A stretch of DNA of 64,000 nucleotides, taken from contig NZ_AP014583.1 in assembly GCF_000828715.1 (NCBI RefSeq), positions 3,718,001 to 3,782,000 of the forward strand. The letters are read 5' to 3'. This DNA comes from Winogradskyella sp. PG-2. GTDB lineage: Bacteria; Bacteroidota; Bacteroidia; Flavobacteriales; Flavobacteriaceae. Each line of letters begins with the position of its first letter. Position 1 is the first letter of the stretch. Below, one piece after another: positions 1-64,000 of this stretch. The position numbers and the translations under genes were made by a program. A model generated the notes under the pieces. That model did no database searches and had not been told where the DNA came from. It worked only from the letters and a program-made list of their open reading frames with translations.

Positions 1-2
1 AT

Positions 3-497
3 GAAGAAGATAAAAAAGCTATGAAAGAGCTTGTATCATCATTGAAATTATTACGTCAAGGAAATCAAATACCAAACTTAGCTGTAATAAATTATGATAA
101 TAGTGAATATAATCTAAATTCCATAATAAATAAACCAACAATCATATATTTTTGGTCGTCTAATTCTAAGATGCAATACAGGAATAGCCATTACAAAGTA
201 AAAGGGTTGAAATCTAAATTTCCTGAGGTAAATTTTATTTCTATTAATTTAAATAGTAATGATGATAAGACTTGGAAAGAAATTATTAATAATTATGATT
301 TCCCGACAACAAATGAATATCGTTTTAAATACCCAAAAAAGTCAAGGAAAATATTAGCTGTTAATTATTTAAATAAAGCTATCATAGTTAATGAAAATGC
401 TATGATATTGCACCCAAATATTAATATTTTCAAATCAGATTTCTCTAAATCACTTGGCAAATTATTACAAAAAAAGCACCTTATTGTTGCTAAATAA
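3..497 (+). CDS. Thioredoxin-like (TlpA/AhpC fold) protein, 5' end outside the window
   Basis: The reading frame is open to the left edge (EEDKKA before the first Met at 21), so this is probably the C-terminal part of a longer gene. The segment PNLAVINYDNSEYNL followed by KPTIIYFWSSNS resembles the start of a TlpA/thioredoxin domain, and KFPEVNFISINL fits the next strand. Where thiol oxidoreductases have WCxxC, this protein has WSSNSK, so it has no redox-active cysteine pair there and is unlikely to be a disulfide reductase. Flavobacteria have many such degenerate envelope thioredoxin-fold proteins. The fold is fairly likely; the function is unknown. Confidence 0.6.
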   Translation, partial: EEDKKAMKELVSSLKLLRQGNQIPNLAVINYDNSEYNLNSIINKPTIIYFWSSNSKMQYRNSHYKVKGLKSKFPEVNFISINLNSNDDKTWKEIINNYDFPTTNEYRFKYPKKSRKILAVNYLNKAIIVNENAMILHPNINIFKSDFSKSLGKLLQKKHLIVAK

Positions 498-509
498 GAT
501 GCTTGTTTT
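474..509. terminator. Probable bidirectional terminator hairpin between convergent genes
   Basis: AAGCACCTTATT pairs with AATAAGATGCTT (one mismatch) around a short loop, flanked by an A run on the left and a T-rich run on the right. It overlaps the end of the first gene and lies between it and the converging aldolase gene. Confidence 0.5.
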
Positions 510-526
510 ATAATTATTGTATTAGC

Positions 527-1180
527 TTAATTTCCTTTTTTATAATCTGCTAAAAATTTCTCTAAACCAATATCTGTTAAAGGATGTTTTAATAATCCTA
601 CAATTGATTTCAACGGACCTGTCATAACATCTGCACCTAACTTAGCACAATCTATAACGTGCATAGTATGGCGAACAGAAGCTGCTAATATTTCTGTTTC
701 AAAAGCATAATTATCATATATATGACGAATCTCCGCAATAAGGTTTAAACCATCAGTAGAAATATCATCTAAACGTCCTATGAATGGAGATACATACGTT
801 GCGCCAGCTTTTGCTGCAAGTAAAGCTTGACCTGCCGAGAATACTAAAGTGACATTAGTTTTAATTCCCTTATCAGAAAAATATTTACAAGCTTTAATAC
901 CATCTTTAATCATCGGTAATTTTATTACAATTTGATCATGTAAATCAGCTAAAGCTTCACCTTCTCTAACCATACCCTCAAAATCAGTAGAAATAACTTC
1001 AGCAGACACATCGCCATCTACAATATTGCAGATATCTACATAATGCTTTAAAATATTATTTGTACCAGTTATGCCCTCTTTAGCCATTAATGATGGATTT
1101 GTAGTTACGCCATCTAAAATACCCATGTCTTGAGCTTCTTTAATCTGATCTAGGTTTGCTGTATCGATAAAAAATTTCAT
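527..1180 (-). CDS. fsa: Transaldolase-like fructose-6-phosphate aldolase (FSA/TalC type)
   Basis: This 217-residue protein has the length of the short transaldolase/FSA subfamily. It starts [16 protein letters not shown] and carries the TTNPSL motif (residues 26-31) and VIKLPM, whose Lys87 is the expected Schiff-base lysine. The family forms a TIM barrel that makes or breaks the C3-C4 bond of sugar phosphates, either as transaldolase in the pentose phosphate pathway or as fructose-6-phosphate aldolase. Sequence alone does not separate the two activities. It converges on the preceding gene and lies well away from the lipoprotein gene upstream. Many genomes annotate this group as transaldolase. 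Confidence 0.93.
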
Positions 1181-1300
1181 CTAATTAAAATTTGAATTGT
1201 TGTGTTTTTTGTTGTCGCGAATTTACAACTATTCGTTAGGTAGATATATATTAAACTATTAAAATATATTAACAAGTTTCTAATTAGAGCAAATAAAGAC

Positions 1301-1708
1301 CTATTCTATAATTAATTTATAACTTCTAGACGTACTGTATTCACATAATAAATCAGGATCATCATCAAAATTATTTCTAAAAGGACCTTCAACATCTAAG
1401 AATACTTTAATACGGAATGTACCTGTCTCTTCTGGTTTTCCTTCAAAGCTTATAGTTCTATGGCTTACATAATAATCCATACCCAAAGGCAAACCTTCAG
1501 CATAAAAAAAGTAATCATAGTCATTATCTCTAGGTTCATTATTAATTTCAGCGTCAAATTCTGTATAATAGAAACTTTCTGTTGAGCCAATTGGAAATTC
1601 CTTATTAGGTAATTCTGGCTCTCGTGGAATAATGCAACTCAATACATCTTCACAACTAAAGGCTAAAAAAAGGCAAATAAAAAGGGGAATAATTTTGTAA
1701 GTTTTCAT
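1301..1708 (-). CDS. Small lipoprotein with one putative-Ig-type repeat
   Basis: I chose the ATG at 1708, which gives 135 residues beginning MKTYKIIPLFICLFLAFSC, a type II signal peptide with lipobox LAFSC. An upstream in-frame Met at 1744 would put a charged stretch before the hydrophobic core and is less likely. The mature part contains GLPLGMDYYVSHRTISFEGKP followed by GTFRIKVFLD, the pattern of bacterial putative-Ig (cadherin-like) domains that usually read GLPxGLxxxxxTGxIxGxP..GTY. A single such domain on a lipid anchor suggests a small surface or periplasmic binding protein. No function can be assigned. Confidence 0.7.
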   Translation of the reverse strand: MKTYKIIPLFICLFLAFSCEDVLSCIIPREPELPNKEFPIGSTESFYYTEFDAEINNEPRDNDYDYFFYAEGLPLGMDYYVSHRTISFEGKPEETGTFRIKVFLDVEGPFRNNFDDDPDLLCEYSTSRSYKLIIE

Positions 1709-1754
1709 AATAGCTAAATTTGAAAAAGATACTTCAAATAGCATACCAAATTAA

Positions 1755-2558
1755 CTATAACTTATAATGATTCATTAATAATTTCTCATAAACCTTATCT
1801 GGAAGAATTCGCTTTAAGACAATTGAAAATTTTTGCATGAATACACCAACCTTATAATGCACTTTCGGCTTTCTAGTTTCAATAATTTTTAGAATGGCAT
1901 CTGCCATTTGTTGAGGATCACTACCATCATCTACATGAGCATCCATTAATTTTAAACTCTTACCATAATTTACTTTATAAGGAGAACCTTCCAAAACTGG
2001 TGCATGATAACGACCAGCTGCAATATTAGTAGCAAAATCACCTGGAGCAACATTAGTCATTTGTATACCAAATTCCTTTAACTCCATTCTAAAGGCTTCT
2101 GTAATTAACTCTAAAGCTCCCTTACTTGCACTATAAATACCTCTATAAGGCAAACCCATATAACCAGCAATTGAGGTCACATTAATAATCAAACCCGATT
2201 TTTGAGAACGCATAGTCGGAAGCACAGCTTTTATAACATTGATAGGACCAAAAAGATTTGTTTCAAAATTGCGTTTAATTTCAGCATCTGGAATTTCTTC
2301 AATTGGCCCAGTAATTCCGGCACCAGCATTATTTACTAATACATCAATTTTAGATTCTAACTTTAATACCTGATTAATACATGTAGCAATCGTCTCTGAT
2401 TTTGTAACGTCTAGAGCAACTATTGGGAATACACTCTGAGGATAGTTCTGTGGATTACGACTAGTACCATATACTTTAAAGCCCTTAGCTTGGAGGTACT
2501 CACCTACCGACTTTCCTATTCCTGAAGAACCACCTGTTATTAAAACAACTTTAGACAT
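1755..2558 (-). CDS. Short-chain dehydrogenase/reductase (classical SDR)
   Basis: This 267-residue protein has a Rossmann fold with TGGSSGIG (residues 8-15) for the dinucleotide, NNAG (76-79), and the catalytic set Ser129, Tyr142 and Lys146 in YSASKG. GTSRN after the second strand, with Arg34, suggests a preference for NADP(H). A C-terminal extension with KVHYKVGVFMQKFSIVLKRILPDKVYEKLL looks amphipathic and may touch membrane. The substrate cannot be read from the sequence; flavobacterial relatives are annotated simply as SDR family oxidoreductases. It starts just downstream of the SRP RNA gene on the same strand but is separated from it by that RNA's T run. Confidence 0.93.
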   Translation of the reverse strand: MSKVVLITGGSSGIGKSVGEYLQAKGFKVYGTSRNPQNYPQSVFPIVALDVTKSETIATCINQVLKLESKIDVLVNNAGAGITGPIEEIPDAEIKRNFETNLFGPINVIKAVLPTMRSQKSGLIINVTSIAGYMGLPYRGIYSASKGALELITEAFRMELKEFGIQMTNVAPGDFATNIAAGRYHAPVLEGSPYKVNYGKSLKLMDAHVDDGSDPQQMADAILKIIETRKPKVHYKVGVFMQKFSIVLKRILPDKVYEKLLMNHYKL

Positions 2559-2619
2559 CTACTTTGAAATTTAAGTAAGCAAAATACAAATTTATAGGAG
2601 AATTTAGGGCACAAAAAAA

Positions 2620-2713
2620 GGCAAGCTACCTACATCACACCGCTACGACCATCTACCTTTGCTGCGTTCCCGCCCTGGAGGATTCAACAGGAGCTGGTTG
2701 TGTAGGACTTGCC
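2620..2713 (-). ncRNA. ffs: Signal recognition particle RNA, small bacterial type (4.5S)
   Basis: Read on the minus strand, the sequence begins GGCAAGTCCTACA and ends GATGTAGGTAGCTTGCC, so both ends pair into a long hairpin. The apical part carries CCAGGGCGGGAACGCAGCA, which matches the conserved SRP domain IV motif bound by Ffh (GGxCxGGAAxxxAGCA). The length of about 94 nt fits the small SRP RNA of Bacteroidota. A run of seven T follows the 3' end directly (2612-2619), so the closing stem may also act as terminator. Together with Ffh it targets membrane and exported proteins to the translocon. Confidence 0.95.
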
Positions 2714-2718
2714 AGCCG

Positions 2719-2748
2719 CAAAGATACAACCTTTTAATACTTTTACAA
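2719..2748 (-). promoter_or_regulatory. Bacteroidota-type promoter of the SRP RNA gene
   Basis: On the minus strand, TTG (2746-2748) is followed by exactly 19 bases and then TATCTTTG (2719-2726). This fits the Bacteroidota sigma factor consensus TTG/TAnnTTTG at the usual spacing. The SRP RNA 5' end lies about six bases downstream of the -7 box, as expected for a stable RNA promoter. Confidence 0.85.
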
Positions 2749-2813
2749 TCATTATTTAATGATTTTTAAACTGAATTTTATTTAATAACTTGCTAAAAAA
2801 TAAGAGACACTTT

Positions 2814-3842
2814 ATGCACTTATCTAAATATATCATAGTCATTTGTTTAAGCTTAATATTTATTAATTGCGGCAAAACAAATAGTTCCAAACAAACCGGA
2901 TTAACAATTAATACGGCCGTTAAATCGTTAATGCTTGGCGATACTTTAAAATTATCAATAAACAATCCTAAAAATTTAGATATCACCAATGTGAGTTATC
3001 AACTTAATGGGAAATCAGTTGATAATACTACTATTTTAAATACGACAACTTTAGGTAAAAAAGTAATTACAGCGGTAGTAAAATACGATGACCAAACTGA
3101 GACTATAACCAAATCTATTAAAATCTTTAATAATGTTATTCCTTCATACTACAAATATGAAGTCGTCAATACTTATCCTCACGATATTACATCCTATACT
3201 CAAGGCTTAGAATTTTATAATGGTGAATTGTACGAAAGTACAGGACAGCGTGGAGAATCGAAATTGAGAAAAGTGAATTTTGAAACAGGAGAGGTTTTAA
3301 AAAACATCAATTTAGAAAACCAATATTTTGGTGAAGGTCTTACCATTATGAATGATAAAATCTATCAATTAACATGGCAAAAAGAAAGAGGCTTTGTTTA
3401 TGATGTCAATACTTTTGAAAAAATAAGCTCTTTTAATTATGGATCAAGTAAAGAAGGTTGGGGAATTTGTAATGATGATAAAACACTCTATAAGTCTGAT
3501 GGAACTGAGAAAATATGGTTATTAAACCCTGATAACCTTACAGAACAAAGTCATATACAAGTGTATACGGAAAAAGGTAAAATTCCCAGCTTAAATGAGC
3601 TCGAATGGATTGATGGTAAAATCTTTGCAAATATTTATCAGAAAAATGGTGTCGTAATCATTAATCCAAATAATGGTGGTGTTGAAGGCGTTATCAACTT
3701 TAAACCACTTAGAGAATTAGTAACTCAACATGATGAATTAGATGTTCTCAATGGCATTGCTTACCATCCTGAGCGTAAAACAATTTTCGTTACAGGAAAA
3801 AATTGGGACAAACTTTTTGAAGTTAAAATAAAGAAACAATAA
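2814..3842 (+). CDS. Glutaminyl-peptide cyclotransferase (glutaminyl cyclase), lipoprotein
   Basis: I prefer the ATG at 2814 (342 residues, MHLSKYIIVICLSLIFINCG) because it gives a compact lipoprotein signal with lipobox FINC; a Met at 2790 adds eight charged residues. The first 110 residues form an Ig-like leader, and from about residue 115 the sequence is the plant-type glutaminyl cyclase family (PF05096), a five-bladed beta propeller: YTQGLEFYNGELYESTGQRG, then FGEGLT, GWGICNDD, LNELEWIDG and LNGIAYHP. These enzymes turn N-terminal glutamine into pyroglutamate on exported proteins. Bacteroidota carry such enzymes because signal peptidase cleavage often leaves an N-terminal Gln. It probably acts on the periplasmic side. 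Confidence 0.9.
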   Translation: MHLSKYIIVICLSLIFINCGKTNSSKQTGLTINTAVKSLMLGDTLKLSINNPKNLDITNVSYQLNGKSVDNTTILNTTTLGKKVITAVVKYDDQTETITKSIKIFNNVIPSYYKYEVVNTYPHDITSYTQGLEFYNGELYESTGQRGESKLRKVNFETGEVLKNINLENQYFGEGLTIMNDKIYQLTWQKERGFVYDVNTFEKISSFNYGSSKEGWGICNDDKTLYKSDGTEKIWLLNPDNLTEQSHIQVYTEKGKIPSLNELEWIDGKIFANIYQKNGVVIINPNNGGVEGVINFKPLRELVTQHDELDVLNGIAYHPERKTIFVTGKNWDKLFEVKIKKQ

Positions 3843-3930
3843 ACTTCACTCACCGAAAAGGTCACTTTACTCATTCTGCATTTTATTTACCGATTTACTT
3901 ATGATTCTTTGATATATAAATCAAACGATC

Positions 3931-4836
3931 ATGAGAAAATCTATAACTATTAATATTCCTGAACCTTGCCATGAGGATTGGAATAAAATGACACCAAAAG
4001 AAAAAGGTCTACATTGCCATTCATGTCATAAAACAGTTTTCGACTTTACGACCAAAACTGATGAACAAATTATCAAAACCTTTGAAACAGAAGGAAAAGT
4101 TTGCGGACGATTTAAGACCCAACAACTCAACAGAGAGATTGTTTTAACCAGAAAAGACAAAAATAATTATTTGTCTTGGGCAGCTTCTGGTCTATTTGCA
4201 TTCTTAGCTTTAGGAAATCAAGAAGTGAATGCACAAGGCAAACCAAAAATTGTACAAACAGATTCTGTCAAAGTTCCTCAGATAAAAGGTAAAGTAGCAA
4301 CATCTATATTAAATAAGAAAGTATACTCTGGTACATTGACCACAACTAGTGATGGATTACCGCTTCCTGGTGCATCAGTAATTATTAAAGGTACCAGTGT
4401 AGGAACTCAAACTGATTTTGATGGTAAATATAAAATACAAGCAAACATTGGCAACATATTAGTATTTAGTTATATGGGAATGGATCCAATAGAGATTGTA
4501 TTAAGCAATAGTTATACAATTGATGTTGCCCTTGTAGAAAATATCATGGGAGAAATTGTTACCGTAGGTTTGATTACTTATTCATCAAATTATACGCATG
4601 ATTGCAACCTAAGTGAAGATAATGATCCTGAGCTTTACGCTACAGAAGCAGAACAACAAAAATCTAGAGAAATTAGAGCACATAATCAGAAATGGAGAGA
4701 AAGAAACAAGGCAAGACGAACAAAATGGAGAAATGAGCGTTTATTGAAACGAGAAGCCATAAAAAGTGGTAACCAAGAACGAACCGTTTTAGGCAAATTA
4801 TTCCATAGAATTAAAAGTGCTTTCGCAAAGAAATAA
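3931..4836 (+). CDS. Membrane protein with N-terminal Cys-rich motif and carboxypeptidase-regulatory-like domain
   Basis: The N-terminal 75 residues hold four cysteines spaced as a metal site (CHEDW, then CHSCHK, then CGRF). A single transmembrane segment follows (about residues 81-100), ending in NAQ. Residues 130-205 form a carboxypeptidase-D regulatory-like beta sandwich (LPLPGASVIIKGTSVGTQTDFDGKYKI), the domain found at the front of SusC/TonB-dependent receptors. The C-terminus (about 240-301) is very basic and likely helical. The same head-plus-regulatory-domain design recurs in Bacteroidota as an unnamed family; some members are annotated as TonB-like. There is no plug or barrel, so it is not a receptor. 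Confidence 0.75.
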   Translation: MRKSITINIPEPCHEDWNKMTPKEKGLHCHSCHKTVFDFTTKTDEQIIKTFETEGKVCGRFKTQQLNREIVLTRKDKNNYLSWAASGLFAFLALGNQEVNAQGKPKIVQTDSVKVPQIKGKVATSILNKKVYSGTLTTTSDGLPLPGASVIIKGTSVGTQTDFDGKYKIQANIGNILVFSYMGMDPIEIVLSNSYTIDVALVENIMGEIVTVGLITYSSNYTHDCNLSEDNDPELYATEAEQQKSREIRAHNQKWRERNKARRTKWRNERLLKREAIKSGNQERTVLGKLFHRIKSAFAKK

Positions 4837-4862
4837 TACCTTTGAGCATCAAAATATAATTG

Positions 4863-5252
4863 ATGCAAATATTCGAAAAAACCATTACAGTTTCAAAAGA
4901 CGATCTAGATGACCTTAACCATGTAAACAATGTACGTTATGTACAATGGGTTCAAGATATTGCTAAAGAACATTGGTTAGCCTATGTTTCAGATAAGGTT
5001 TTAAGCAAATATTCATGGTTCTTAGTTAATCATTTTATAGAATATAAAAGTCAGGCATTACTTGGCGATCAACTATTACTCAAAACTTTTGTTCCAAAAA
5101 CTGAAGGCGTAAGTACTACAAGACACGTAGAAATAACTAATAAAAAAACAAATCAACTTATTGTCAGTTCTAAAGCAAAATGGTGTTTGATTGACTCAAA
5201 AACACAGCGTCCTACAAGAATAACAAATGAGATAGCTAGTCTCTTTAATTAA
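4863..5252 (+). CDS. Acyl-CoA thioesterase, 4HBT hotdog family
   Basis: This 129-residue protein begins at the ATG at 4863; a TTG directly before it is a weaker choice. It has the 4-hydroxybenzoyl-CoA thioesterase pattern: a first strand, then DLNHVNNVRYVQWVQD, where the Asn-His-Val-Asn-Asn segment sits at the start of the hotdog helix, and later strands VEITNKKT and AKWCLID. The family hydrolyses acyl-CoA esters as a dimer or tetramer. The substrate cannot be told. It follows the membrane protein gene by about 26 bases, so the two may be co-transcribed. Confidence 0.88.
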   Translation: MQIFEKTITVSKDDLDDLNHVNNVRYVQWVQDIAKEHWLAYVSDKVLSKYSWFLVNHFIEYKSQALLGDQLLLKTFVPKTEGVSTTRHVEITNKKTNQLIVSSKAKWCLIDSKTQRPTRITNEIASLFN

Positions 5253-5333
5253 CAATACTTTAGGTTAAAGTTTTTTTAATGCATAAATGGTTTTATTCTT
5301 AAAGTCTTTTCTTTATTGCACCAATCAACTTTT

Positions 5334-6098
5334 ATGCGTCAATTAATAGTAATACTCTCTTTAATCTGTTTGCCTTTTACTTTTAACGCTCAAACATTAC
5401 AAGGAAAAGTATATGATGCTTCAGGTACCGTTAAAAACATAAAAGTTCTTAATGATACTCAAAACCGATTTACTGTAACTAATAAAGATGGTGATTTTAG
5501 TATCATTGCTAAAGTCAATGACACACTTCTATTTGAGTCCTTATTTTATCACCCAAAAGCGGTAGTTCTTAAAGCTTTTCATTTTAATGATATTGCTGTT
5601 TTTGAGCTCAAAAAAATAATTAGTGAGCTTGATGAGGTAGAAATAATTGCAGAACCAGAACAACCTGTATTTGAAGAGCAAACCTATAACATCGAACTCC
5701 AAAATTTAATAAAAGAGGATATTAAAAATAATCCTGAGCTTTATCAACCAAGCGGAGCAAGTTATGGTGTAGACTTTGTCTACCTCATAGGTCAGTTAGC
5801 TAAACTCTTTAAAAAAAACAAATATCAACCACCTGTTTACGAACCTATTTCCTACAAGCAAATGGATTCTTTGTTTTCCAAAAGCGCCTTCTTTAACAAG
5901 CAACTCATCACAGAGAATTTAAAAATACCCGAAGATAAAATATATCTATTTTATGATTTTTGTGAAGCAAAATACATGAGTTCTAAATTACTTAAAGAGG
6001 AAAAAAAGATGCAATTTCTTGAGCAATTGGTACTGAATAGCCAGCTCTTTTTAATTCTTATAGAGCAATATGGCGAGAAAAAAGAAGTTAAAGATTAA
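5334..6098 (+). CDS. Secreted protein with carboxypeptidase-regulatory-like domain
   Basis: I chose the ATG at 5334 (254 residues) because MRQLIVILSLICLPFTFNAQ is a clean signal peptide; the TTG at 5316 only adds six polar residues. After cleavage the protein starts TLQGKVYDASGTVKNIKVLN, an N-terminal beta sandwich of the carboxypeptidase-regulatory type (about residues 21-95), followed by a mostly helical, charged region with no recognised motif (TYNIELQNLIKEDIKNNPELY). Flavobacteria have many such envelope proteins of unknown role. It follows the thioesterase on the same strand with a gap of about 80 bases. Confidence 0.75.
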   Translation: MRQLIVILSLICLPFTFNAQTLQGKVYDASGTVKNIKVLNDTQNRFTVTNKDGDFSIIAKVNDTLLFESLFYHPKAVVLKAFHFNDIAVFELKKIISELDEVEIIAEPEQPVFEEQTYNIELQNLIKEDIKNNPELYQPSGASYGVDFVYLIGQLAKLFKKNKYQPPVYEPISYKQMDSLFSKSAFFNKQLITENLKIPEDKIYLFYDFCEAKYMSSKLLKEEKKMQFLEQLVLNSQLFLILIEQYGEKKEVKD

Positions 6099-6181
6099 AT
6101 TCTTACCCATAATTCCTCAACTTCATAATAATTCATAACTTCAAAAGTTATATTTTTAAGCATTAAATATATTTATCTCTT

Positions 6182-7753
6182 ATGAAGCGATTGCTGTCAT
6201 TCTTTATTTGTTTCGGAATCTTATTATTCTGGAGTTCTTGTCGTAACGATTTTGAATTCTCACCAAGTACAGGAAATTTAGAATTTGTAAAGGATACGGT
6301 TTATTTAGATACGGTTTTCACCAATATTGGTTCTAGCACATATAACTTAAAGGTCTATAATCGTAGTGATGATGATATTGTGATCCCAACCATTCAATTA
6401 GAAAACGGAATTAGCTCATTTTATAGAATGAATGTAGATGGTGGTACTGGTCTTGAAGGCGCACAAGAAGGAAAATTCTTTGAAGATGTTGAGCTATTAG
6501 CAAATGATAGCTTATTCATTTTTATTGAAACTACAATAGATATTGAAACACTATCAAACTCTGACACCCAGTTTCTATATACAGATCGTATTCTATTTGA
6601 TATTGGTAGTAACCAACAAGATGTGGATTTAGTAACACTTGTTAAAGACGCTATTTTTATTTATCCAAATAGAAATGAAACCACTGGCATTGTAGAGACC
6701 TTAACCTTTGATGTTGATGGTGATGGCAATTCGGATGAAACCACATTACAAGGTAGATTCTTAGAGGATACAGAACTAACTTTTACTAACGAAAAACCCT
6801 ATGTGATTTATGGTTATGCTGGCGTCGACTCAGGTAAGACCTTGACTATGGATGCTGGTGCTCGTGTTCATTTTCATGCTAACTCTGGTATTATTGTAAC
6901 CGATAATGGTACATTAAATATTAATGGAGCGTTAAGCACTGATCAAGAAATTTTGGAAAACGAAGTTATTTTAGAAGGTGATCGTTTAGAACCGCTTTAT
7001 ACAGACATACCAGGACAATGGGGAACTATTTGGCTGTTTAATGGTAGTGCCAATAATACTATTGAGTATGCAACTATAAAAAATGCGACTATTGGTATTT
7101 TATCAGAAGGTAATCAAGCAGCAACAAACGATAAATTAACGATTACTAATTCCCAAATTTATAATACAAGTAGTTTTGGAATTTTAGGCAGAGCTACATC
7201 AATAACTGCAGAAAATACTGTAATTAATAATTGTGGTCAATCCTCATTTGCTGGCACTGTAGGAGGTAAATATAATTTTACGCATTGTACAATTGCAAAC
7301 TATTGGAATAATAGTTTTAGACAATTCCCTGCAGTACTCCTTAATGATTATGTAGAAGATGCAGAAGGAATTACAACACTTAATGATTTAACTGAAGCTA
7401 GCTTTAACAATTGTATTATATATGGAAACGATAATCCTGAAATATTTCTAGATGATAGAGGACCTGTTTTTAGTTATAAATTCACCAATTGTTTAATACG
7501 ATTTGATGATGAAAATCTTGAAGGCACAGGAAACTACGTTTTTGATAATACGATGTTTTACGATGGAAATTCTTTCAATGTAGATCCAGATTTTGAAGAT
7601 GGCTTCGAAAATCTCATGCGTATTGGAGAAGACTCTGGTGCTAATAGACTCGCATTCTCATTGATACCTTCTGGTAGTGATATTCTTGGCGTAAATAGAG
7701 ATTCTGCTGAACCTGATTGTGGTGCTTATGAAAGCATAACATTTGAAGATTAA
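6182..7753 (+). CDS. Lipoprotein with right-handed beta-helix (pectate-lyase-like) fold
   Basis: This 523-residue protein has signal peptide MKRLLSFFICFGILLFWSSC with lipobox WSSC. Residues about 30-160 form a beta-sandwich leader (DTVYLDTVFTNIGSSTYNLKV), which includes a run of short Asp-rich turns (DVDGDGNSDE) that may bind calcium. From about residue 220 come irregular beta-helix coils: IEYATIKNATIGI, TNSQIYNTSSFGIL, AENTVINNCG, FTHCTIANYW and FNNCIIYGND, typical of parallel beta-helix proteins. Catalytic residues of polysaccharide lyases are not evident, so this is more likely a surface-exposed binding or structural lipoprotein. Homologues are common in Flavobacteriaceae and unnamed. Confidence 0.8.
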   Translation: MKRLLSFFICFGILLFWSSCRNDFEFSPSTGNLEFVKDTVYLDTVFTNIGSSTYNLKVYNRSDDDIVIPTIQLENGISSFYRMNVDGGTGLEGAQEGKFFEDVELLANDSLFIFIETTIDIETLSNSDTQFLYTDRILFDIGSNQQDVDLVTLVKDAIFIYPNRNETTGIVETLTFDVDGDGNSDETTLQGRFLEDTELTFTNEKPYVIYGYAGVDSGKTLTMDAGARVHFHANSGIIVTDNGTLNINGALSTDQEILENEVILEGDRLEPLYTDIPGQWGTIWLFNGSANNTIEYATIKNATIGILSEGNQAATNDKLTITNSQIYNTSSFGILGRATSITAENTVINNCGQSSFAGTVGGKYNFTHCTIANYWNNSFRQFPAVLLNDYVEDAEGITTLNDLTEASFNNCIIYGNDNPEIFLDDRGPVFSYKFTNCLIRFDDENLEGTGNYVFDNTMFYDGNSFNVDPDFEDGFENLMRIGEDSGANRLAFSLIPSGSDILGVNRDSAEPDCGAYESITFED

Positions 7754-7756
7754 GTT

Positions 7757-7996
7757 TTGAAAAAGCGATTCAATTATTCAAAATTTATTGTTGAGATAAT
7801 ACATTACTTGTGGTTGTTTTTTAATATTTCATTAGTCCTAATGTTTGTCATAGCACTATTCAACAAAATATTTAGACCAAATTTCAAAAATTTATCTACA
7901 ACAAACTTCATTATAATTGGAATCATTTTATTGATTTCAATAGTTCTTAATATAATATGGTTTACTAACCAAAGAAAAAAAAGTGTTACAAAATAA
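7757..7996 (+). CDS. Small two-helix membrane protein with TTG start
   Basis: A 79-residue open frame begins at a TTG three bases after the stop of the lipoprotein gene. Its translation looks natural: a basic head MKKRFNYSK, a hydrophobic segment about residues 14-36, a basic loop (NKIFRPNFKN), a second segment about 49-69 and a basic tail. It has no ATG before the end of the first helix. The tight coupling and positive-inside charge pattern favour a real gene, but no family is recognised. Confidence 0.5.
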   Translation: MKKRFNYSKFIVEIIHYLWLFFNISLVLMFVIALFNKIFRPNFKNLSTTNFIIIGIILLISIVLNIIWFTNQRKKSVTK

Positions 7997-8051
7997 GTTG
8001 AAATGCTTTATAATTTAAAGCGAATTATTGAATTTCAAAATATATTAAGTC

Positions 8052-9293
8052 TTAGTCATAAATAAGTGTACCCTCTACTTCTACTTTTGGGATTACAATT
8101 AAATCATAGCGCTCTACCAATTTAGCCAACTGCTCATTGAGGTTAAATCGTATTGGGTAATAATGATAGCCTTTAATCAAAGGTCTTAAATCTATAACGA
8201 CCCACTGGTTTTCTTTACCCATTTCTATTATTGGTTTGTGATTTTTATAATATATATTCTCTGAAATACTGTTATCCTGTAATTGACCATCTTCCATATG
8301 AAATCGAGTCTTAAAACCAATATTTAAAGTTGTATTTCCATAAAATTCTGCAAGCTCATTGAGTGTATTACCCACTTCATAGACACCTAAAGGAGAAAAT
8401 CCTTTAGACAAATGATAACCACCCATTTTTATAAGAAGTTTATCCTTTTCAATATTAAAATCTAAATTATCTAAGCCTTTCTTAAGTTGACTTTTCATGT
8501 ATTTAATGCGTGTTGCATTATTCTCATACCATTGTCTTTTATTATATAACATATAGATAGCACTACTTTTTTTTAAAGCATCAATAACTTCAATATTGTT
8601 AGCTTCAGAACCCATTTCCTTTAAAAATTCTTTAAAAAGCTTTGATTTAGATAGAGCTCTATGTAAATTCTCTTTATCCGATTGATCATTTTTATAGAAT
8701 TGTTTTAGTTCTGATCGCATCCTACTATACAGATCTTTATGTTGCTTTTTTAGATCTTCTGATAAATTGTTAAACATAATATCGACAAGCATTATGTAAC
8801 TGTCATAATATTCTTGATCAATCCCAAAAATATTCCAAGAATTGTCTTTTGCATTCTTTAAAAATCGTACATCTTCTTTACTATCAAAGAATGGAAAAGG
8901 TATATTGATATAACCATCTGAATCCCTTGTAAGATATTTTTCATGTATATGCTTAATCTCATTTTCAATATCACCTTCTAATCTGTTAAGTACTTTTCCA
9001 ATAGTGGGTCCAACCTCCAAAGCCATTGCCTTATAATTTAGACTATCTAGTATTGGAATGATAGCATTTGTAAATTCTGAAATACGTTTAGAGCCATGAT
9101 ATTCGCCTAACATAGTATATTGAGCTTTTGCCATTTGCTGCTTTAAAAAGGCTTCACCTTCACCACTTAACTTTCCATCTATAACATTAAATGTGTAAGT
9201 AAAAGGCTTCAAGTGTTTCGTAGATAAACTATCTTGAGCATAACTTATGTAAAACAATAAACAAGCTACTGTAGTAATTATAATCTGTCTCAT
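8052..9293 (-). CDS. Secreted protein of the TraB/ChaN/EreA-like superfamily
   Basis: This 413-residue protein has signal peptide MRQIIITTVACLLFYISYAQ. It shows the hallmarks of the EreA/ChaN/TIKI group: a first motif MLGEYHGSKRISEF (Glu-Tyr-His after a hydrophobic strand), YKAMALEVGP after the next strand, and a late strand with LIKMGGYHLSKG. In that superfamily these Glu and His residues line the active site of metal- or haem-dependent hydrolases. The substrate is unknown. Its start codon overlaps the stop of the upstream related gene by four bases (ATGA), so the two are translationally coupled and probably work together. Confidence 0.7.
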   Translation of the reverse strand: MRQIIITTVACLLFYISYAQDSLSTKHLKPFTYTFNVIDGKLSGEGEAFLKQQMAKAQYTMLGEYHGSKRISEFTNAIIPILDSLNYKAMALEVGPTIGKVLNRLEGDIENEIKHIHEKYLTRDSDGYINIPFPFFDSKEDVRFLKNAKDNSWNIFGIDQEYYDSYIMLVDIMFNNLSEDLKKQHKDLYSRMRSELKQFYKNDQSDKENLHRALSKSKLFKEFLKEMGSEANNIEVIDALKKSSAIYMLYNKRQWYENNATRIKYMKSQLKKGLDNLDFNIEKDKLLIKMGGYHLSKGFSPLGVYEVGNTLNELAEFYGNTTLNIGFKTRFHMEDGQLQDNSISENIYYKNHKPIIEMGKENQWVVIDLRPLIKGYHYYPIRFNLNEQLAKLVERYDLIVIPKVEVEGTLIYD

Positions 9294-10234
9294 TTTGGAT
9301 ATGTTTTAAGGTTGTGATACATAATGACTTTTACATTAGAATCTAATCGTTTTAATTCTTCACTTACGGCTTTAGCATGACCAGCACCAACAATTAAGAC
9401 ACTGCGTTTAACTTTGGGATTATTCTCAAGAACTTCTAAAATATTTTTAGCCATATTGACATTTCTATCGTCCCATTTTTTTATCTGCATATCATAATCT
9501 TCGCCACTAAAACCTTTAAATCGTAAAGAGTTAATTCTATAATAGGCATCTAACGTTTCTGGCTTATTAATATATCTTCCTAGTGACCAAGATGCACCTG
9601 CAAAGATGTTTCCCCAAGTATCTTTTCGCATCACTTTTTTAAAAGTTTTTCTTCCCTCTTTAGTACCTGCCTTAAGAGCGCGTTGCCACGCAGGCCAATA
9701 CCCTTTATAACCAGCATGACTATCAACACCATACACTTCTTTCAGTTCTAGTTTGCGCATTAACTGAAAGGTTAAATCTGTGTTTTGATTACCATAAGGT
9801 TTAAACTTCTTGGTCGCTCCAAACCTAGAAAAATAGCCATATATTCTATGATTTCCTTGATCACCAATACTCAAATAATAGGATTGTAATTTTCTAAATT
9901 CCACACTATCTATCTCTTTATTAGACATCTTTTTTAAACGCTCAATATCACCATAATTAACTGTATCGTTAGCTTTTTTCTTGAGGTACGCTTCTTTAAA
10001 CTTAGAATTCCATTCACCCATAGCTGCTGTATCACCAGTTTTAGAATACTCTGCCATTATTAATTCTGGCTGATATTTGAGTATCTTCTTAACCATTGGT
10101 ATATAGGCACGTTTCACAATTCCTGGTATTTGGTGCATATCACCAACAATTAGAATTTCTTGCTGTTCTTGAGCAGACAAACTACTATGAAGCAATAAAA
10201 GAATTCCGAAAAAAAGTTGAGATAAATATTTCAT
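9290..10234 (-). CDS. Secreted DUF5694-type protein (TraB-like fold)
   Basis: This 314-residue protein has signal peptide MKYLSQLFFGILLLLHSSLSAQ. It carries EILIVGDMHQIPG (first strand and loop with Asp-Met-His), ELIMAEYSK after the next strand, YGVDSH, and near the end VLIVGAGHAKAVSEEL. The arrangement of GDxH, AEY and GxGHxxxxxEEL places it in the DUF5694 group, distantly related to TraB/GumN and ChaN. It is the first gene of a two-gene operon with the next member of the same broad superfamily, which suggests paired envelope enzymes. Neither has a known substrate. Confidence 0.75.
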   Translation of the reverse strand: MKYLSQLFFGILLLLHSSLSAQEQQEILIVGDMHQIPGIVKRAYIPMVKKILKYQPELIMAEYSKTGDTAAMGEWNSKFKEAYLKKKANDTVNYGDIERLKKMSNKEIDSVEFRKLQSYYLSIGDQGNHRIYGYFSRFGATKKFKPYGNQNTDLTFQLMRKLELKEVYGVDSHAGYKGYWPAWQRALKAGTKEGRKTFKKVMRKDTWGNIFAGASWSLGRYINKPETLDAYYRINSLRFKGFSGEDYDMQIKKWDDRNVNMAKNILEVLENNPKVKRSVLIVGAGHAKAVSEELKRLDSNVKVIMYHNLKTYPK

Positions 10235-10291
10235 GAGGTTTTGCTTTTTAGTTATGATTCAAAATTCAGATACTTTTTACTCATATAAAAG

Positions 10292-10396
10292 TAGAATCGG
10301 TAAACTAAGAGTATATCTCTGCAAAAATAGAAGACAAATACTTGAATGAAAATTATGCTAAGTTCACAGATAAATTTTTCAAGTTTACCGATCCTA
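10292..10396. promoter_or_regulatory. Inverted 15-bp motif pair in the divergent control region
   Basis: TAGAATCGGTAAACT lies at 10292-10306, and its inverse AGTTTACCGATCCTA lies at 10382-10396, with 14 of 15 positions matching. The two copies are 75 bases apart, between the secreted-protein operon on the minus strand and the LytS/LytTR genes on the plus strand. The second copy ends about 38 bases before the kinase start codon. A plausible role is a binding site for the LytTR regulator encoded just downstream. Confidence 0.55.
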
Positions 10397-10433
10397 TTTA
10401 AACATAACCGCACATTTTATTAGTTTAGCATTT

Positions 10434-11468
10434 ATGAAATATGATATTAAAAAATTAAGTTTCTGGTTTCTGGTTTATTACTTAGTTACCGATGTAATTG
10501 GTGAAATTATAGAAGCAGATTCTATTTCAAAAGCTATTGACTATCATTTACAAACACATATAGTTATTTTGACAATTTCTGTTGGATTCATCTTTTTTTT
10601 ATATGCCTTATCATCTTACTCTATCTTCTACAAATGGCATCATAAAAAGCCATTTTGGAATAATTTAGTACTCATCCTAGTAAGCACAATATTCATTATT
10701 GGTTTACGCTATCTTATTGAAGAAATCATCTTTAGAACTTTTCTTGGGTTTGGGAATTACAAAAAAGGAGTCTCTCTATTCTATTATTTACTAGACAATT
10801 TCTATTATGTGTTTCAATACTGTGCATTAGGTATTATTTTCTATTTTTGGCAATACTCAAAATATAAGGACGAGCGTAATAATCAATTATTGTTAGAGAA
10901 TCAGCAAATGGAGCTTGATCTATTACGATCTCAAACCAATCCACATTTTTTATTTAACACACTCAACAACATTTATGCTTTAGTAAACACGAATTCAGAA
11001 AAAGCTTTAGGTGCCATCGAAAAACTATCTCTATTATTGCGTTACTCGCTCTATAAAACAAAGACAGTTGTGCCTTTAGAAGATGAAATTTCGCAGATTA
11101 GAAACTTTATAGACTTAGAAAGTATAAGACATAAAGAACCACCACATATAGAGTTTAATATTGAAGGGATTACCAAAAATATTAAAGTTCCTCAATTTTT
11201 ATTATTGCCTTTTGTTGAAAACGCGTTTAAACATGGTAGCTTACACAGTATATCGCAGCCTATTATAATTGATATTACTGTGGATGGAACTTGTTTAAAT
11301 TATAAAGTCATCAATGAAATTGAAAAAAAGAAAAAGGACAAAGTTGGTGGTTTAGGGTTAGACAATCTTAAAAAACGCTTAGAACTTCTATTTCTAAAAC
11401 AATATTCCTTTTCTTGTAAAACAGAAAATTCAACGTTTACAGCACAACTTAAAATACCTATACAATGA
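10434..11468 (+). CDS. LytS/YehU-type sensor histidine kinase
   Basis: This 344-residue protein has four hydrophobic segments in its first 140 residues (about 8-24, 42-60, 76-92, 118-140) and no obvious periplasmic domain. A short helix leads to the His_kinase domain (PF06580) with SQTNPHFLFNTLNN, phospho-acceptor His171. The ATPase part has FVENAFKHGS (N box) and GLGLDNLKKRL (G box). This family pairs with LytTR regulators, and that partner follows with a four-base overlap (ATGA). The signal sensed by the membrane part is unknown. Confidence 0.92.
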   Translation: MKYDIKKLSFWFLVYYLVTDVIGEIIEADSISKAIDYHLQTHIVILTISVGFIFFLYALSSYSIFYKWHHKKPFWNNLVLILVSTIFIIGLRYLIEEIIFRTFLGFGNYKKGVSLFYYLLDNFYYVFQYCALGIIFYFWQYSKYKDERNNQLLLENQQMELDLLRSQTNPHFLFNTLNNIYALVNTNSEKALGAIEKLSLLLRYSLYKTKTVVPLEDEISQIRNFIDLESIRHKEPPHIEFNIEGITKNIKVPQFLLLPFVENAFKHGSLHSISQPIIIDITVDGTCLNYKVINEIEKKKKDKVGGLGLDNLKKRLELLFLKQYSFSCKTENSTFTAQLKIPIQ

Positions 11469-12148
11469 CCTGTATTATAATTGATGATGAACCTTTGGCT
11501 GTTGACTTATTAGAATCCCATGCATCTAAGATTGAAGACTTAAAAGTTATTGGTGCTTTCAATAATCCATTAGAAGCTTTAAAAATTTTACGCGAAAAGT
11601 CTGTAGATCTATTGTTTTTGGATATACAGATGCCAGAAATTACAGGTGTTGAGTTTAAAAAAATTATTAATCCAGATATAAAAGTGATTTTTACGACGGC
11701 CTATTCGGATTATGCCCTAGAGAGTTACGACTTAGATGTCGTCGATTATTTATTAAAGCCTATCTCTTTTCAACGCTTTTTACAAGCCGTAGAAAAAGTA
11801 CAAAATAGGAACCCAAAACCTATTACAGAAGAAGAAAGTGATTATTGCTTTGTAAAAACTGAATATCGTCATCAAAAGCTATTCTTTTCGGATATTTTAT
11901 ATTTAAAAGGTTTGAGCGATTATGTTTCTATTCAAACTAAAGAAGGCAAGGTACTTACATTACAGAAAATGAAAGAATTTGAACAAAGTCTTCCTAAGAG
12001 TAAGTTCATTCGCGTCCATAAATCTTATATTATTGCTCTAGAGCATATTGAATTTATTGAACGTAATCGCATTATCATAGAAGGAGAATACATTTCTATT
12101 GGTGCGACCTATAAAGATACTTTTTGGAAAAAAGTGGAAAACAAATAA
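11465..12148 (+). CDS. LytTR-family response regulator
   Basis: This 227-residue protein has an N-terminal receiver domain (residues 1-115) with IIIDDEP, phospho-acceptor Asp53 in LFLDIQMP, and the conserved Lys in YLLKPIS. The C-terminal LytTR DNA-binding domain covers about 125-227 (LYLKGLSDYVSIQT, FIRVHKSYIIAL, IEGEYISIGATYKD). It overlaps the kinase gene by four bases, and the pair forms one two-component system. Its likely target is the inverted motif upstream of the operon, which would mean autoregulation. Expression ends at a strong hairpin directly after the stop codon. Confidence 0.95.
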   Translation: MTCIIIDDEPLAVDLLESHASKIEDLKVIGAFNNPLEALKILREKSVDLLFLDIQMPEITGVEFKKIINPDIKVIFTTAYSDYALESYDLDVVDYLLKPISFQRFLQAVEKVQNRNPKPITEEESDYCFVKTEYRHQKLFFSDILYLKGLSDYVSIQTKEGKVLTLQKMKEFEQSLPKSKFIRVHKSYIIALEHIEFIERNRIIIEGEYISIGATYKDTFWKKVENK

Positions 12149-12183
12149 AAAGCCTTTCAATTATTTTGATAGGCTTTTTATTT
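12143..12183. terminator. Bidirectional terminator between LytTR regulator and glyA
   Basis: A perfect 13-bp stem (AAATAAAAAGCCT with AGGCTTTTTATTT) closes a 15-base loop that holds a further short stem (TCAA/TTGA). A/T runs on both sides let it serve both converging genes. Confidence 0.85.
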
Positions 12184-12196
12184 GTAAATGAAGTTT

Positions 12197-13471
12197 CTAT
12201 GCAGTAAATAAAGGTCGTCCACCCATAAGTTCATTTACTTTTTTAGCAACACCTTCTAAAACGGTTTCATTATCATGATTAGTTAATACTTCATCAATTA
12301 AATCAACAACGTAAGACATATCATTTTCTTTTAAACCTCTTGTTGTAATTGCTGGAGTACCTACCCTAATACCAGAAGTTACAAATGGAGATTCAGTATC
12401 AAATGGTACCATATTTTTATTTACAGTGATATCAGCTTTCACTAAAGCGTTTTCAGCATCCTTACCTGTAATGTTCTTACTTCTTAAATCAATCAGCATC
12501 ATATGGTTGTCAGTTCCACCAGAAATTAAGTTATAATCTTTTGCAACAAAAGCTTTCGCCATAGCATCTGCATTATGTTTTACACGCAACATATAATGCA
12601 TAAACTCATCCGTTAATGCTTCACCGAATGCAATTGCCTTAGCCGCAATCACATGCTCTAAAGGTCCACCTTGATTTCCTGGGAATACACCAGAATCTAG
12701 TAATCCAGACATCTTACGAAGTTTACCACTCTTAAACGTCAGACCAAATGGGTTATCAATATTTTCACCCATCATAATCATACCACCTCTTGGACCTCTT
12801 AATGTTTTATGCGTCGTTGTAGTAACCACATGGCAATGTGGCATTGGATCATTTAAAATACCTTTAGCAATCAATCCAGCAGGATGTGATATATCTGCTA
12901 ACAAAATAGCACCAACACTATCGGCAACCTCTCTAAATTTCGCAAAATCAATATCACGAGAATATGCAGAAGCACCCGCTATAATTAATTTAGGTTGTTC
13001 TTTTTGAGCTTGGTCAGCTAACATATCATAATCTATAAGACCTGTATCTTTTTTTACACCATAAAAAGTTGGACGATATAGTCTTCCTGAAAAATTCACA
13101 GGTGAACCATGTGTTAAATGACCTCCATGTGATAAGTCGAACCCAAGAATAGTATCGCCTGGCTTTATACATGCATGGAAAACAGCTGTATTGGCCTGAC
13201 TACCAGAGTGAGGTTGTACATTTACATAAGCAGCACCGAATAGCGTTTTAGCACGATCAATAGCAATATTCTCAACTTCATCTACAACTTCACAACCACC
13301 ATAATAGCGCTTACCTGGATAACCTTCAGCATATTTATTAGTTAATACAGAACCTGCAGCTTCCATCACTTGGTCACTTACAAAATTCTCTGAAGCAATT
13401 AATTCTACACCATCTACCTGGCGTTCTTTTTCAGCTTGTATAAGTTCAAAAATTTGTTCGTCGCGTTCCAT
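12197..13471 (-). CDS. glyA: Serine hydroxymethyltransferase
   Basis: This 424-residue PLP enzyme interconverts serine and glycine with tetrahydrofolate and feeds one-carbon metabolism. The sequence shows [10 protein letters not shown] near the N-terminus, [11 protein letters not shown], the DISHPAG strand that holds the pyridine ring, and [14 protein letters not shown] with PLP-binding Lys222. The C-terminal part [13 protein letters not shown] is also typical. Length is normal for the family. It is divergent from fahA with a short shared control region that contains a recognisable promoter. Confidence 0.98.
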
Positions 13472-13498
13472 AAATAAAGTCTTATGTTAAATGAGCAT

Positions 13499-13531
13499 CA
13501 AAAATACGAATTACATTAGTTTTAATATCAA
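13499..13531 (-). promoter_or_regulatory. Probable glyA promoter
   Basis: On the minus strand TTG (13529-13531) is followed by 22 bases and TATTTTTG (13499-13506). This matches the TTG/TAnnTTTG type at the long end of its spacing range, and it lies about 28 bases before the glyA start codon. Confidence 0.55.
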
Positions 13532-13584
13532 AAATTTATTAGGTTTGATTAGAAATTAATGAACATTTAATCAACAATTAAAAT

Positions 13585-14877
13585 ATGCCATTATCAGCCA
13601 ATAATCCAGATCGTTCATCTTGGTTACATGTTAACAAAGATTCAGATTTCCCTATACAAAATATTCCTTTTGGTGTTTTCTTAACAAGAGATGATATCAT
13701 TACCATTGGAACTAGAATTGGTGATACTGCAATTGACCTTGGAGCACTGCACCAATTAGGTTATTTTGAAGGTATTCCTCTAACTGACGACATCTTCTTA
13801 CAAGATACTCTAAATGATTTCATTGCAGATGGAAGAAAAACATGGCGATTGGTTAGAAATAGAATTGCCGAAATTTTTGATGCTGAAAATGATACATTAA
13901 AAAATAACAATCCACATAAAGAAACCATTCTATTTCGCTTAGATGAAATTGAGATGCAGTTACCAATTCAAGTTGGTGATTATACAGACTTCTATGCAAG
14001 TAAGGAACACGCTACGAATGTAGGTACTATGTTTAGAGATCCTGATAATGCACTATTACCAAATTGGGTGCATATGCCAGTTGGATATCATGGGCGCAGT
14101 TCTTCAATAATTCCATCAGGTATTCCTGTGCATCGTCCACAAGGACAAACTATGCCTATTGATTCTAAAAGCCCAGTTTTTGGACCTTCAAAATTAGTGG
14201 ACTTTGAATTAGAAATGGCATTTATTACTACAGATGCAAATGACTTAGGCGAACCTATTCCAATTGTTGAAGCTGAAGAATATATCTTTGGTTTAGTCCT
14301 GTTTAATGACTGGTCTGCGAGAGATATTCAGAAATGGGAATATGTTCCATTAGGACCTTTCTTAGGTAAAAACTTTGCATCATCTATGTCTCCTTGGATT
14401 GTAACTTTAGATGCTTTAGAACCTTTTAGAACTGAAAGCCCAAAGCAAGACCCTAAACCTTTAGGTTACTTACAATATAAAGGAAAAAAGAGTTTTGATA
14501 TTAATTTAGAAGTTGGTATTCAACCAAAGGGTGCTAAAGAAACCACAGTTTGTAAATCTAACTTTAAATATATGTACTGGAACATGGCACAGCAATTAGC
14601 ACATCATACTGTTAATGGTTGTCCTATTAATTCTGGAGATATGATGGGAAGTGGAACCATTTCTGGTCCAACAGAAGATTCCTATGGTTCTATGTTAGAA
14701 TTATCATGGAAAGGCACAAAACCAGTAAAGATGAAGGATGGCAGTGAGCGTAAATTTATAAACGATCATGATACTGTTATTATGAGAGGTTATTGCGAAA
14801 ATGATGGCACTCGTATTGGATTTGGTTCTGTGAAAACAAAATTATTGCCTGTGTTTGATTCTAAGAAAAAGAAATAG
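13585..14877 (+). CDS. fahA: Fumarylacetoacetase
   Basis: This 430-residue enzyme does the last step of tyrosine degradation through homogentisate, splitting fumarylacetoacetate into fumarate and acetoacetate. The N-terminal SH3-like domain (about 1-120) is followed by the catalytic FAH fold. Visible motifs are DYTDFYASKEHATNVG, PVGYHGRSSSI, FELEMAF, FNDWSARDIQKWEYVPLGPF and SGDMMGSGTISGP. These contain the metal ligands and the His and Glu expected of the family. Other genes of this pathway are not in the window. Confidence 0.98.
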   Translation: MPLSANNPDRSSWLHVNKDSDFPIQNIPFGVFLTRDDIITIGTRIGDTAIDLGALHQLGYFEGIPLTDDIFLQDTLNDFIADGRKTWRLVRNRIAEIFDAENDTLKNNNPHKETILFRLDEIEMQLPIQVGDYTDFYASKEHATNVGTMFRDPDNALLPNWVHMPVGYHGRSSSIIPSGIPVHRPQGQTMPIDSKSPVFGPSKLVDFELEMAFITTDANDLGEPIPIVEAEEYIFGLVLFNDWSARDIQKWEYVPLGPFLGKNFASSMSPWIVTLDALEPFRTESPKQDPKPLGYLQYKGKKSFDINLEVGIQPKGAKETTVCKSNFKYMYWNMAQQLAHHTVNGCPINSGDMMGSGTISGPTEDSYGSMLELSWKGTKPVKMKDGSERKFINDHDTVIMRGYCENDGTRIGFGSVKTKLLPVFDSKKKK

Positions 14878-14897
14878 ATTTTATCTTAAATAAATTT

Positions 14898-14929
14898 AAG
14901 GCTCGTAATTAATAATTACGAGCCTTTTG
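14898..14929. terminator. Bidirectional terminator after fahA
   Basis: A perfect 13-bp stem (AAGGCTCGTAATT with AATTACGAGCCTT) has a three-base loop and is followed by TTTTGTTT; A/T-rich flanks on the left side serve the converging pseudouridine synthase gene. Confidence 0.9.
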
Positions 14930-14930
14930 T

Positions 14931-16616
14931 TTAAAAAGGAGCTTCACAATAAAAACTAACCCACTCACGTTTTACAGGATGCTCAAAACTTAAAGATTCT
15001 GCGTGGAGATGTAAGCGGTTAGAAACGGCTCCATACAAATCATCACCAATAATAGGAGTATTTAATCCTAAATGATGAGCAGAATGAACACGCAACTGAT
15101 GTGTTCTACCAGTTATTGGATAAAAATGTACCCTTGTTTTATTATTCTTAACCTCAACGATTTCAAAATTAGTAGTTGCAGATTTCCCATGCTCATAACA
15201 TACCAATTGCCTTGGTCTATTATTTAAATCTACTCGAAGTGGTAAATCTATAGTACCTTCTTTAGAATCTATGACACCATTTAACAAAGCAACATATTGC
15301 TTTTTAATAGTACGATTTACAAATTGTTTTTGAAGATTTTTATGAGTCTTCTCATTCTTTGCAACCAACATTAATCCTGAAGTTGACATGTCTAAACGAT
15401 GTAATAATAAAGGGCCTGTAGCATTGGGTAAATATTTTTGCATTCTTGCTAGGACAGAATCAGTTATGGTTTTCCCTGGTACAGATAAAAACTCGTTTGG
15501 TTTATTTAGTATTAATAAATAATCATCTTCATAGATTATTTCTAATTCACCTGAAAACTTACCAGCTGTTTCAATAGGGTTTGGTTCTACATCTAAACCT
15601 TGCATCATATGTCCAAGAATAGGTTCGCACCTGCCACGACAAGACGGATAGAACTGACCATGTTTTCTAACTTCAGCTGTAGGAGAAATTCCCCAATAGA
15701 ACTCTGCCATTGCAATTGGCTTCAATTTATTTTTATAAGCATATTGAAACAGCTTTGGAGCTGCACATTCACCTGCAGCAACTGGAGGTTGACTCGATTT
15801 TGTACTTGTAAAAATATCTATTAGATATTTAGTTTCACCATTACCATTCAAAAAACAATACTGTTCATGTATTTGTTTTTGCAAACTTGTAGAAAGTGTT
15901 TTACGTTCTTGTTTTAATACTTCAATAGGTCTAATCATATCTATAAAAGCTTTTTTAGCTTTTTCAATAGACTTTTCAAGATTTAGTTTTAAGTATTTTA
16001 AATCAATATTACTCTGAATACTTTGCTGTTCAAGTTCTTTAAACAGTACTTCATTGACTGTAGCCGAAAATCTTAGCTTTAACTCTGCTCTAATCTGTTT
16101 ACGTTTTTGTTTTTCTTCTTTTGCATTTTTTTTAAAATCACTAAGCTTTCGAATAGCTTCAAGTTTTGTTTGCTTTAGATTAATTTCAGCTTTTTTAAGT
16201 TCTGGGGTTTGCTCTAAAGTTTCAATTTTACTATTTAAGTTGTTTAAATAGGCTTCATTTTGCTTATAAAACCCATCTTCATTTAATGTATCGAAAATTG
16301 GTGGTACAAAACCTTCTATATGATTACTTTCTGCTAGTTTTCCAGAAAATCCCGCAATATATCCTAATTGATCGTCAGTGGTTTCAACAATCATTACACC
16401 AAACATTTTCCCAATTTTAAGACCAACCTTAGCTTCATCTAAGCCAAAGTTATGTTCAAAATCTGTTTGTGCTTTTAAATACGCTTTTACTTCTTCTGAA
16501 GCCTTAACACAAAGCGAATGAGGTTCGTAATAAAATGGGTATGTAAATTGTTTTGGTAATTCTACCGGAATATCTAATTCTAAAGGATGAAAAAGGAAAT
16601 TATCAGTTTTAAACAT
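14931..16616 (-). CDS. RluA-family 23S/tRNA pseudouridine synthase with long N-terminal extension
   Basis: At 561 residues this is about twice the length of a standard RluA enzyme. The catalytic domain occupies about residues 355-561, with HRLDMSTSGL (Asp around 407) and GRTHQLRVHSAHHLG. The N-terminal 350 residues include a charged coiled-coil (about 140-240) and a segment with CAAPKLFQYAY, FYWG and CRGRCEPILGHM, which recurs in the long RluA-like proteins of Bacteroidota and gammaproteobacteria. The coiled coil probably helps RNA recognition. Target uridine is not predictable. It converges on fahA and stands alone. Confidence 0.9.
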   Translation of the reverse strand: MFKTDNFLFHPLELDIPVELPKQFTYPFYYEPHSLCVKASEEVKAYLKAQTDFEHNFGLDEAKVGLKIGKMFGVMIVETTDDQLGYIAGFSGKLAESNHIEGFVPPIFDTLNEDGFYKQNEAYLNNLNSKIETLEQTPELKKAEINLKQTKLEAIRKLSDFKKNAKEEKQKRKQIRAELKLRFSATVNEVLFKELEQQSIQSNIDLKYLKLNLEKSIEKAKKAFIDMIRPIEVLKQERKTLSTSLQKQIHEQYCFLNGNGETKYLIDIFTSTKSSQPPVAAGECAAPKLFQYAYKNKLKPIAMAEFYWGISPTAEVRKHGQFYPSCRGRCEPILGHMMQGLDVEPNPIETAGKFSGELEIIYEDDYLLILNKPNEFLSVPGKTITDSVLARMQKYLPNATGPLLLHRLDMSTSGLMLVAKNEKTHKNLQKQFVNRTIKKQYVALLNGVIDSKEGTIDLPLRVDLNNRPRQLVCYEHGKSATTNFEIVEVKNNKTRVHFYPITGRTHQLRVHSAHHLGLNTPIIGDDLYGAVSNRLHLHAESLSFEHPVKREWVSFYCEAPF

Positions 16617-16725
16617 TACATTTTATTGTATTGCAAATAAACAAAATTATAAATCATAATTACACTTTTAAAGTTTGGCATCAAAATTGAAATTACATAA
16701 TATATAACCCATAAAACACAAGATT

Positions 16726-17910
16726 ATGAAACGATTATTACTTTTATCAGTCCTAGTTTCGGTACTCGTATCTTGTAGTGCCAAAAAACAAATGGAAAAC
16801 GCAATTAGCAATGGTAATTACGACCAGGCTATTTCTGAAGCGTTACGAAAACTTGAAAACAACAAAGACAAAAAACGTAAGCAAGATTACATTGTAATGT
16901 TAGAGGATGCTTACTACAAAGTTTTGGAAAAAGATTTGCAAAAAATCACACATTTAAAGAAAGATGGCAATCCTGAGCAATACAAAACAATTTATAGTAT
17001 TTATATAGATTTAGAAGAAAGACAAAATGCTATAAAGCGTGTATTACCTTTAAAAATGAATGGGAAAACATTACATCTAAAATTTAACGATTATACTTCT
17101 GAAATTGTCGATTATAGATATAAAACGTCAGAATATATGATAGACGAGGGAATTACTCTATTAGATTCTGATGATAAATACAATGCAAGAAAAGCGCATG
17201 ATATCTTCAGTTATATAGAACATATTAATCCTAATTTCGAGGAAAATAGAAGCCTAATTACTGAAGCACATAAAAAAGGAACTGACTTTGTACATGTTTC
17301 TATTGCTAATAATACGCAGCAATTTATACCTCAACGTTTAGAAACAGAATTATTAGATTTTAATACTTATGGATTAAATCAATTCTGGACTGAATATCAC
17401 GCAGTTGTAAACGAAACTATTGAATATGATTATGCAATGGAGCTTCAATTAAAGCGTATTAATATTTCACCAGAACGTGTTAATGAACGTCAGATACTAC
17501 GAGAGAAACGTATTGTTGATGGTTGGAAATATTTATTAGATAATAACGGTAATGTTGTTAAAGATAGCTTAGGTAATGATATTAAAGTTGACAAGATTAT
17601 AAATGTAAGAGCTCGGTTTTTTGAAGTTATACAAACTAAATCTGCACAAGTTATTGCGGATGTTGTTTACACAGACTTAAAGCAAAAACAAATTGTTGAT
17701 AATTTTACAATAGATAGTGGATTCGTTTTTGAAAATGTATTCGGAAGATTTAGAGGAGACCGAAGAGCTTTAAACAGAAATGATCACGATTTAATGAATA
17801 TACGACAAGTTCGTTTTCCCTCTGATGAACAAATGGTATACGACAGAGGCGAAGATTTAAAATTTAAGCTAAAAGAGATAATTCAATCTTACAGCATTAC
17901 AAAAGGTTGA
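16726..17910 (+). CDS. Lipoprotein of unknown function with TPR-like N-terminus
   Basis: This 394-residue protein has signal peptide MKRLLLLSVLVSVLVSC with lipobox LVSC. Residues about 20-65 (AISNGNYDQAISEALRKLEN) look like a TPR-type helical pair, and the region to about 190 is helical (KAHDIFSYIEHINPNFEEN). The C-terminal half is beta-rich with VHVSIANNTQQFIPQRLE and VNVRARFFEVIQTKSAQVIADVVYTD. The protein is not like any family I can name with certainty. The design suggests a periplasmic or inner-leaflet scaffold lipoprotein, as is common in flavobacteria. It ends at a hairpin. Confidence 0.75.
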   Translation: MKRLLLLSVLVSVLVSCSAKKQMENAISNGNYDQAISEALRKLENNKDKKRKQDYIVMLEDAYYKVLEKDLQKITHLKKDGNPEQYKTIYSIYIDLEERQNAIKRVLPLKMNGKTLHLKFNDYTSEIVDYRYKTSEYMIDEGITLLDSDDKYNARKAHDIFSYIEHINPNFEENRSLITEAHKKGTDFVHVSIANNTQQFIPQRLETELLDFNTYGLNQFWTEYHAVVNETIEYDYAMELQLKRINISPERVNERQILREKRIVDGWKYLLDNNGNVVKDSLGNDIKVDKIINVRARFFEVIQTKSAQVIADVVYTDLKQKQIVDNFTIDSGFVFENVFGRFRGDRRALNRNDHDLMNIRQVRFPSDEQMVYDRGEDLKFKLKEIIQSYSITKG

Positions 17911-17924
17911 GAACTCAAAATATT

Positions 17925-17958
17925 ATAACCTCTTGATTAATTAACATCAAGAGGTTAT
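17925..17958 (+). terminator. Terminator-like hairpin after the lipoprotein gene
   Basis: A perfect 13-bp stem (ATAACCTCTTGAT with ATCAAGAGGTTAT) has an eight-base loop. The bases after it (CTATTTACTC) are only moderately T-rich, so termination strength is uncertain. Confidence 0.6.
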
Positions 17959-18250
17959 CTATTTACTCAATTATTATTCTTAGAAACTCTCAAATATCAC
18001 CTTAGCAAGATTATAATGTATCTGAATTTTAAGTATTAACAAGTATGTGAAATTAATCTTACAAAACTATTTACAAAGCCAATAATAACCTACAATAGAG
18101 ATTAAAAGTTTTTATATGCAGTTCAACGATTTTATTTCTTTTGATGCGCATTTAACATCTAAATTCGTTTTCCCTCAGAGTTAAAATTATTTCAATAACC
18201 CCAAATTCTTACCTGGAAAACACTAGGATTGAAAAAATATTTTAAACCTA
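17959..18250. other. Intergenic region upstream of the first giant secreted protein
   Basis: About 290 AT-rich bases without a convincing gene. No clear TTG/TAnnTTTG promoter was found; CTAAATTCG near 18159 is only a partial match. This probably holds the control region of the large gene that follows. Confidence 0.5.
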
Positions 18251-21200
18251 ATGAAACATTTCTCGACTAAACTTGTAATAAAAATTGTTACACTATTATT
18301 TGTTACAAATTTTTATGGACAATCAGATATTGTTGAAAGTTATGCAATTCTAAATATTAATAGTTTAGGAAACACATATTATGACCTAAATTTTGAAACT
18401 GCGAATCCAAATTTTAATGGGGCAGATTTGGGAACATTCAGTCCAGGTGAAAGTCTTATCCTAAATGGTGCAGAAAACCAAACCTATAAATGTGGTACTC
18501 ATAATATTATGAATGGCTTCATAGATTATAGAATCTATTTAACAACAGATACACCTGGTTCATTTATTCCTTCTCAAATATTATTTAATGTGGATGATGG
18601 TACTAACAATTTTTGTGGAGGTACTAGTATTGATCAAACTTGGGAATCTTCTGGAGCTAACATTGACGTACTAAATGGATTGACTTCTGGTGATTACTTT
18701 TTAGAAGTTTATACAAGAGCTGATGCGGATCATAATAATGACAATATAGCTGACAACATTCTTTACAATAGCAACAGTGGTTTAAATTTTCGCGCAAGTT
18801 TTAGAGTAGATAATCCACCTGTAGCAAACTGTCAAGCCATAACTGTACAACTTAATGCTTCTGGTAATACAACTATTACCGCATCTGATATAAATAATAA
18901 TTCAACTGATGATTTTGATACATCTACTTTAGTTTTAAGTATAGATAACGATTCTTTTGATTGTTCAAATATAGGAACACCAGTAAGTGTGACTTTAACA
19001 GTAGAAGATTCAATTGGGCAAACAGATACATGTACAGCTTTAGTAACTGTTGTAGATAATATAAGTCCTATTGCTATTTGTCAAAATGTATCTATTCAAC
19101 TTGATGATAGTGGAAATGCATCCATTGTCGCTGCCGTTATTGATAATGGATCTTCGGACAATTGTGGTTCAATAACACTTAATGCTTCTCAAACAGCATT
19201 TACATGTGCAGATTTGGGTACAAATAGTGTAACACTTACAGTTGATGATGGTAATGGACAGACAGCTACATGTAATGCAACTGTTACTGTTTTAGATCCC
19301 GGAGCAAGCTCTAGTTTAACAATTGTATCAAATGATATTGATAACGAAATATGTTTAGGTGAAAACTTAACGTTTACGGCAACTCCAGTAAATGGTGGTA
19401 CCACTCAAAGTTATGAATGGTTTATCAATGGGCTAAGTCAAGGTAGTACCAATGTGCCATCATTTACACCTAGTACTATTCCTTCTTCAAATTATTCCGT
19501 TTTTGCAAGAATGACTACAGATATTTCAGCTTGTGATCCTAAACAAAGTAATACCTTAAATATTATTGTAAACGCGCTACCAAATATCAAAGTGAGTTCT
19601 AATATAATTTGTATTGATGACACTTCGCAATTTGCAAGTCCATCTTCTGGTGGTTCTTGGGTAAGTAATAATACTAGTGTTGCTTCAATATCAACAACAG
19701 GTGTTATAACACCTAACAATACAGGTAATGTTACATTCACATTTACTGACGCAACAACAGGATGTAGCAATACAACTAATACAGTTTCGATTAATGGATT
19801 ACCAACAATTGGAAGCTTTCCATTCGATTATAAGTTATGCGCTGGAGATATTGAAGTATTAACACCAACTTCTGGTGGAACATGGATTAGTAATAATCCT
19901 TCGGCAGCAAGTATTACAAATTCTGGTGTCATAACAGGTTTATCTGGAGGTAATGCAACGTTTACATTTACCAATAGTACTACTGGTTGTAGTGCAACTT
20001 CTAATGTAATCGAAATTATAGATCTACCTAATATAACGTCATTAACAGCATCAGATAATCCAATCTGTTCGGGTAATGCAATTATTCTTACATCAAATGT
20101 TCAAACCTCTGCTATAAATACTAAAAGTACTTTAGTTAACTACAATTTTAATTCTGGTTCAGATTATAGTCAGTTAGTAGATATCAGTACAACTCCAAAT
20201 ATTAACTCAACTTTTTACTCAGCAAGCGGATCTGATAATATTCCTTTTAATACAGGTCAAGGTTCATTAGGTGGAGGTTTTACCTATAACACACCACGAG
20301 GAAATGCCCTTGTCCAGGTTGACGATTGGAGTGATGGTGGAACATATCCTGGTTCTGATGATTCTGGTATGTGGCAACTAGATGTTGATGGTGCTGATTT
20401 AGTAAACTATTCAAATCTAAAGTTTTCGTTTCAATATCGTAGATCTAATAAATTTGGTGATGTAAAAACTATAACTGTAGATTATCGCGTTGGTAATTCT
20501 GGTGCTTGGACGACAACTTATATCACAGTACCAAGAAATAATGCTTTTTATACAACTTGGAGAGATGCAATTATTGTATTGCCTGTATCATTTGATAATG
20601 CTGCATTAGTACAATTTAGATTAGGTGTTGACGATGGTTCTAGATTTAATGTGTGTTCGGCTTCAGACTATGTTAATGGGACTTGTGATGATAATGTAAA
20701 CGGAGTAAAAGATATTGCCAGTGCAGATATATATATAGATAATGTACAAATGGAAGGAGATACATCCTCTACTACTCTTGAGTATGTATGGTCTGCAGAT
20801 TCTGGAACTGATGCAGGATTACCTGCTAGTGCAACAGTACCTTCAGTCACTAATAGTCAAATAACAGTTAATCCAGAGGTTTCTACTGAATACACTGTAA
20901 CTGTTACTAATTCAGCTAATTGTGTATCTACAGAAACCATTAATGTCATAGTATACCCTACTCCAGTCGTTAGTCTTTTTGCAGACTATTGTCCAACTGA
21001 TATACCCTCTACACCTCAAGATGAAAGTAATATGATACAACTTGTTGCATCAGCAGATATTCCTATTTCAACATGGGAATGGAATACTGGTGAAACAGGA
21101 AATACTATTTACTTGGATACTGCTGGCTCTTATGAAGTTATAGGCACAAATTCAGATGGTTGTAGTGATGGAAGAAGTATTGATGTTGCACAGGAGTTAG

Positions 21201-24200
21201 CTGTTAACGGTGATTTTTCTTTAGGTAACACAGGTTTTGGTACAGATTACACTTACTATGCTGATGTAGCGGGTAATAATGAGTTAGTTAATGATGATAT
21301 TGGTCCTGGAAGTCCACCAGCTTATGTTAATGGATATTCTATTACCACCGATGGAAATAATGTAAATCCAAACTTTTCTGGTCAAGATCATACTAGTGGT
21401 AGCGGAAATTTCATGGCGATCAATGGGCATGGAAGTCAATATGTATTATGGTCACAAACAATGGATGTAGAAAGTGGTGCTGAATATAATTTTGCTGCAT
21501 GGGCAAGAAGTTTAAATGCCACAGGTCCTTTTGGTCAACTACAATTTAGAATTAATGGATCTTTAGAAGGATCGCAATTAAGTTTATCAGGTTATCCTGC
21601 GACAGACTGGGGCAGATTTTTTGGAACTTGGACATCTACTATAGATGGCCCAGTTTTAGTAGAAATAGTAAATAACCAAAATTCGTCTAGTGGTAATGAT
21701 TTTGGAATTGATGACATCACATTTACTACATTATCAACATTTATTAATCTTACATCTAATATTGGTACTGATAACCAAACAGCATGTCAATATAGCCCTA
21801 TAGTTGATATAACGTATGATGTAGGTGGAGGACTTTCTGGTCCAACAATTACAGGTTTACCTGCTGGTTTAACGACATCATTTGATGGTCTTGAGTTTGC
21901 TATAACCGGAACTCCAACAGCAACAGGTACATTTAATTATACAATAGATTCTAATGCAAGTTGTGGAAGTAAAACAGCTACTGGTACAATAATTGTTAAT
22001 ACCGCACCAATAGCCACCATTACAACATCATCAGGTACAGTTTGTCAGTCTGACGGTACTATAACTTTAAATGCTACATTAAGTGGAAGTGCTACTAATG
22101 GTGCGTGGAGCATTTCTGGAACACCTATTCCAACAACTTTATTAGGTAATGTTGCATCTGGAAACTATAATATTTCTACTACTGGTTCAGTTACTTTTAC
22201 ATTTACATCAAATGACCCAACAGGTCCTTGCGAAAGTGCTTTAGAGACCGTAGATTTCAATATTATTCCATTCGTACAAGCCAATGCTAATCCTAATAAT
22301 ATCAATTACACTTTAGCAGATTGTTCGTCAACTATAGTGTCTTTAAATGCAAATAATAATACTGGCCAATGGACAGCGCTACCTAATACTGGATACTTTT
22401 CTGACGCTAGTGCGTATAATTCAGATTTTACAGGAGAAAGTGGTACAGATTATACACTAACTTGGACTACAACTAATAGTTCACCATGTGCTTCTTCATA
22501 TGACACTTTACTGATTTCTATTCCAGATTGTGGATCTAATATAGTCTTTGATGGTACAGAAGATTATATAAGCTTTAATGATAATTACAATTTTAACTCA
22601 GCTTTTACTATAGAATCATGGATAAAATATAATAATGATTCAAGCTTAAAAACAGTAATTTCAAAGAGAGATGGATTAACATTAAATACTGGGTACGACC
22701 TAACAGTTATTGGTAATAGGTTGTTTTTTAGATACAATACTAGTCAGGTATTGGCAACTGTAGATATGAGTACTAACAAATGGTATCATATTGCAATTTC
22801 ATTTGATGGATCTAACTATAACATGTACATTAATGGATTTAGTGTTTTGACATCAACGAATGGATCATTACCAACTACAAATTCCAATAAAGCATTAATT
22901 GGAGCGATGGATAGAACTAATGCCTCTCCAATAAATTATTTTGACGGTGCAATAGACGAAGTTCGTATTTGGAATACAGCATTAACGCAAAGCCAAATTA
23001 GAGTTATGATGAATCAAGAGATTGAGGCAAATGGATCTAATGTATTGGGCTCTGTACTGCAACAAAATATACATAGTGGCTTGCAATGGAATAGTCTTAT
23101 TGGATACTATCAAATGATTGATGGGAATCAATCTGTGGTTGCTAATGGTAATATTCAAGATATTTCAACAGCGTCACCAGTTGATGGTGTACTAAATAAA
23201 ATGAGTACAACACAGTCTGAAACTGCACCACTTCCATATGTTTCATTAAATAATGGCACTTGGGATTCTGCAAGTACGTGGTTAAATAGTGCAACACAAC
23301 AAATGCCAAACTCAACTGTTAATAGTATTACTGGTTTAGCACAAACATGGAATATTATAGTTGCTCAGCATAATATCTCAATAGACAGATCAACTCAAGT
23401 GTTAGGTTTATTGTTAGAAAACAATAAATTATCTGTTACCAATGATCAACCATTGATAGTAGACAATTATCTAAAGATTAATGGGGTTTTAGATCTAGTT
23501 GACCAATCTCAACTCATACAACCTACTGGAAGTGTTGTTGATTATACAGGAACTGGAAATTTAGAACGCGACCAGCAAGGAACTGCCAATTTATTTAATT
23601 ATAATTATTGGTCATCACCTGTAAGCGATAATGGCTCAACTTATACATTAGCAAGTACTCTGAATGATGGTACAACATCTTCAAACCCTCAACCACTTAA
23701 TTGGACGAGTTCTTATGATGCTAATCCTTTAACAAATCCAATAACAATAAGTCGTAGATGGTTAAACCTTTATGAAAACTATCCTGAGAATGCTTATGCT
23801 GACTGGAATGCAATTGATGAAAATGATCCTATTCAAATAGGGCTTGGATACTCAATGAAAGGTAGTGGCACTTCAAATAGCAGTCAAAATTATACATTTA
23901 TTGGTCAGCCAAATAATGGAACAATCACAACGCCTATTTCAGGTGATTATCAAGCTTTAGTCGGTAATCCATATCCTTCAGCAATAGACGCTAATACATT
24001 TATAAATGATAATAGTAGTGTTTTAGAAGATGGTACACTTTATTTCTGGGAACATTCCACTACTAATGGCTCACATTTTCTATCTGATTATCAAGGCGGT
24101 TATGCCGCACGTAATTTAACTACTGGTATCGCTGCTGTATCACCACCAGAAGTCAATGGTGAAGGTAGTGCCAATAAAGTACCAGGTCGTTATGTGCCAG

Positions 24201-25054
24201 TTGCTCAAGGCTTCTTTGTCACAGGAAACTCTACAGGCGGACAAATTACATTCAACAATAGTCAACGTATATTTATAACAGAGCAAGGGAGTAATTCACT
24301 TTTCTTAAGAGGTAATGCAAGTGATAATTCAACTCCAAACGATAACCAAGGTGATGACGAAACAACTCGACTTATTAGATTAGATTTTATAACACCAGAA
24401 AATGCAATACGACATGTAGTCATTGGATTTGTAGACAATGAAAATGCTACTGATGGTATTGATTATGGCTATGATGCCATTAACCAAGACAACTTCCCTA
24501 ATGATATGTCTTTTAATATTGAAGGTGAAAAATTTGTTATACAAGGCGTTGGTGAATTTGATGAGACTAAATCTTATCCTTTAGACATCAACTTAACAAA
24601 TGGTGGATCTATTGAAATAGCACTTAATGATTTGGAAAATTTTGATGATGCTATCGATGTTTTCATTTTCGATGCGTTAAATGATATCTACAAAAGAATC
24701 AATGATACAAGTTATCAACTTAACTTAGATTCTGGAGATTATAGTAATAGATTCTATCTTGTGTTCCAAGAAAACACTTCATTATCAACGACAGAGCAGC
24801 AAACTGAAAGTATACTTGTAAATTTCTTGCAGAATACAGACGAAATTTTTGTTAAGACACCTTCTAGTATAAATGTAAATCAATTATACCTAATAAACAT
24901 TGCTGGTCAAACTGTAGCATCATGGAACGCAACTAATTTACCAATGTCTGATACAATTAAGATCCCAGTAAAAAATGTTTCTGAAGATAGCTATATCTTA
25001 AAGGTTGAAACTAATATTAGCACAGTTAATAAGAAGCTTTTGATTAAGTATTAA
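18251..25054 (+). CDS. Giant multidomain cell-surface protein with T9SS sorting domain
   Basis: This 2267-residue protein begins with a signal peptide ending FYGQS. In order I see: a beta-rich N-terminal domain (about 25-190); two HYR-like repeats (about 190-354) with paired cysteines and VTLTVxDxxGQTxTC; Ig/PKD-like domains (about 355-445); two bacterial Ig-2-like repeats with SGGSWVSNN and STTGVITP (about 447-590); two jelly-roll-like segments (about 627-837 and 982-1164); a LamG/concanavalin-like domain (about 1431-1594, ESWIKYNN, WYHIAISFDG, DGAIDEVRIWN); and a C-terminal T9SS sorting domain (about 2181-2267, ending SYILKVETN to KKLLIKY). The protein is likely exported through the outer membrane and attached to or released from the surface, where it may bind glycans. 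It converges on the second giant gene with a 16-base gap. Confidence 0.9.
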   Translation: MKHFSTKLVIKIVTLLFVTNFYGQSDIVESYAILNINSLGNTYYDLNFETANPNFNGADLGTFSPGESLILNGAENQTYKCGTHNIMNGFIDYRIYLTTDTPGSFIPSQILFNVDDGTNNFCGGTSIDQTWESSGANIDVLNGLTSGDYFLEVYTRADADHNNDNIADNILYNSNSGLNFRASFRVDNPPVANCQAITVQLNASGNTTITASDINNNSTDDFDTSTLVLSIDNDSFDCSNIGTPVSVTLTVEDSIGQTDTCTALVTVVDNISPIAICQNVSIQLDDSGNASIVAAVIDNGSSDNCGSITLNASQTAFTCADLGTNSVTLTVDDGNGQTATCNATVTVLDPGASSSLTIVSNDIDNEICLGENLTFTATPVNGGTTQSYEWFINGLSQGSTNVPSFTPSTIPSSNYSVFARMTTDISACDPKQSNTLNIIVNALPNIKVSSNIICIDDTSQFASPSSGGSWVSNNTSVASISTTGVITPNNTGNVTFTFTDATTGCSNTTNTVSINGLPTIGSFPFDYKLCAGDIEVLTPTSGGTWISNNPSAASITNSGVITGLSGGNATFTFTNSTTGCSATSNVIEIIDLPNITSLTASDNPICSGNAIILTSNVQTSAINTKSTLVNYNFNSGSDYSQLVDISTTPNINSTFYSASGSDNIPFNTGQGSLGGGFTYNTPRGNALVQVDDWSDGGTYPGSDDSGMWQLDVDGADLVNYSNLKFSFQYRRSNKFGDVKTITVDYRVGNSGAWTTTYITVPRNNAFYTTWRDAIIVLPVSFDNAALVQFRLGVDDGSRFNVCSASDYVNGTCDDNVNGVKDIASADIYIDNVQMEGDTSSTTLEYVWSADSGTDAGLPASATVPSVTNSQITVNPEVSTEYTVTVTNSANCVSTETINVIVYPTPVVSLFADYCPTDIPSTPQDESNMIQLVASADIPISTWEWNTGETGNTIYLDTAGSYEVIGTNSDGCSDGRSIDVAQELAVNGDFSLGNTGFGTDYTYYADVAGNNELVNDDIGPGSPPAYVNGYSITTDGNNVNPNFSGQDHTSGSGNFMAINGHGSQYVLWSQTMDVESGAEYNFAAWARSLNATGPFGQLQFRINGSLEGSQLSLSGYPATDWGRFFGTWTSTIDGPVLVEIVNNQNSSSGNDFGIDDITFTTLSTFINLTSNIGTDNQTACQYSPIVDITYDVGGGLSGPTITGLPAGLTTSFDGLEFAITGTPTATGTFNYTIDSNASCGSKTATGTIIVNTAPIATITTSSGTVCQSDGTITLNATLSGSATNGAWSISGTPIPTTLLGNVASGNYNISTTGSVTFTFTSNDPTGPCESALETVDFNIIPFVQANANPNNINYTLADCSSTIVSLNANNNTGQWTALPNTGYFSDASAYNSDFTGESGTDYTLTWTTTNSSPCASSYDTLLISIPDCGSNIVFDGTEDYISFNDNYNFNSAFTIESWIKYNNDSSLKTVISKRDGLTLNTGYDLTVIGNRLFFRYNTSQVLATVDMSTNKWYHIAISFDGSNYNMYINGFSVLTSTNGSLPTTNSNKALIGAMDRTNASPINYFDGAIDEVRIWNTALTQSQIRVMMNQEIEANGSNVLGSVLQQNIHSGLQWNSLIGYYQMIDGNQSVVANGNIQDISTASPVDGVLNKMSTTQSETAPLPYVSLNNGTWDSASTWLNSATQQMPNSTVNSITGLAQTWNIIVAQHNISIDRSTQVLGLLLENNKLSVTNDQPLIVDNYLKINGVLDLVDQSQLIQPTGSVVDYTGTGNLERDQQGTANLFNYNYWSSPVSDNGSTYTLASTLNDGTTSSNPQPLNWTSSYDANPLTNPITISRRWLNLYENYPENAYADWNAIDENDPIQIGLGYSMKGSGTSNSSQNYTFIGQPNNGTITTPISGDYQALVGNPYPSAIDANTFINDNSSVLEDGTLYFWEHSTTNGSHFLSDYQGGYAARNLTTGIAAVSPPEVNGEGSANKVPGRYVPVAQGFFVTGNSTGGQITFNNSQRIFITEQGSNSLFLRGNASDNSTPNDNQGDDETTRLIRLDFITPENAIRHVVIGFVDNENATDGIDYGYDAINQDNFPNDMSFNIEGEKFVIQGVGEFDETKSYPLDINLTNGGSIEIALNDLENFDDAIDVFIFDALNDIYKRINDTSYQLNLDSGDYSNRFYLVFQENTSLSTTEQQTESILVNFLQNTDEIFVKTPSSINVNQLYLINIAGQTVASWNATNLPMSDTIKIPVKNVSEDSYILKVETNISTVNKKLLIKY

Positions 25055-25070
25055 TAGTTGCTAAACATTA

Positions 25071-28000
25071 TTAGTTTTTAATAAGTTTGGTCATTTTAAT
25101 ACCGACCGCAGAATTTATTTTAACAAAATACATTGCTGAATCTAATTGACTGATATTGATTTCTGAAAAGTTAGAATTTATTACGTTAACGCGTTGACCA
25201 TTTACAGCAAAAATTTCAATGGAATATATTAAAACATTACCTTCATTTTTGACTTTAATAATCCTTGCACTTGGATTAGGGTAAATTAATAGACCACCTA
25301 ATTGCTCATCATTAGAAATGCTATTTACTTCGGTAACTTCTATAATTGCGGAGGCTTCACCACAATCACCATTGTTGTGTGTATAAGTATAAATTCCACC
25401 ACCAAGTAATTCAGGTGACCAAACTCCACCTAAATCAGGAGTTCCTTCTAAAGCGTTAAATAACTGTTCTTCTATAACTATCGTACCTTCCTCTATTTGT
25501 AATTCACCATCTTCACCTGGAGATAATGCTTCATTAACTTCAACAGTTACAGTTGCTGACTCTAAAGGGTAACAAGACGATGGTTCATGACTGTAAACAT
25601 AAACACCAATTGCTGTTTCTTCCCAAGTCCCTCCAGTATCTACTACACCTCCTAGAGCTGCAAATAATTCATCTTCTGTTGGTGTCTCATCAGAACATAA
25701 TAAGATACTTCCGTCTTCTCCTGCTGATTTTTGTTCTTCTGGTATTAAAGTAACAAATGCAGACACAAAAGCATTACAGGATGTAGCGATGTGCCTATAC
25801 TCATAAACTCCCGGAGATGCTAATATCCATATACCTCCATAATCTGGGTTACCACCAAGTGCATTGAATAATTCTGTGAATGAAGGGTTTGTATTAGGAC
25901 AAATTTCTAATTCACCATCTTCACCTGCTGATTTTGGCAATTCCTCAGTTATTGTAACTGTAGCCGATACAAATGGACTACATGGTGTTGCTGCATGACT
26001 GTATTCATAAACTCCTGTGGATACTTCTAACCATGTTCCTCCTGTATCTGCATCTCCGGATAAAGCCGTAAACAATTCTGCTTCTGTTGGTGTCTCCCCT
26101 TCACATATCTCTAACTCAGCATTATTCCCTGCTGATTTTGCCGTTTCTTCTATTAATGTAACTGTAGCTGATACAAATGGACTGCATAATGTTGCTGCAT
26201 GACTGTATTCATAAACTCCTGTGGATACTTCTAACCATGTACCTCCTGTGTCTGCATCTCCGGATAAAGCCGTAAACAACTCTGCTTCTGTTGGTGTCTC
26301 CCCTTCACATATCTCTAACTCAGCATTATTCCCTGCTGATTTTGCCGTTTCTTCTATTAATGTAACTGTAGCTGATACAAATGGACTACATGGTGTTGCT
26401 GCATGACTGTATTCATAAACTCCTGTGGATACTTCTAACCATGTTCCTCCTGTATCTGCATCTCCGGATAAAGCCGTAAACAATTCTGCTTCTGTTGGTG
26501 TCTCCCCTTCACATATCTCTAACTCAGCATTATTCCCTGCTGATTTTGCCGTTTCTTCTATTAATGTAACTGTAGCTGATACAAATGGACTGCATAATGT
26601 TGCTGCATGACTGTATTCATAAACTCCTGTGGATACTTCTAACCATGTACCTCCTGTATCTGCATCTCCGGATAAAGCCGTAAACAATTCTGCTTCTGTT
26701 GGTGTCTCCCCTTCACATATCTCTAACTCAGCATTATTCCCTGCTGATTTTGCCGTTTCTTCTATTAATGTAATTGTAGCCGATACAAATGGACTGCATA
26801 ATGTTGCTGCATGACTGTATTCATAAACTCCTGTGGATACTTCTAACCATGTACCTCCTGTGTCTGCATCTCCAGATAAAGCCGTAAACAACTCTGCTTC
26901 TGTTGGTGTCTCCCCTTCACATATCTCTAACTCAGCATTATTCCCTGCTGATTTTGCCGTTTCTTCTATTAATGTAACTGTAGCCGATACAAATGGACTA
27001 CATGGTGTTGCTGCATGACTGTATTCATAAACTCCTGTGGATACTTCTAACCATGTTCCTCCTGTATCTGCATCTCCGGATAAAGCCGTAAACAATTCTG
27101 CTTCTGTTGGTGTCTCCCCTTCACATATCTCTAACTCAGCATTATTCCCTGCTGATTTTGCCGTTTCTTCTATTAATGTAATTGTAGCCGATACAAATGG
27201 ACTGCATAATGTTGCTGCATGACTGTATTCATAAACTCCTGTGGATACTTCTAACCATGTACCTCCTGTATCTGCATCTCCGGATAAAGCCGTAAACAAT
27301 TCTGCTTCTGTTGGTGTCTCCCCTTCACATATCTCTAACTCTGCATTATTCCCAGCTGATAATTCCGCTTCTTCAACTAAAGTAACATAGACAGGCACAC
27401 CTGCACAATCTTGTAAAAACTTCTTTGCGTTAAATTGATATACTCCAGGCTCTGTTATTTCAGTTAATGGCTCTAAATCTGGATTTGCTTCTAAGTCATC
27501 CGTTTCATTGTACCATGAATTTTCTGGTTCGAAGACATTACCGAATAGTTCAGCTTCGTTGTATACAGTATTATCAACGTCTACTTGTATTTCTAATTCA
27601 CTATACAATGCTGATAAATCTACATTATTGAAATCACAAACTTCAACAGTAATATTTGGCCCAGGGTCAAAAGGTATGGTAACCTCATTTACAGTAAAAG
27701 ATGCTATAGATTCTATTTCCAAATTGACTGAACCCCCTATATTTAAGATTGTTGTTACTTCAACATCAAAATTATAAGTAAACTGACCTGCACCCGATTC
27801 TGGAAAACGTACTTCAGTACCTATTGAAGTTGCTCCAGGATATCCATCAGTTTGATTTATAACTATGGTCGATGATTCAAACTTACCACTATTATAATCA
27901 TCACTTGATAATAAATTGAGATCATATGATGTCGTTTCACACAACACCCCTCCATTACCTATACTTAGACCTGCTGATGGAAATCCAAAAAATGTGAGTA

Positions 28001-31000
28001 AAGCTGTACTTTGTAATTCATCATCAGTTGAATCAGACGCTGTGAATTGTATTGTACACACTAAATTTGTGTCATCAGGATTAATATCTGTGGTTAAAAC
28101 AGAATCTAATACTTCCCACTCCCATGTTATATCTCCACAACTAGAAGCAGTAGCTCCACCATTATTAAGAATCCAAGTGTTCACCTGAGTTTCATAAGTT
28201 AACGGATCATATATAATTGTTAAATCTTCACTCGGGTTTATTAAAGATAAATCCAATGTTTCTGACACAATTATACTAGCTTCAATAGCACCACATTGAG
28301 GTAAAAACTGACCAGCGTTAAAGATATATTCACCTGGTCCATTATAAGTAGTAATTGGATTCCCATTAGAATCAAACCAATAATCATCTGTGTTAAATTC
28401 TGAATCGTTAGTACCATCAATAATATCAAATTGGGCGTATAAATCACCAAGGGTAATATCATCATTAGAACATACTGTCATTTCTTTATCTTCTCCAGGA
28501 TTAAATGGAACTGTATACCAATGCCAAACATCTGCTTCATCCGTTAAGGTTATCGGATTAGGCATACCAAAATATTGAACTTGTTTAGAAACATTTATAG
28601 TATAATGATATGTAAATTGGCCAGCACCAGATTCAGGAAAACGTACTTCTGTATCTTCAATTGAAGTAACAGCATCTCCTGTACCCTCTGCCAAGTCTTG
28701 CTGATAAATAATTAATGCATTTTCATAAACATTACTACCAAAATCAATTTGTTCATCAAATTCGTTCCTATTAAAAATACTAAGATCAAAAGTGCCTGAT
28801 TCATCAGCACACAATGCTCCGTCTGCTTCTATTCCACCAGCTACATCCTCATTAACAGGAACAAAGTCTACTCCTGCAGTAAAATCAGAGGTATATAAAA
28901 TAAATTGTCCTGAGGTGGATTGATTACCTAAAACTGAAGATGCAGTAAATGTTGTTTCATAAATTATATTATTGAACGCATTTACTGAGATACTAAAATT
29001 ATAATTCCATGTAATATTTTCTTGATAAAAATAAACTTGAGCATTTCCGTTGTTATCTAACCAACTTTCAACTTCCATATTCACATTGGCGTCAAAAGCA
29101 TCTATACCGCTATTTATAGGTGGTGCTATACATAGAACATCCGTGTAAACTGAATTTGTAATTTGCCATGAGGCATTGTTTTCAGCATACTCCACATCAT
29201 CAACAAGCAAACAGGCATTATTAAATCCTGGATTTATATTAAGATTTGTGATTTCAGTATTAAAACCATTCTGCAAGTTTACTGCTCGAATGTTTGATGC
29301 ACTTATATTAACATCTGTTAGCTGAGATTGGTTTGAAAAATCGAGGTTTGTAAGTCCGTCTAAATTTGAAATATTTACACCTTCTAGTTCACTTAAGTTT
29401 AAAAAATTAAGGCTTGTAATATTATTTAAAAATGATAAGTTTAAAATTCTAAGCTCATTTAAATTAGAAATATCAAGAACTGAAAATTGATTAAACTCTA
29501 TAAGCTCTAATTCTTCCAATTGGCTTAAATTAGAAAGGTCAAGGTTTGATACTCCATACAACTGTCTAAAATACAGGCTTTTAAGCTGGTTAAGATTAGA
29601 CAAATCAATCATTTGCAAGCCATACAATGTATTTAAGGATAACGTATGAAGATTGATATTTTGACTCAAATCCAGGCTTGATAAATTACTAGTAGCTGTA
29701 TCTATTATTAACTCTTCAAGTAGTGTATTGTTACTTAATATTAATTCATTAAAACCAGATGAAGCTGGTGCACCGACATAAGCATCAATTTCGATTACAC
29801 GTAAATTAAAGTTATTATTAAAATCAACAGATAAGTTGAGTGCGTAACCATTAGTATATCTAAATACTTCTAAATTCACAAAGCTTTGAATACCTTCAAA
29901 ATTAGATATTGAATACCCATTAATATTAAGAGTTTCAACACTTGATATTCCACAAACCTCAATTTGACCATTTAGATTCTGATCCAAATCAATATTTAAA
30001 TCTATTAAAGCTTGTTCAAACTGTTGGTCAGGAATAAGGATTGTTTCAGCTGTACTAGAAACAAGAGTTACATAAATAGGCTCGCCTGCGCAGTCTTCCA
30101 AAAAGTTCTTAGCATTAAATTGATAAACTCCTGGTTCAGTAATTTCGTTCAGTGACGATGGATTGGAGCCATCTTCTAAATTATCATTTTGGTTATACCA
30201 GAAACTTGCTGGATTAAAACCACTTAAATCTGCATTATTAAAACTTGTATTATTAATAGCTTCTGAGTCAATTTCTAATTGATCATACAACCACAAAAGA
30301 TCTAAATTATTAAAATCGCAAACCTGCACTGTAGTAACAGGATCAATAGGGTCAAAGGCTACTGTAACATCATTAGCGGTATAAAAAGTTGATGTTTCAT
30401 AAGTTTTTTCTTCGCTTCCTATATTAAAAGAAGTACTAACCTTAAACTCAAAAAAGTAAGTAAACTGACCAGCACCAGATTCAGGAAACCTGATATCAGT
30501 ACCTTCTAATTCAAGTCCAGACAAACCACTTATTTCATCAATACTAAAAGTAGAAGAACTAAATTTACTATCATTATACTCAGCACCTCCATTTGGTTCT
30601 GTATACAGAGAGTCATCAAATTTACTAACATCATAAAAATTATCACATATAACACCTCCATTACCATTACTCTCACCTGCAGTAGCAAAATTATTAAATA
30701 TTATATCAGCGACTATAGTTATGGATTCTCCTATTTCATCTGTTGCTGTAAACTCAACAGAAACGGCAAGACGATCTAAAACACCATCAAAATCTGAATC
30801 ACCTAAAAAATCATCAATTACATTATAAGTCCATATTACTTCACCAATGCAACTATTAACCTCTGCTCCTCCATTAATGTCTAGCCATTCATTTACTTCA
30901 GTTTGATTTCCATTACCATCATAATCAACAATTAAATCATTAGGATTTTCAGTTATTCTTGGATTCAAATTAGCAACATAAACACCAGAAGGTTCAAACC

Positions 31001-32189
31001 AATTAGATTGGGACTGTGCTGCAGACGTATTCCAAACAGCTACACAATTTAAATTAGAGTTATTCCTGACATCAAGAAAGCTTATTGGTGAGAATAGGCC
31101 CTCTTGATTTCTTAGATCTATAAATTGTAAAAATGGATTGTTTGTTACGGTAACATTCTCAAGATTAATATTATTTGTTAAATCCAAAGATTGAATTGCC
31201 GTAAACCTAAGTGTTAAATCATCGAGGTATACATTTTGATCAAATGAAATTTGGTTAAGGTTTTCAGCAGCAAGGATATTGACAGTTTCCAAATACATAT
31301 TTCCATAAAAATCCAATGGCTGTATGATAGCTGCATTGTTATTAATTAATTCAAAGTTTTGAAGGCATTTAAAGAATTGTAACCCTTCAAAATTCATAAT
31401 ATTGTAATCCAATATATCTAACTGAGAATTAAAATAAATATCATTAAGATTAACCAATGAATTCAATATCCCATCAGAATCTATGTTACTATCTATTAAA
31501 GCCTGTTCAAACTGTTCATCTGGTATAGAAACAGCCTCATTACCTATATCTATTATACTAAAGTCATCAAATGCAATTCCTGGGTTTTCACCGCTTAAAT
31601 TTGATGAAAAAGCAATTCTAAAAAAGACACTACTTTCCCCTGATAAATTTTGAATTGACTGAATAGTTGTAAACCAATAGGATCCAAAACCAGATTCATA
31701 TGGATTCCCAGACCAACCAACTTCTTGCCCACCTGGAAGACTTGAAACTGAATCATCATTATAACCATTAAGACCTGTCTCTAAAGCACCAATATTTTGC
31801 CAGGTGAGACCATTATCAATAGAAGATTGAAGAACTGCACCATCACATACACCATTAAAACAATAAGTTTGCCAAATTAAACTGAAATTTACAACTGGAT
31901 TTATAAGTGACGATAAATCGAATTCAGGACTTACCAAAGCTGAATTTTCATCAGAATTATAAAAACCCGTTAAATTGGTCACCCAAGCGTTTAAACCTGA
32001 AGCTGCTGAGTTAAAAGATCCAAATGAAGGTGTTCCAAGTTGCCATGAACTATTGACACCTTCTGAAGTCCATCCCCCAGCACCTGTTTCAAAATCTTCA
32101 ATATAAGGATATGAGGTTATCTGCGCATTTAAGCCATAAGAAATAGTTAAAGCTATTAATAGAAATTTTATGTTTAATACTTTTTTCAT
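25071..32189 (-). CDS. Giant repeat-rich T9SS surface protein downstream of TPR-CHAT gene
   Basis: I start this 2372-residue protein at the ATG at 32189 because MKKVLNIKFLLIALTISYGLNAQ is a clean signal peptide; the GTG 36 bases upstream adds a non-signal head and lies inside the CHAT gene. In order: a MAM/jelly-roll-like domain (about 24-205); a leucine-rich segment starting IPDEQFEQALIDSNID (about 215-400); three related modules with RFPESGAGQFTY (about 570, 1187 and 1464); a second, longer leucine-rich segment (about 717-980); a 10-unit repeat region of about 68 residues each (about 1611-2285, seven nearly identical); and a type A T9SS sorting domain (about 2297-2372, LLIYPNPS). Its ATG is eight bases after the TPR-CHAT stop codon, so it is very likely in that operon. 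Confidence 0.9.
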   Translation of the reverse strand: MKKVLNIKFLLIALTISYGLNAQITSYPYIEDFETGAGGWTSEGVNSSWQLGTPSFGSFNSAASGLNAWVTNLTGFYNSDENSALVSPEFDLSSLINPVVNFSLIWQTYCFNGVCDGAVLQSSIDNGLTWQNIGALETGLNGYNDDSVSSLPGGQEVGWSGNPYESGFGSYWFTTIQSIQNLSGESSVFFRIAFSSNLSGENPGIAFDDFSIIDIGNEAVSIPDEQFEQALIDSNIDSDGILNSLVNLNDIYFNSQLDILDYNIMNFEGLQFFKCLQNFELINNNAAIIQPLDFYGNMYLETVNILAAENLNQISFDQNVYLDDLTLRFTAIQSLDLTNNINLENVTVTNNPFLQFIDLRNQEGLFSPISFLDVRNNSNLNCVAVWNTSAAQSQSNWFEPSGVYVANLNPRITENPNDLIVDYDGNGNQTEVNEWLDINGGAEVNSCIGEVIWTYNVIDDFLGDSDFDGVLDRLAVSVEFTATDEIGESITIVADIIFNNFATAGESNGNGGVICDNFYDVSKFDDSLYTEPNGGAEYNDSKFSSSTFSIDEISGLSGLELEGTDIRFPESGAGQFTYFFEFKVSTSFNIGSEEKTYETSTFYTANDVTVAFDPIDPVTTVQVCDFNNLDLLWLYDQLEIDSEAINNTSFNNADLSGFNPASFWYNQNDNLEDGSNPSSLNEITEPGVYQFNAKNFLEDCAGEPIYVTLVSSTAETILIPDQQFEQALIDLNIDLDQNLNGQIEVCGISSVETLNINGYSISNFEGIQSFVNLEVFRYTNGYALNLSVDFNNNFNLRVIEIDAYVGAPASSGFNELILSNNTLLEELIIDTATSNLSSLDLSQNINLHTLSLNTLYGLQMIDLSNLNQLKSLYFRQLYGVSNLDLSNLSQLEELELIEFNQFSVLDISNLNELRILNLSFLNNITSLNFLNLSELEGVNISNLDGLTNLDFSNQSQLTDVNISASNIRAVNLQNGFNTEITNLNINPGFNNACLLVDDVEYAENNASWQITNSVYTDVLCIAPPINSGIDAFDANVNMEVESWLDNNGNAQVYFYQENITWNYNFSISVNAFNNIIYETTFTASSVLGNQSTSGQFILYTSDFTAGVDFVPVNEDVAGGIEADGALCADESGTFDLSIFNRNEFDEQIDFGSNVYENALIIYQQDLAEGTGDAVTSIEDTEVRFPESGAGQFTYHYTINVSKQVQYFGMPNPITLTDEADVWHWYTVPFNPGEDKEMTVCSNDDITLGDLYAQFDIIDGTNDSEFNTDDYWFDSNGNPITTYNGPGEYIFNAGQFLPQCGAIEASIIVSETLDLSLINPSEDLTIIYDPLTYETQVNTWILNNGGATASSCGDITWEWEVLDSVLTTDINPDDTNLVCTIQFTASDSTDDELQSTALLTFFGFPSAGLSIGNGGVLCETTSYDLNLLSSDDYNSGKFESSTIVINQTDGYPGATSIGTEVRFPESGAGQFTYNFDVEVTTILNIGGSVNLEIESIASFTVNEVTIPFDPGPNITVEVCDFNNVDLSALYSELEIQVDVDNTVYNEAELFGNVFEPENSWYNETDDLEANPDLEPLTEITEPGVYQFNAKKFLQDCAGVPVYVTLVEEAELSAGNNAELEICEGETPTEAELFTALSGDADTGGTWLEVSTGVYEYSHAATLCSPFVSATITLIEETAKSAGNNAELEICEGETPTEAELFTALSGDADTGGTWLEVSTGVYEYSHAATPCSPFVSATVTLIEETAKSAGNNAELEICEGETPTEAELFTALSGDADTGGTWLEVSTGVYEYSHAATLCSPFVSATITLIEETAKSAGNNAELEICEGETPTEAELFTALSGDADTGGTWLEVSTGVYEYSHAATLCSPFVSATVTLIEETAKSAGNNAELEICEGETPTEAELFTALSGDADTGGTWLEVSTGVYEYSHAATPCSPFVSATVTLIEETAKSAGNNAELEICEGETPTEAELFTALSGDADTGGTWLEVSTGVYEYSHAATLCSPFVSATVTLIEETAKSAGNNAELEICEGETPTEAELFTALSGDADTGGTWLEVSTGVYEYSHAATPCSPFVSATVTITEELPKSAGEDGELEICPNTNPSFTELFNALGGNPDYGGIWILASPGVYEYRHIATSCNAFVSAFVTLIPEEQKSAGEDGSILLCSDETPTEDELFAALGGVVDTGGTWEETAIGVYVYSHEPSSCYPLESATVTVEVNEALSPGEDGELQIEEGTIVIEEQLFNALEGTPDLGGVWSPELLGGGIYTYTHNNGDCGEASAIIEVTEVNSISNDEQLGGLLIYPNPSARIIKVKNEGNVLIYSIEIFAVNGQRVNVINSNFSEINISQLDSAMYFVKINSAVGIKMTKLIKN
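25932..27359 (-). repeat. Tandem array of seven near-identical 204-bp coding repeats
   Basis: Seven units of exactly 204 bp (68 residues, starting SAGNNAELEICEGETPTE and ending near IEETAK) follow each other without gaps. On the plus strand the landmark GTGGATACTTCT recurs at 26017, 26221, 26425, 26629, 26833, 27037 and 27241. Each unit has two cysteines (EIC and the CSPFVSAT segment) that could pair in an Ig-like fold. Three more divergent units (SAGEDGELEIC, SAGEDGSILLC, SPGEDGELQI) follow down to about 25325. Unit variants occur in the order C-A-B-C-A-B-A. Confidence 0.95.
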
Positions 32190-32197
32190 ATTAAAAT

Positions 32198-32815
32198 TTA
32201 CTCTAATAGTACAAACGCGGCCCATTTAAAGGGGTCATCTTTATACTTTCTAGACAAGTTGCGTTGTGTCTCTATAAATGCTGCTCTAATAGTGTTATTT
32301 TTAGTCCAGTTTTTATAAAGTGTTTCCATAAAAATGGCCGTTTCTTTGTCTGGTACCTGCCACAAACTCATAATAAGTGTATCTACCCCAGCCATTTTAA
32401 ACGCACGTTGCAAACCATATACTCCTTCACTCCCATTAATATCACCTAAACCAGTTTCACAAGCACTTAGAACAACAATACTGGTATTTGATAAATCTAA
32501 ATTGGCTATTTCCATAGCTGTTAAAATACCATCTTCATTATCACTATAAAAATTATTGTTTCCCCATGCCTGATTCGCTCCAGAGAGAATTAAACCAGAT
32601 CTTAATAATGGGTCTTTTGAGGACCTATAAATATTTGAAACCTCATCATCAATACTAGTTTTTGACTTTTCAGAATTCTCAAAAAAGAAACCATGAGTAG
32701 CAATATGAATAAGATTCGGGCTTTGACCGCTTAAATTCTTGAATTGTTTTTCTGATGCATTATCAGACTCCCATACAGAAACTACTTTACCCTTTTTTTG
32801 ATAAAATGTTTTCAA
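32198..32815 (-). CDS. CHAT protease domain, C-terminal part of frameshifted TPR-CHAT protein
   Basis: This frame (205 codons from an internal ATG at 32815) encodes the catalytic half of a CHAT (caspase-HetF-associated-with-TPR) protease, with the expected His41 in HIATHGFFF and Cys119 in VVLSACETG, then GLQRAFKMAGVDTLIMSLWQVPD and a C-terminal WAAFVLLE. CHAT proteases are caspase-like cysteine peptidases. The first 9 codons overlap the upstream frame and the real protein almost surely begins in the TPR gene. The internal ATG has no promoter or signal of its own that I can see. The catalytic pair is intact, so the domain would be active if the frame is restored. Confidence 0.85.
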   Translation of the reverse strand: MKTFYQKKGKVVSVWESDNASEKQFKNLSGQSPNLIHIATHGFFFENSEKSKTSIDDEVSNIYRSSKDPLLRSGLILSGANQAWGNNNFYSDNEDGILTAMEIANLDLSNTSIVVLSACETGLGDINGSEGVYGLQRAFKMAGVDTLIMSLWQVPDKETAIFMETLYKNWTKNNTIRAAFIETQRNLSRKYKDDPFKWAAFVLLE

Positions 32816-35495
32816 TAGACATAACTTCCTTTAAGGTTCCAGGAAGTTCATTCCACTTTGAAGCCCTCGACTCAGCTTCGTTAGACTTAATATCATAATT
32901 TACACCACCTATAAGAAGAATATTACCATTATCCTTTTTATTTATTTCGTTAATTAAATTATGAGTGCTACCCATTTGATACAAATCGTATTGATAAGAA
33001 AGTATTGGTTTATCTTTAGTCCCAAGAGCAGACATTGGTATTTGATTTAGTATACCACTTAGCGCAAAATACACTTTCTTTTTTGGGCTTAGGTTTTTTA
33101 AATAGGCCTCAATAGGAAGCCATATCAGATTGTATAAACCCTTTGTTGATTTCATAGATTTTCCCTTGGATCCTCTAACGGCATATAATGAATTTGGAGA
33201 GCCTTTATCTAATAATGCTATAAGTTCTTTCTCTCTAAATAATGGAATAACTGCTGGTTGAAGTTCATCTTTAGTATATAAATAAGCGATATAGTTCGTT
33301 TCGCCAGTTGACTTGTTGTTTTTGTAGGTGCCAAAATGAGCAAACTCAATGGCTACTTCATCTTGTTTTAACTGCTTCCTTACATCTTCCCAATTTCGTG
33401 TAAGAGAAATTCCTCCTTCAAAATTTGTAGAATAATATTTTACTAGTTCGGCTTCCCTCTGATTAACTACACTTTTTAAACTATCAATTTCTTTTTCGTT
33501 TGTAGTTCTATACTGTGTTAACAATTTTGACAATCTTTTTTTATCATTTTTATAGAGTTCAATTTTGAATGTTAAACTATCATTCTCAATCTTACTAAGC
33601 TTTGTTAAAATATCCTTAGAATTATTCAATAGCAAGCCTTTTAACATTAATTGATTATTCAAATTTGCAATATCTAAGCTCGAATCTTTAAATGTATCAC
33701 TTTGCGATAAAGATTGCATTTGATTGAACGTATTAGTTATCATCTTCATAAAAGCCGCCTTTTCTTGCTCACTGCTAAACTGAAAAATCTTGTTGATTTG
33801 ATTTACAAATACACTATTAGATTCTAATAATGATGAAATACCTTCATCTTTCATACCCAAGCCAAAGTAAGTGTTACTAAGTGTTTTTAGAAAATCACCA
33901 TAATCCACATGGTCTGTCCCTAATATGTCACCAAGATTAGAAGTAGATTCTTTAATTAAAGGTAAAGCGCTTTTAAAATCCCCTGTTAAATTATATGCAT
34001 TTGCTAAGCTATATTTTCTATTATAGAATTCTTCATTTTTAGGCTTACCCTTATTAATAAAGTAATTCAAATTCTTTTCCATAAGTCTAATCGCCTGCTC
34101 GTTATCACCTAATTCAAGCAAAGTTTTGGCATAATCGTTAAGCATATAGCTGTAATCGTTGTGCCATTCTTCTCCTTCTGGTTTTTCATTTATCTCTAAA
34201 GCATTTTTAAAATACTCTAAAGCTTCATCAAACCTATTTTCTTCAAAATAAAGTTTACCTCTATTATTTAAGAGCTTCGCATACTTTTCGCTATCCACTC
34301 CATGAGAGATTTTCATGGATTCAATTGACTCATTATAGAATTGATTCGCTAAATTATATTGTCCCATATTTTGATAACAATACCCTTTATCCATAAGCCT
34401 TAAACTTATGGTTCTCTTGGATATTTCAGTAACCTCTAACGCTTGGTTACAATAATAAATCGCTTTTTCATAGTTGCCAATACGGTCATAGATTAGTCCA
34501 ATCACTCCAAGTAACTGGGCATAAGAATCAGTATTGTTGTCATTTTGACTAATCATAGTTTTTTGCACCTTCTTAAAAGCGTCTATTGCCTTTAAATAGT
34601 TATTATTATCTCTTTCTATTAGTCCTAAAACATAACTAGCGTATATATAACCACTACTATTTGAATCTTCAAGATTTTCAAATATTTGCAATGCCCTATT
34701 TTCATATGCTGCTGCCTTTTCTAAAAATCCTGCTCTCCAAAAAACGACTCCAAATTCATTAAGTGAATTTGTGTAAGATTCACTTGTACTTCCTTCTTTT
34801 TTTTCTACGATATTTAGAGCCTCTTCTGCGACTATTTGCGCATTTAATGTATCCCCTAGGTTTATATAAACGAGCAATAGACTCTTTAAAATACCTTCTT
34901 CTTTTAATGTATTCATAGGAATTGAATGCACTAGATTTAGAGCTTGTTCAAGATGTTGCTTTGCTTTTAAGTTATTTTGCTTTGTGCCTTTATAAATCTT
35001 GCCTAATCCATACAGGGTTTTAGCATAATCACCTGTATTGGAAAGATCATTTTTACTTAAAACAGATTTACGCTCCTCATAGAGCTTTATAGCATCTTTG
35101 TATTGTCTATACTTAGACAAAGAATCCGCAAATTGCTCTAGTCTAGAAGAATAGTCTAAAAGTTTAGCCTTATTAAGACCATCCGAGCTTTTTAATAACA
35201 TATCTGTTAACTCTAAAGAATCAATAAGGGCAAACTTCTTAAGAGCAATGTTTGCACTATAATACTCTAGTAATGCTTGCCGAAGTTTTTTCTTAGAATT
35301 TATACTATCTCTTGCGATAGTATATGCTGTATTTAAGTATGGTAAGGCTTCTTTGTAGGAACTATCTTTTACCAGAACCATTCCTTTAGAATAATTATCC
35401 TTCAACTGCAAGTAGTTCTTAGAACCATTACAGGAAGAAAAACAGACACCTATTAACAAAAAGGCGAAACAAAATCGAAAAAAAGCAGTCAACAT
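32787..35495 (-). CDS. TPR lipoprotein, N-terminal part of frameshifted TPR-CHAT protease
   Basis: This 902-codon frame starts with a lipoprotein signal (FAFLLIGVCFSSC, lipobox FSSC). About 12 TPR-type helical pairs cover residues 30-560 (GDYAKTLYGLGKIYKGTKQ, GNYEKAIYYCNQALEV, NRFDEALEYFKNALEINE), followed by a coiled linker and the first half of a CHAT fold (VAIEFAHFGTYK, YNLIWLPIEAYL, LSGILNQIPMSAL, NILLIGGVNYD). The frame ends at ILSKKG-stop. Removing one A from an A7 tract joins it in frame with the CHAT half, giving about 1098 residues. The lipobox suggests a membrane-anchored protease outside the cytoplasm, unlike most CHAT proteins. It is first in an operon with the giant repeat protein. 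Confidence 0.85.
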   Translation of the reverse strand: MLTAFFRFCFAFLLIGVCFSSCNGSKNYLQLKDNYSKGMVLVKDSSYKEALPYLNTAYTIARDSINSKKKLRQALLEYYSANIALKKFALIDSLELTDMLLKSSDGLNKAKLLDYSSRLEQFADSLSKYRQYKDAIKLYEERKSVLSKNDLSNTGDYAKTLYGLGKIYKGTKQNNLKAKQHLEQALNLVHSIPMNTLKEEGILKSLLLVYINLGDTLNAQIVAEEALNIVEKKEGSTSESYTNSLNEFGVVFWRAGFLEKAAAYENRALQIFENLEDSNSSGYIYASYVLGLIERDNNNYLKAIDAFKKVQKTMISQNDNNTDSYAQLLGVIGLIYDRIGNYEKAIYYCNQALEVTEISKRTISLRLMDKGYCYQNMGQYNLANQFYNESIESMKISHGVDSEKYAKLLNNRGKLYFEENRFDEALEYFKNALEINEKPEGEEWHNDYSYMLNDYAKTLLELGDNEQAIRLMEKNLNYFINKGKPKNEEFYNRKYSLANAYNLTGDFKSALPLIKESTSNLGDILGTDHVDYGDFLKTLSNTYFGLGMKDEGISSLLESNSVFVNQINKIFQFSSEQEKAAFMKMITNTFNQMQSLSQSDTFKDSSLDIANLNNQLMLKGLLLNNSKDILTKLSKIENDSLTFKIELYKNDKKRLSKLLTQYRTTNEKEIDSLKSVVNQREAELVKYYSTNFEGGISLTRNWEDVRKQLKQDEVAIEFAHFGTYKNNKSTGETNYIAYLYTKDELQPAVIPLFREKELIALLDKGSPNSLYAVRGSKGKSMKSTKGLYNLIWLPIEAYLKNLSPKKKVYFALSGILNQIPMSALGTKDKPILSYQYDLYQMGSTHNLINEINKKDNGNILLIGGVNYDIKSNEAESRASKWNELPGTLKEVMSIENILSKKG
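32793..32799 (-). repeat. A7 homopolymer at the TPR-CHAT frameshift
   Basis: On the minus strand the sequence reads TTATC, seven A, then GGGTAA. With seven A the upstream frame runs Ser-Lys-Lys-Gly-stop; with six A it continues Ser-Lys-Lys-Gly-Lys-Val-Val into the catalytic half. It is therefore the exact point where the frame changes and a credible site of slippage. Confidence 0.9.
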
Positions 35496-35695
35496 TTATT
35501 AAGATTGAGTAATAACAATTACACAATAACAAAATGTAAACTTAAGATAGTAGTATTAGGGTCATGTTATTTAAAGCCAATGGCTATAATTATATGAATA
35601 TATAGGATAGATGAATTTTTGTCAAAAAAAGCGTACAAAAAACTAATTATATCGATTAAGAACTCATTCTTGGTTATATATATACGTTTTAAGAC

Positions 35696-36217
35696 TTAAT
35701 TTAAACTATTCCTAGTTTCTTTATCTGCTAATTTTAATTGCTTGTTGTAGGCATCAATTCTGTTATGTGCTGTACCATCTATCAACAAAATAACGACCAT
35801 CATAGCAATTGTAGTGATTGCAGATGCTCGCCAAGTTGGCTTATTAACAAAAATAATTAACAACGCCGCTACTATAATAATATCTGGTATGGCTTTAAAA
35901 ACTATAGTTCTATATTAGTTTAAAGCTTTTTCGATACCTACAAATTCTGAAGCCACAAAAGCTGATGAATCCTCATTATAAGCTGTTTCAAATTGTTTGA
36001 TTCAAGATTTATTGGTGTAAAATAATCCAAGTCCTATGGTCATAAGTAATAGACCAGCTATTAAGGTAGGAATGATGTAAGCTCTTGCCGTTTCTGTTTT
36101 TCCCAGCTGCCAAAAGCCTATGCTTGCAATTAAAAATAAAATCGCAAATAAGATGAAGAATCTGGTAGAAAAAACTTCAGCTTTGGTCCATTCAGTAGCT
36201 AATTTTAATATATCCAT
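35696..36217 (-). pseudogene. Membrane protein gene with two in-frame stop codons
   Basis: An ATG at 36217 opens 71 codons (two hydrophobic segments: FFILFAILFLIASIGFWQL and AYIIPTLIAGLLLMTIGLGLF) to a TGA at 36002. The same frame continues without any insertion or deletion through IKQFETAYNEDSSAFVASEFVGIEKALN, a TAA at 35915, and then YRTIVFKAIPDIIIVAALLI and WRASAITTIAMMVVILLIDGT to RNSLN and a normal stop at 35696. The full protein would have about 173 residues and four membrane segments. Both stops look like point changes in a coding frame (TGA perhaps from CGA; TAA from CAA or GAA). The 71-residue head could still be made. The family is not recognised with certainty. Confidence 0.8.
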
Positions 36218-36374
36218 GGTTTGTTTTATCTCTAATTACACTAACGTATTGGTGTTTGTTTAGTTGCATTGGCTAGACTAAGTTAGTAAAAGAAAGCGTA
36301 TCTGAAGGAAATCTGTAGGATTTTCCGAATACACAAAAAACAAGTTATTTTACTGCAGAATTTGTTAAACAATA

Positions 36375-37103
36375 TTACTGTTTTATGTTAGGCAATTTCA
36401 GAACCATTCCATTACCCAAAGTTAGGTCATCTAAATGTCCTGCTAATTTATTGTCCGTTGTTTTTACATATAAGTGCATATTAGTGGAATGATGCGTAAA
36501 AATTGCATGATGAGAATCAGAGTAGAATCCCAAAATTTCAACTTTCTTATTCTTTAATCTTCCATTTAGTCCAGAACTTATATGTTTGTGATGAGAGTGA
36601 TCCATATCTCCCTCATTCCAGTTAATTACGTGCCAATCAACTGATTTGCATATACCTTCTAGTAAAAATAGAAATGGTTCATCAATTTTAATTTGATTTT
36701 CTTTAGCGGTTTGTGCTATGTAATTCTCTAAGTCTTTATATGATAAAATATCATTAGGAATATGTATTGAGTTCCATTTTTCAACTTGCGCATAAACAAG
36801 TAGTGTTGCCTTTTTATTAAATGAATTATCGAACTTCAAAGTACTATCAATAACCATAGTATTAAAAGGCTTACCATCAAATATTTGAATTTCACCTTTT
36901 AGATTTTCAATCGCACCAAGTGCATAGAAATGTTTACTGTTTTCAAACGTTTTTAAATCAACTTTAGTAGAAATATCGCTTTTGTGCATCATATTTTTTA
37001 ATGCGCCATTATACTCTACTTTAAATTTATTTGACTCTTCCTTTTCTGTTTTAAATGATACGATTAAGAATAAAACTAAAAGAATTAAAAAGTACTTCGT
37101 CAT
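36375..37103 (-). CDS. Acetolactate-decarboxylase-like secreted protein
   Basis: This 242-residue protein starts with a hydrophobic leader (MTKYFLILLVLFLIVSF). It looks related to alpha-acetolactate decarboxylase (PF03306), the enzyme that makes acetoin: a start with YNGALKNMMHKSDI, then HFYALGAIENLKGEIQIFDGKPF, a middle with ICKSVDWHVINW, VEILGFYSD, and the late segment HHSTNMHLYV then LAGHLDDL. In classical enzymes three histidines near the C-terminus hold the metal; here NMHLY and AGHLDD can supply two, and HH just before may supply another. With a secretion-type leader and changed spacing, the activity is uncertain. I rate the fold more certain than the reaction. Confidence 0.55.
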   Translation of the reverse strand: MTKYFLILLVLFLIVSFKTEKEESNKFKVEYNGALKNMMHKSDISTKVDLKTFENSKHFYALGAIENLKGEIQIFDGKPFNTMVIDSTLKFDNSFNKKATLLVYAQVEKWNSIHIPNDILSYKDLENYIAQTAKENQIKIDEPFLFLLEGICKSVDWHVINWNEGDMDHSHHKHISSGLNGRLKNKKVEILGFYSDSHHAIFTHHSTNMHLYVKTTDNKLAGHLDDLTLGNGMVLKLPNIKQ

Positions 37104-37201
37104 TTTTTAATGTTGCCCAACGTTAGTATATATAAAATTAGTCTTTTTTATAACTACATGCAGCTCAATAGCATAAAGTCAATACATAGAACTACGTAAT
37201 T

Positions 37202-37588
37202 TTAAATAAACTTATCTAAATCCATCTCATTAATACCACCATGAGAGGCGTGCGCCACCACTACTCCATTCCGCAATACCAGTAATTGCGGAGATTGGTG
37301 CATTACTTGGAATTTATAACCGGTTTCATTTGAAACTTCTCTATAACTTAATAAATCTAAATAATATAAATCTGCGTTTGCATCTAGGTTGTAAGACGAT
37401 ACAAATTGGTTCATTACCATTCGGCTAATACCACAGCGTGTAGAATGCTTAAAAATAAGCTGTGTTTTAGTTTTAGATTTATCTTCAATAGCATGTAATT
37501 GTTCTATACTATTTAAAGCAATCCAAGGCAATACTTTTTCTTCTTTAGGTTCTGATGAACCACCAAACATTTTATTAAAAATCCCCAT
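37202..37588 (-). CDS. ytxJ: YtxJ, bacillithiol system redox protein
   Basis: This 128-residue protein has a thioredoxin fold with a single cysteine motif KHSTRCGISRMVMNQF (Cys52), a YYLDLLSYREVSN strand-turn and a cis-Pro loop (HQSPQLLVLRNGVVV). This is the YtxJ (DUF2847) family, linked to bacillithiol-dependent redox chemistry; Bacteroidota make bacillithiol. It likely acts in the cytoplasm to reduce mixed disulfides, though that role rests on family knowledge. The cis-proline strand and length of about 110-130 residues are typical. It lies alone between clpB (divergent) and the acetolactate-decarboxylase-like gene. Confidence 0.88.
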   Translation of the reverse strand: MGIFNKMFGGSSEPKEEKVLPWIALNSIEQLHAIEDKSKTKTQLIFKHSTRCGISRMVMNQFVSSYNLDANADLYYLDLLSYREVSNETGYKFQVMHQSPQLLVLRNGVVVAHASHGGINEMDLDKFI

Positions 37589-37784
37589 AACTTGTATACG
37601 ATTATAACTAGTAAGTCGTTAACACTTTTTAATCTTACAAACTGACGAAACGTCACGCTACTACTAGAAGAATACGTCATTTTGTCTTCTTAGTTGTATT
37701 GGTAAGATTATTGACTAAAGGTAAACAAAACATAATACTAATTGTAGATTTCTACCTGTGTAGAAAATACAAAAAAAATAAAAG

Positions 37785-40391
37785 ATGAATTTTAATAATT
37801 ATACCATTAAATCACAAGAAGCCTTACAGCAAGCACAGCAGCTTGCGCAAGGTTTTGGTCATCAGCATATAGAAAATGACCATATTTTTAAAGCCCTTTT
37901 TGAGGTTGATGAAAACGTTTTACCATTCCTGCTAAAGAAGATGAATGTTAATGTATCAATATTTCAACAAATATTAGATAAGGAACTAGAAAGTTTTCCA
38001 AAAGTTTCTGGTGGAGATATTATGATTTCTCGCAATGCTAGTAAAGCTTTAAACGAGGCTTCTATCATTGCCAAAAAGATGAATGACGACTTTGTATCTA
38101 TAGAGCATTTGGTATTAGCCATTTTTAAATCTAAAAGCAAGATTGCACAGATTCTAAAAGATCAAGGTGTTACAGAAAAGGTACTAAGCGCGAGTATAGA
38201 TGAGTTACGCAAAGGAGATCGTGTCACCTCACAAAGTCAAGAGGAAACCTATAACGCACTTAGTAAGTATGCTAAAAACTTAAATCAGTTAGCTAGCGAT
38301 GGCAAATTAGATCCTGTTATTGGAAGAGATGAAGAGATTCGTAGAATACTTCAAATTTTATCACGTCGTACTAAAAACAATCCAATTTTAGTTGGTGAAC
38401 CAGGAACTGGTAAAACGGCTATTGCAGAGGGTTTAGCACACAGAATTATAGATGGTGATATTCCAGAAAATCTAAAAGACAAACAAATATTTGCTTTAGA
38501 TATGGGTTCACTTATTGCTGGTGCAAAATTTAAAGGCGAGTTTGAAGAGCGCTTAAAAGCCGTTATAAAGGAAGTAACAACTAGTGATGGAGATATAGTT
38601 CTCTTTATTGATGAGATTCACACTTTAGTTGGTGCAGGTGGTGGACAAGGTGCCATGGATGCTGCTAATATTTTAAAGCCAGCTTTAGCACGTGGTGAAT
38701 TAAGAGCCATTGGTGCAACTACATTAGATGAATATCAAAAATATTTTGAGCAAGATAAAGCCTTAGAACGGCGTTTTCAGAAAGTTATAGTGAACGAACC
38801 AGATACTGAGAGCGCTATTTCTATTCTTAGAGGTATTAAGGAGAAATACGAAACGCATCACAAGGTTAGAATTAAAGACGAAGCCATTATTGGTGCTGTA
38901 GAATTATCTGAGCGCTACATTACAAACCGATTCCTACCAGATAAAGCTATTGACTTAATGGATGAGGCTGCGTCTAAATTACGTATGGAAATTAACTCTA
39001 AGCCAGAAGAATTAGATGTTCTCGATCGTAAAATAATGCAATTAGAAATTGAACATGAAGCCATTAAGCGCGAAAAAGATGAAACCAAATTAAAAAGTTT
39101 AAAAGTTGATTTAGCAAATCTTAAAGAAGAACGCAATGAGATTAATGCCAAATGGAAATCTGAAAAAGAGGTTGTAGAAAACGTACAAACTATTAAACAA
39201 GATATTGAAAACTATAAACTAGAAGCGGAACGTGCAGAGCGTGAAGGCGATTATGGTAAAGTAGCAGAAATACGATACGGTAAAATTAAAGAGGCCACAG
39301 AATCATTGGAAGCCTTTCAAAAACAATTAACAGAACAACAAGAAACGGCCTTAATTAAAGAGGAAGTGACTTACGAGGATATTGCAGATGTTGTTGCCAA
39401 ATGGACCGGAATTCCAGTAACCAAAATGATTCAAAGCGAACGTGAAAAGCTTCTTAAATTAGAAGATGAGTTGCATAAACGTGTTGTAGGGCAAGAAGAA
39501 GCCATAGAAGCTGTTAGTGATGCTGTAAGACGCTCTAGAGCAGGCTTACAAAATCCGCAAAAGCCAATAGGAACCTTTTTGTTCTTGGGTACAACTGGTG
39601 TTGGTAAAACAGAATTAGCTAAGGCCTTAGCCGAATATCTGTTTGATGATGAAAATGCGATGACACGTATTGATATGAGTGAATATCAAGAACGACATGC
39701 TGTAAGCCGATTAGTTGGAGCACCTCCTGGTTACGTGGGCTATGATGAAGGTGGTCAATTAACAGAAGCTGTAAGACGTAAACCATATTCAGTGGTGTTA
39801 TTAGATGAAATTGAAAAAGCGCATCCAGATACTTTCAATATTTTATTACAAGTGTTAGATGAAGGGCGATTAACAGATAACAAAGGTCGTATTGCTGACT
39901 TTAAGAACACTATTATCATTATGACCTCAAATATGGGAAGTCATATTATACAAGAACGTTTTGAAGCTACAAAAGATATTGCTTCAGCCATTGAATCGGC
40001 TAAAGTGGATGTTTTAGGCTTATTGAAACAAAGTGTAAGACCAGAGTTCTTAAATCGAATTGATGATACCATACTCCTTACACCTTTATCTAAAGAAAAC
40101 ATTGTAGATATTGTTGGCTTACAACTAAATAGTGTTACTAAGATGATTGCTAAGCAAGGAATTACTTTTGACGCGACACCAGAAGCCATTAGTTATTTGG
40201 CAGAGAAAGGTTATAATCCAGAATACGGAGCTAGACCTGTAAAACGTGTTATACAAAAAGAGGTATTAAATCAATTAAGTAAAGAGATTCTAGCAGGATC
40301 TGTAACTACTGATAGCGTTATTCTTTTAGATGAGTTTGATGATAAACTCGTTTTTAGAAATCAGGGAGATTTAGTTGTTGAAGAATTCTAA
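37785..40391 (+). CDS. clpB: ATP-dependent chaperone ClpB
   Basis: This 868-residue Hsp100 disaggregase has the N-terminal Clp_N repeats (about 1-145), NBD1 with Walker [10 protein letters not shown] (about 205) and Walker [10 protein letters not shown], the coiled-coil middle domain (about 400-525, [17 protein letters not shown]), and NBD2 with Walker [10 protein letters not shown] (about 602) and [11 protein letters not shown]. The middle domain separates it from ClpA/ClpC. It works with DnaK to rescue aggregated proteins in heat stress. Upstream is a long AT-rich leader with no obvious CIRCE element. A hairpin follows the gene. Confidence 0.98.
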
Positions 40392-40443
40392 TACCACTGT
40401 AACATAATAGCTTAAAAATAGTCTATATAATGATTGGTTGGTT

Positions 40444-40499
40444 AAAGCAACACGGAATTTAAACGAAAAGCTATCGGTTAAAAGATGTGTTGCTTTCCT
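40444..40499 (+). terminator. Possible terminator or long-loop hairpin after clpB
   Basis: A perfect 10-bp stem (AAAGCAACAC at 40444-40453 with GTGTTGCTTT at 40487-40496) encloses a 33-base loop. It is followed by CCTTTTG. The loop is long for a simple terminator, so a regulatory fold is also possible. Confidence 0.4.
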
Positions 40500-40552
40500 T
40501 TTGTAACAAAAAGTATTAATTTGCTACTTATACTTCAAAATTAAAACTTCAT

Positions 40553-41419
40553 ATGAAACATAAATTATCCCTTTTATTATTAGCGTTATTCTCAATTATT
40601 GGATTGCAGGCACAAAAATTAGAAAATTCTACACTTTGGAAAATCGAAGGCAATGGCCTAGATAAAGCATCTTATTTATTCGGAACCATACATCTTACAT
40701 GCGACGCAACCATAGAAAATGATGTTAAAAAAGCATTAGATGACACCTCACAAGTTGTTTTAGAAATAGATATGGATGATCCTGAGTTACAAACTAAGAT
40801 GATTAAGGGTATGTATATGAAAGATGGTAAAACGCTTAAAGATTTTGTTTCTGAAGAGGATTACCAAGCTATTGACTCTTTATTTATAAAAAATATTGGT
40901 GTTTCGGTGAAAACATCTGAAAACGTAAAACCTTTCTTCTTAGCAGCATCATTATATCCTCATATCTTAGATTGTCCACTGCAATCTTTTGAAGTTGAAT
41001 TAATAAAAATTGCTCAAATACAAGGTGAAGATGTTCATGGTCTAGAAACAATAGAAGATCAGATACAAGTTTTTGAAGACATTCCGTACCAAGATCAAAT
41101 CGACGATTTATTAGAAATGGCAAAGGATAATTTGGCTTCAGACAAAAAAGATTTTGCTAAAATGTTGTCTGTTTATAATGACGAAAACATTACAGACTTA
41201 TTAGATATGATGGATGATGACGAAAACTCTTCAGTAGCTAAACATCAAGATAAATTATTAGTTACAAGAAATAAAAATTGGATTTCGAAAATTAAAACCT
41301 ATGCTAATGAACAAGCTACCTTCTTTGGTGTTGGTGCTGGTCATTTAGCAGGTGAAAATGGTGTAATTAATTTATTACGAGCAGAAGGTTATACTGTGAC
41401 TGCTGTTCGCTCAGAATAG
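40553..41419 (+). CDS. TraB/GumN-family secreted protein
   Basis: This 288-residue protein has signal peptide MKHKLSLLLLALFSIIGLQAQ. TraB/GumN family features are SYLFGTIHLTC after the first strand, QVVLEIDMDDPELQ, and late FFGVGAGHLAGENGVINLLRAEGY. The Glu/His pairs (GTIHL, GHL) are the conserved residues of this group, which includes the TIKI metalloproteases and many envelope proteins of unknown role. It follows clpB on the same strand but is separated from it by a hairpin. It is one of three members of this broad superfamily in the window. Confidence 0.9.
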   Translation: MKHKLSLLLLALFSIIGLQAQKLENSTLWKIEGNGLDKASYLFGTIHLTCDATIENDVKKALDDTSQVVLEIDMDDPELQTKMIKGMYMKDGKTLKDFVSEEDYQAIDSLFIKNIGVSVKTSENVKPFFLAASLYPHILDCPLQSFEVELIKIAQIQGEDVHGLETIEDQIQVFEDIPYQDQIDDLLEMAKDNLASDKKDFAKMLSVYNDENITDLLDMMDDDENSSVAKHQDKLLVTRNKNWISKIKTYANEQATFFGVGAGHLAGENGVINLLRAEGYTVTAVRSE

Positions 41420-41444
41420 TAATTAGCCGTAAAAAATAAAATAA

Positions 41445-41482
41445 GTCGTTAAAAATATACCAAACGGTATATTTTTAACGAC
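41445..41482. promoter_or_regulatory. Palindromic operator upstream of the TetR gene
   Basis: GTCGTTAAAAATATACC (41445-41461) and GGTATATTTTTAACGAC (41466-41482) are perfect inverse copies, 17 bases each, around AAAC. The core TATACC-N4-GGTATA is shared with a second site at 42107-42126. The right arm ends 11 bases before the tetR ATG, so binding would block expression of tetR itself. It could also fold as an RNA hairpin. Confidence 0.8.
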
Positions 41483-41493
41483 TTTTGTTTTAT

Positions 41494-42090
41494 ATGCTTA
41501 CTAAATCAGAACATACTACTCAATATATATTAGAAACTGTGGCGCCAATATTTAATAAAAATGGTTATGCAGCAACGAGTTTAAGTGATTTAACTTCTGC
41601 AACGGGTTTAACCAAAGGCGCTATTTACGGTAACTTTAAAAATAAAGAAGACTTGGCTATAGCAGCATTTAAGTATACAGTAAAAAAACTAATGTCATTA
41701 ATTTCTGAATATATTTCTAAAAGCGACTATCCTATTGAAAAGCTGTACTTAATCTCTGATTTTTATCGCGACTATTATAAGTTGAGTAAAACTTATGGTG
41801 GTTGCCCAGTTTTAAATATTGGTGTAGATGCTAATAATCAAAACTCTGAATTATTAGATAATGTAAGAGTTGTTATAGAACGTATCCAAGATAAAGTCGC
41901 TACTATAATAGAGGATGGTATTGAAATTGGTGAAATTTCATCAGAAATAAATGCTATGCAGTATGCGAAACGATTAGACTCCATGATCCAAGGCGCTATT
42001 TTTATGACTTATACTATGGATGACGAATTTTATATGAAAGATAGCATGAATCAAATTGATGATATGATTACAAATGAACTAAGAGCATAA
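41494..42090 (+). CDS. TetR/AcrR-family transcription regulator
   Basis: I start at the ATG at 41494 (198 residues); the TTG at 41485 is less likely. The N-terminal helix-turn-helix is clear: ILETVAPIFNKNGYAATSLSDLTSATGLTKGAIYGNFKNKEDL (shown in parts, residues about 12-57), with the usual GAIYxxFKNKEDL recognition helix. The C-terminal ligand domain holds CPVLNIGVDANN, a segment often seen in regulators of fatty-acid or multidrug genes. Two palindromes with the same core flank the gene, one before it and one before the following thioesterase, which fits autoregulation and control of that neighbour. Confidence 0.93.
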   Translation: MLTKSEHTTQYILETVAPIFNKNGYAATSLSDLTSATGLTKGAIYGNFKNKEDLAIAAFKYTVKKLMSLISEYISKSDYPIEKLYLISDFYRDYYKLSKTYGGCPVLNIGVDANNQNSELLDNVRVVIERIQDKVATIIEDGIEIGEISSEINAMQYAKRLDSMIQGAIFMTYTMDDEFYMKDSMNQIDDMITNELRA

Positions 42091-42106
42091 TATTTTTTTA
42101 ACCAAT

Positions 42107-42126
42107 AATATACCGATTGGTATATT
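42107..42126. promoter_or_regulatory. Second palindromic TetR operator, upstream of the thioesterase remnant
   Basis: AATATACC and GGTATATT form a perfect inverted repeat around GATT, with the same TATACC-N4-GGTATA core as the operator before tetR. It lies 18 bases before the ATG of the broken thioesterase. Confidence 0.75.
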
Positions 42127-42144
42127 TTAAAATCAAATAAAGAG

Positions 42145-42633
42145 ATGAATTTACCAAAGATTGTAGAAAGCCAAACGAAAATTAGATTTTAGGATTGCGA
42201 TCCATTTAATCACTTAAATAACGGAAAGTACTCAGATTACTTTATGAATCATCGTGAAGATTAACTCGTAAGAAATTATGACATAGATATTTACAAAATG
42301 GCAAGAAAGACAGGGAGAAATTGGGTGTCTAGTAGTAATCAGATTGTATATTTAAAACCTGCTTTATTAATGGAAACTGTAACCATACAATCTCAGCTTA
42401 TCTATTTTGACAAAAGCAATTTAAAAGCAGAAATGCGAATGTACAATCATGATAAGAGTGAATTAAAATCATTCATTTGGTGCAGTTTTGTTCACTATGA
42501 TTTATTGAATCTAAAACGTGCTAACCATGCAGATGACATGATGCAATTGTTTAATGATATTTTAAATCCAATAAACGCAATAACTTTTGAAGAGCGATTA
42601 AAACAATTTAAACCTCAAAAAGAGGTAAAATAA
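42145..42633 (+). pseudogene. Acyl-CoA thioesterase (4HBT) gene with two in-frame stop codons
   Basis: From the ATG at 42145 the frame reads MNLPKIVESQTKIRF, TAG (42190), then DCDPFNHLNNGKYSDYFM to HRED, TAA (42262), then LVRNYDIDIYKMARKTGRN and on to a normal stop at 42633, with no shift of frame. Intact, it would be a hotdog thioesterase of about 162 residues; DCDPFNHLNN is the family's helix start. HREDQL-type sequence in relatives suggests the TAA came from CAA. The 111-codon piece from an internal ATG at 42298 lacks the active-site half and is unlikely to work. It is the apparent partner of the TetR regulator. Confidence 0.85.
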
Positions 42634-42879
42634 ATTCAACTTTAAGGTCGACTTTTCATATTAATAATCAAGCCATTAGCAAAAGTGAAATAAACTTTTC
42701 GATAAACGGCACAATAAAATTTAGGTTTTTACATACGTTTTAACCGATAAAACATTAACTTTATCGAGCTATTTAATTCCAACATAACTTAAGACATTAT
42801 TAAACTTGTCCTGTAATCCCTCTACTTGTAGAGAATTACTATAGCTAACATTTTGTCTAAATCCTACTTAAAAAAATAA

Positions 42880-43554
42880 ATGGAATTAAATAGATACATC
42901 GACCATACCCTACTAAGTGCATCCGCTACTGAAGCAGATATACTAAATCTTTGTGAAGAGGCCTTAAAATACAATTTCTATTCAGTTTGTGTTAATAGTA
43001 GCTATGTACCAATTGCTAAACAAATCCTTGGTAGGTCTGTCATTAAGATATGTACAGTCGTTGGCTTTCCTTTAGGTGCCATGTCAACAGAGTCTAAAAT
43101 TTTTGAAGCAAAAAAGGCTATTGAACAAGGTGCTACAGAGATAGATATGGTAATGAATATTGGCAGATTAAAAAGCAAAAATTATGTCGCTGTATTAAAA
43201 GATATAAGCAATGTAAAACGTGCTATTGGTTTAGTGCCTTTGAAAGTCATTTTAGAGATTAGTGAGCTTTCAAAAAACGAAATCGTAAAAGCCTGTGAAA
43301 TTTGCATAGATGCAAGAGCTGATTATATAAAAACATCAACAGGCTTTTCTAAGAGTGGTGCGACTCTAACTGCTGTTAAAATCATGAAAAAATCTGTAAA
43401 AAACCAGTTAAAAATTAAAGCTTCAGGTGGCATAAGAGATGTAGAAACTGCTCGAAAGTATATTGAAGTTGGTGTGGATAGAATAGGTGCCTCTTTAGGT
43501 GTTTTAATGATGAATGAACCTGAACAAGTTATATCTACTGATCCAACGATTTAA
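42880..43554 (+). CDS. deoC: Deoxyribose-phosphate aldolase
   Basis: This 224-residue class I aldolase splits 2-deoxyribose 5-phosphate into acetaldehyde and glyceraldehyde 3-phosphate, used in deoxynucleoside salvage. It has the TIM-barrel motifs IDHTLLSASA, VVGFPLGAMST, EIDMVMNIGRL, LKVILEIS, and ADYIKTSTGFS with Schiff-base Lys151; a second lysine in KIKASGGIRD completes the active site. Length and motifs are normal. No other deo genes are next to it. The roughly 245-base region before it shows no gene, only AT-rich sequence. Confidence 0.97.
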   Translation: MELNRYIDHTLLSASATEADILNLCEEALKYNFYSVCVNSSYVPIAKQILGRSVIKICTVVGFPLGAMSTESKIFEAKKAIEQGATEIDMVMNIGRLKSKNYVAVLKDISNVKRAIGLVPLKVILEISELSKNEIVKACEICIDARADYIKTSTGFSKSGATLTAVKIMKKSVKNQLKIKASGGIRDVETARKYIEVGVDRIGASLGVLMMNEPEQVISTDPTI

Positions 43555-43620
43555 CAACTTTTTAAAGGAATTACTCAGTTTCTAGATTATATTTGATGGT
43601 ATTAATTAATCAATCTCGTC

Positions 43621-44511
43621 ATGAAATCCTTTCTAGTTACACTCCTCTTCTTATGCTCATTTTCTATTTTTTCCCAAGAAACTTCGGATAAAGCTCAAAT
43701 TGAAATAACGCTAAATAATTATATAGACGGTTTCTATAAAGGAGATACACTTAAATTGAAAGCTGCTCTAAAACCAAGACTATATAAATTTGGCTATTGG
43801 AAAAATAAAGATACTGGGAAGTACGAATATTATGATCAATTGACGTACAAGAACGCCCTGAAAATGGCGCAAAACACTAAAGAGAAAGGTAGAATACGCA
43901 CTGAAACTAAAATGCGAAGTGTCAAAGTTCTTGAGATAAGTAATCACATAGCCTCTGCAAAAGTCACTGGATATTGGGGATTAGACTATATGTTACTTTC
44001 TAAAGACGATGGCAAATGGATGATAGAACAGGTGATTTGGGAAGGGCCTTTTGAAGAAGACTTTAAAAAAGAAGAAAAAACAACTACATTTTACTTAATT
44101 AGACATGCAGAAAAAGATCGCTCAGATAAAACGAATAGAAACCCGCATTTAACAGAAGCAGGTTTAAAACGCGCAAATAACTGGGCTAATGTTCTAAAAG
44201 AGGTAAAGTTTGATATGGTTTACTCTACTGATTACAATAGAACAAAAGAAACTGCAGCTCCTACTGCAAAAGCAAATAATGTTGAAGTATCATTCTACGA
44301 TCCTAGAAAAATGAATTCAAAAGAATTTATGGAAACCACTAAGGGCAAAACCATATTAGTTGTTGGTCATAGTAACACTACTCCAATGTTTACAAATGGA
44401 CTCTTAGGTGAGAAAAAATATGATATGATAGATGATAATAACAATGCAAATCTTTACATTGTTACAGTAACTAAAGACTCTAAAACCTCAACAGTTTTAA
44501 AGGTCGATTAA
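43621..44511 (+). CDS. Fusion of NTF2-like (lumazine-binding type) and histidine phosphatase domains
   Basis: This 296-residue secreted protein (signal MKSFLVTLLFLCSFSIFSQ) has two domains. Residues about 22-145 look like the NTF2-like Lumazine_bd_2 family (IEITLNNYIDGFYKGD, then ASAKVTGYWGLDYMLLSKDDGKWMIEQVIW). Residues about 155-296 are a histidine phosphatase: LIRHAEKD with phospho-His162, TEAGLKRA, VYSTDYNRTKETAAPTA, and VVGHSNTTP with the second His250. The active-site Arg161, His162, Arg207 and His250 are all there, so the phosphatase half should be active on a phospho-ester in the envelope. The two domains are more often separate proteins. Confidence 0.8.
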   Translation: MKSFLVTLLFLCSFSIFSQETSDKAQIEITLNNYIDGFYKGDTLKLKAALKPRLYKFGYWKNKDTGKYEYYDQLTYKNALKMAQNTKEKGRIRTETKMRSVKVLEISNHIASAKVTGYWGLDYMLLSKDDGKWMIEQVIWEGPFEEDFKKEEKTTTFYLIRHAEKDRSDKTNRNPHLTEAGLKRANNWANVLKEVKFDMVYSTDYNRTKETAAPTAKANNVEVSFYDPRKMNSKEFMETTKGKTILVVGHSNTTPMFTNGLLGEKKYDMIDDNNNANLYIVTVTKDSKTSTVLKVD

Positions 44512-45255
44512 ATCAACAGTTACATTTTCGAGTTCTATTTTAGACAGTAATTTTAACTGATTATTTTCAAATGCTTTTCCTAATTTGAAGAGTTGTATTG
44601 AATCATTTTCAGGTTTAAAATTGTTATAATCTACAAAGCGTAAACCATTAACATAGCGCTCATTATCAGCTTCTCTAAAGCGCATACCTTTACCATCGTC
44701 TTCATTATATGAATACGCAAGATAGTCTACTTTAAATATCTCTTTGTCAATCCAATACATAAAAACATCTTCATAATCTTCTCCTCCACCTTCTTGGTTA
44801 AAATTTACTTTTATTTTGTAGTAACCCTTATCCTTAATTTGTTCTTCACCAAGTAAAATTTTATTAACTGCGTTATCATTTAAACCCAATGGTAAAGTCG
44901 AAAAATAATGCACTGAGTTTACCGAAGCGCTATATTTTACAGCCATTGAGTCTTCAAGTTTAATCGGTTTTTTATTGATGTAACGTTGAAAGGTATTGCC
45001 ATTTAAAAAATCTATAATTATATCATCCTTAATCATACGTCGCGACAAGACTTTCGTTTCTGATGTGTAAGACGATTTATAATGAATATCTCTAAAATCA
45101 AATTTTATTATAACAGCATTCCGATCAAAAATTTTACCGCCAAAATCTTCTATAGATTTGTTTACAATTTCATTAGCGGAAAGTACTTCTTCTTTTGTTT
45201 CATTCTTGCAGCCAAAGAGGCTAAATGTTATTAAAACAAGAGATAAATATTTCAT
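44497..45255 (-). CDS. DUF6503-type lipoprotein
   Basis: This 252-residue protein has signal peptide MKYLSLVLITFSLFGC with lipobox LFGC. The body is beta-rich, with NEIVNKSIEDFGG at the start, then VIIKFDFRDIHYKSSY, DFLNGNTFQRYIN, PLGLNDNAVNKILLG, YKIKVNFNQEGGGEDYEDVFMYWID and GLRFVDYNNFKP. I place it in the DUF6503 family of Flavobacteriaceae from this pattern, which resembles LolA/LppX-like half-barrels. The function is unknown; a lipid or hydrophobic ligand carrier is a guess. Its 3' end overlaps the converging phosphatase fusion gene by 15 bases. Confidence 0.75.
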   Translation of the reverse strand: MKYLSLVLITFSLFGCKNETKEEVLSANEIVNKSIEDFGGKIFDRNAVIIKFDFRDIHYKSSYTSETKVLSRRMIKDDIIIDFLNGNTFQRYINKKPIKLEDSMAVKYSASVNSVHYFSTLPLGLNDNAVNKILLGEEQIKDKGYYKIKVNFNQEGGGEDYEDVFMYWIDKEIFKVDYLAYSYNEDDGKGMRFREADNERYVNGLRFVDYNNFKPENDSIQLFKLGKAFENNQLKLLSKIELENVTVDLIDL

Positions 45256-45348
45256 ATAATAATTTAAAAATTGATAGTCGTAAAACTATGAATAAGATTA
45301 CGCAGTTTACTTTAGTCTAATAAACTTTTAACTATTAATTTTTAAGAT

Positions 45349-45356
45349 TACCTTTG
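45349..45356 (+). promoter_or_regulatory. -7 box TACCTTTG directly upstream of smpB
   Basis: TACCTTTG fits TAnnTTTG, but no TTG is found at the usual distance upstream. The box ends only six bases before the smpB ATG, so transcription from it would give a leaderless or nearly leaderless message. Confidence 0.45.
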
Positions 45357-45362
45357 CTATCC

Positions 45363-45821
45363 ATGCAAAAAACGGTTAACATACTTAACAAAAAGGCCAA
45401 ATTTCAGTACGAGATATTAGATAAATTTACGGCAGGAATTGTGCTTACCGGAACTGAAATTAAATCCATCAGATCAGGTAAGGCCTCTATTGCGGAAAGT
45501 TTTTGCGAGTTTAATGACAAAGAAGAACTTTTTGTTATTAATATGACTGTCGAGGAATATGCATTTGGTAATTATTACAACCATAAACCTAAAGCAGTAC
45601 GTAAGCTATTACTGAATAGAAAAGAGCTTAAAAAGCTAAAAAAAGAAATGGATGTAAAAGGTAATGCCATTATACCTCTTAAGTTATTTATTAATGAAAA
45701 AGGTTTTGCAAAACTTATCATTGGATTAGGTAAAGGTAAAAAGCTTTACGACAAGCGCGAGACCATTAAAGATCGTGATAACAAGCGCGACTTAGCTCGT
45801 ATTAAGAAAAATTTCCGATAA
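45363..45821 (+). CDS. smpB: SsrA-binding protein SmpB
   Basis: I choose the ATG at 45363 (152 residues, MQKTVNILNKKAKFQYEIL). SmpB binds tmRNA and brings it to stalled ribosomes. The sequence shows the OB-fold core FTAGIVLTGTEIKSIRSGKASI, then YAFGNYYNHKPKAVRKLLL, VKGNAIIPLKLFINEKGFAK, LGLGKGKKLYDKRETIKDRD and a basic tail, all standard. The tail AxxxxKKNFR is expected to enter the decoding centre. It stands alone between two oppositely or distantly placed genes. Confidence 0.98.
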   Translation: MQKTVNILNKKAKFQYEILDKFTAGIVLTGTEIKSIRSGKASIAESFCEFNDKEELFVINMTVEEYAFGNYYNHKPKAVRKLLLNRKELKKLKKEMDVKGNAIIPLKLFINEKGFAKLIIGLGKGKKLYDKRETIKDRDNKRDLARIKKNFR

Positions 45822-45982
45822 ATTTAAGAGCGCTATAACTTTTAACTGATTTATTTTAGTATATGTTTGAGTTCGTGTAGGCAACCATTTCAATTTTATT
45901 GACGTCTTTATAAATAAAGTCACAAAATTTGTAACACATCCTAAAATAATTAGCTAAAACATTAATCATCAATCTTACCCTC

Positions 45983-48442
45983 ATGACAAAAAAATTACTC
46001 AATCTATTCTTTATTCTTTTTAGTACTCTTATAACAGCTCAAGTTGTTGGTAAAGTCACAAATACAAAAAACGAACCTCTACCCTTTGTAAACATACTTA
46101 TAGATAATACTTATAAAGGTACCACTAGCAATGACGACGGTTATTACGAGCTCAATATCACTAAACCTAGAGTATATACAATAGTTTACACTTATTTAGG
46201 CTATAAAACGGTAAAGAAGAAAGTAGAAATTGATAAATTTCCATATACCATAAATGTAACATTAGAGGACGAATCTGTTTCACTTGGTGAAGTTGTAGTC
46301 AACTCAGAAGATAATCCAGCAAATGCTATCATACGACAAGCCATTGCTAAACGAAAAGAAAATTTAGATAAAATAAACACATTTAAAGCCGACTTTTATT
46401 CCAGAGGATTAATTAGAATTAAAGATGCACCTGAGAAATTTATGGGTCAAGAGATAGAAATTGACGGCTTAGATTCTACACGTACAGGAATTATTTATTT
46501 ATCAGAAACCATATCTAAGCTTCAGTTTTTAAATCCAGACAAGCTCAAAGAAAAAATTACGGCCTCAAAAGTAAGTGGAGATAGTAATGGCTTTAGCTTT
46601 AATAATGCGAGTGATGTAGATTATAATTTCTATAACAATACCATTGAGTTTGGAAATGAAATCGTTTCACCTATTGCTAATAATGCGTTTAGTTATTATC
46701 GTTATAAACTAGAAGGTGTATTTTACGATGATAGAGGAAATCTAATTAACAAAGTTAGCGTAACTCCAAAACGCGAAAATGACCCTGTTTTCTCAGGTAT
46801 CATTTATATTGTTGAGGATCAATGGACTATTTATGCTGTAGAACTAGATATTACAGGTGTTCAGGCTCGTATTCCTGCCGCAGATATTTTATCAATAAAA
46901 CAAACATTTTCTTATTCAGAAGATAATAGTATTTGGGCTTTAATATCTCAAAGCCTCGATTTTAAATACAAATTCTTGGGCTTTAAAGGAGACGGTCGTT
47001 TTACTGCTGTATATAGTAACTACGAATTTAATTTACCTTTGACGAGAAAAGATTTTGGTAGAGAAATTGTTGCGTTTGAAAACGAAGCAAATAAGAAAGA
47101 CTCCATCTTCTGGAATACTATTAGACCAGTACCTTTAACAAGCGAAGAGCAAATTGATTATATAAAAAAGGATAGTATTCAATTGGTAAAAGAATCAAAA
47201 CCTTATCTAGATTCTATAGATCGTAAAAACAATAAATTTAAATTAGGAAGTATTTTAGGTTACACCTATCAAAACTCTCATAAAGATATTCGGTTAGGTT
47301 ATGATATACCTTTAACTGGCATACAATTTAATACAGTACAAGGTTATACTGCAAAAGCAAATTTATTTTTTACTAAAGATTATGCTGACTTTAAAAGATT
47401 CTTTAGTGCTAATGCAAGTTTGCAATATGGGTTTTCAGATCAACGTTTAAGAGGTGTAGGTTCATTAACTTATAAGTTTAATAATACGTCGCGTTCATTT
47501 TTAACTCTCTCAGGAGGAGTAAGAACGGAACAATTTAATCCGTCAGTACCAATAACACCATTTATTAATACTGTAAGTACGTTATTCTTTGAGGATAACT
47601 ACATGAAGATATATGACCGAAGTTTTATTCAGCTAAATCATTCTGAAGAACTGTTTAATGGTTTTAGATTGTATTCTGGTTTAAGTTACGAAAGACGAAA
47701 AGCATTATTTAATACGACTGACCAAGTTTTTAGAAATGAAGATAATGATGTTTATACCAGTAATAATCCATTAGACGAAACGGCTTATGGTGTTGCACCT
47801 TTTGAAACACACAATATTTTTAAAGCAAACATTACTGCTCAAATTAATTTTGGACAAGAATACTTAAGTTATCCAGATAGCAAATTTAATGTCAGAAATT
47901 ATAAATATCCTACACTATTGCTGAGTTATGAAAAAGGTTTTGGTGCAACTAACAATGATTATAATTTTGACCAAGTGAAAGCAAGACTGTACCAAACTTT
48001 CAATATTGCAGATAAAGGGCGTTTTAGATACAACTTAAGAGCTGGTAAATTTTTTAATGCAGATGATATTGCTTTTATGGACTACCAACATTTTAATGGT
48101 AACCAAACTCATGTAAGCACAGAAGGCAATTATACTAATGTATTTAATAATTTACCATATTATGCAGGTAGTACTAATGATGCCTATTTAGAAGCACATG
48201 CAGAACACGATTTTAATGGTTTTATTTTAGGAAAAGTACCTTTATTAAATAAACTGAATTTTAATTTGGTTGTTGGAGCACATCTTTTAACTACACCAGA
48301 TTTTAAACCTTACCAAGAGTATAGTATTGGTATAGATAACATTGGTTGGGGAAAATGGCGATTTTTACGTTTAGACTATGTAAGATCTTACCAAAGCGGA
48401 TTTCAAAGTGATGCGATTTTGTTTGGCTTGAAATTCTTTTAA
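45983..48442 (+). CDS. DUF5686 outer-membrane protein with carboxypeptidase-regulatory-like domain
   Basis: This 819-residue protein has signal peptide MTKKLLNLFFILFSTLITAQ. Residues about 20-105 are a carboxypeptidase-regulatory-like domain (VVGKVTNTKNEPLPFVNILIDNT, shown in part), and the rest is the DUF5686 family (KENLDKINTFKADFYSRG, YYRYKLEG, then FWNTIRPVPLTSEEQIDYIKKD), ending in beta-barrel-like strands with terminal aromatic residue: SDAILFGLKFF. It is probably an outer-membrane beta-barrel of Bacteroidota, not a TonB-dependent receptor, as there is no plug domain. Role unknown. The next small gene follows after nine bases and is likely co-transcribed. Confidence 0.88.
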   Translation: MTKKLLNLFFILFSTLITAQVVGKVTNTKNEPLPFVNILIDNTYKGTTSNDDGYYELNITKPRVYTIVYTYLGYKTVKKKVEIDKFPYTINVTLEDESVSLGEVVVNSEDNPANAIIRQAIAKRKENLDKINTFKADFYSRGLIRIKDAPEKFMGQEIEIDGLDSTRTGIIYLSETISKLQFLNPDKLKEKITASKVSGDSNGFSFNNASDVDYNFYNNTIEFGNEIVSPIANNAFSYYRYKLEGVFYDDRGNLINKVSVTPKRENDPVFSGIIYIVEDQWTIYAVELDITGVQARIPAADILSIKQTFSYSEDNSIWALISQSLDFKYKFLGFKGDGRFTAVYSNYEFNLPLTRKDFGREIVAFENEANKKDSIFWNTIRPVPLTSEEQIDYIKKDSIQLVKESKPYLDSIDRKNNKFKLGSILGYTYQNSHKDIRLGYDIPLTGIQFNTVQGYTAKANLFFTKDYADFKRFFSANASLQYGFSDQRLRGVGSLTYKFNNTSRSFLTLSGGVRTEQFNPSVPITPFINTVSTLFFEDNYMKIYDRSFIQLNHSEELFNGFRLYSGLSYERRKALFNTTDQVFRNEDNDVYTSNNPLDETAYGVAPFETHNIFKANITAQINFGQEYLSYPDSKFNVRNYKYPTLLLSYEKGFGATNNDYNFDQVKARLYQTFNIADKGRFRYNLRAGKFFNADDIAFMDYQHFNGNQTHVSTEGNYTNVFNNLPYYAGSTNDAYLEAHAEHDFNGFILGKVPLLNKLNFNLVVGAHLLTTPDFKPYQEYSIGIDNIGWGKWRFLRLDYVRSYQSGFQSDAILFGLKFF

Positions 48443-48451
48443 CTTTATAGA

Positions 48452-48967
48452 ATGAAAAAACTATACTTTATTCTGTTTCTAATAACTTTGGGCCTTAATG
48501 CGCAAGAAACAAAAGACTACTCAAAACAAGTAGTTACGATAGACAGCATTATTGAAACACTCTATTCTGTAATTTCAGGCGATGCTGGTGTAGAACGCGA
48601 TTGGGATTTATTTAAACATCTGTTTCATAAAGATGCAAAATTGATTCCTAGTGGTAAATCTAAAGACGGAAAACATGTAGCACGATATATCACACCAGAA
48701 GAATATATTAAGTCTTCAGGAAAATGGTTATTAGAAAATGGGTTTCATGAAGTTGAATTAAATAGACAAACTCAAACCTTTGGTAATATAACACAAGTCT
48801 TCAGCACCTATGAATCTTTTAAAAGCAAAAGTGATGCAGAACCATTTATGAGAGGGATTAATAGCATCCAACTTATGTATGATGGAGAACGTTGGTGGAT
48901 TATTAATATCTATTGGATGCAAGAGTCTGAGAAAAACCCTATCCCAAAAGTGTATTTGCCAAACTAA
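48452..48967 (+). CDS. Secreted NTF2-like (SnoaL/DUF4440-type) protein
   Basis: This 171-residue protein has signal peptide MKKLYFILFLITLGLNAQ. The rest is a single NTF2-like cone fold: IDSIIETLYSVISGDAGVERDWDLFKHLFHKDAKLIPSGK in parts, ITPEEYIKSSGKWLLENGF, ITQVFSTYESFKSK, and GINSIQLMYDGERWWIINIYWMQE. This class holds ligand pockets or weak enzymes in many bacteria, and the exact role cannot be told. It starts nine bases after the DUF5686 gene, which suggests an operon and an envelope role. The Trp-rich last strand is typical of the fold. Confidence 0.8.
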   Translation: MKKLYFILFLITLGLNAQETKDYSKQVVTIDSIIETLYSVISGDAGVERDWDLFKHLFHKDAKLIPSGKSKDGKHVARYITPEEYIKSSGKWLLENGFHEVELNRQTQTFGNITQVFSTYESFKSKSDAEPFMRGINSIQLMYDGERWWIINIYWMQESEKNPIPKVYLPN

Positions 48968-49038
48968 TCTTAAATAGTATTTGACTTGTTAGTTTAACTC
49001 CTTATTTTTATCAGACTATTTTATGAAACAATTCTGAT

Positions 49039-50871
49039 ATGATATCCTCATTAAAATCAAATTCAATACTCACACTAGCATTAGTATTTTCTATTTTAAG
49101 CTGTGCCCAAAACACCACAGAAAAAGCCACTCCAATTTTTAAAGATGGAGAAGCACAAATTGTCGAAGCCTTTAAAGATTCTAGTAAATGGCTTCGTCAC
49201 GATTTATGGGTAGAAACTGAGTTTGATACTGATGGTGATGGAGAACCAGATCGTATGCACGTGTCTGTAACACGACCAGAGCAAACAGAAACTGAGGGTT
49301 TAAAACTTCCTGTTATTTATGTATCTAGTCCATATTTTGCTGGTGTCGCTGGAGATGCTCCAGGAACCATGTGGAATGTAAAACACGAGCTTGGAGGCAT
49401 AGGAGAAGAACGTTTTCATCCTGAAGTAACACGTCGTGGACAACGACCAATTATTTCAAACTCACATATAAGAAAATGGGTGCCTAGAGGTTACATTGTG
49501 GTACATTCATCATCTCCTGGAACAGGCTTATCAGATGGAGCTCCTACTATTGGTGGACCAAATGAATCCTTAGCTCCAAAAACAGTTATAGATTGGTTAT
49601 GTGGAAGAGCAACAGGTTACACAGAACGTGCTGGAAAAGAAAAAGTAAAAGCAAGCTGGTCAACAGGAAAAGTAGGTATGACTGGTACGTCTTACAATGG
49701 AACTATCCCATTGGCAGCAGCAACAACAGGAGTTCAGGGTTTAGAGGCTATTATTCCAATAGCACCAAATACGTCTTATTATCATTATTACCGTTCTAAC
49801 GGTTTAGTACGTTCTCCAGGTGGTTATTTAGGAGAAGATATCGATGTACTTTACGATTTTGTACATAGTGGTGCTGAAGATAAAAGAGCATACAACAACA
49901 AAACCGTTAGAGATACTGAAATGATGAATGGTATGGATAGACAAACTGGAGATTATAATGACTTTTGGGCTGGACGCGATTACCTCAATCAAATGGATAA
50001 TATGAAAGCAGCTCTACTTATGTCCCATGGATTTAACGACTGGAATGTAATGCCAGAGCACAGTTACAGAATCTACAAAGCAGCTAAAGAAAAAGGATTG
50101 CCAACTCAGATTTACTACCATCAAGTAGGCCATGGAGGTCCACCTCCTACATCTATGATGAATCGTTGGTTTACAAAATACCTTCATGGAATTGATAATG
50201 GTGTAGAAAAAGAAGAAAACAAAGCTTATATCGTAAGAGAGTATGACGATAGACAACTGCCAACAGCTTATAAAGATTACCCTAATCCTGATGCTGAAGA
50301 TGTAACATTACATCCTATTAAATCTGGTGCATTAGAACTTATTCAACCAAAAAGTTTAGCATTACAATCACTTACTGATAACGTAGAATTTAGCGGATCT
50401 GATTTAGCAAAATCAGAAGATTCAAATCATCGCCTATTATATAAAACCATAACCTTAAAAGAAGATTTACATATTTCTGGAGTTGCTAAAGCTAGAATCA
50501 CCTTGGCAAGCAATAAACCAGCTGCCAATCTTTCAGTATGGTTGGTATCTTTACCTTGGCAAGATGGAAAAGAATTTAAAATTACTGATAACATTATAAC
50601 TCGTGGTTGGGCTGACCCAAAAAATTACAAGTCTTTAACAAATGAAGAAGATTTAGTACCAGGTAATTTTTATACTGTGAATTTTGATTTACAACCAGAT
50701 GATCAAATTATAAAAGCTGGGCAACAAATTGGTTTTATGATATTTTCTAGTGATAAAGAATTTACACTACATCCAAAATCGGGAACGGAATTAACTATAC
50801 AATTACATAAAACGAGTTTAATACTTCCTATAGTTGGTGGTTCAAAAGCCTTTAAAAAGGCAACGAACTAG
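49039..50871 (+). CDS. Xaa-Pro dipeptidyl-peptidase (S15/CocE family), lipoprotein
   Basis: This 610-residue protein has a lipoprotein signal (LTLALVFSILSC, Cys22) and an alpha/beta hydrolase of the S15 family. DTDGDGEPDRMHVSVTRP opens the hydrolase, VPRGYIVVHSSSPGTGLSDG forms the oxyanion and beta-strand region, and GMTGTSYNG holds the nucleophile Ser218. The acid and base are likely Asp in MSHGFNDWNVMP and His in YYHQVGHGG. A C-terminal beta domain (about 430-605) is the typical CocE/NonD jelly-roll. The enzyme removes Xaa-Pro dipeptides; on a lipid anchor it would act outside the cytoplasm, in peptide use. It overlaps the converging pcm gene by four bases. Confidence 0.9.
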   Translation: MISSLKSNSILTLALVFSILSCAQNTTEKATPIFKDGEAQIVEAFKDSSKWLRHDLWVETEFDTDGDGEPDRMHVSVTRPEQTETEGLKLPVIYVSSPYFAGVAGDAPGTMWNVKHELGGIGEERFHPEVTRRGQRPIISNSHIRKWVPRGYIVVHSSSPGTGLSDGAPTIGGPNESLAPKTVIDWLCGRATGYTERAGKEKVKASWSTGKVGMTGTSYNGTIPLAAATTGVQGLEAIIPIAPNTSYYHYYRSNGLVRSPGGYLGEDIDVLYDFVHSGAEDKRAYNNKTVRDTEMMNGMDRQTGDYNDFWAGRDYLNQMDNMKAALLMSHGFNDWNVMPEHSYRIYKAAKEKGLPTQIYYHQVGHGGPPPTSMMNRWFTKYLHGIDNGVEKEENKAYIVREYDDRQLPTAYKDYPNPDAEDVTLHPIKSGALELIQPKSLALQSLTDNVEFSGSDLAKSEDSNHRLLYKTITLKEDLHISGVAKARITLASNKPAANLSVWLVSLPWQDGKEFKITDNIITRGWADPKNYKSLTNEEDLVPGNFYTVNFDLQPDDQIIKAGQQIGFMIFSSDKEFTLHPKSGTELTIQLHKTSLILPIVGGSKAFKKATN

Positions 50872-51509
50872 TTTTTATCCTCAAGTAAAGGGACAAAACG
50901 GAATTTACCAAACTCTTGTTTTTCGAATTCCTTTGGTCCTTTTCTAATAAATAAAGTCATTGTTTGTACATCATCACCAACAGGAATCACTAATCTGCCT
51001 CCAACTTTTAATTGACTTAATAATGGATTAGGTACAAAAGGTGCACCAGCAGTAACAATAATACTATCAAAAGGAGCTTCTTCTGGTAAACCTTTATACC
51101 CATCACCAAAAATTAACTTCTTGGCTCTATAACCAATCTTGGGTAAAAACTTTGAGGTTTTTTTAAAAAGCTCTTGTTGTCGCTCAATACTATAAACTTT
51201 AGCACCAAGCTCAATTAAAACAGCACATTGGTAGCCGCTGCCTGTACCAATTTCAAGAACTTTGTCACCTGCTTTTATTTGTAATAATTCAGATTGAAAA
51301 GCAACAGTATAGGGCTGAGAAATAGTTTGATCTGCACCAATTGGAAATGCTTTGTCTTGATAAGCATGGTCCAAAAAGCCAGAATCCATAAACAAATGCC
51401 TAGGTATTTTGCCAATAGCCTTTATAACATCTTCAGCTTTTATTCCTTTACCAATTAGTACTTCAACTAATTTTTGGCGCATACCTTGGTGCTTAAATGT
51501 ATCTTTCAA
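50868..51509 (-). CDS. pcm: Protein-L-isoaspartate O-methyltransferase
   Basis: This 213-residue repair enzyme methylates L-isoaspartyl residues in aged proteins using S-adenosylmethionine. The family motifs are clear: VIKAIGKIPRHLFMD, PIGADQTISQPYTVAFQSELL (shown in part), the SAM-binding VLEIGTGSGYQCAVL, VYSIERQ, FDSIIVTAGAPFVP and GGRLVIPVGD. Length is normal. Its end overlaps the end of the converging peptidase gene. It is transcribed alone in this window. Confidence 0.97.
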   Translation of the reverse strand: MKDTFKHQGMRQKLVEVLIGKGIKAEDVIKAIGKIPRHLFMDSGFLDHAYQDKAFPIGADQTISQPYTVAFQSELLQIKAGDKVLEIGTGSGYQCAVLIELGAKVYSIERQQELFKKTSKFLPKIGYRAKKLIFGDGYKGLPEEAPFDSIIVTAGAPFVPNPLLSQLKVGGRLVIPVGDDVQTMTLFIRKGPKEFEKQEFGKFRFVPLLEDKN

Positions 51510-51662
51510 AAAGTGTAGTTTAGTTTATGCTAAATTAATTTAAAGTCTTTCAAGTTCAAAGTAAGAAGTTAAACTTTATTTAGTTATTGATTTCTCAGGA
51601 ATTTATATTTTCTTTTTCAAATTTCTGATTCAAAACGACTATTTTTGTTAAAAACTGAAAAT

Positions 51663-52622
51663 ATGCTAAAAGCTGGTGTTCTTGGTGCTGGTCACCTTGG
51701 TAAAATTCATCTTAGACTCTTAAATCAATCAGAAAAATATGAGCTCGTAGGATTCTATGATGCTGATGCTGAAAATGCAAAACTCGTAGTCGCAGAATTT
51801 GGTTATACCTATTTTGATTCTATTGAAGCTTTGATAGATGCAGTTGATGTTGTTGATATTGTAACTCCAACGCTTTCGCATTACGATTGTGCAAAACAAG
51901 CTATCAAAAAAGGGAAGCATATCTTCATAGAAAAACCAATTACAAATACAGTAGAAGAAGCAGAAACCATTAGAACTTTAGTTGCTGAACATGGTGTTAA
52001 AGGGCAAGTTGGGCATGTAGAACGTTTTAATCCTGCTTTCATTGGAGTGAAAGAACAAATCGAAAATCCAATGTTTATTGAATGTCATAGGCTCGCAGAA
52101 TTTAATCCTCGTGGTACAGATGTTCCTGTGGTATTAGATTTAATGATTCATGATATAGATATTATCCTCAGCGTTGTAAATTCACCTGTAAAGCATATAT
52201 CAGCTAGTGGTGTTTCTGTTGTTAGTGAAACACCAGATATTGCAAATGCACGTATAGAATTTAAAAATGGTTGTGTAGCTAATCTTACTGCAAGTCGTAT
52301 TTCTCTTAAAAACATGCGTAAAACACGTTTCTTTCAAAAAGATGCCTATATCTCTGTTGATTTTTTAGAAAAGAAATGTGAAGTTGTAAAAATGAAAGAC
52401 GCACCAGAAAATCCAGGTGATTTTGATATGATTCTTCAAAATGCTGAAGGTGTTAAAAAACAGATCTATTTTGATAACCCTCAAATAGAGAATAACAATG
52501 CCATTTTAGACGAATTAGAAACTTTTGCTGATGCTATAAACAATAACACCAAGCCTATTGTAACTCTGCATGATGGTACTGAGGCATTACGAGTAGCAAC
52601 TATGATTATTAACCAGTTCTAG
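51663..52622 (+). CDS. Gfo/Idh/MocA-family oxidoreductase
   Basis: I chose the ATG at 51663 (319 residues, MLKAGVLGAGHLGKIH), because the Rossmann motif GAGHLG must be near the N-terminus; the TTG 18 bases upstream is less likely. The NAD(P)-binding half has GVLGAGHLG, VGFYDAD, DVVDIVTPTLSHYD and FIEKPITNT, with the usual Lys-Pro pair. The C-terminal half (from about 120) is the substrate and dimer domain, with DLMIHDIDIILS. The substrate is not obvious, but relatives near hbd in flavobacteria are conserved. A TATTTTTG box at about 51637 could be a promoter. Confidence 0.92.
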   Translation: MLKAGVLGAGHLGKIHLRLLNQSEKYELVGFYDADAENAKLVVAEFGYTYFDSIEALIDAVDVVDIVTPTLSHYDCAKQAIKKGKHIFIEKPITNTVEEAETIRTLVAEHGVKGQVGHVERFNPAFIGVKEQIENPMFIECHRLAEFNPRGTDVPVVLDLMIHDIDIILSVVNSPVKHISASGVSVVSETPDIANARIEFKNGCVANLTASRISLKNMRKTRFFQKDAYISVDFLEKKCEVVKMKDAPENPGDFDMILQNAEGVKKQIYFDNPQIENNNAILDELETFADAINNNTKPIVTLHDGTEALRVATMIINQF

Positions 52623-52666
52623 TTGTCTCTAAATTGAGCATCTCTTAATAAGAGTAAAACAAAATA

Positions 52667-52684
52667 TTCCTGCTTTCGCAGGAA
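52667..52684. repeat. Small hairpin TTCCTGC-TTTC-GCAGGAA, REP-like candidate
   Basis: A perfect 7-bp stem with a four-base loop lies between the Gfo/Idh gene and hbd, just after a shorter stem (CTCTT/AAGAG at about 52642-52655). Sequences of this kind occur in many copies between genes in some bacteria, but only one copy is seen here. Confidence 0.4.
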
Positions 52685-52703
52685 CTGAAAATATAATTTT
52701 TTA

Positions 52704-53594
52704 ATGAAAAATATAGCAGTTATAGGAGCAGGAACCATGGGAAATGGTATCGCCCACACATTTGCGCAATCTGGATTTAAAGTTCAGCTTATAGATATTA
52801 GTGAAGTATCTCTAGAACGCGGATTGGCAACAATCTCTAAGAACTTAGACCGCATGGTTGCTAAAGAAAGAATTACTGAAGCTGATAAGTCAGAAACTCT
52901 AGGAAATATCAAAACATTTACTAATACTGCAGATGGTGTTAAAAATGTTGATTTAGTAGTTGAAGCAGCCACTGAGAATATAGATTTAAAACTAAAAATC
53001 TTTAAACAACTAGATGAGGTCTGTGATAAAAATACTATACTGGCTACGAACACATCATCAATATCTATTACACACATAGCAGCCACAACGTCTCGACCAG
53101 AAAAAGTAATTGGAATGCATTTTATGAATCCCGTGCCAATTATGAAATTGGTAGAGATTATTCGTGGTTATAACACGAGTGATGAAGTGACTAGCACTAT
53201 TATGGAATTATCTAAAACTTTAGGTAAAGTTCCAACAGAAGTAAATGATTATCCAGGTTTTGTGGCAAACAGAATCTTAATGCCAATGATAAACGAATCT
53301 ATTGAAACACTTTATAATAATGTTGCTGGTGTAGAAGAAATCGACACGGTAATGAAGTTAGGAATGGCACATCCAATGGGACCATTGCAACTTGCTGATT
53401 TTATTGGTTTAGATGTATGCTTATCTATTCTTAATGTGATGTACGATGGATTTAAAAATCCAAAATATGCACCTTGTCCATTATTAGTAAACATGGTAAG
53501 AGCTGGTAAACTTGGATTGAAATCTGGTGAAGGTTTTTATGATTATTCTGAGAGTAGAAAAGCAGAAAAGGTTTCTAGTCAATTTTCTAAATAA
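52704..53594 (+). CDS. hbd: 3-hydroxybutyryl-CoA dehydrogenase
   Basis: This 296-residue enzyme oxidises L-3-hydroxyacyl-CoA with NAD. It has the Rossmann motif VIGAGTMGNGIAHTFAQSGF (residues 5-24), the DLVVEAATEN segment, ILATNTSSISIT, then GMHFMNPVPIMKLVE with the catalytic His, and the C-terminal dimer domain with PGFVANRILMPMINE and GMAHPMGPLQLADFIGLD. Length suits the single-function family. It is second in a tight plus-strand set that follows the oxidoreductase. It likely serves butanoate or short-chain acyl-CoA metabolism. Confidence 0.96.
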   Translation: MKNIAVIGAGTMGNGIAHTFAQSGFKVQLIDISEVSLERGLATISKNLDRMVAKERITEADKSETLGNIKTFTNTADGVKNVDLVVEAATENIDLKLKIFKQLDEVCDKNTILATNTSSISITHIAATTSRPEKVIGMHFMNPVPIMKLVEIIRGYNTSDEVTSTIMELSKTLGKVPTEVNDYPGFVANRILMPMINESIETLYNNVAGVEEIDTVMKLGMAHPMGPLQLADFIGLDVCLSILNVMYDGFKNPKYAPCPLLVNMVRAGKLGLKSGEGFYDYSESRKAEKVSSQFSK

Positions 53595-53630
53595 AAACAG
53601 TCGCTGTTTTCAGTTGTGTGTTCTATTTAT

Positions 53631-54257
53631 ATGAAATATCTTGTTATTTATAGTTTTATCTTATTTGGATTAATATCTTGTGAACAACAAGTAAGTAAAA
53701 CTCACAACGTAACTGAGGAACTAACTGATAATTCAGTGATTGAAAAAGAAGAACAAAAAGACTACAAAACACTAATTAAGGAAGACTCTATACACATATC
53801 TAAAGCTTTTGACTTTCCTGTAGGAAAACCAAATGCTAATGGTTACTACAACGCACAAAAATTCCAAGAAAATAATCATTTAGGTGAAGATTGGAATGGT
53901 GTTGGGGGTGGAAATTCTGATTTGGGAGATCCAATTTATGCGATTGCAAATGGTTATATTAGTGAAACCAAAGATTATGAAGGTGGTTGGGGAAATGTAA
54001 TTAGAATCGTTCATTTATATAATAACAAACTTTATGAATCCCTTTATGCCCATTGCGATTCTATTTTGGTTGAGTCTAACCGATTTATAAAGAAAGGAGA
54101 ACAAATAGCAACAATTGGAAATTGTAATGGTGCTTATTATGCTCATTTACATCTCGAAATAAGAGATGATATTGATTTAGATATTGGTGGTGGTTATTCT
54201 AATGAGACAACAGGATATTTAAATCCAATAGAATTTATAACTAAAAACAGAAATTGA
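53631..54257 (+). CDS. M23-family metallopeptidase lipoprotein (LytM domain)
   Basis: I start at the ATG at 53631 (208 residues) because MKYLVIYSFILFGLISC is a lipoprotein signal with lipobox LISC; a GTG 15 bases upstream is less likely. The catalytic LytM/M23 domain has HLGEDWNG with the first zinc His and Asp (like HxxxD), DPIYAIANGYISE, SLYAHCDSI and YAHLHLEIR with the second HxH. M23 enzymes cut peptidoglycan cross-links or act as regulators at the outer membrane. It lies 36 bases after hbd and one base before DUF1015, so it is part of this co-directed block. Confidence 0.9.
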   Translation: MKYLVIYSFILFGLISCEQQVSKTHNVTEELTDNSVIEKEEQKDYKTLIKEDSIHISKAFDFPVGKPNANGYYNAQKFQENNHLGEDWNGVGGGNSDLGDPIYAIANGYISETKDYEGGWGNVIRIVHLYNNKLYESLYAHCDSILVESNRFIKKGEQIATIGNCNGAYYAHLHLEIRDDIDLDIGGGYSNETTGYLNPIEFITKNRN

Positions 54258-54258
54258 A

Positions 54259-55497
54259 TTGGCTAAGATAATTCCATTTAAAGCAGTTAAGCCAACAAGA
54301 GCTATTGTAGGTCTTGTTGCGGCACGTCCTTATCAAAGTTATACAGTAGATGAGCGCGAATCGAGAATGGACTACAATCCATTTAGCTTTCTTCATATTG
54401 TAAATCCTGGTTATAAATATGACAAGGTAATTACTGGTAAAGAGCGTTATAAATTGGTTAAAAATCGCTATTCTGAATTTAAGGAAGATGGTGTGTTTGT
54501 AACTGATAAAACACCATCATTATATGTTTATAAAATTGTAAATAGACATGGTCAGGAATTTAGCGGAATTATAGCTGCAACAAGTGCCGAGGATTATGAA
54601 AATGATGTTATTAAAAAGCATGAAGACACAATTGCAAAGCGCGAGCAAACGTTTAAAACCTATATACAAACTGTAGGTTTTAATGCAGAGCCTGTGCTTC
54701 TTACCTATCCAGATAACGATACCATATCTAATATTATAAAAGAGACTCAAAAGGAACATGCTGAATTTGAGTTTACCATGACCTACAGAGACACTCACTA
54801 TTTGTGGAAAATAGATAATGAAGCGATTATTGAAACAATTCAATATGAGTTTAAACAAATGGAGACCATTTATATCGCAGATGGTCATCACCGAAGTTCT
54901 TCATCTTATCTGTTATATAAGGATGAGAAAGAGAAAAATCTAAATCATAATGGTGATGAATCTTATAATTTCTTTATGTCGTATTTAATTCCAGAATCTG
55001 ATTTGGTAATTCATGAATTTAATAGGTTGATTAAAGATTTAAACGGTTTAACTAAAGAAGAATTTTTAATAAAACTAGATACGGCTTTCAGAATAGAAAA
55101 TAGAGGATCGTTACCTTACAACCCATCAAAGCCACATCATTTTAGTATGTATTTAGATGGTGAATTCTATTCGTTGTATTTGAGAAAAGCAAATTATGAG
55201 TTTAAAACAGCTCTTGATGAATTAGATGCACAGTTATTATACAAAACTATCCTCCAGCCTATTCTAGGAATTAATGATTTACGACAGGATTCTCGAATTG
55301 AATATGTTAACGGAAGACACGAAATGATTACAATTAAAACTAGTGTAGATAGTGGAGACTTTGTTGTTGGTTTTGGTATGTGCCCTTCTAATGTAGAGCA
55401 AATGAAACAAATTGCTAACGAAGGTTTAAAAATGCCACCTAAGAGTACGTATATATTACCAAAACTAAGAAGCGGAATCACAATTTATGAGTATTAG
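54259..55497 (+). CDS. DUF1015-family protein with TTG start
   Basis: This 412-residue protein starts at TTG (54259), one base after the M23 stop, and is a member of the DUF1015 family: AKIIPFKAVKPTRAIVGLVAARPY (in part), YNPFSFLHIVNPG, IYADGHHRSSSSYLLY (in part, with Asp-Gly-His-His) and LYLRKANYE. The family is found next to serine and amino-acid genes in many bacteria and its function is unproven, though it is sometimes linked to D-3-phosphoglycerate metabolism. The C-terminus overlaps the following YggS gene by 11 bases. Confidence 0.92.
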   Translation: MAKIIPFKAVKPTRAIVGLVAARPYQSYTVDERESRMDYNPFSFLHIVNPGYKYDKVITGKERYKLVKNRYSEFKEDGVFVTDKTPSLYVYKIVNRHGQEFSGIIAATSAEDYENDVIKKHEDTIAKREQTFKTYIQTVGFNAEPVLLTYPDNDTISNIIKETQKEHAEFEFTMTYRDTHYLWKIDNEAIIETIQYEFKQMETIYIADGHHRSSSSYLLYKDEKEKNLNHNGDESYNFFMSYLIPESDLVIHEFNRLIKDLNGLTKEEFLIKLDTAFRIENRGSLPYNPSKPHHFSMYLDGEFYSLYLRKANYEFKTALDELDAQLLYKTILQPILGINDLRQDSRIEYVNGRHEMITIKTSVDSGDFVVGFGMCPSNVEQMKQIANEGLKMPPKSTYILPKLRSGITIYEY

Positions 55498-56146
55498 TAT
55501 AAACCTACAAGAGATAAAGTCTTCAATACCAGAGAGCATCACATTGGTTGCCGTTTCTAAAACTAAACCTGTTAGTGATTTAATGGAAGCATATGATGCT
55601 GGTCAGCGAATTTTTGGCGAAAACAAGATTCAAGAAATGGCTGAGAAGTATGAAGAAACGCCAAAAGATATTCAATGGCATATGATTGGCCATGTTCAGC
55701 GAAACAAGGTGAAATATATGGCCAAATTTGTTAGCCTAATACATGGAGTAGATAGTCTTAAACTATTGAAAGAGATAAATAAGCAAGCAAAAAAACATAA
55801 TCGTGTGATTGATTGTTTACTTCAAATTAAAATAGCTAAAGAAGATAGTAAGTTTGGAATGTCTTTTAATGATGCCTCCGCTCTACTGCAATCTAATGAG
55901 TTTTCAGAATTAAAACATGTTAGCATTGTTGGCTTAATGGGAATGGCAACATTTACTGATAATTTATCTCAAGTTGAGACGGAATTTAAATTGCTAAAAT
56001 CTACGTTTAAAATACTTAAAATACTAAACCCCAAACTCTTAACTATTTCTATGGGTATGAGCGGTGATTACAAATTAGCAATTGACTGCGGAAGTACAAT
56101 GATTAGAGTTGGTAGCAGTATTTTTGGATCAAGAAATTATCAATAG
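55487..56146 (+). CDS. YggS-family PLP homeostasis protein
   Basis: This 219-residue protein has the YggS/PROSC pattern: LVAVSKTKPVSDLMEAYDAGQ with the PLP-binding lysine in VSKTKP, FGENKIQEMAEK, IQWHMIGHVQRNKVKYM and GMSGDYKLAIDCGSTMIRVGSSIFGSR. It folds as a TIM barrel, binds PLP and keeps vitamin B6 balance without known catalysis. It starts inside the DUF1015 gene (ATG at 55487), so both are translated together. Length is normal. Confidence 0.94.
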   Translation: MSISINLQEIKSSIPESITLVAVSKTKPVSDLMEAYDAGQRIFGENKIQEMAEKYEETPKDIQWHMIGHVQRNKVKYMAKFVSLIHGVDSLKLLKEINKQAKKHNRVIDCLLQIKIAKEDSKFGMSFNDASALLQSNEFSELKHVSIVGLMGMATFTDNLSQVETEFKLLKSTFKILKILNPKLLTISMGMSGDYKLAIDCGSTMIRVGSSIFGSRNYQ

Positions 56147-56214
56147 ATTTCTTAAATTATACCTTATACTTTTTTTAATTTAGTACTTTTAAATTAAACA
56201 TTTAATTCAGAGTT

Positions 56215-57585
56215 ATATACGCAATACTAGACATAGAAACCACAGGTGGTAAGTATAATGAAGAAGGCATAACAGAGATTGCTATTTATCAGTTTGATGG
56301 GCATAAAGTCACAGATCAGTTTATATCTTTAGTTAATCCAGAGCGTGAGATTCAACCTTTTGTTGTCAACCTTACAGGCATTAACTCTAATATGCTTAAA
56401 AATGCGCCAAAGTTTTATGAAGTTGCGAAACGTATTGTAGAAATTACCGAGGATTGCATTATCGTTGCTCACAATTCATCTTTTGATTATAGAATTCTTA
56501 AAACTGAGTTTAAACGCTTAGGATTTCCTTTTAAACGTAAAACATTATGTACTGTTGAGCTTTCAAAACAGTTAATACCAGACATGGAATCTTATAGTTT
56601 AGGAAAATTAGCTCGTGCACTTGGTATTCCTGTTAGTGATAGACATCGCGCTAATGGTGATGCTATGGCAACTGTGAAATTATTTAAGATGCTATTGCAT
56701 AAAGATTTAGAGAAAGTCATTATCAAAGATGCTGTTAAAGTTGAACAGAAGTCTAACATTGCGCCTAACCTTAAACAAATCATTGAAGAACTACCTTCGG
56801 ATACTGGCGTTTATTACATTCATAATGAAAAAGGAGAAATAATATATATAGGAAAAAGCAAAAATATAAAGAAAAGAATAACGCAACATTTTACAAATAA
56901 GAGTTCAAAATCTAAAAAGATTCAAACTTTAGTAAGTGCAGTTACTTATGAAAAAACAGGTAGTGAACTTGCCGCACTATTAAAAGAAAGTGAAGAAATT
57001 AAAAAGAATAAACCCATTTTTAATCGTGCATTAAGACGAACCATATTTACACATGCTTTATATAGCTATGTAGATGAAAATGGTTACATCAATCTAAAAA
57101 TTGATAAAGCGAATGGTAAAGAAATACCAATAACGACTTTTAGCACCAGATCTAGCGGAAAACATTTTATGTTTAAAGTTGTTGAGAATTATAACCTATG
57201 TCAAAAATTGACTGGATTATACACTACAAAAACTAGTTGCTTTAATTATGATGTTAAAGAATGTCTTGGTGCTTGCATTACTGAAGAGTCTTCGGAAGAA
57301 TATAATAAGCGTATAAATTCCCTTATACATAAATATAGTTACGATAATAAGAATATACTCATTATAGATCGTGGTCGTGATATAGAAGAAAAATCTGTTT
57401 ATTTAATAGAGAATGGGATTTTTAAAGGCATGGGGTTTTTCGATTTAAATCATCAGATTAATAACAGAGATGTATTGCAGTCTTTAATTACTCCAATGGA
57501 AAACAACAGGGATAATCAACATATTATTCAGAGTTATATGCGACGTAATAAAAGACTTAAAATTATTGAATTACAAGACCAATGA
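56215..57585 (+). CDS. Exonuclease domain-GIY-YIG fusion, start codon ATA in place of ATG
   Basis: The best-supported start of the protein is at 56215: there the sequence reads ATA TAC GCA ATA CTA GAC ATA GAA ACC, i.e. xYAILDIETTGG, the usual beginning of a DnaQ-like exonuclease (456 residues). No ATG, GTG or TTG precedes it after the in-frame TAA at 56203. The first true ATG (56392) loses the DIET motif and would inactivate the exonuclease. The exonuclease part (about 1-165) has HNSSFDYRIL and HRANGDA; then a GIY-YIG nuclease (about 205-285, GVYYIHNEKGEIIYIGKSKN in part), and a UvrC-like tail with CLGAC. The fusion resembles the Cho/UvrC-like nucleases of Bacteroidota. Either ATA is used or the gene is damaged. 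Confidence 0.8.
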   Translation: MYAILDIETTGGKYNEEGITEIAIYQFDGHKVTDQFISLVNPEREIQPFVVNLTGINSNMLKNAPKFYEVAKRIVEITEDCIIVAHNSSFDYRILKTEFKRLGFPFKRKTLCTVELSKQLIPDMESYSLGKLARALGIPVSDRHRANGDAMATVKLFKMLLHKDLEKVIIKDAVKVEQKSNIAPNLKQIIEELPSDTGVYYIHNEKGEIIYIGKSKNIKKRITQHFTNKSSKSKKIQTLVSAVTYEKTGSELAALLKESEEIKKNKPIFNRALRRTIFTHALYSYVDENGYINLKIDKANGKEIPITTFSTRSSGKHFMFKVVENYNLCQKLTGLYTTKTSCFNYDVKECLGACITEESSEEYNKRINSLIHKYSYDNKNILIIDRGRDIEEKSVYLIENGIFKGMGFFDLNHQINNRDVLQSLITPMENNRDNQHIIQSYMRRNKRLKIIELQDQ

Positions 57586-59528
57586 AACTAAGAATATTAC
57601 TATTTATCTTCTTATTATCTTCCTTTGTATTTGCACAAAATTTTAACTCTGCTATGCCAGTTTCAAAAAGTGATGTAGAGACTAATTATTATGCAAAAGA
57701 TTCTACAGCTAATGCTCTAGTAATTTATGACTACGGAAACAGTTTTGTAGATAAAGAAACATTTTGGCTTAGAGTACAAATAAAACATAAGACAAAAATT
57801 CTAACTGCAGAAGGAAGAGATCGCGGTGAAATCGAAGTAAGACTCTATAAAGGTAAGTCCTCTGAAGAGAAGATTAAAGATATTAGAGGTGCTACTTATA
57901 ATCTGGTTAATGGAGAGATAGTTAAAACAGAATTATCATCTAATGCAATTTTTAGAGAAGAAAACGAAAAATATACGCTTGTTAAATTTGTTCTACCTAA
58001 TGTTAAAGTCGGCAGTGTTATAACTTATAGTTACGAAACACAGTCTCGTTATATGAGTAAGTACCAACCTTGGTATTTCCAAGGTCAGGACCCTGTTTTG
58101 TATAGTGAATACAATACAAGCATTCCTGGTAATTATGAATATAATATAAAGTTAGTTGGTGGGATAAAACTAGATTTACAAGACACAGGTCTTAAAAAAA
58201 ATTGTATAAAAATTAATGGCAGTGTTGGTGCTGATTGCGCTACTGCAAAATATATAATGAAAAACATACCAGCATATAAACCTGAAGGTTATACTACAAC
58301 CTCATTAAATTATATAGCAAGAATTGAATATGAACTAAAAGTAGTAAAGCATTTTGATAGCCGTGTTGACAAACTCACTAAGACATGGGCAAACGTAGAT
58401 AAAGAACTAAAAATAGATAAGGATTTTGGAAAGCAAATAAGTAAAAAAAATATAATAAAGAAAGTTTTACCATCAGGAATATCTTCAATTAATAATGAAT
58501 TAGATAAAGCTATTGCTATATATAAATTTGTCTTAGATAGTTATAAATGGAATGGTAAATCAGAGCGATATGATGTTTCCATAAAAAACTTAATTAAGGA
58601 AAAAGTTGGTAGCTCTTTTGAAATTAATCTACTATTAGAAAACCTTTTAACAAGTCAAGGTTTTAAGGTATACCCTATCCTAATTTCTACTCGTGGTAAT
58701 GGGCTGGCAACAAAAGTTTACCCAGTTCTTACAGATTTTAACGATGTGATTTTAAAGACAATAATTGATGGTAAAGATTATTTTTTAAATGCAACAGATC
58801 CATATTTATCTTTTGGAGAATTGCCATTTAAATGTTTAAATCAATACGGAAGATTAATAGGCTTTGAAGATGGTAGCTATTGGGAAAATATAGAAGTAAA
58901 TGAGTTTTCATCTAGACAACATAGAGTAAACTTACATTCTTTTAAAGATGATATTTTTCAAGGTACAATTGAAAGCAAATTTACAGGTTACCATGCTCAT
59001 AATGTAAAAAAGAAATTTGATGAAGGTCAAAAAGATTATAAAGCAAAAAAGGCTGATAATTATTCTGATATTATTGTAGAAGAGCATAATGTCATAGATT
59101 TTGATAAAACCAAAGTTGATTTTAATGAAAAGATTAACTTCACTTTAGAGCCAGAACTGATAGGTAACAAAATCTATTTAAACCCCTTTTTAATTAAATT
59201 TTTTGAAGAGAACCCATTTAAATTACAAGAACGTACCTACCCTATTGACTTCGGTTACAAAGACGTCTACAATTATATCATGAAAATAGATTTAGGTGAG
59301 CATTTAAAAGCGTTAGAAATACCTGGTAACATAACATATGCCTTACCAAATAAATCTGGTTCCTTTATTTTTAATGTGGAATCTAAAGATAATGAGCTTA
59401 TTATATATTTTAAAGTGAAATTTAACTTCGCTATTTATGCTTCAGAATTTTATAGCTACTTGAAGAATTTTATGAATAAAATTGTTGTAACGCAAAAGAA
59501 CACAATCATAGTGTTAGAAAAACAGTAG
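57582..59528 (+). CDS. DUF3857 and transglutaminase-domain secreted protein
   Basis: This 648-residue protein has signal peptide MKLRILLFIFLLSSFVFAQ. Residues about 40-215 form a DUF3857 domain (VIYDYGNSFVDKETFWLRVQI in part). A transglutaminase-like core follows (about 290-430) with INNELDKAIAIYKFVLDSYKWNG, SFEINLLLENLLTSQGFKVYPILISTRG (in part) and FLNATDPYLSFGELP. The usual transglutaminase cysteine is replaced by Phe-Glu in GSSFEINLLL, so catalysis through that residue is not expected. It starts four bases inside the preceding nuclease gene (ATGA), so it is likely in the same operon. Role unknown. Confidence 0.88.
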   Translation: MKLRILLFIFLLSSFVFAQNFNSAMPVSKSDVETNYYAKDSTANALVIYDYGNSFVDKETFWLRVQIKHKTKILTAEGRDRGEIEVRLYKGKSSEEKIKDIRGATYNLVNGEIVKTELSSNAIFREENEKYTLVKFVLPNVKVGSVITYSYETQSRYMSKYQPWYFQGQDPVLYSEYNTSIPGNYEYNIKLVGGIKLDLQDTGLKKNCIKINGSVGADCATAKYIMKNIPAYKPEGYTTTSLNYIARIEYELKVVKHFDSRVDKLTKTWANVDKELKIDKDFGKQISKKNIIKKVLPSGISSINNELDKAIAIYKFVLDSYKWNGKSERYDVSIKNLIKEKVGSSFEINLLLENLLTSQGFKVYPILISTRGNGLATKVYPVLTDFNDVILKTIIDGKDYFLNATDPYLSFGELPFKCLNQYGRLIGFEDGSYWENIEVNEFSSRQHRVNLHSFKDDIFQGTIESKFTGYHAHNVKKKFDEGQKDYKAKKADNYSDIIVEEHNVIDFDKTKVDFNEKINFTLEPELIGNKIYLNPFLIKFFEENPFKLQERTYPIDFGYKDVYNYIMKIDLGEHLKALEIPGNITYALPNKSGSFIFNVESKDNELIIYFKVKFNFAIYASEFYSYLKNFMNKIVVTQKNTIIVLEKQ

Positions 59529-59552
59529 TTTTACTTTTTGTACTTTTAAGTC

Positions 59553-60386
59553 ATGGAATCTCAGAACAAACATACTTGGAAAACCAAACTTCATGAAATT
59601 ATTTATGAAGCTGACACTCCTGCTGGAAAGTTATTCGACGTCATTCTATTAATAGTAATTATAGCTAGTATTGTTTTAGTAATGCTTGAGAGTGTTGATA
59701 GTATAGATAAGAATTACCATAACATTTTAATAAGTTCAGAATGGATTATTACTATCCTCTTTTCTCTAGAATATATTGCACGTGTAATTACCGTTAAAAA
59801 GCCTATAAAGTACATTACAAGCTTTTATGGTATTATTGATTTACTATCTACAATACCTATGTATCTATCATTCTTTTTTGTCAGTTCAGGTTCGTTTGTA
59901 GCATTTAGAGCATTACGCCTATTACGTGTATTTAGAATTTTAAAACTTACAAGATATATTGGTGCTTCAACACAATTTGTAAGAGCGCTAAAAACAAGTC
60001 GAGCAAAAATAGCAGTGTTTTTATCTTTTGTAATTATTCTGTGTATTATTCTTGGTACTGTAATGTATTTGGTAGAAAGTGAAAAAGGAAGTGGATTTAC
60101 AAGCATTCCAAGGAGTGTATATTGGGCCATAGTTACACTAACAACTGTTGGATATGGTGATATAGCGCCTGCAACACCTCTTGGTCAGTTTATTGCTTCT
60201 ATAATTATGATTATGGGTTATGGTATAATAGCTGTGCCAACTGGGATTGTTTCTTCTGAAATGACAAAAGCAAATAGGGATAATGTTCCTACTAATACAC
60301 AGTCTTGCTTAAATTGTCTTGCGAGTAACCATCGTGATGATTCACAATTTTGTCATAAATGTGGACACGAATTACACCATGACTAA
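59553..60386 (+). CDS. Voltage-gated-type potassium channel with C-terminal zinc ribbon
   Basis: This 277-residue ion channel has six membrane segments, with the S4 voltage-sensor FRALRLLRVFRILKLTRY (about residues 119-135) and selectivity filter TTVGYGD (197-203), so it should conduct K+. A short C-terminal tail contains CLNCLASNHRDDSQFCHKCG (252-270), a small zinc ribbon of the kind that often follows other proteins in bacteria. Flavobacterial relatives have the same layout. Its last eight bases overlap the start of miaA (ATGACTAA). Confidence 0.93.
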   Translation: MESQNKHTWKTKLHEIIYEADTPAGKLFDVILLIVIIASIVLVMLESVDSIDKNYHNILISSEWIITILFSLEYIARVITVKKPIKYITSFYGIIDLLSTIPMYLSFFFVSSGSFVAFRALRLLRVFRILKLTRYIGASTQFVRALKTSRAKIAVFLSFVIILCIILGTVMYLVESEKGSGFTSIPRSVYWAIVTLTTVGYGDIAPATPLGQFIASIIMIMGYGIIAVPTGIVSSEMTKANRDNVPTNTQSCLNCLASNHRDDSQFCHKCGHELHHD

Positions 60387-61287
60387 TACACTCATTTCTA
60401 TAGTTGGACCAACTGCTATCGGTAAAACTGCCTTGAGTATTAAACTGGCTCAGCGTTTCAATGCTGAAATTATTTCTGCAGATTCACGTCAGTTCTATAA
60501 AGAAATGAATATTGGTACAGCTGTGCCATCATTGGAAGAGCTTAATTATGTAAAGCATCATTTTATTCAACATAAATCTATAGAAAGTAACTATAACGTT
60601 GGGGATTTTGAACGCGATGCAATTATAAAGATTGAGGAGTTACATCAAAAAAATCCTTTTGCAATAATGGTTGGTGGATCGGGATTATACGTAAAAGCTG
60701 TAACAAAAGGTTTAGATTATTTCCCAGAAGTAGATGATAAAGTTAGAACTAAACTTAATTTAAAATTTGAAACAGAAGGTATAGAATCACTACAAGAACA
60801 ACTAAAGTTACTCGATCTTAAAGCATACAATACAATAGCTATTGATAATCCTCAGCGTCTTATAAGAGCTTTAGAAATTTGTATTGGCACAAATAAACCT
60901 TATTCATCTTATTTAACCAATTCAAGTAAGAATCGTGCATTTAAATCTATTAGTATAGGGTTAAATGCTGAACGCTCTGTTATCTACGAAAGAATTAACC
61001 AACGTGTAGATCTAATGATTGAAAATGGTTTGCTGAAAGAAGTTGAAGCACTCTTACCTTATAAACATTTAAATGCCTTAAATACCGTTGGATATAAAGA
61101 ACTCTTTCAGTATTTTGAAGGACACTGTACATTAGAATTTGCCATTTCAGAAATAAAAAAGAATACAAGGCATTTTGCCAAACGTCAGTTAACTTGGTTT
61201 AGAAAAGATGATGCTATTATATGGTTTGATTATAAAACTGAGTTAGAAGATATTCTAAAACGATTAGATTTTTATTCTAAGAAATAG
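60379..61287 (+). CDS. miaA: tRNA dimethylallyltransferase MiaA
   Basis: I choose the ATG at 60379 (302 residues, MTNTLISIVGPTAIGKTAL), because the P-loop GPTAIGKT should be near the N-terminus; an upstream frame from 60319 lies wholly in the channel gene. MiaA adds dimethylallyl to A37 of tRNAs that read UNN codons. Further motifs are ISADSRQFYKEMNIGTA, VGDFERDA, VGGSGLYVKAV, AIDNPQRLIRALEI and ELFQYFEG. It overlaps the K+ channel stop (ATGACTAA), so translation may be coupled although the functions are unrelated. Confidence 0.98.
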   Translation: MTNTLISIVGPTAIGKTALSIKLAQRFNAEIISADSRQFYKEMNIGTAVPSLEELNYVKHHFIQHKSIESNYNVGDFERDAIIKIEELHQKNPFAIMVGGSGLYVKAVTKGLDYFPEVDDKVRTKLNLKFETEGIESLQEQLKLLDLKAYNTIAIDNPQRLIRALEICIGTNKPYSSYLTNSSKNRAFKSISIGLNAERSVIYERINQRVDLMIENGLLKEVEALLPYKHLNALNTVGYKELFQYFEGHCTLEFAISEIKKNTRHFAKRQLTWFRKDDAIIWFDYKTELEDILKRLDFYSKK

Positions 61288-61305
61288 AAAAACCTTATTC
61301 TAGTT

Positions 61306-61692
61306 TTATAAACTCAGTGATTTATTTTCAATTAAGAAATAACCTATAAAGGTAAAAATTAAAATTCCTAATCCATCAGCAATAAGATCTGCAATATCTA
61401 GAGTACCATTAGGAAAAAATGCCTGACTTAGTTCTTCTAGTAAAACAAAAACCGAAACTAAAACAGTACCTAGAGGTAATTTTTGTCAGAATCTGATAAC
61501 TCTAAACTTTAATACAAAGTTTAGTAATAAAGTTAAAGTTCCGAATAGAAAAAAATGGCCTAATTTGTCTCCATTAGGCAATATACTTACAAATTCAAAG
61601 AATATATTCTGTTTTCCTGTATTGGCTGAAAATACAATTCACAATATAAAAACGAAGAATACAATAGTTATAGTTTGTAAAGATTTATGCAT
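61306..61692 (-). pseudogene. VanZ-family membrane protein gene with two in-frame TGA codons
   Basis: From the ATG at 61692 the frame reads MHKSLQTITIVFFVFIL, TGA (61639-61641), IVFSANTGKQ, NGDKLGHFFLFGTLTLLLNF, then VIRF, TGA (61486-61488), QKLPLGTVLVSVFVLLEELSQ, then NGTLDIADLIADGLGILIF and a normal TAA at 61306. This is the VanZ pattern (KLGHF; EELSQxF; DxxDLxAxxxG) and would be 128 residues. No frameshift is present. In VanZ relatives the first broken codon is a tryptophan before the IVFSA segment, so each TGA most simply came from TGG by one G to A change. The gene probably no longer makes a working protein. It converges on miaA. Confidence 0.9.
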
Positions 61693-61713
61693 TAACTTCA
61701 GGATTAATTAAAC

Positions 61714-61740
61714 AAAAACCCAGACAACGTCTGGGTTTTT
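61714..61740. terminator. Strong terminator downstream of the OmpR-type regulator gene
   Basis: A perfect 12-bp stem (AAAAACCCAGAC with GTCTGGGTTTTT) has a three-base loop AAC. It lies just past the regulator's stop codon on the minus strand and carries A/T runs on both sides. Confidence 0.92.
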
Positions 61741-61762
61741 AATACTATATAAATTTATGAAG

Positions 61763-62473
61763 TTATGCTTTAACATTAACCACTAACCTAAAGCCTTCAC
61801 CATGAATATTTAATATTTCTACATTTGGGTCTGGTTTTAAATATTTACGCAACTTCGCAATATAAACATCCATACTACGAGATGTAAAGTAATTATCATC
61901 TCTCCAAATTTTTGTTAATGCTAATTCTCTCGGCATTAAATCATTTTCGTGCAACGCCAATAAACGAAGTAATTCATTTTCTTTCGGCGATAATTTAGAA
62001 GGTTCACCTCCATCAAACTTTAAGAAACGTAATTTTGAGTTTAAATCGAAACGTCCTATTTTAAATTCAAATTGTTTGCTATCAGCAACCGTATCAGTAG
62101 CTTTACGCTGAATAATAGCTTTAATTTTCATTAATAAAACTTCACTATCAAAAGGCTTATTTAGATAATCGTCTGCTCCAACTTTGTAGCCTTTAAGAAC
62201 ATCTTCTTTCATAGCTTTAGCTGTTAAGAAAATAATTGGCACATCCGTATTTTTTTCGCGAATCTCTTTTGCTAAAGTAAATCCGTCTTTATAAGGCATC
62301 ATTACATCCAAGATGCAAAGATCGTAATCGTCCTTTTTGAATTTCTCGAAACCTTCCATCCCATTTTTAGCATGGACGACATCGTAATCATTCATCATTA
62401 AATAATCTTTTAAAACAGTTCCAAAATTTGGATCGTCTTCTACCAAAAGTATTTTTTTGTTTTGCTCTTCCAT
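61763..62473 (-). CDS. OmpR-family response regulator
   Basis: This 236-residue regulator has a receiver domain (residues 1-120) with LLVEDDPNF, phospho-acceptor Asp56 in CILDVMMPYKDG, and Lys in YLNKPFDSE. The C-terminal winged helix (about 140-233) has LSPKENELLRLLALHENDLMP, TSRSMDVYIAKLRKYL and ILNIHGEGFRLV. The latter matches the trans_reg_C family. Its partner kinase gene ends nine bases upstream, so the two form one operon and system. Confidence 0.96.
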   Translation of the reverse strand: MEEQNKKILLVEDDPNFGTVLKDYLMMNDYDVVHAKNGMEGFEKFKKDDYDLCILDVMMPYKDGFTLAKEIREKNTDVPIIFLTAKAMKEDVLKGYKVGADDYLNKPFDSEVLLMKIKAIIQRKATDTVADSKQFEFKIGRFDLNSKLRFLKFDGGEPSKLSPKENELLRLLALHENDLMPRELALTKIWRDDNYFTSRSMDVYIAKLRKYLKPDPNVEILNIHGEGFRLVVNVKA

Positions 62474-62482
62474 AGTTCGTTT

Positions 62483-64000
62483 TTATGATATTAACGGCAA
62501 CTTTATAATAAAAGTGCTGCCTTTGCCTTTTTCACTTTCTACTGATATATGACCATGATGGTCATCTATTATACGTTTTACATAAGCTAAACCTAACCCA
62601 TGCCCTTTAACATTGTGTACATTACCTGAGTGTTCTCTATAAAATTTATCGAACACTTTTTTCGCAACTTGCTTTGACATTCCGTTGCCTTGATCTGTTA
62701 TTTTCAATATTATATTAGTTCCTATATTTTCAGTATACACGTCTATTTTTGGTGCATTGTGTGAATATTTAATAGCATTATCTAATATATTAACGATCAC
62801 ATTTGTAAAATGTGTTTCGTTTGCTAAAACTGATGACTTAACAGCACCTAAATGTGTGTTTATGTAACCTTGCCTATCTTCTACAATTAACTCAACGTGA
62901 GTCATTGCATCTTCAATTATGTCGTGTAACTTTAAACGTTCCTTACTAATATTAAGCTCGTTTTTTTCGAGCTTAGAAATACGTAATACATTTTCTACTT
63001 GAGCATGCATACGTTTATTTTCATCTTTTATCATTCCTAAATACCGCTTAACCTTCTCTTGGTCATTTATTATTTTAGGGTTTTTTATTGAGTCTAACGC
63101 CAAATTTATGGTTGCTATTGGTGTTTTGAACTCATGCGTCATGTTATTAATAAAATCTGTCTTTATCTGAGATATTTGACGTTGTTTAATTAATTGGTAA
63201 ATCGCACTAGAATAGGCTACAATTATTACACTTGTAAAAACTACTGATAATATTATCATCTTAATAATTGAGGATAATAAATACTTCTTTCTATCCGGAA
63301 AATCTAACCAAAGTGTATAACTACTTTCATTGTTATTATCTAAAAAAATAGGAATACCATGAAAAGCATTTTTTTTGTCAAAATTTTGAGTTTGCACCTT
63401 GGTAGCTAAATCGTCATCATACACTGAGAATTCGAAATCTAGATCTATACCTTCCCCAGATAATTCCCTCTCTAATAAAATTCTAACTTCAATTGGTGTT
63501 ATTCGTTTATATATTGGAATATCTTTTAGTAATGTTTTAAATGAATTTTCAAACATCTGTTTACGCAACTCTGGCATATTACTGTACTCAGTCAAAGTCT
63601 GTTGTGGTGCAATTCTACGACTACCATCTAAATTAGCATTGTCGTAAATCTTAGTGACACGATCATTAGACAACGTACTAATAGTAATACTGTCTGCATC
63701 AATTTCAAAGAACATGGATGGTACTTTAAAGCGTTCTTCTAAAACAGTATTACGATGAATTATCGTTCTATCGTTTATATCATCATCACTCTCTATGTAA
63801 AGTTGCTGTAATAAAGTAGAATCTGGTGTCTTATTTTGAGCAATAAGAGGTTGAATTTTCAAAAAATAGTCTCTCAACTCAAACTCTTCTATATCTCTCG
63901 ACACAAAACTCAAAGCTCTTTTTACACTTAGTGTGAAATTTTTATTCTCATTTTCTAAACTATTGTTAATAAAAAATGATTGAACGAAAATTATACCAAT
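62483..64000 (-). CDS. Sensor histidine kinase, 5' end outside the window
   Basis: The frame stays open to the right edge of the window, reading IGIIFVQSFFINNSLENENKNF at that end, so its start lies beyond 64000; the in-frame TTG at 63913 is not the real start. A periplasmic sensor region (ISTLSNDRVTKIYDNANLDG, in part) leads to one membrane segment (IIKMIILSVVFTSVIIVAY), followed by HisKA with MTHEFKTPIATINLALDS (phospho-His) and HATPase_c with NVIVNILDNAIKYS, DQGNGM and KGHGLGLAYVKRI. It lies nine bases before the OmpR-type regulator. The ligand is unknown. Confidence 0.95.
   Translation of the reverse strand: MGIIFVQSFFINNSLENENKNFTLSVKRALSFVSRDIEEFELRDYFLKIQPLIAQNKTPDSTLLQQLYIESDDDINDRTIIHRNTVLEERFKVPSMFFEIDADSITISTLSNDRVTKIYDNANLDGSRRIAPQQTLTEYSNMPELRKQMFENSFKTLLKDIPIYKRITPIEVRILLERELSGEGIDLDFEFSVYDDDLATKVQTQNFDKKNAFHGIPIFLDNNNESSYTLWLDFPDRKKYLLSSIIKMIILSVVFTSVIIVAYSSAIYQLIKQRQISQIKTDFINNMTHEFKTPIATINLALDSIKNPKIINDQEKVKRYLGMIKDENKRMHAQVENVLRISKLEKNELNISKERLKLHDIIEDAMTHVELIVEDRQGYINTHLGAVKSSVLANETHFTNVIVNILDNAIKYSHNAPKIDVYTENIGTNIILKITDQGNGMSKQVAKKVFDKFYREHSGNVHNVKGHGLGLAYVKRIIDDHHGHISVESEKGKGSTFIIKLPLIS

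Follow-up and report, generated by a model that had tools for sequence, protein, structure and literature searches.

Organization of the locus

The window analyzed here is a 64,000-nucleotide stretch of Winogradskyella sp. PG-2 (contig NZ_AP014583.1, positions 3,718,001–3,782,000). Its region 25071–35495, which an earlier note had read as one CHAT gene followed by one giant gene, consists of three frames rather than two genes, all on the minus strand:

32787–35495, minus strand: CHAT-gene frame 1, 902 aa, with an export leader and lipobox-like Cys, TPRs and CHAT profile 5–119
32198–32815, minus strand: CHAT-gene frame 2, 205 aa from a TTG, with CHAT profile 124–286 and the motifs HIATHG and SACETG
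32787–32815, minus strand: 29-base overlap of frames 1 and 2, with an A7G3 run at the break
25071–32189, minus strand: T9SS cargo, the partner, 2372 aa when read from the second ATG (2384 aa with the ATG at 32225 as start)

The upstream 902-aa frame breaks off within the CHAT domain, which continues for 205 residues in the other frame, so that the peptidase domain is interrupted in this genome. PF12770 scored 30.9 bits in frame 1 and 152.7 bits in frame 2 (cut-off 24), and the 902-aa frame aligned to the CHAT of the relative G040 with 48% identity over 882 columns. Because HIATHG and SACETG, which carry the catalytic His and Cys, are both in the second frame only, leader and active site fall in separate reading frames in the sequence as given. 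In an alignment of the 205-aa frame with ten other CHATs, these motifs were invariant or nearly so across the 11 sequences, with SACKTG in three, and they were retained in all aligned members of the window's CHAT clade. As the gene is split, the unit may be inactive or altered in this genome, and the CHAT protein of the window is a putative protease. Scanning for promoter motifs gave no complete motif immediately before the CHAT gene.

With its last base at 32198, the CHAT-coding frame is followed downstream, after a gap of eight bases, by the partner, which starts at 32189. Open reading frame, gap and profile scores thus agree with the earlier description of a 2372-residue T9SS protein on the same strand, eight bases from the CHAT frame. 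The partner is modular:

31545–32189, minus strand: N-terminal part (residues 1–215), leader and a domain common to many other secreted proteins
30075–30947, minus strand: ~290-aa module, copy 1
28284–29081, minus strand: ~290-aa module, copy 2, diverged
27390–28250, minus strand: ~290-aa module, copy 3
25924–27386, minus strand: tandem array, 204-bp unit, 7.2 copies, 95% matches
25080–25286, minus strand: T9SS type A sorting domain (residues 2302–2370; PF18962, TIGR04183)

The sorting domain scored 40.4 bits against PF18962 (cut-off 27) and 41.2 against TIGR04183 (cut-off 23) and, together with the N-terminal leader (judged by eye), qualifies the partner as T9SS type A cargo; the whole genome holds 69 PF18962 matches, 65 of them over the cut-off. 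The N-terminal domain is MAM-like by similarity to a region of the G116 partner that gave a sub-threshold InhA-like_MAM match, and LRR matches in the partner were weak and below the cut-off. The tandem array encodes nine 68-aa repeats (residues 1611–2222), whose structure model (pLDDT 78, pTM 0.51) had internalin K as its best PDB match (E 4.9e-5). As the TM score of that match was 0.37, an Ig-like fold for the repeats is a fair guess on the model and nothing firmer. The model of the ~290-aa module was unusable (pLDDT 40), and a PDB profile search with the domain before the CTD was not informative (best E 0.01). The N-terminal domain is found, as are the repeats, in many secreted proteins distant from any such CHAT. 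Seven near-identical 204-bp repeats within 25924–27386 point to recent expansion. A second giant secreted protein (18251–25054, plus strand, 2267 aa), with a laminin-G-like domain and a T9SS match below the cut-off, is encoded convergently to the partner, 16 bases away.

Age and cause of the frame break

The CHAT genes of the relatives are unbroken single frames. When proteins of seven loci from four relatives (G002, G015, G040 and G059) were aligned to the window, nine further window genes (37.2–50.9 kb) aligned without a frame change; the CHAT gene was split. The A7G3 run at the break is a likely site for a sequencing error or an indel. Of 76 otherwise-invariant columns in the catalytic half, 3 were altered in the window, versus 0–4 of 73–77 for 14 other sequences. 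Raw identities at first hinted at a faster-evolving catalytic half, which relative-rate tests do not bear out: only 2 of 12 comparisons reached p < 0.05, uncorrected, and six contrasts of the N- versus C-terminal halves gave p = 0.056 to 1. An old pseudogene is therefore unsupported. Since the catalytic half has no clear decay, the break appears, as far as the sequence tells, to be of very recent date, to reflect an assembly error, or to be bridged. The overlapping TTG could conceivably serve for re-initiation, and recoding or re-initiation private to Winogradskyella sp. PG-2 may serve as such a bridge. Frameshifting conserved in relatives was ruled out, as their genes are single frames and the three of them whose codons were inspected (L033, L110 and L113) have no like run with a shift.

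Just upstream of the split gene lies a membrane-protein-like frame of 174 codons (35696–36217, minus strand), likely a pseudogene. It carries two in-frame stops, so gene decay may be real beside the CHAT locus.

A clade of probably exported CHAT proteins

The nine CHATs nearest to that of the window (window, G002, G015, G040, G059, G067, G116, G137 and Winogradskyella ouciana) form one clade at full length (100/100) in a tree of 38 CHATs, with the 902-aa frame standing in for the window. Seven of the nine were included in a first tree of 33 CHATs, which recovered the clade at 100/99; G116 was absent from it owing to a motif filter, and five of its distant rows are absent from the second tree. 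The clade was not resolved in a tree on the last 245 residues alone, or in an early tree with the window's 205-aa frame. Between subclades, the TPR halves share 25–36% identity.

A search of 68 genus genomes with the unbroken G040 CHAT matched best in G015, G059, the window's own genome (G000) and G002, followed by G067. For 397 family genomes, a full-length search in which two candidates were scored in each genome yielded G000, G116 and G137, and a search with the catalytic half at E ≤ 1e-40 found nine of the 397 family genomes and 2 of 296 order genomes. The W. ouciana CHAT was taken from named records. One further sequence, a 243-aa piece at a contig end in G129, is 62% identical to the window's catalytic half and stands outside the nine placed members. 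Its best BLAST matches were CHATs of the caspase-fold cassette described below (65%), with clade members next (61–63%), and its one readable side holds no T9SS gene.

On the side away from the partner, synteny is common to four of the nine loci:

37202–37588, minus strand: 128-aa gene with syntenic counterparts next to the CHAT gene of G002, G015 and G040 (67–79% identity)
37785–40391, plus strand: gene that we take to be ClpB-like, syntenic in G002, G015 and G040 (92–93% identity)

The window CHAT had been proposed to be an envelope lipoprotein. Its first frame opens with a hydrophobic leader ending in CFSSC, followed by TPRs, and by eye all nine clade members have export leaders, which supports an envelope location. 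For lipidation, the picture is mixed. A lipobox-like Cys was seen by eye in at most four of the nine (window, G002, G067 and W. ouciana); the leader-end Cys is near the consensus in G002 and W. ouciana, and the window's lipobox, with Phe at −3, is atypical against what we take the consensus to be. G015, G040, G059, G116 and G137 have no leader-end Cys by eye. Export thus appears to be the common trait of the clade, with lipidation an optional one.

Partners across the nine loci

All nine clade CHATs adjoin related modular surface proteins, in three gene arrangements. The partner is downstream of the CHAT in seven loci and upstream in two, and in six of the nine (the first six entries below) the directly adjacent gene is a co-directional T9SS-CTD gene no more than 250 bp away:

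Window: 2372-aa giant with CTD, 8 bp from the CHAT
G040: 1232-aa CTD protein, 59 bp from the CHAT
G002: 976-aa CTD protein, 31 bp from the CHAT
G137: 462-aa CTD protein, 159 bp from the CHAT
G067: 680-aa CTD protein, upstream of the CHAT, 12 bp
W. ouciana: 702-aa CTD protein, upstream of the CHAT, 18 bp
G116: 1229-aa giant lacking a CTD, 202 bp from the CHAT, followed by a 302-aa CTD protein
G059: S74-chaperone protein, then a 1426-aa giant without CTD, then a 262-aa CTD protein
G015: S74-like protein (judged on visible similarity), followed by a giant truncated at the contig end

No single domain is common to all nine partners, which are instead connected by overlapping shared blocks. The N-terminal domain block occurs in the window, G040, G002, G116, G067 and W. 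ouciana; LRR-like stretches and/or ~290-aa modules in the window, G040, G059, G015 and G116; and a ~190-aa domain before the CTD in G116, G137, G067 and W. ouciana. The ~290-aa module was found in 4 of 68 genus genomes, all with a clade CHAT adjoining, and G002 has the CHAT without the module. Among the 397 family genomes, the module was seen only in G000 and as two weak matches in one other genus.

Three of the loci offer observations of their own. The giants without CTD in G116 and G059 (L109:10900–12508 and L040:10901–12447) carry a dockerin-like GDxNGDG at their end, and a small CTD protein comes next. A dockerin/cohesin link joining such divided partners as a possible anchoring pair is no more than a lead; the GDxNGDG ends gave E 0.89 against Pfam Dockerin_1. 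In G067, a single TAG separates partner and CHAT within one frame (L113:731–6019), and the genome search gave this CHAT instead an open frame of 1765 aa without stops.

Linkage against background

Linkage was defined as an adjacent, co-directional T9SS-CTD gene within 250 bp, and the control consisted of 20 arbitrary 15–20-kb regions from 16 sampled family genomes. Six of 331 non-CHAT genes in the control were linked by this definition, compared to none of 40 CHATs in the family sample (49 matches minus seven of G000 and two clade members); four of these 40 CHAT regions have a convergent or second-neighbor T9SS gene instead. In named records (78 loci), 108 CHATs were at least 600 aa long and 5 of these were linked, three of them from this clade, which leaves 2 of 105 CHATs outside the clade, alongside 21 of 816 other genes. 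The T9SS profile was built from eight proteins and iterated; as six of the eight are clade partners, it may favor such CTDs, in test and control alike.

Given the control frequency and the absence of linkage among family-sample CHATs, the pairing rule is specific to this clade and not a property of CHATs at large. The earlier note had asked whether such pairs co-occur among relatives: all eight relatives that group with the window CHAT have an adjoining partner, so the genes are far from unlinked. The nine linked loci share one origin and are not nine independent events. A general pairing of exported CHATs with T9SS genes was ruled out (0/40 in the family sample, 5/108 phylum-wide).

Some CHATs elsewhere also neighbor T9SS genes. 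G024 presents a separate case (L047:2220–12026), in which the gene for an M36 peptidase/DUF285 T9SS protein of 2211 aa comes 72 bp after that for a different, TM-ended CHAT. Non-clade CHATs stand beside a T9SS-CTD gene in L229 (Bacteroidota), L233 (Saprospiraceae) and L195 (an Ignavibacteriales MAG, with 367 bp between the two genes).

A cassette of caspase-fold genes

In the trees, the T9SS-linked clade is nested among CHATs that belong to a cassette of caspase-fold proteins, most of them exported. In the window's own genome, this cassette lies at about 416–434 kb (L029) and comprises seven caspase-fold genes, four C14 and three CHAT:

In order: C14 (659 aa), C14 (582 aa), CHAT (430 aa), CHAT (599 aa), CHAT (1067 aa), C14-TPR (995 aa)
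On the other strand: 1396-aa protein with a C-terminal C14 domain

A crude test detected a leader in six of the seven; the 599-aa CHAT is without one and has an in-frame stop upstream. The only CHASE2 gene of the genome (434.9–435.6 kb, L266) adjoins the cassette. Similar genes accompany several of the pairs: G116 and G137 have a C14 gene directly upstream of the T9SS-linked CHAT, in G067 and W. ouciana the pair shares a stretch with CHASE2, C14 and additional CHAT genes, and G040 and G059 likewise carry a CHASE2 gene close to the pair. In the window, G002 and G015, where the pair is beside clpB, the neighborhood examined contained neither a C14 nor a CHASE2 gene. Defense-system models gave no CHAT-specific match, only generic TPR and caspase models. 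Because the clade is nested in cassette CHATs and C14 and CHASE2 genes occur near the pair, it looks like a cassette branch that acquired a surface protein, and judged by these relationships it is most likely a periplasmic protease–partner pair derived from the cassette.

Interpretation of the pairing

We tentatively favor a conserved two-part envelope unit, in which an exported TPR-CHAT peptidase acts on or with its T9SS partner, and hold this reading with some reserve. It builds on leaders read by eye, domain content, linkage kept through rearrangements in one clade and nesting among cassette CHATs. In such a unit, the TPR-CHAT cysteine peptidase would be exported to face the periplasm, and the large, modular, adhesin-like partner would cross the periplasm to be displayed or released via the type IX system. 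The TPR half would bind the partner, and the CHAT half would make a regulated cut in the partner or in a partner-bound protein; the cut might mature, release or signal from the surface protein during or after export. Co-transcription, binding, cleavage and the partner as substrate are what we infer here, proteolysis from the conserved linkage and because CHAT substrates are often encoded near the protease, according to the accessible text of PMC9729208.

The pair could alternatively serve a caspase-type response network (self/non-self, predator or regulated lysis) as its surface arm, with the T9SS protein as sensor and the CHAT relaying to exported caspase-fold proteins, the partner being no substrate. 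The nesting among cassette CHATs, the C14 genes upstream of the CHAT in G116 and G137, the shared stretches in G067 and W. ouciana, and a cassette that adjoins the only CHASE2 gene of G000 all point that way. However, the pair has no C14 or CHASE2 gene in the neighborhood examined in the window, G002 and G015, no CHAT-specific defense model matched and any effector would be hypothetical; we regard this network as possible but rather unlikely. About as doubtful is a wider proposal, a periplasmic caspase cascade in Winogradskyella and its kin, made up of exported C14s, a CHASE2 sensor, several CHATs and an ankyrin protein that has a trypsin-like match, in which one CHAT branch would be wired to a T9SS surface protein as extracellular input or output.

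Two further accounts do without proteolysis or without joint function, and both seem improbable. The exported TPR protein could act as a chaperone or holder for large T9SS cargo, with the CHAT domain dispensable, which would suit the window, where leader and TPR half share a frame and the catalytic half is out of frame. Against this, the His and Cys motifs are retained in relatives and even in the window's second frame, and the catalytic half has no clear loss of constraint. The genes might also stay adjacent by inheritance only, given the single origin of the linkage and the clpB-side synteny of four of the nine loci. Yet the partner is kept between subclades with 25–36% TPR-half identity, and despite flipped order, an inserted S74 gene and a divided giant, while outer neighbors changed.

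Relation to known systems and implications

Bacterial CHAT and caspase-like peptidases are best known as cytoplasmic immunity or cell-death enzymes. PorU, the T9SS sortase, belongs to clan CD and is likewise a caspase-fold-related cysteine peptidase acting on T9SS cargo; it is, however, of the gingipain kind and serves cargo in general, whereas the TPR-CHAT described here is tied to one partner set. In bacterial gasdermin systems, as we understand them, a caspase-like protease and its target are also encoded side by side, but there the protease is cytoplasmic and the target a small pore-former rather than a large exported modular protein. Craspase, the TPR-CHAT (Csx29)/Csx30 system of type III-E CRISPR, similarly combines TPR and CHAT with a candidate substrate encoded nearby (accessible text of PMC9729208). 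Csx29 is cytoplasmic and switched by the CRISPR RNP, in contrast to the window CHAT with its export leader and T9SS cargo neighbor. Among the neighboring genes scanned with Pfam, no CRISPR effector gene was seen. Multi-metacaspase operons of Bacteroidetes likewise hold several caspase homologs each, some with a possible signal peptide, but at most three metacaspases per operon, and CHAT does not occur in the accessible text of that survey (PMC3501461). A CHAT–T9SS pair is not described in the available portions of PMC3501461, PMC9729208, PMC8195603 and PMC7440613. Within the open-license PMC literature, no paper mentioned 'CHAT domain' together with either 'type IX secretion' or 'CHASE2'.

If the favored reading is true, an exported CHAT clade beside T9SS cargo would put regulated caspase-type proteolysis at the bacterial surface. 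The pairing in this clade names a candidate substrate, with intact examples in W. pelagia DF17, W. ouciana ZXX205 and Flaviramulus multivorans M-M16.
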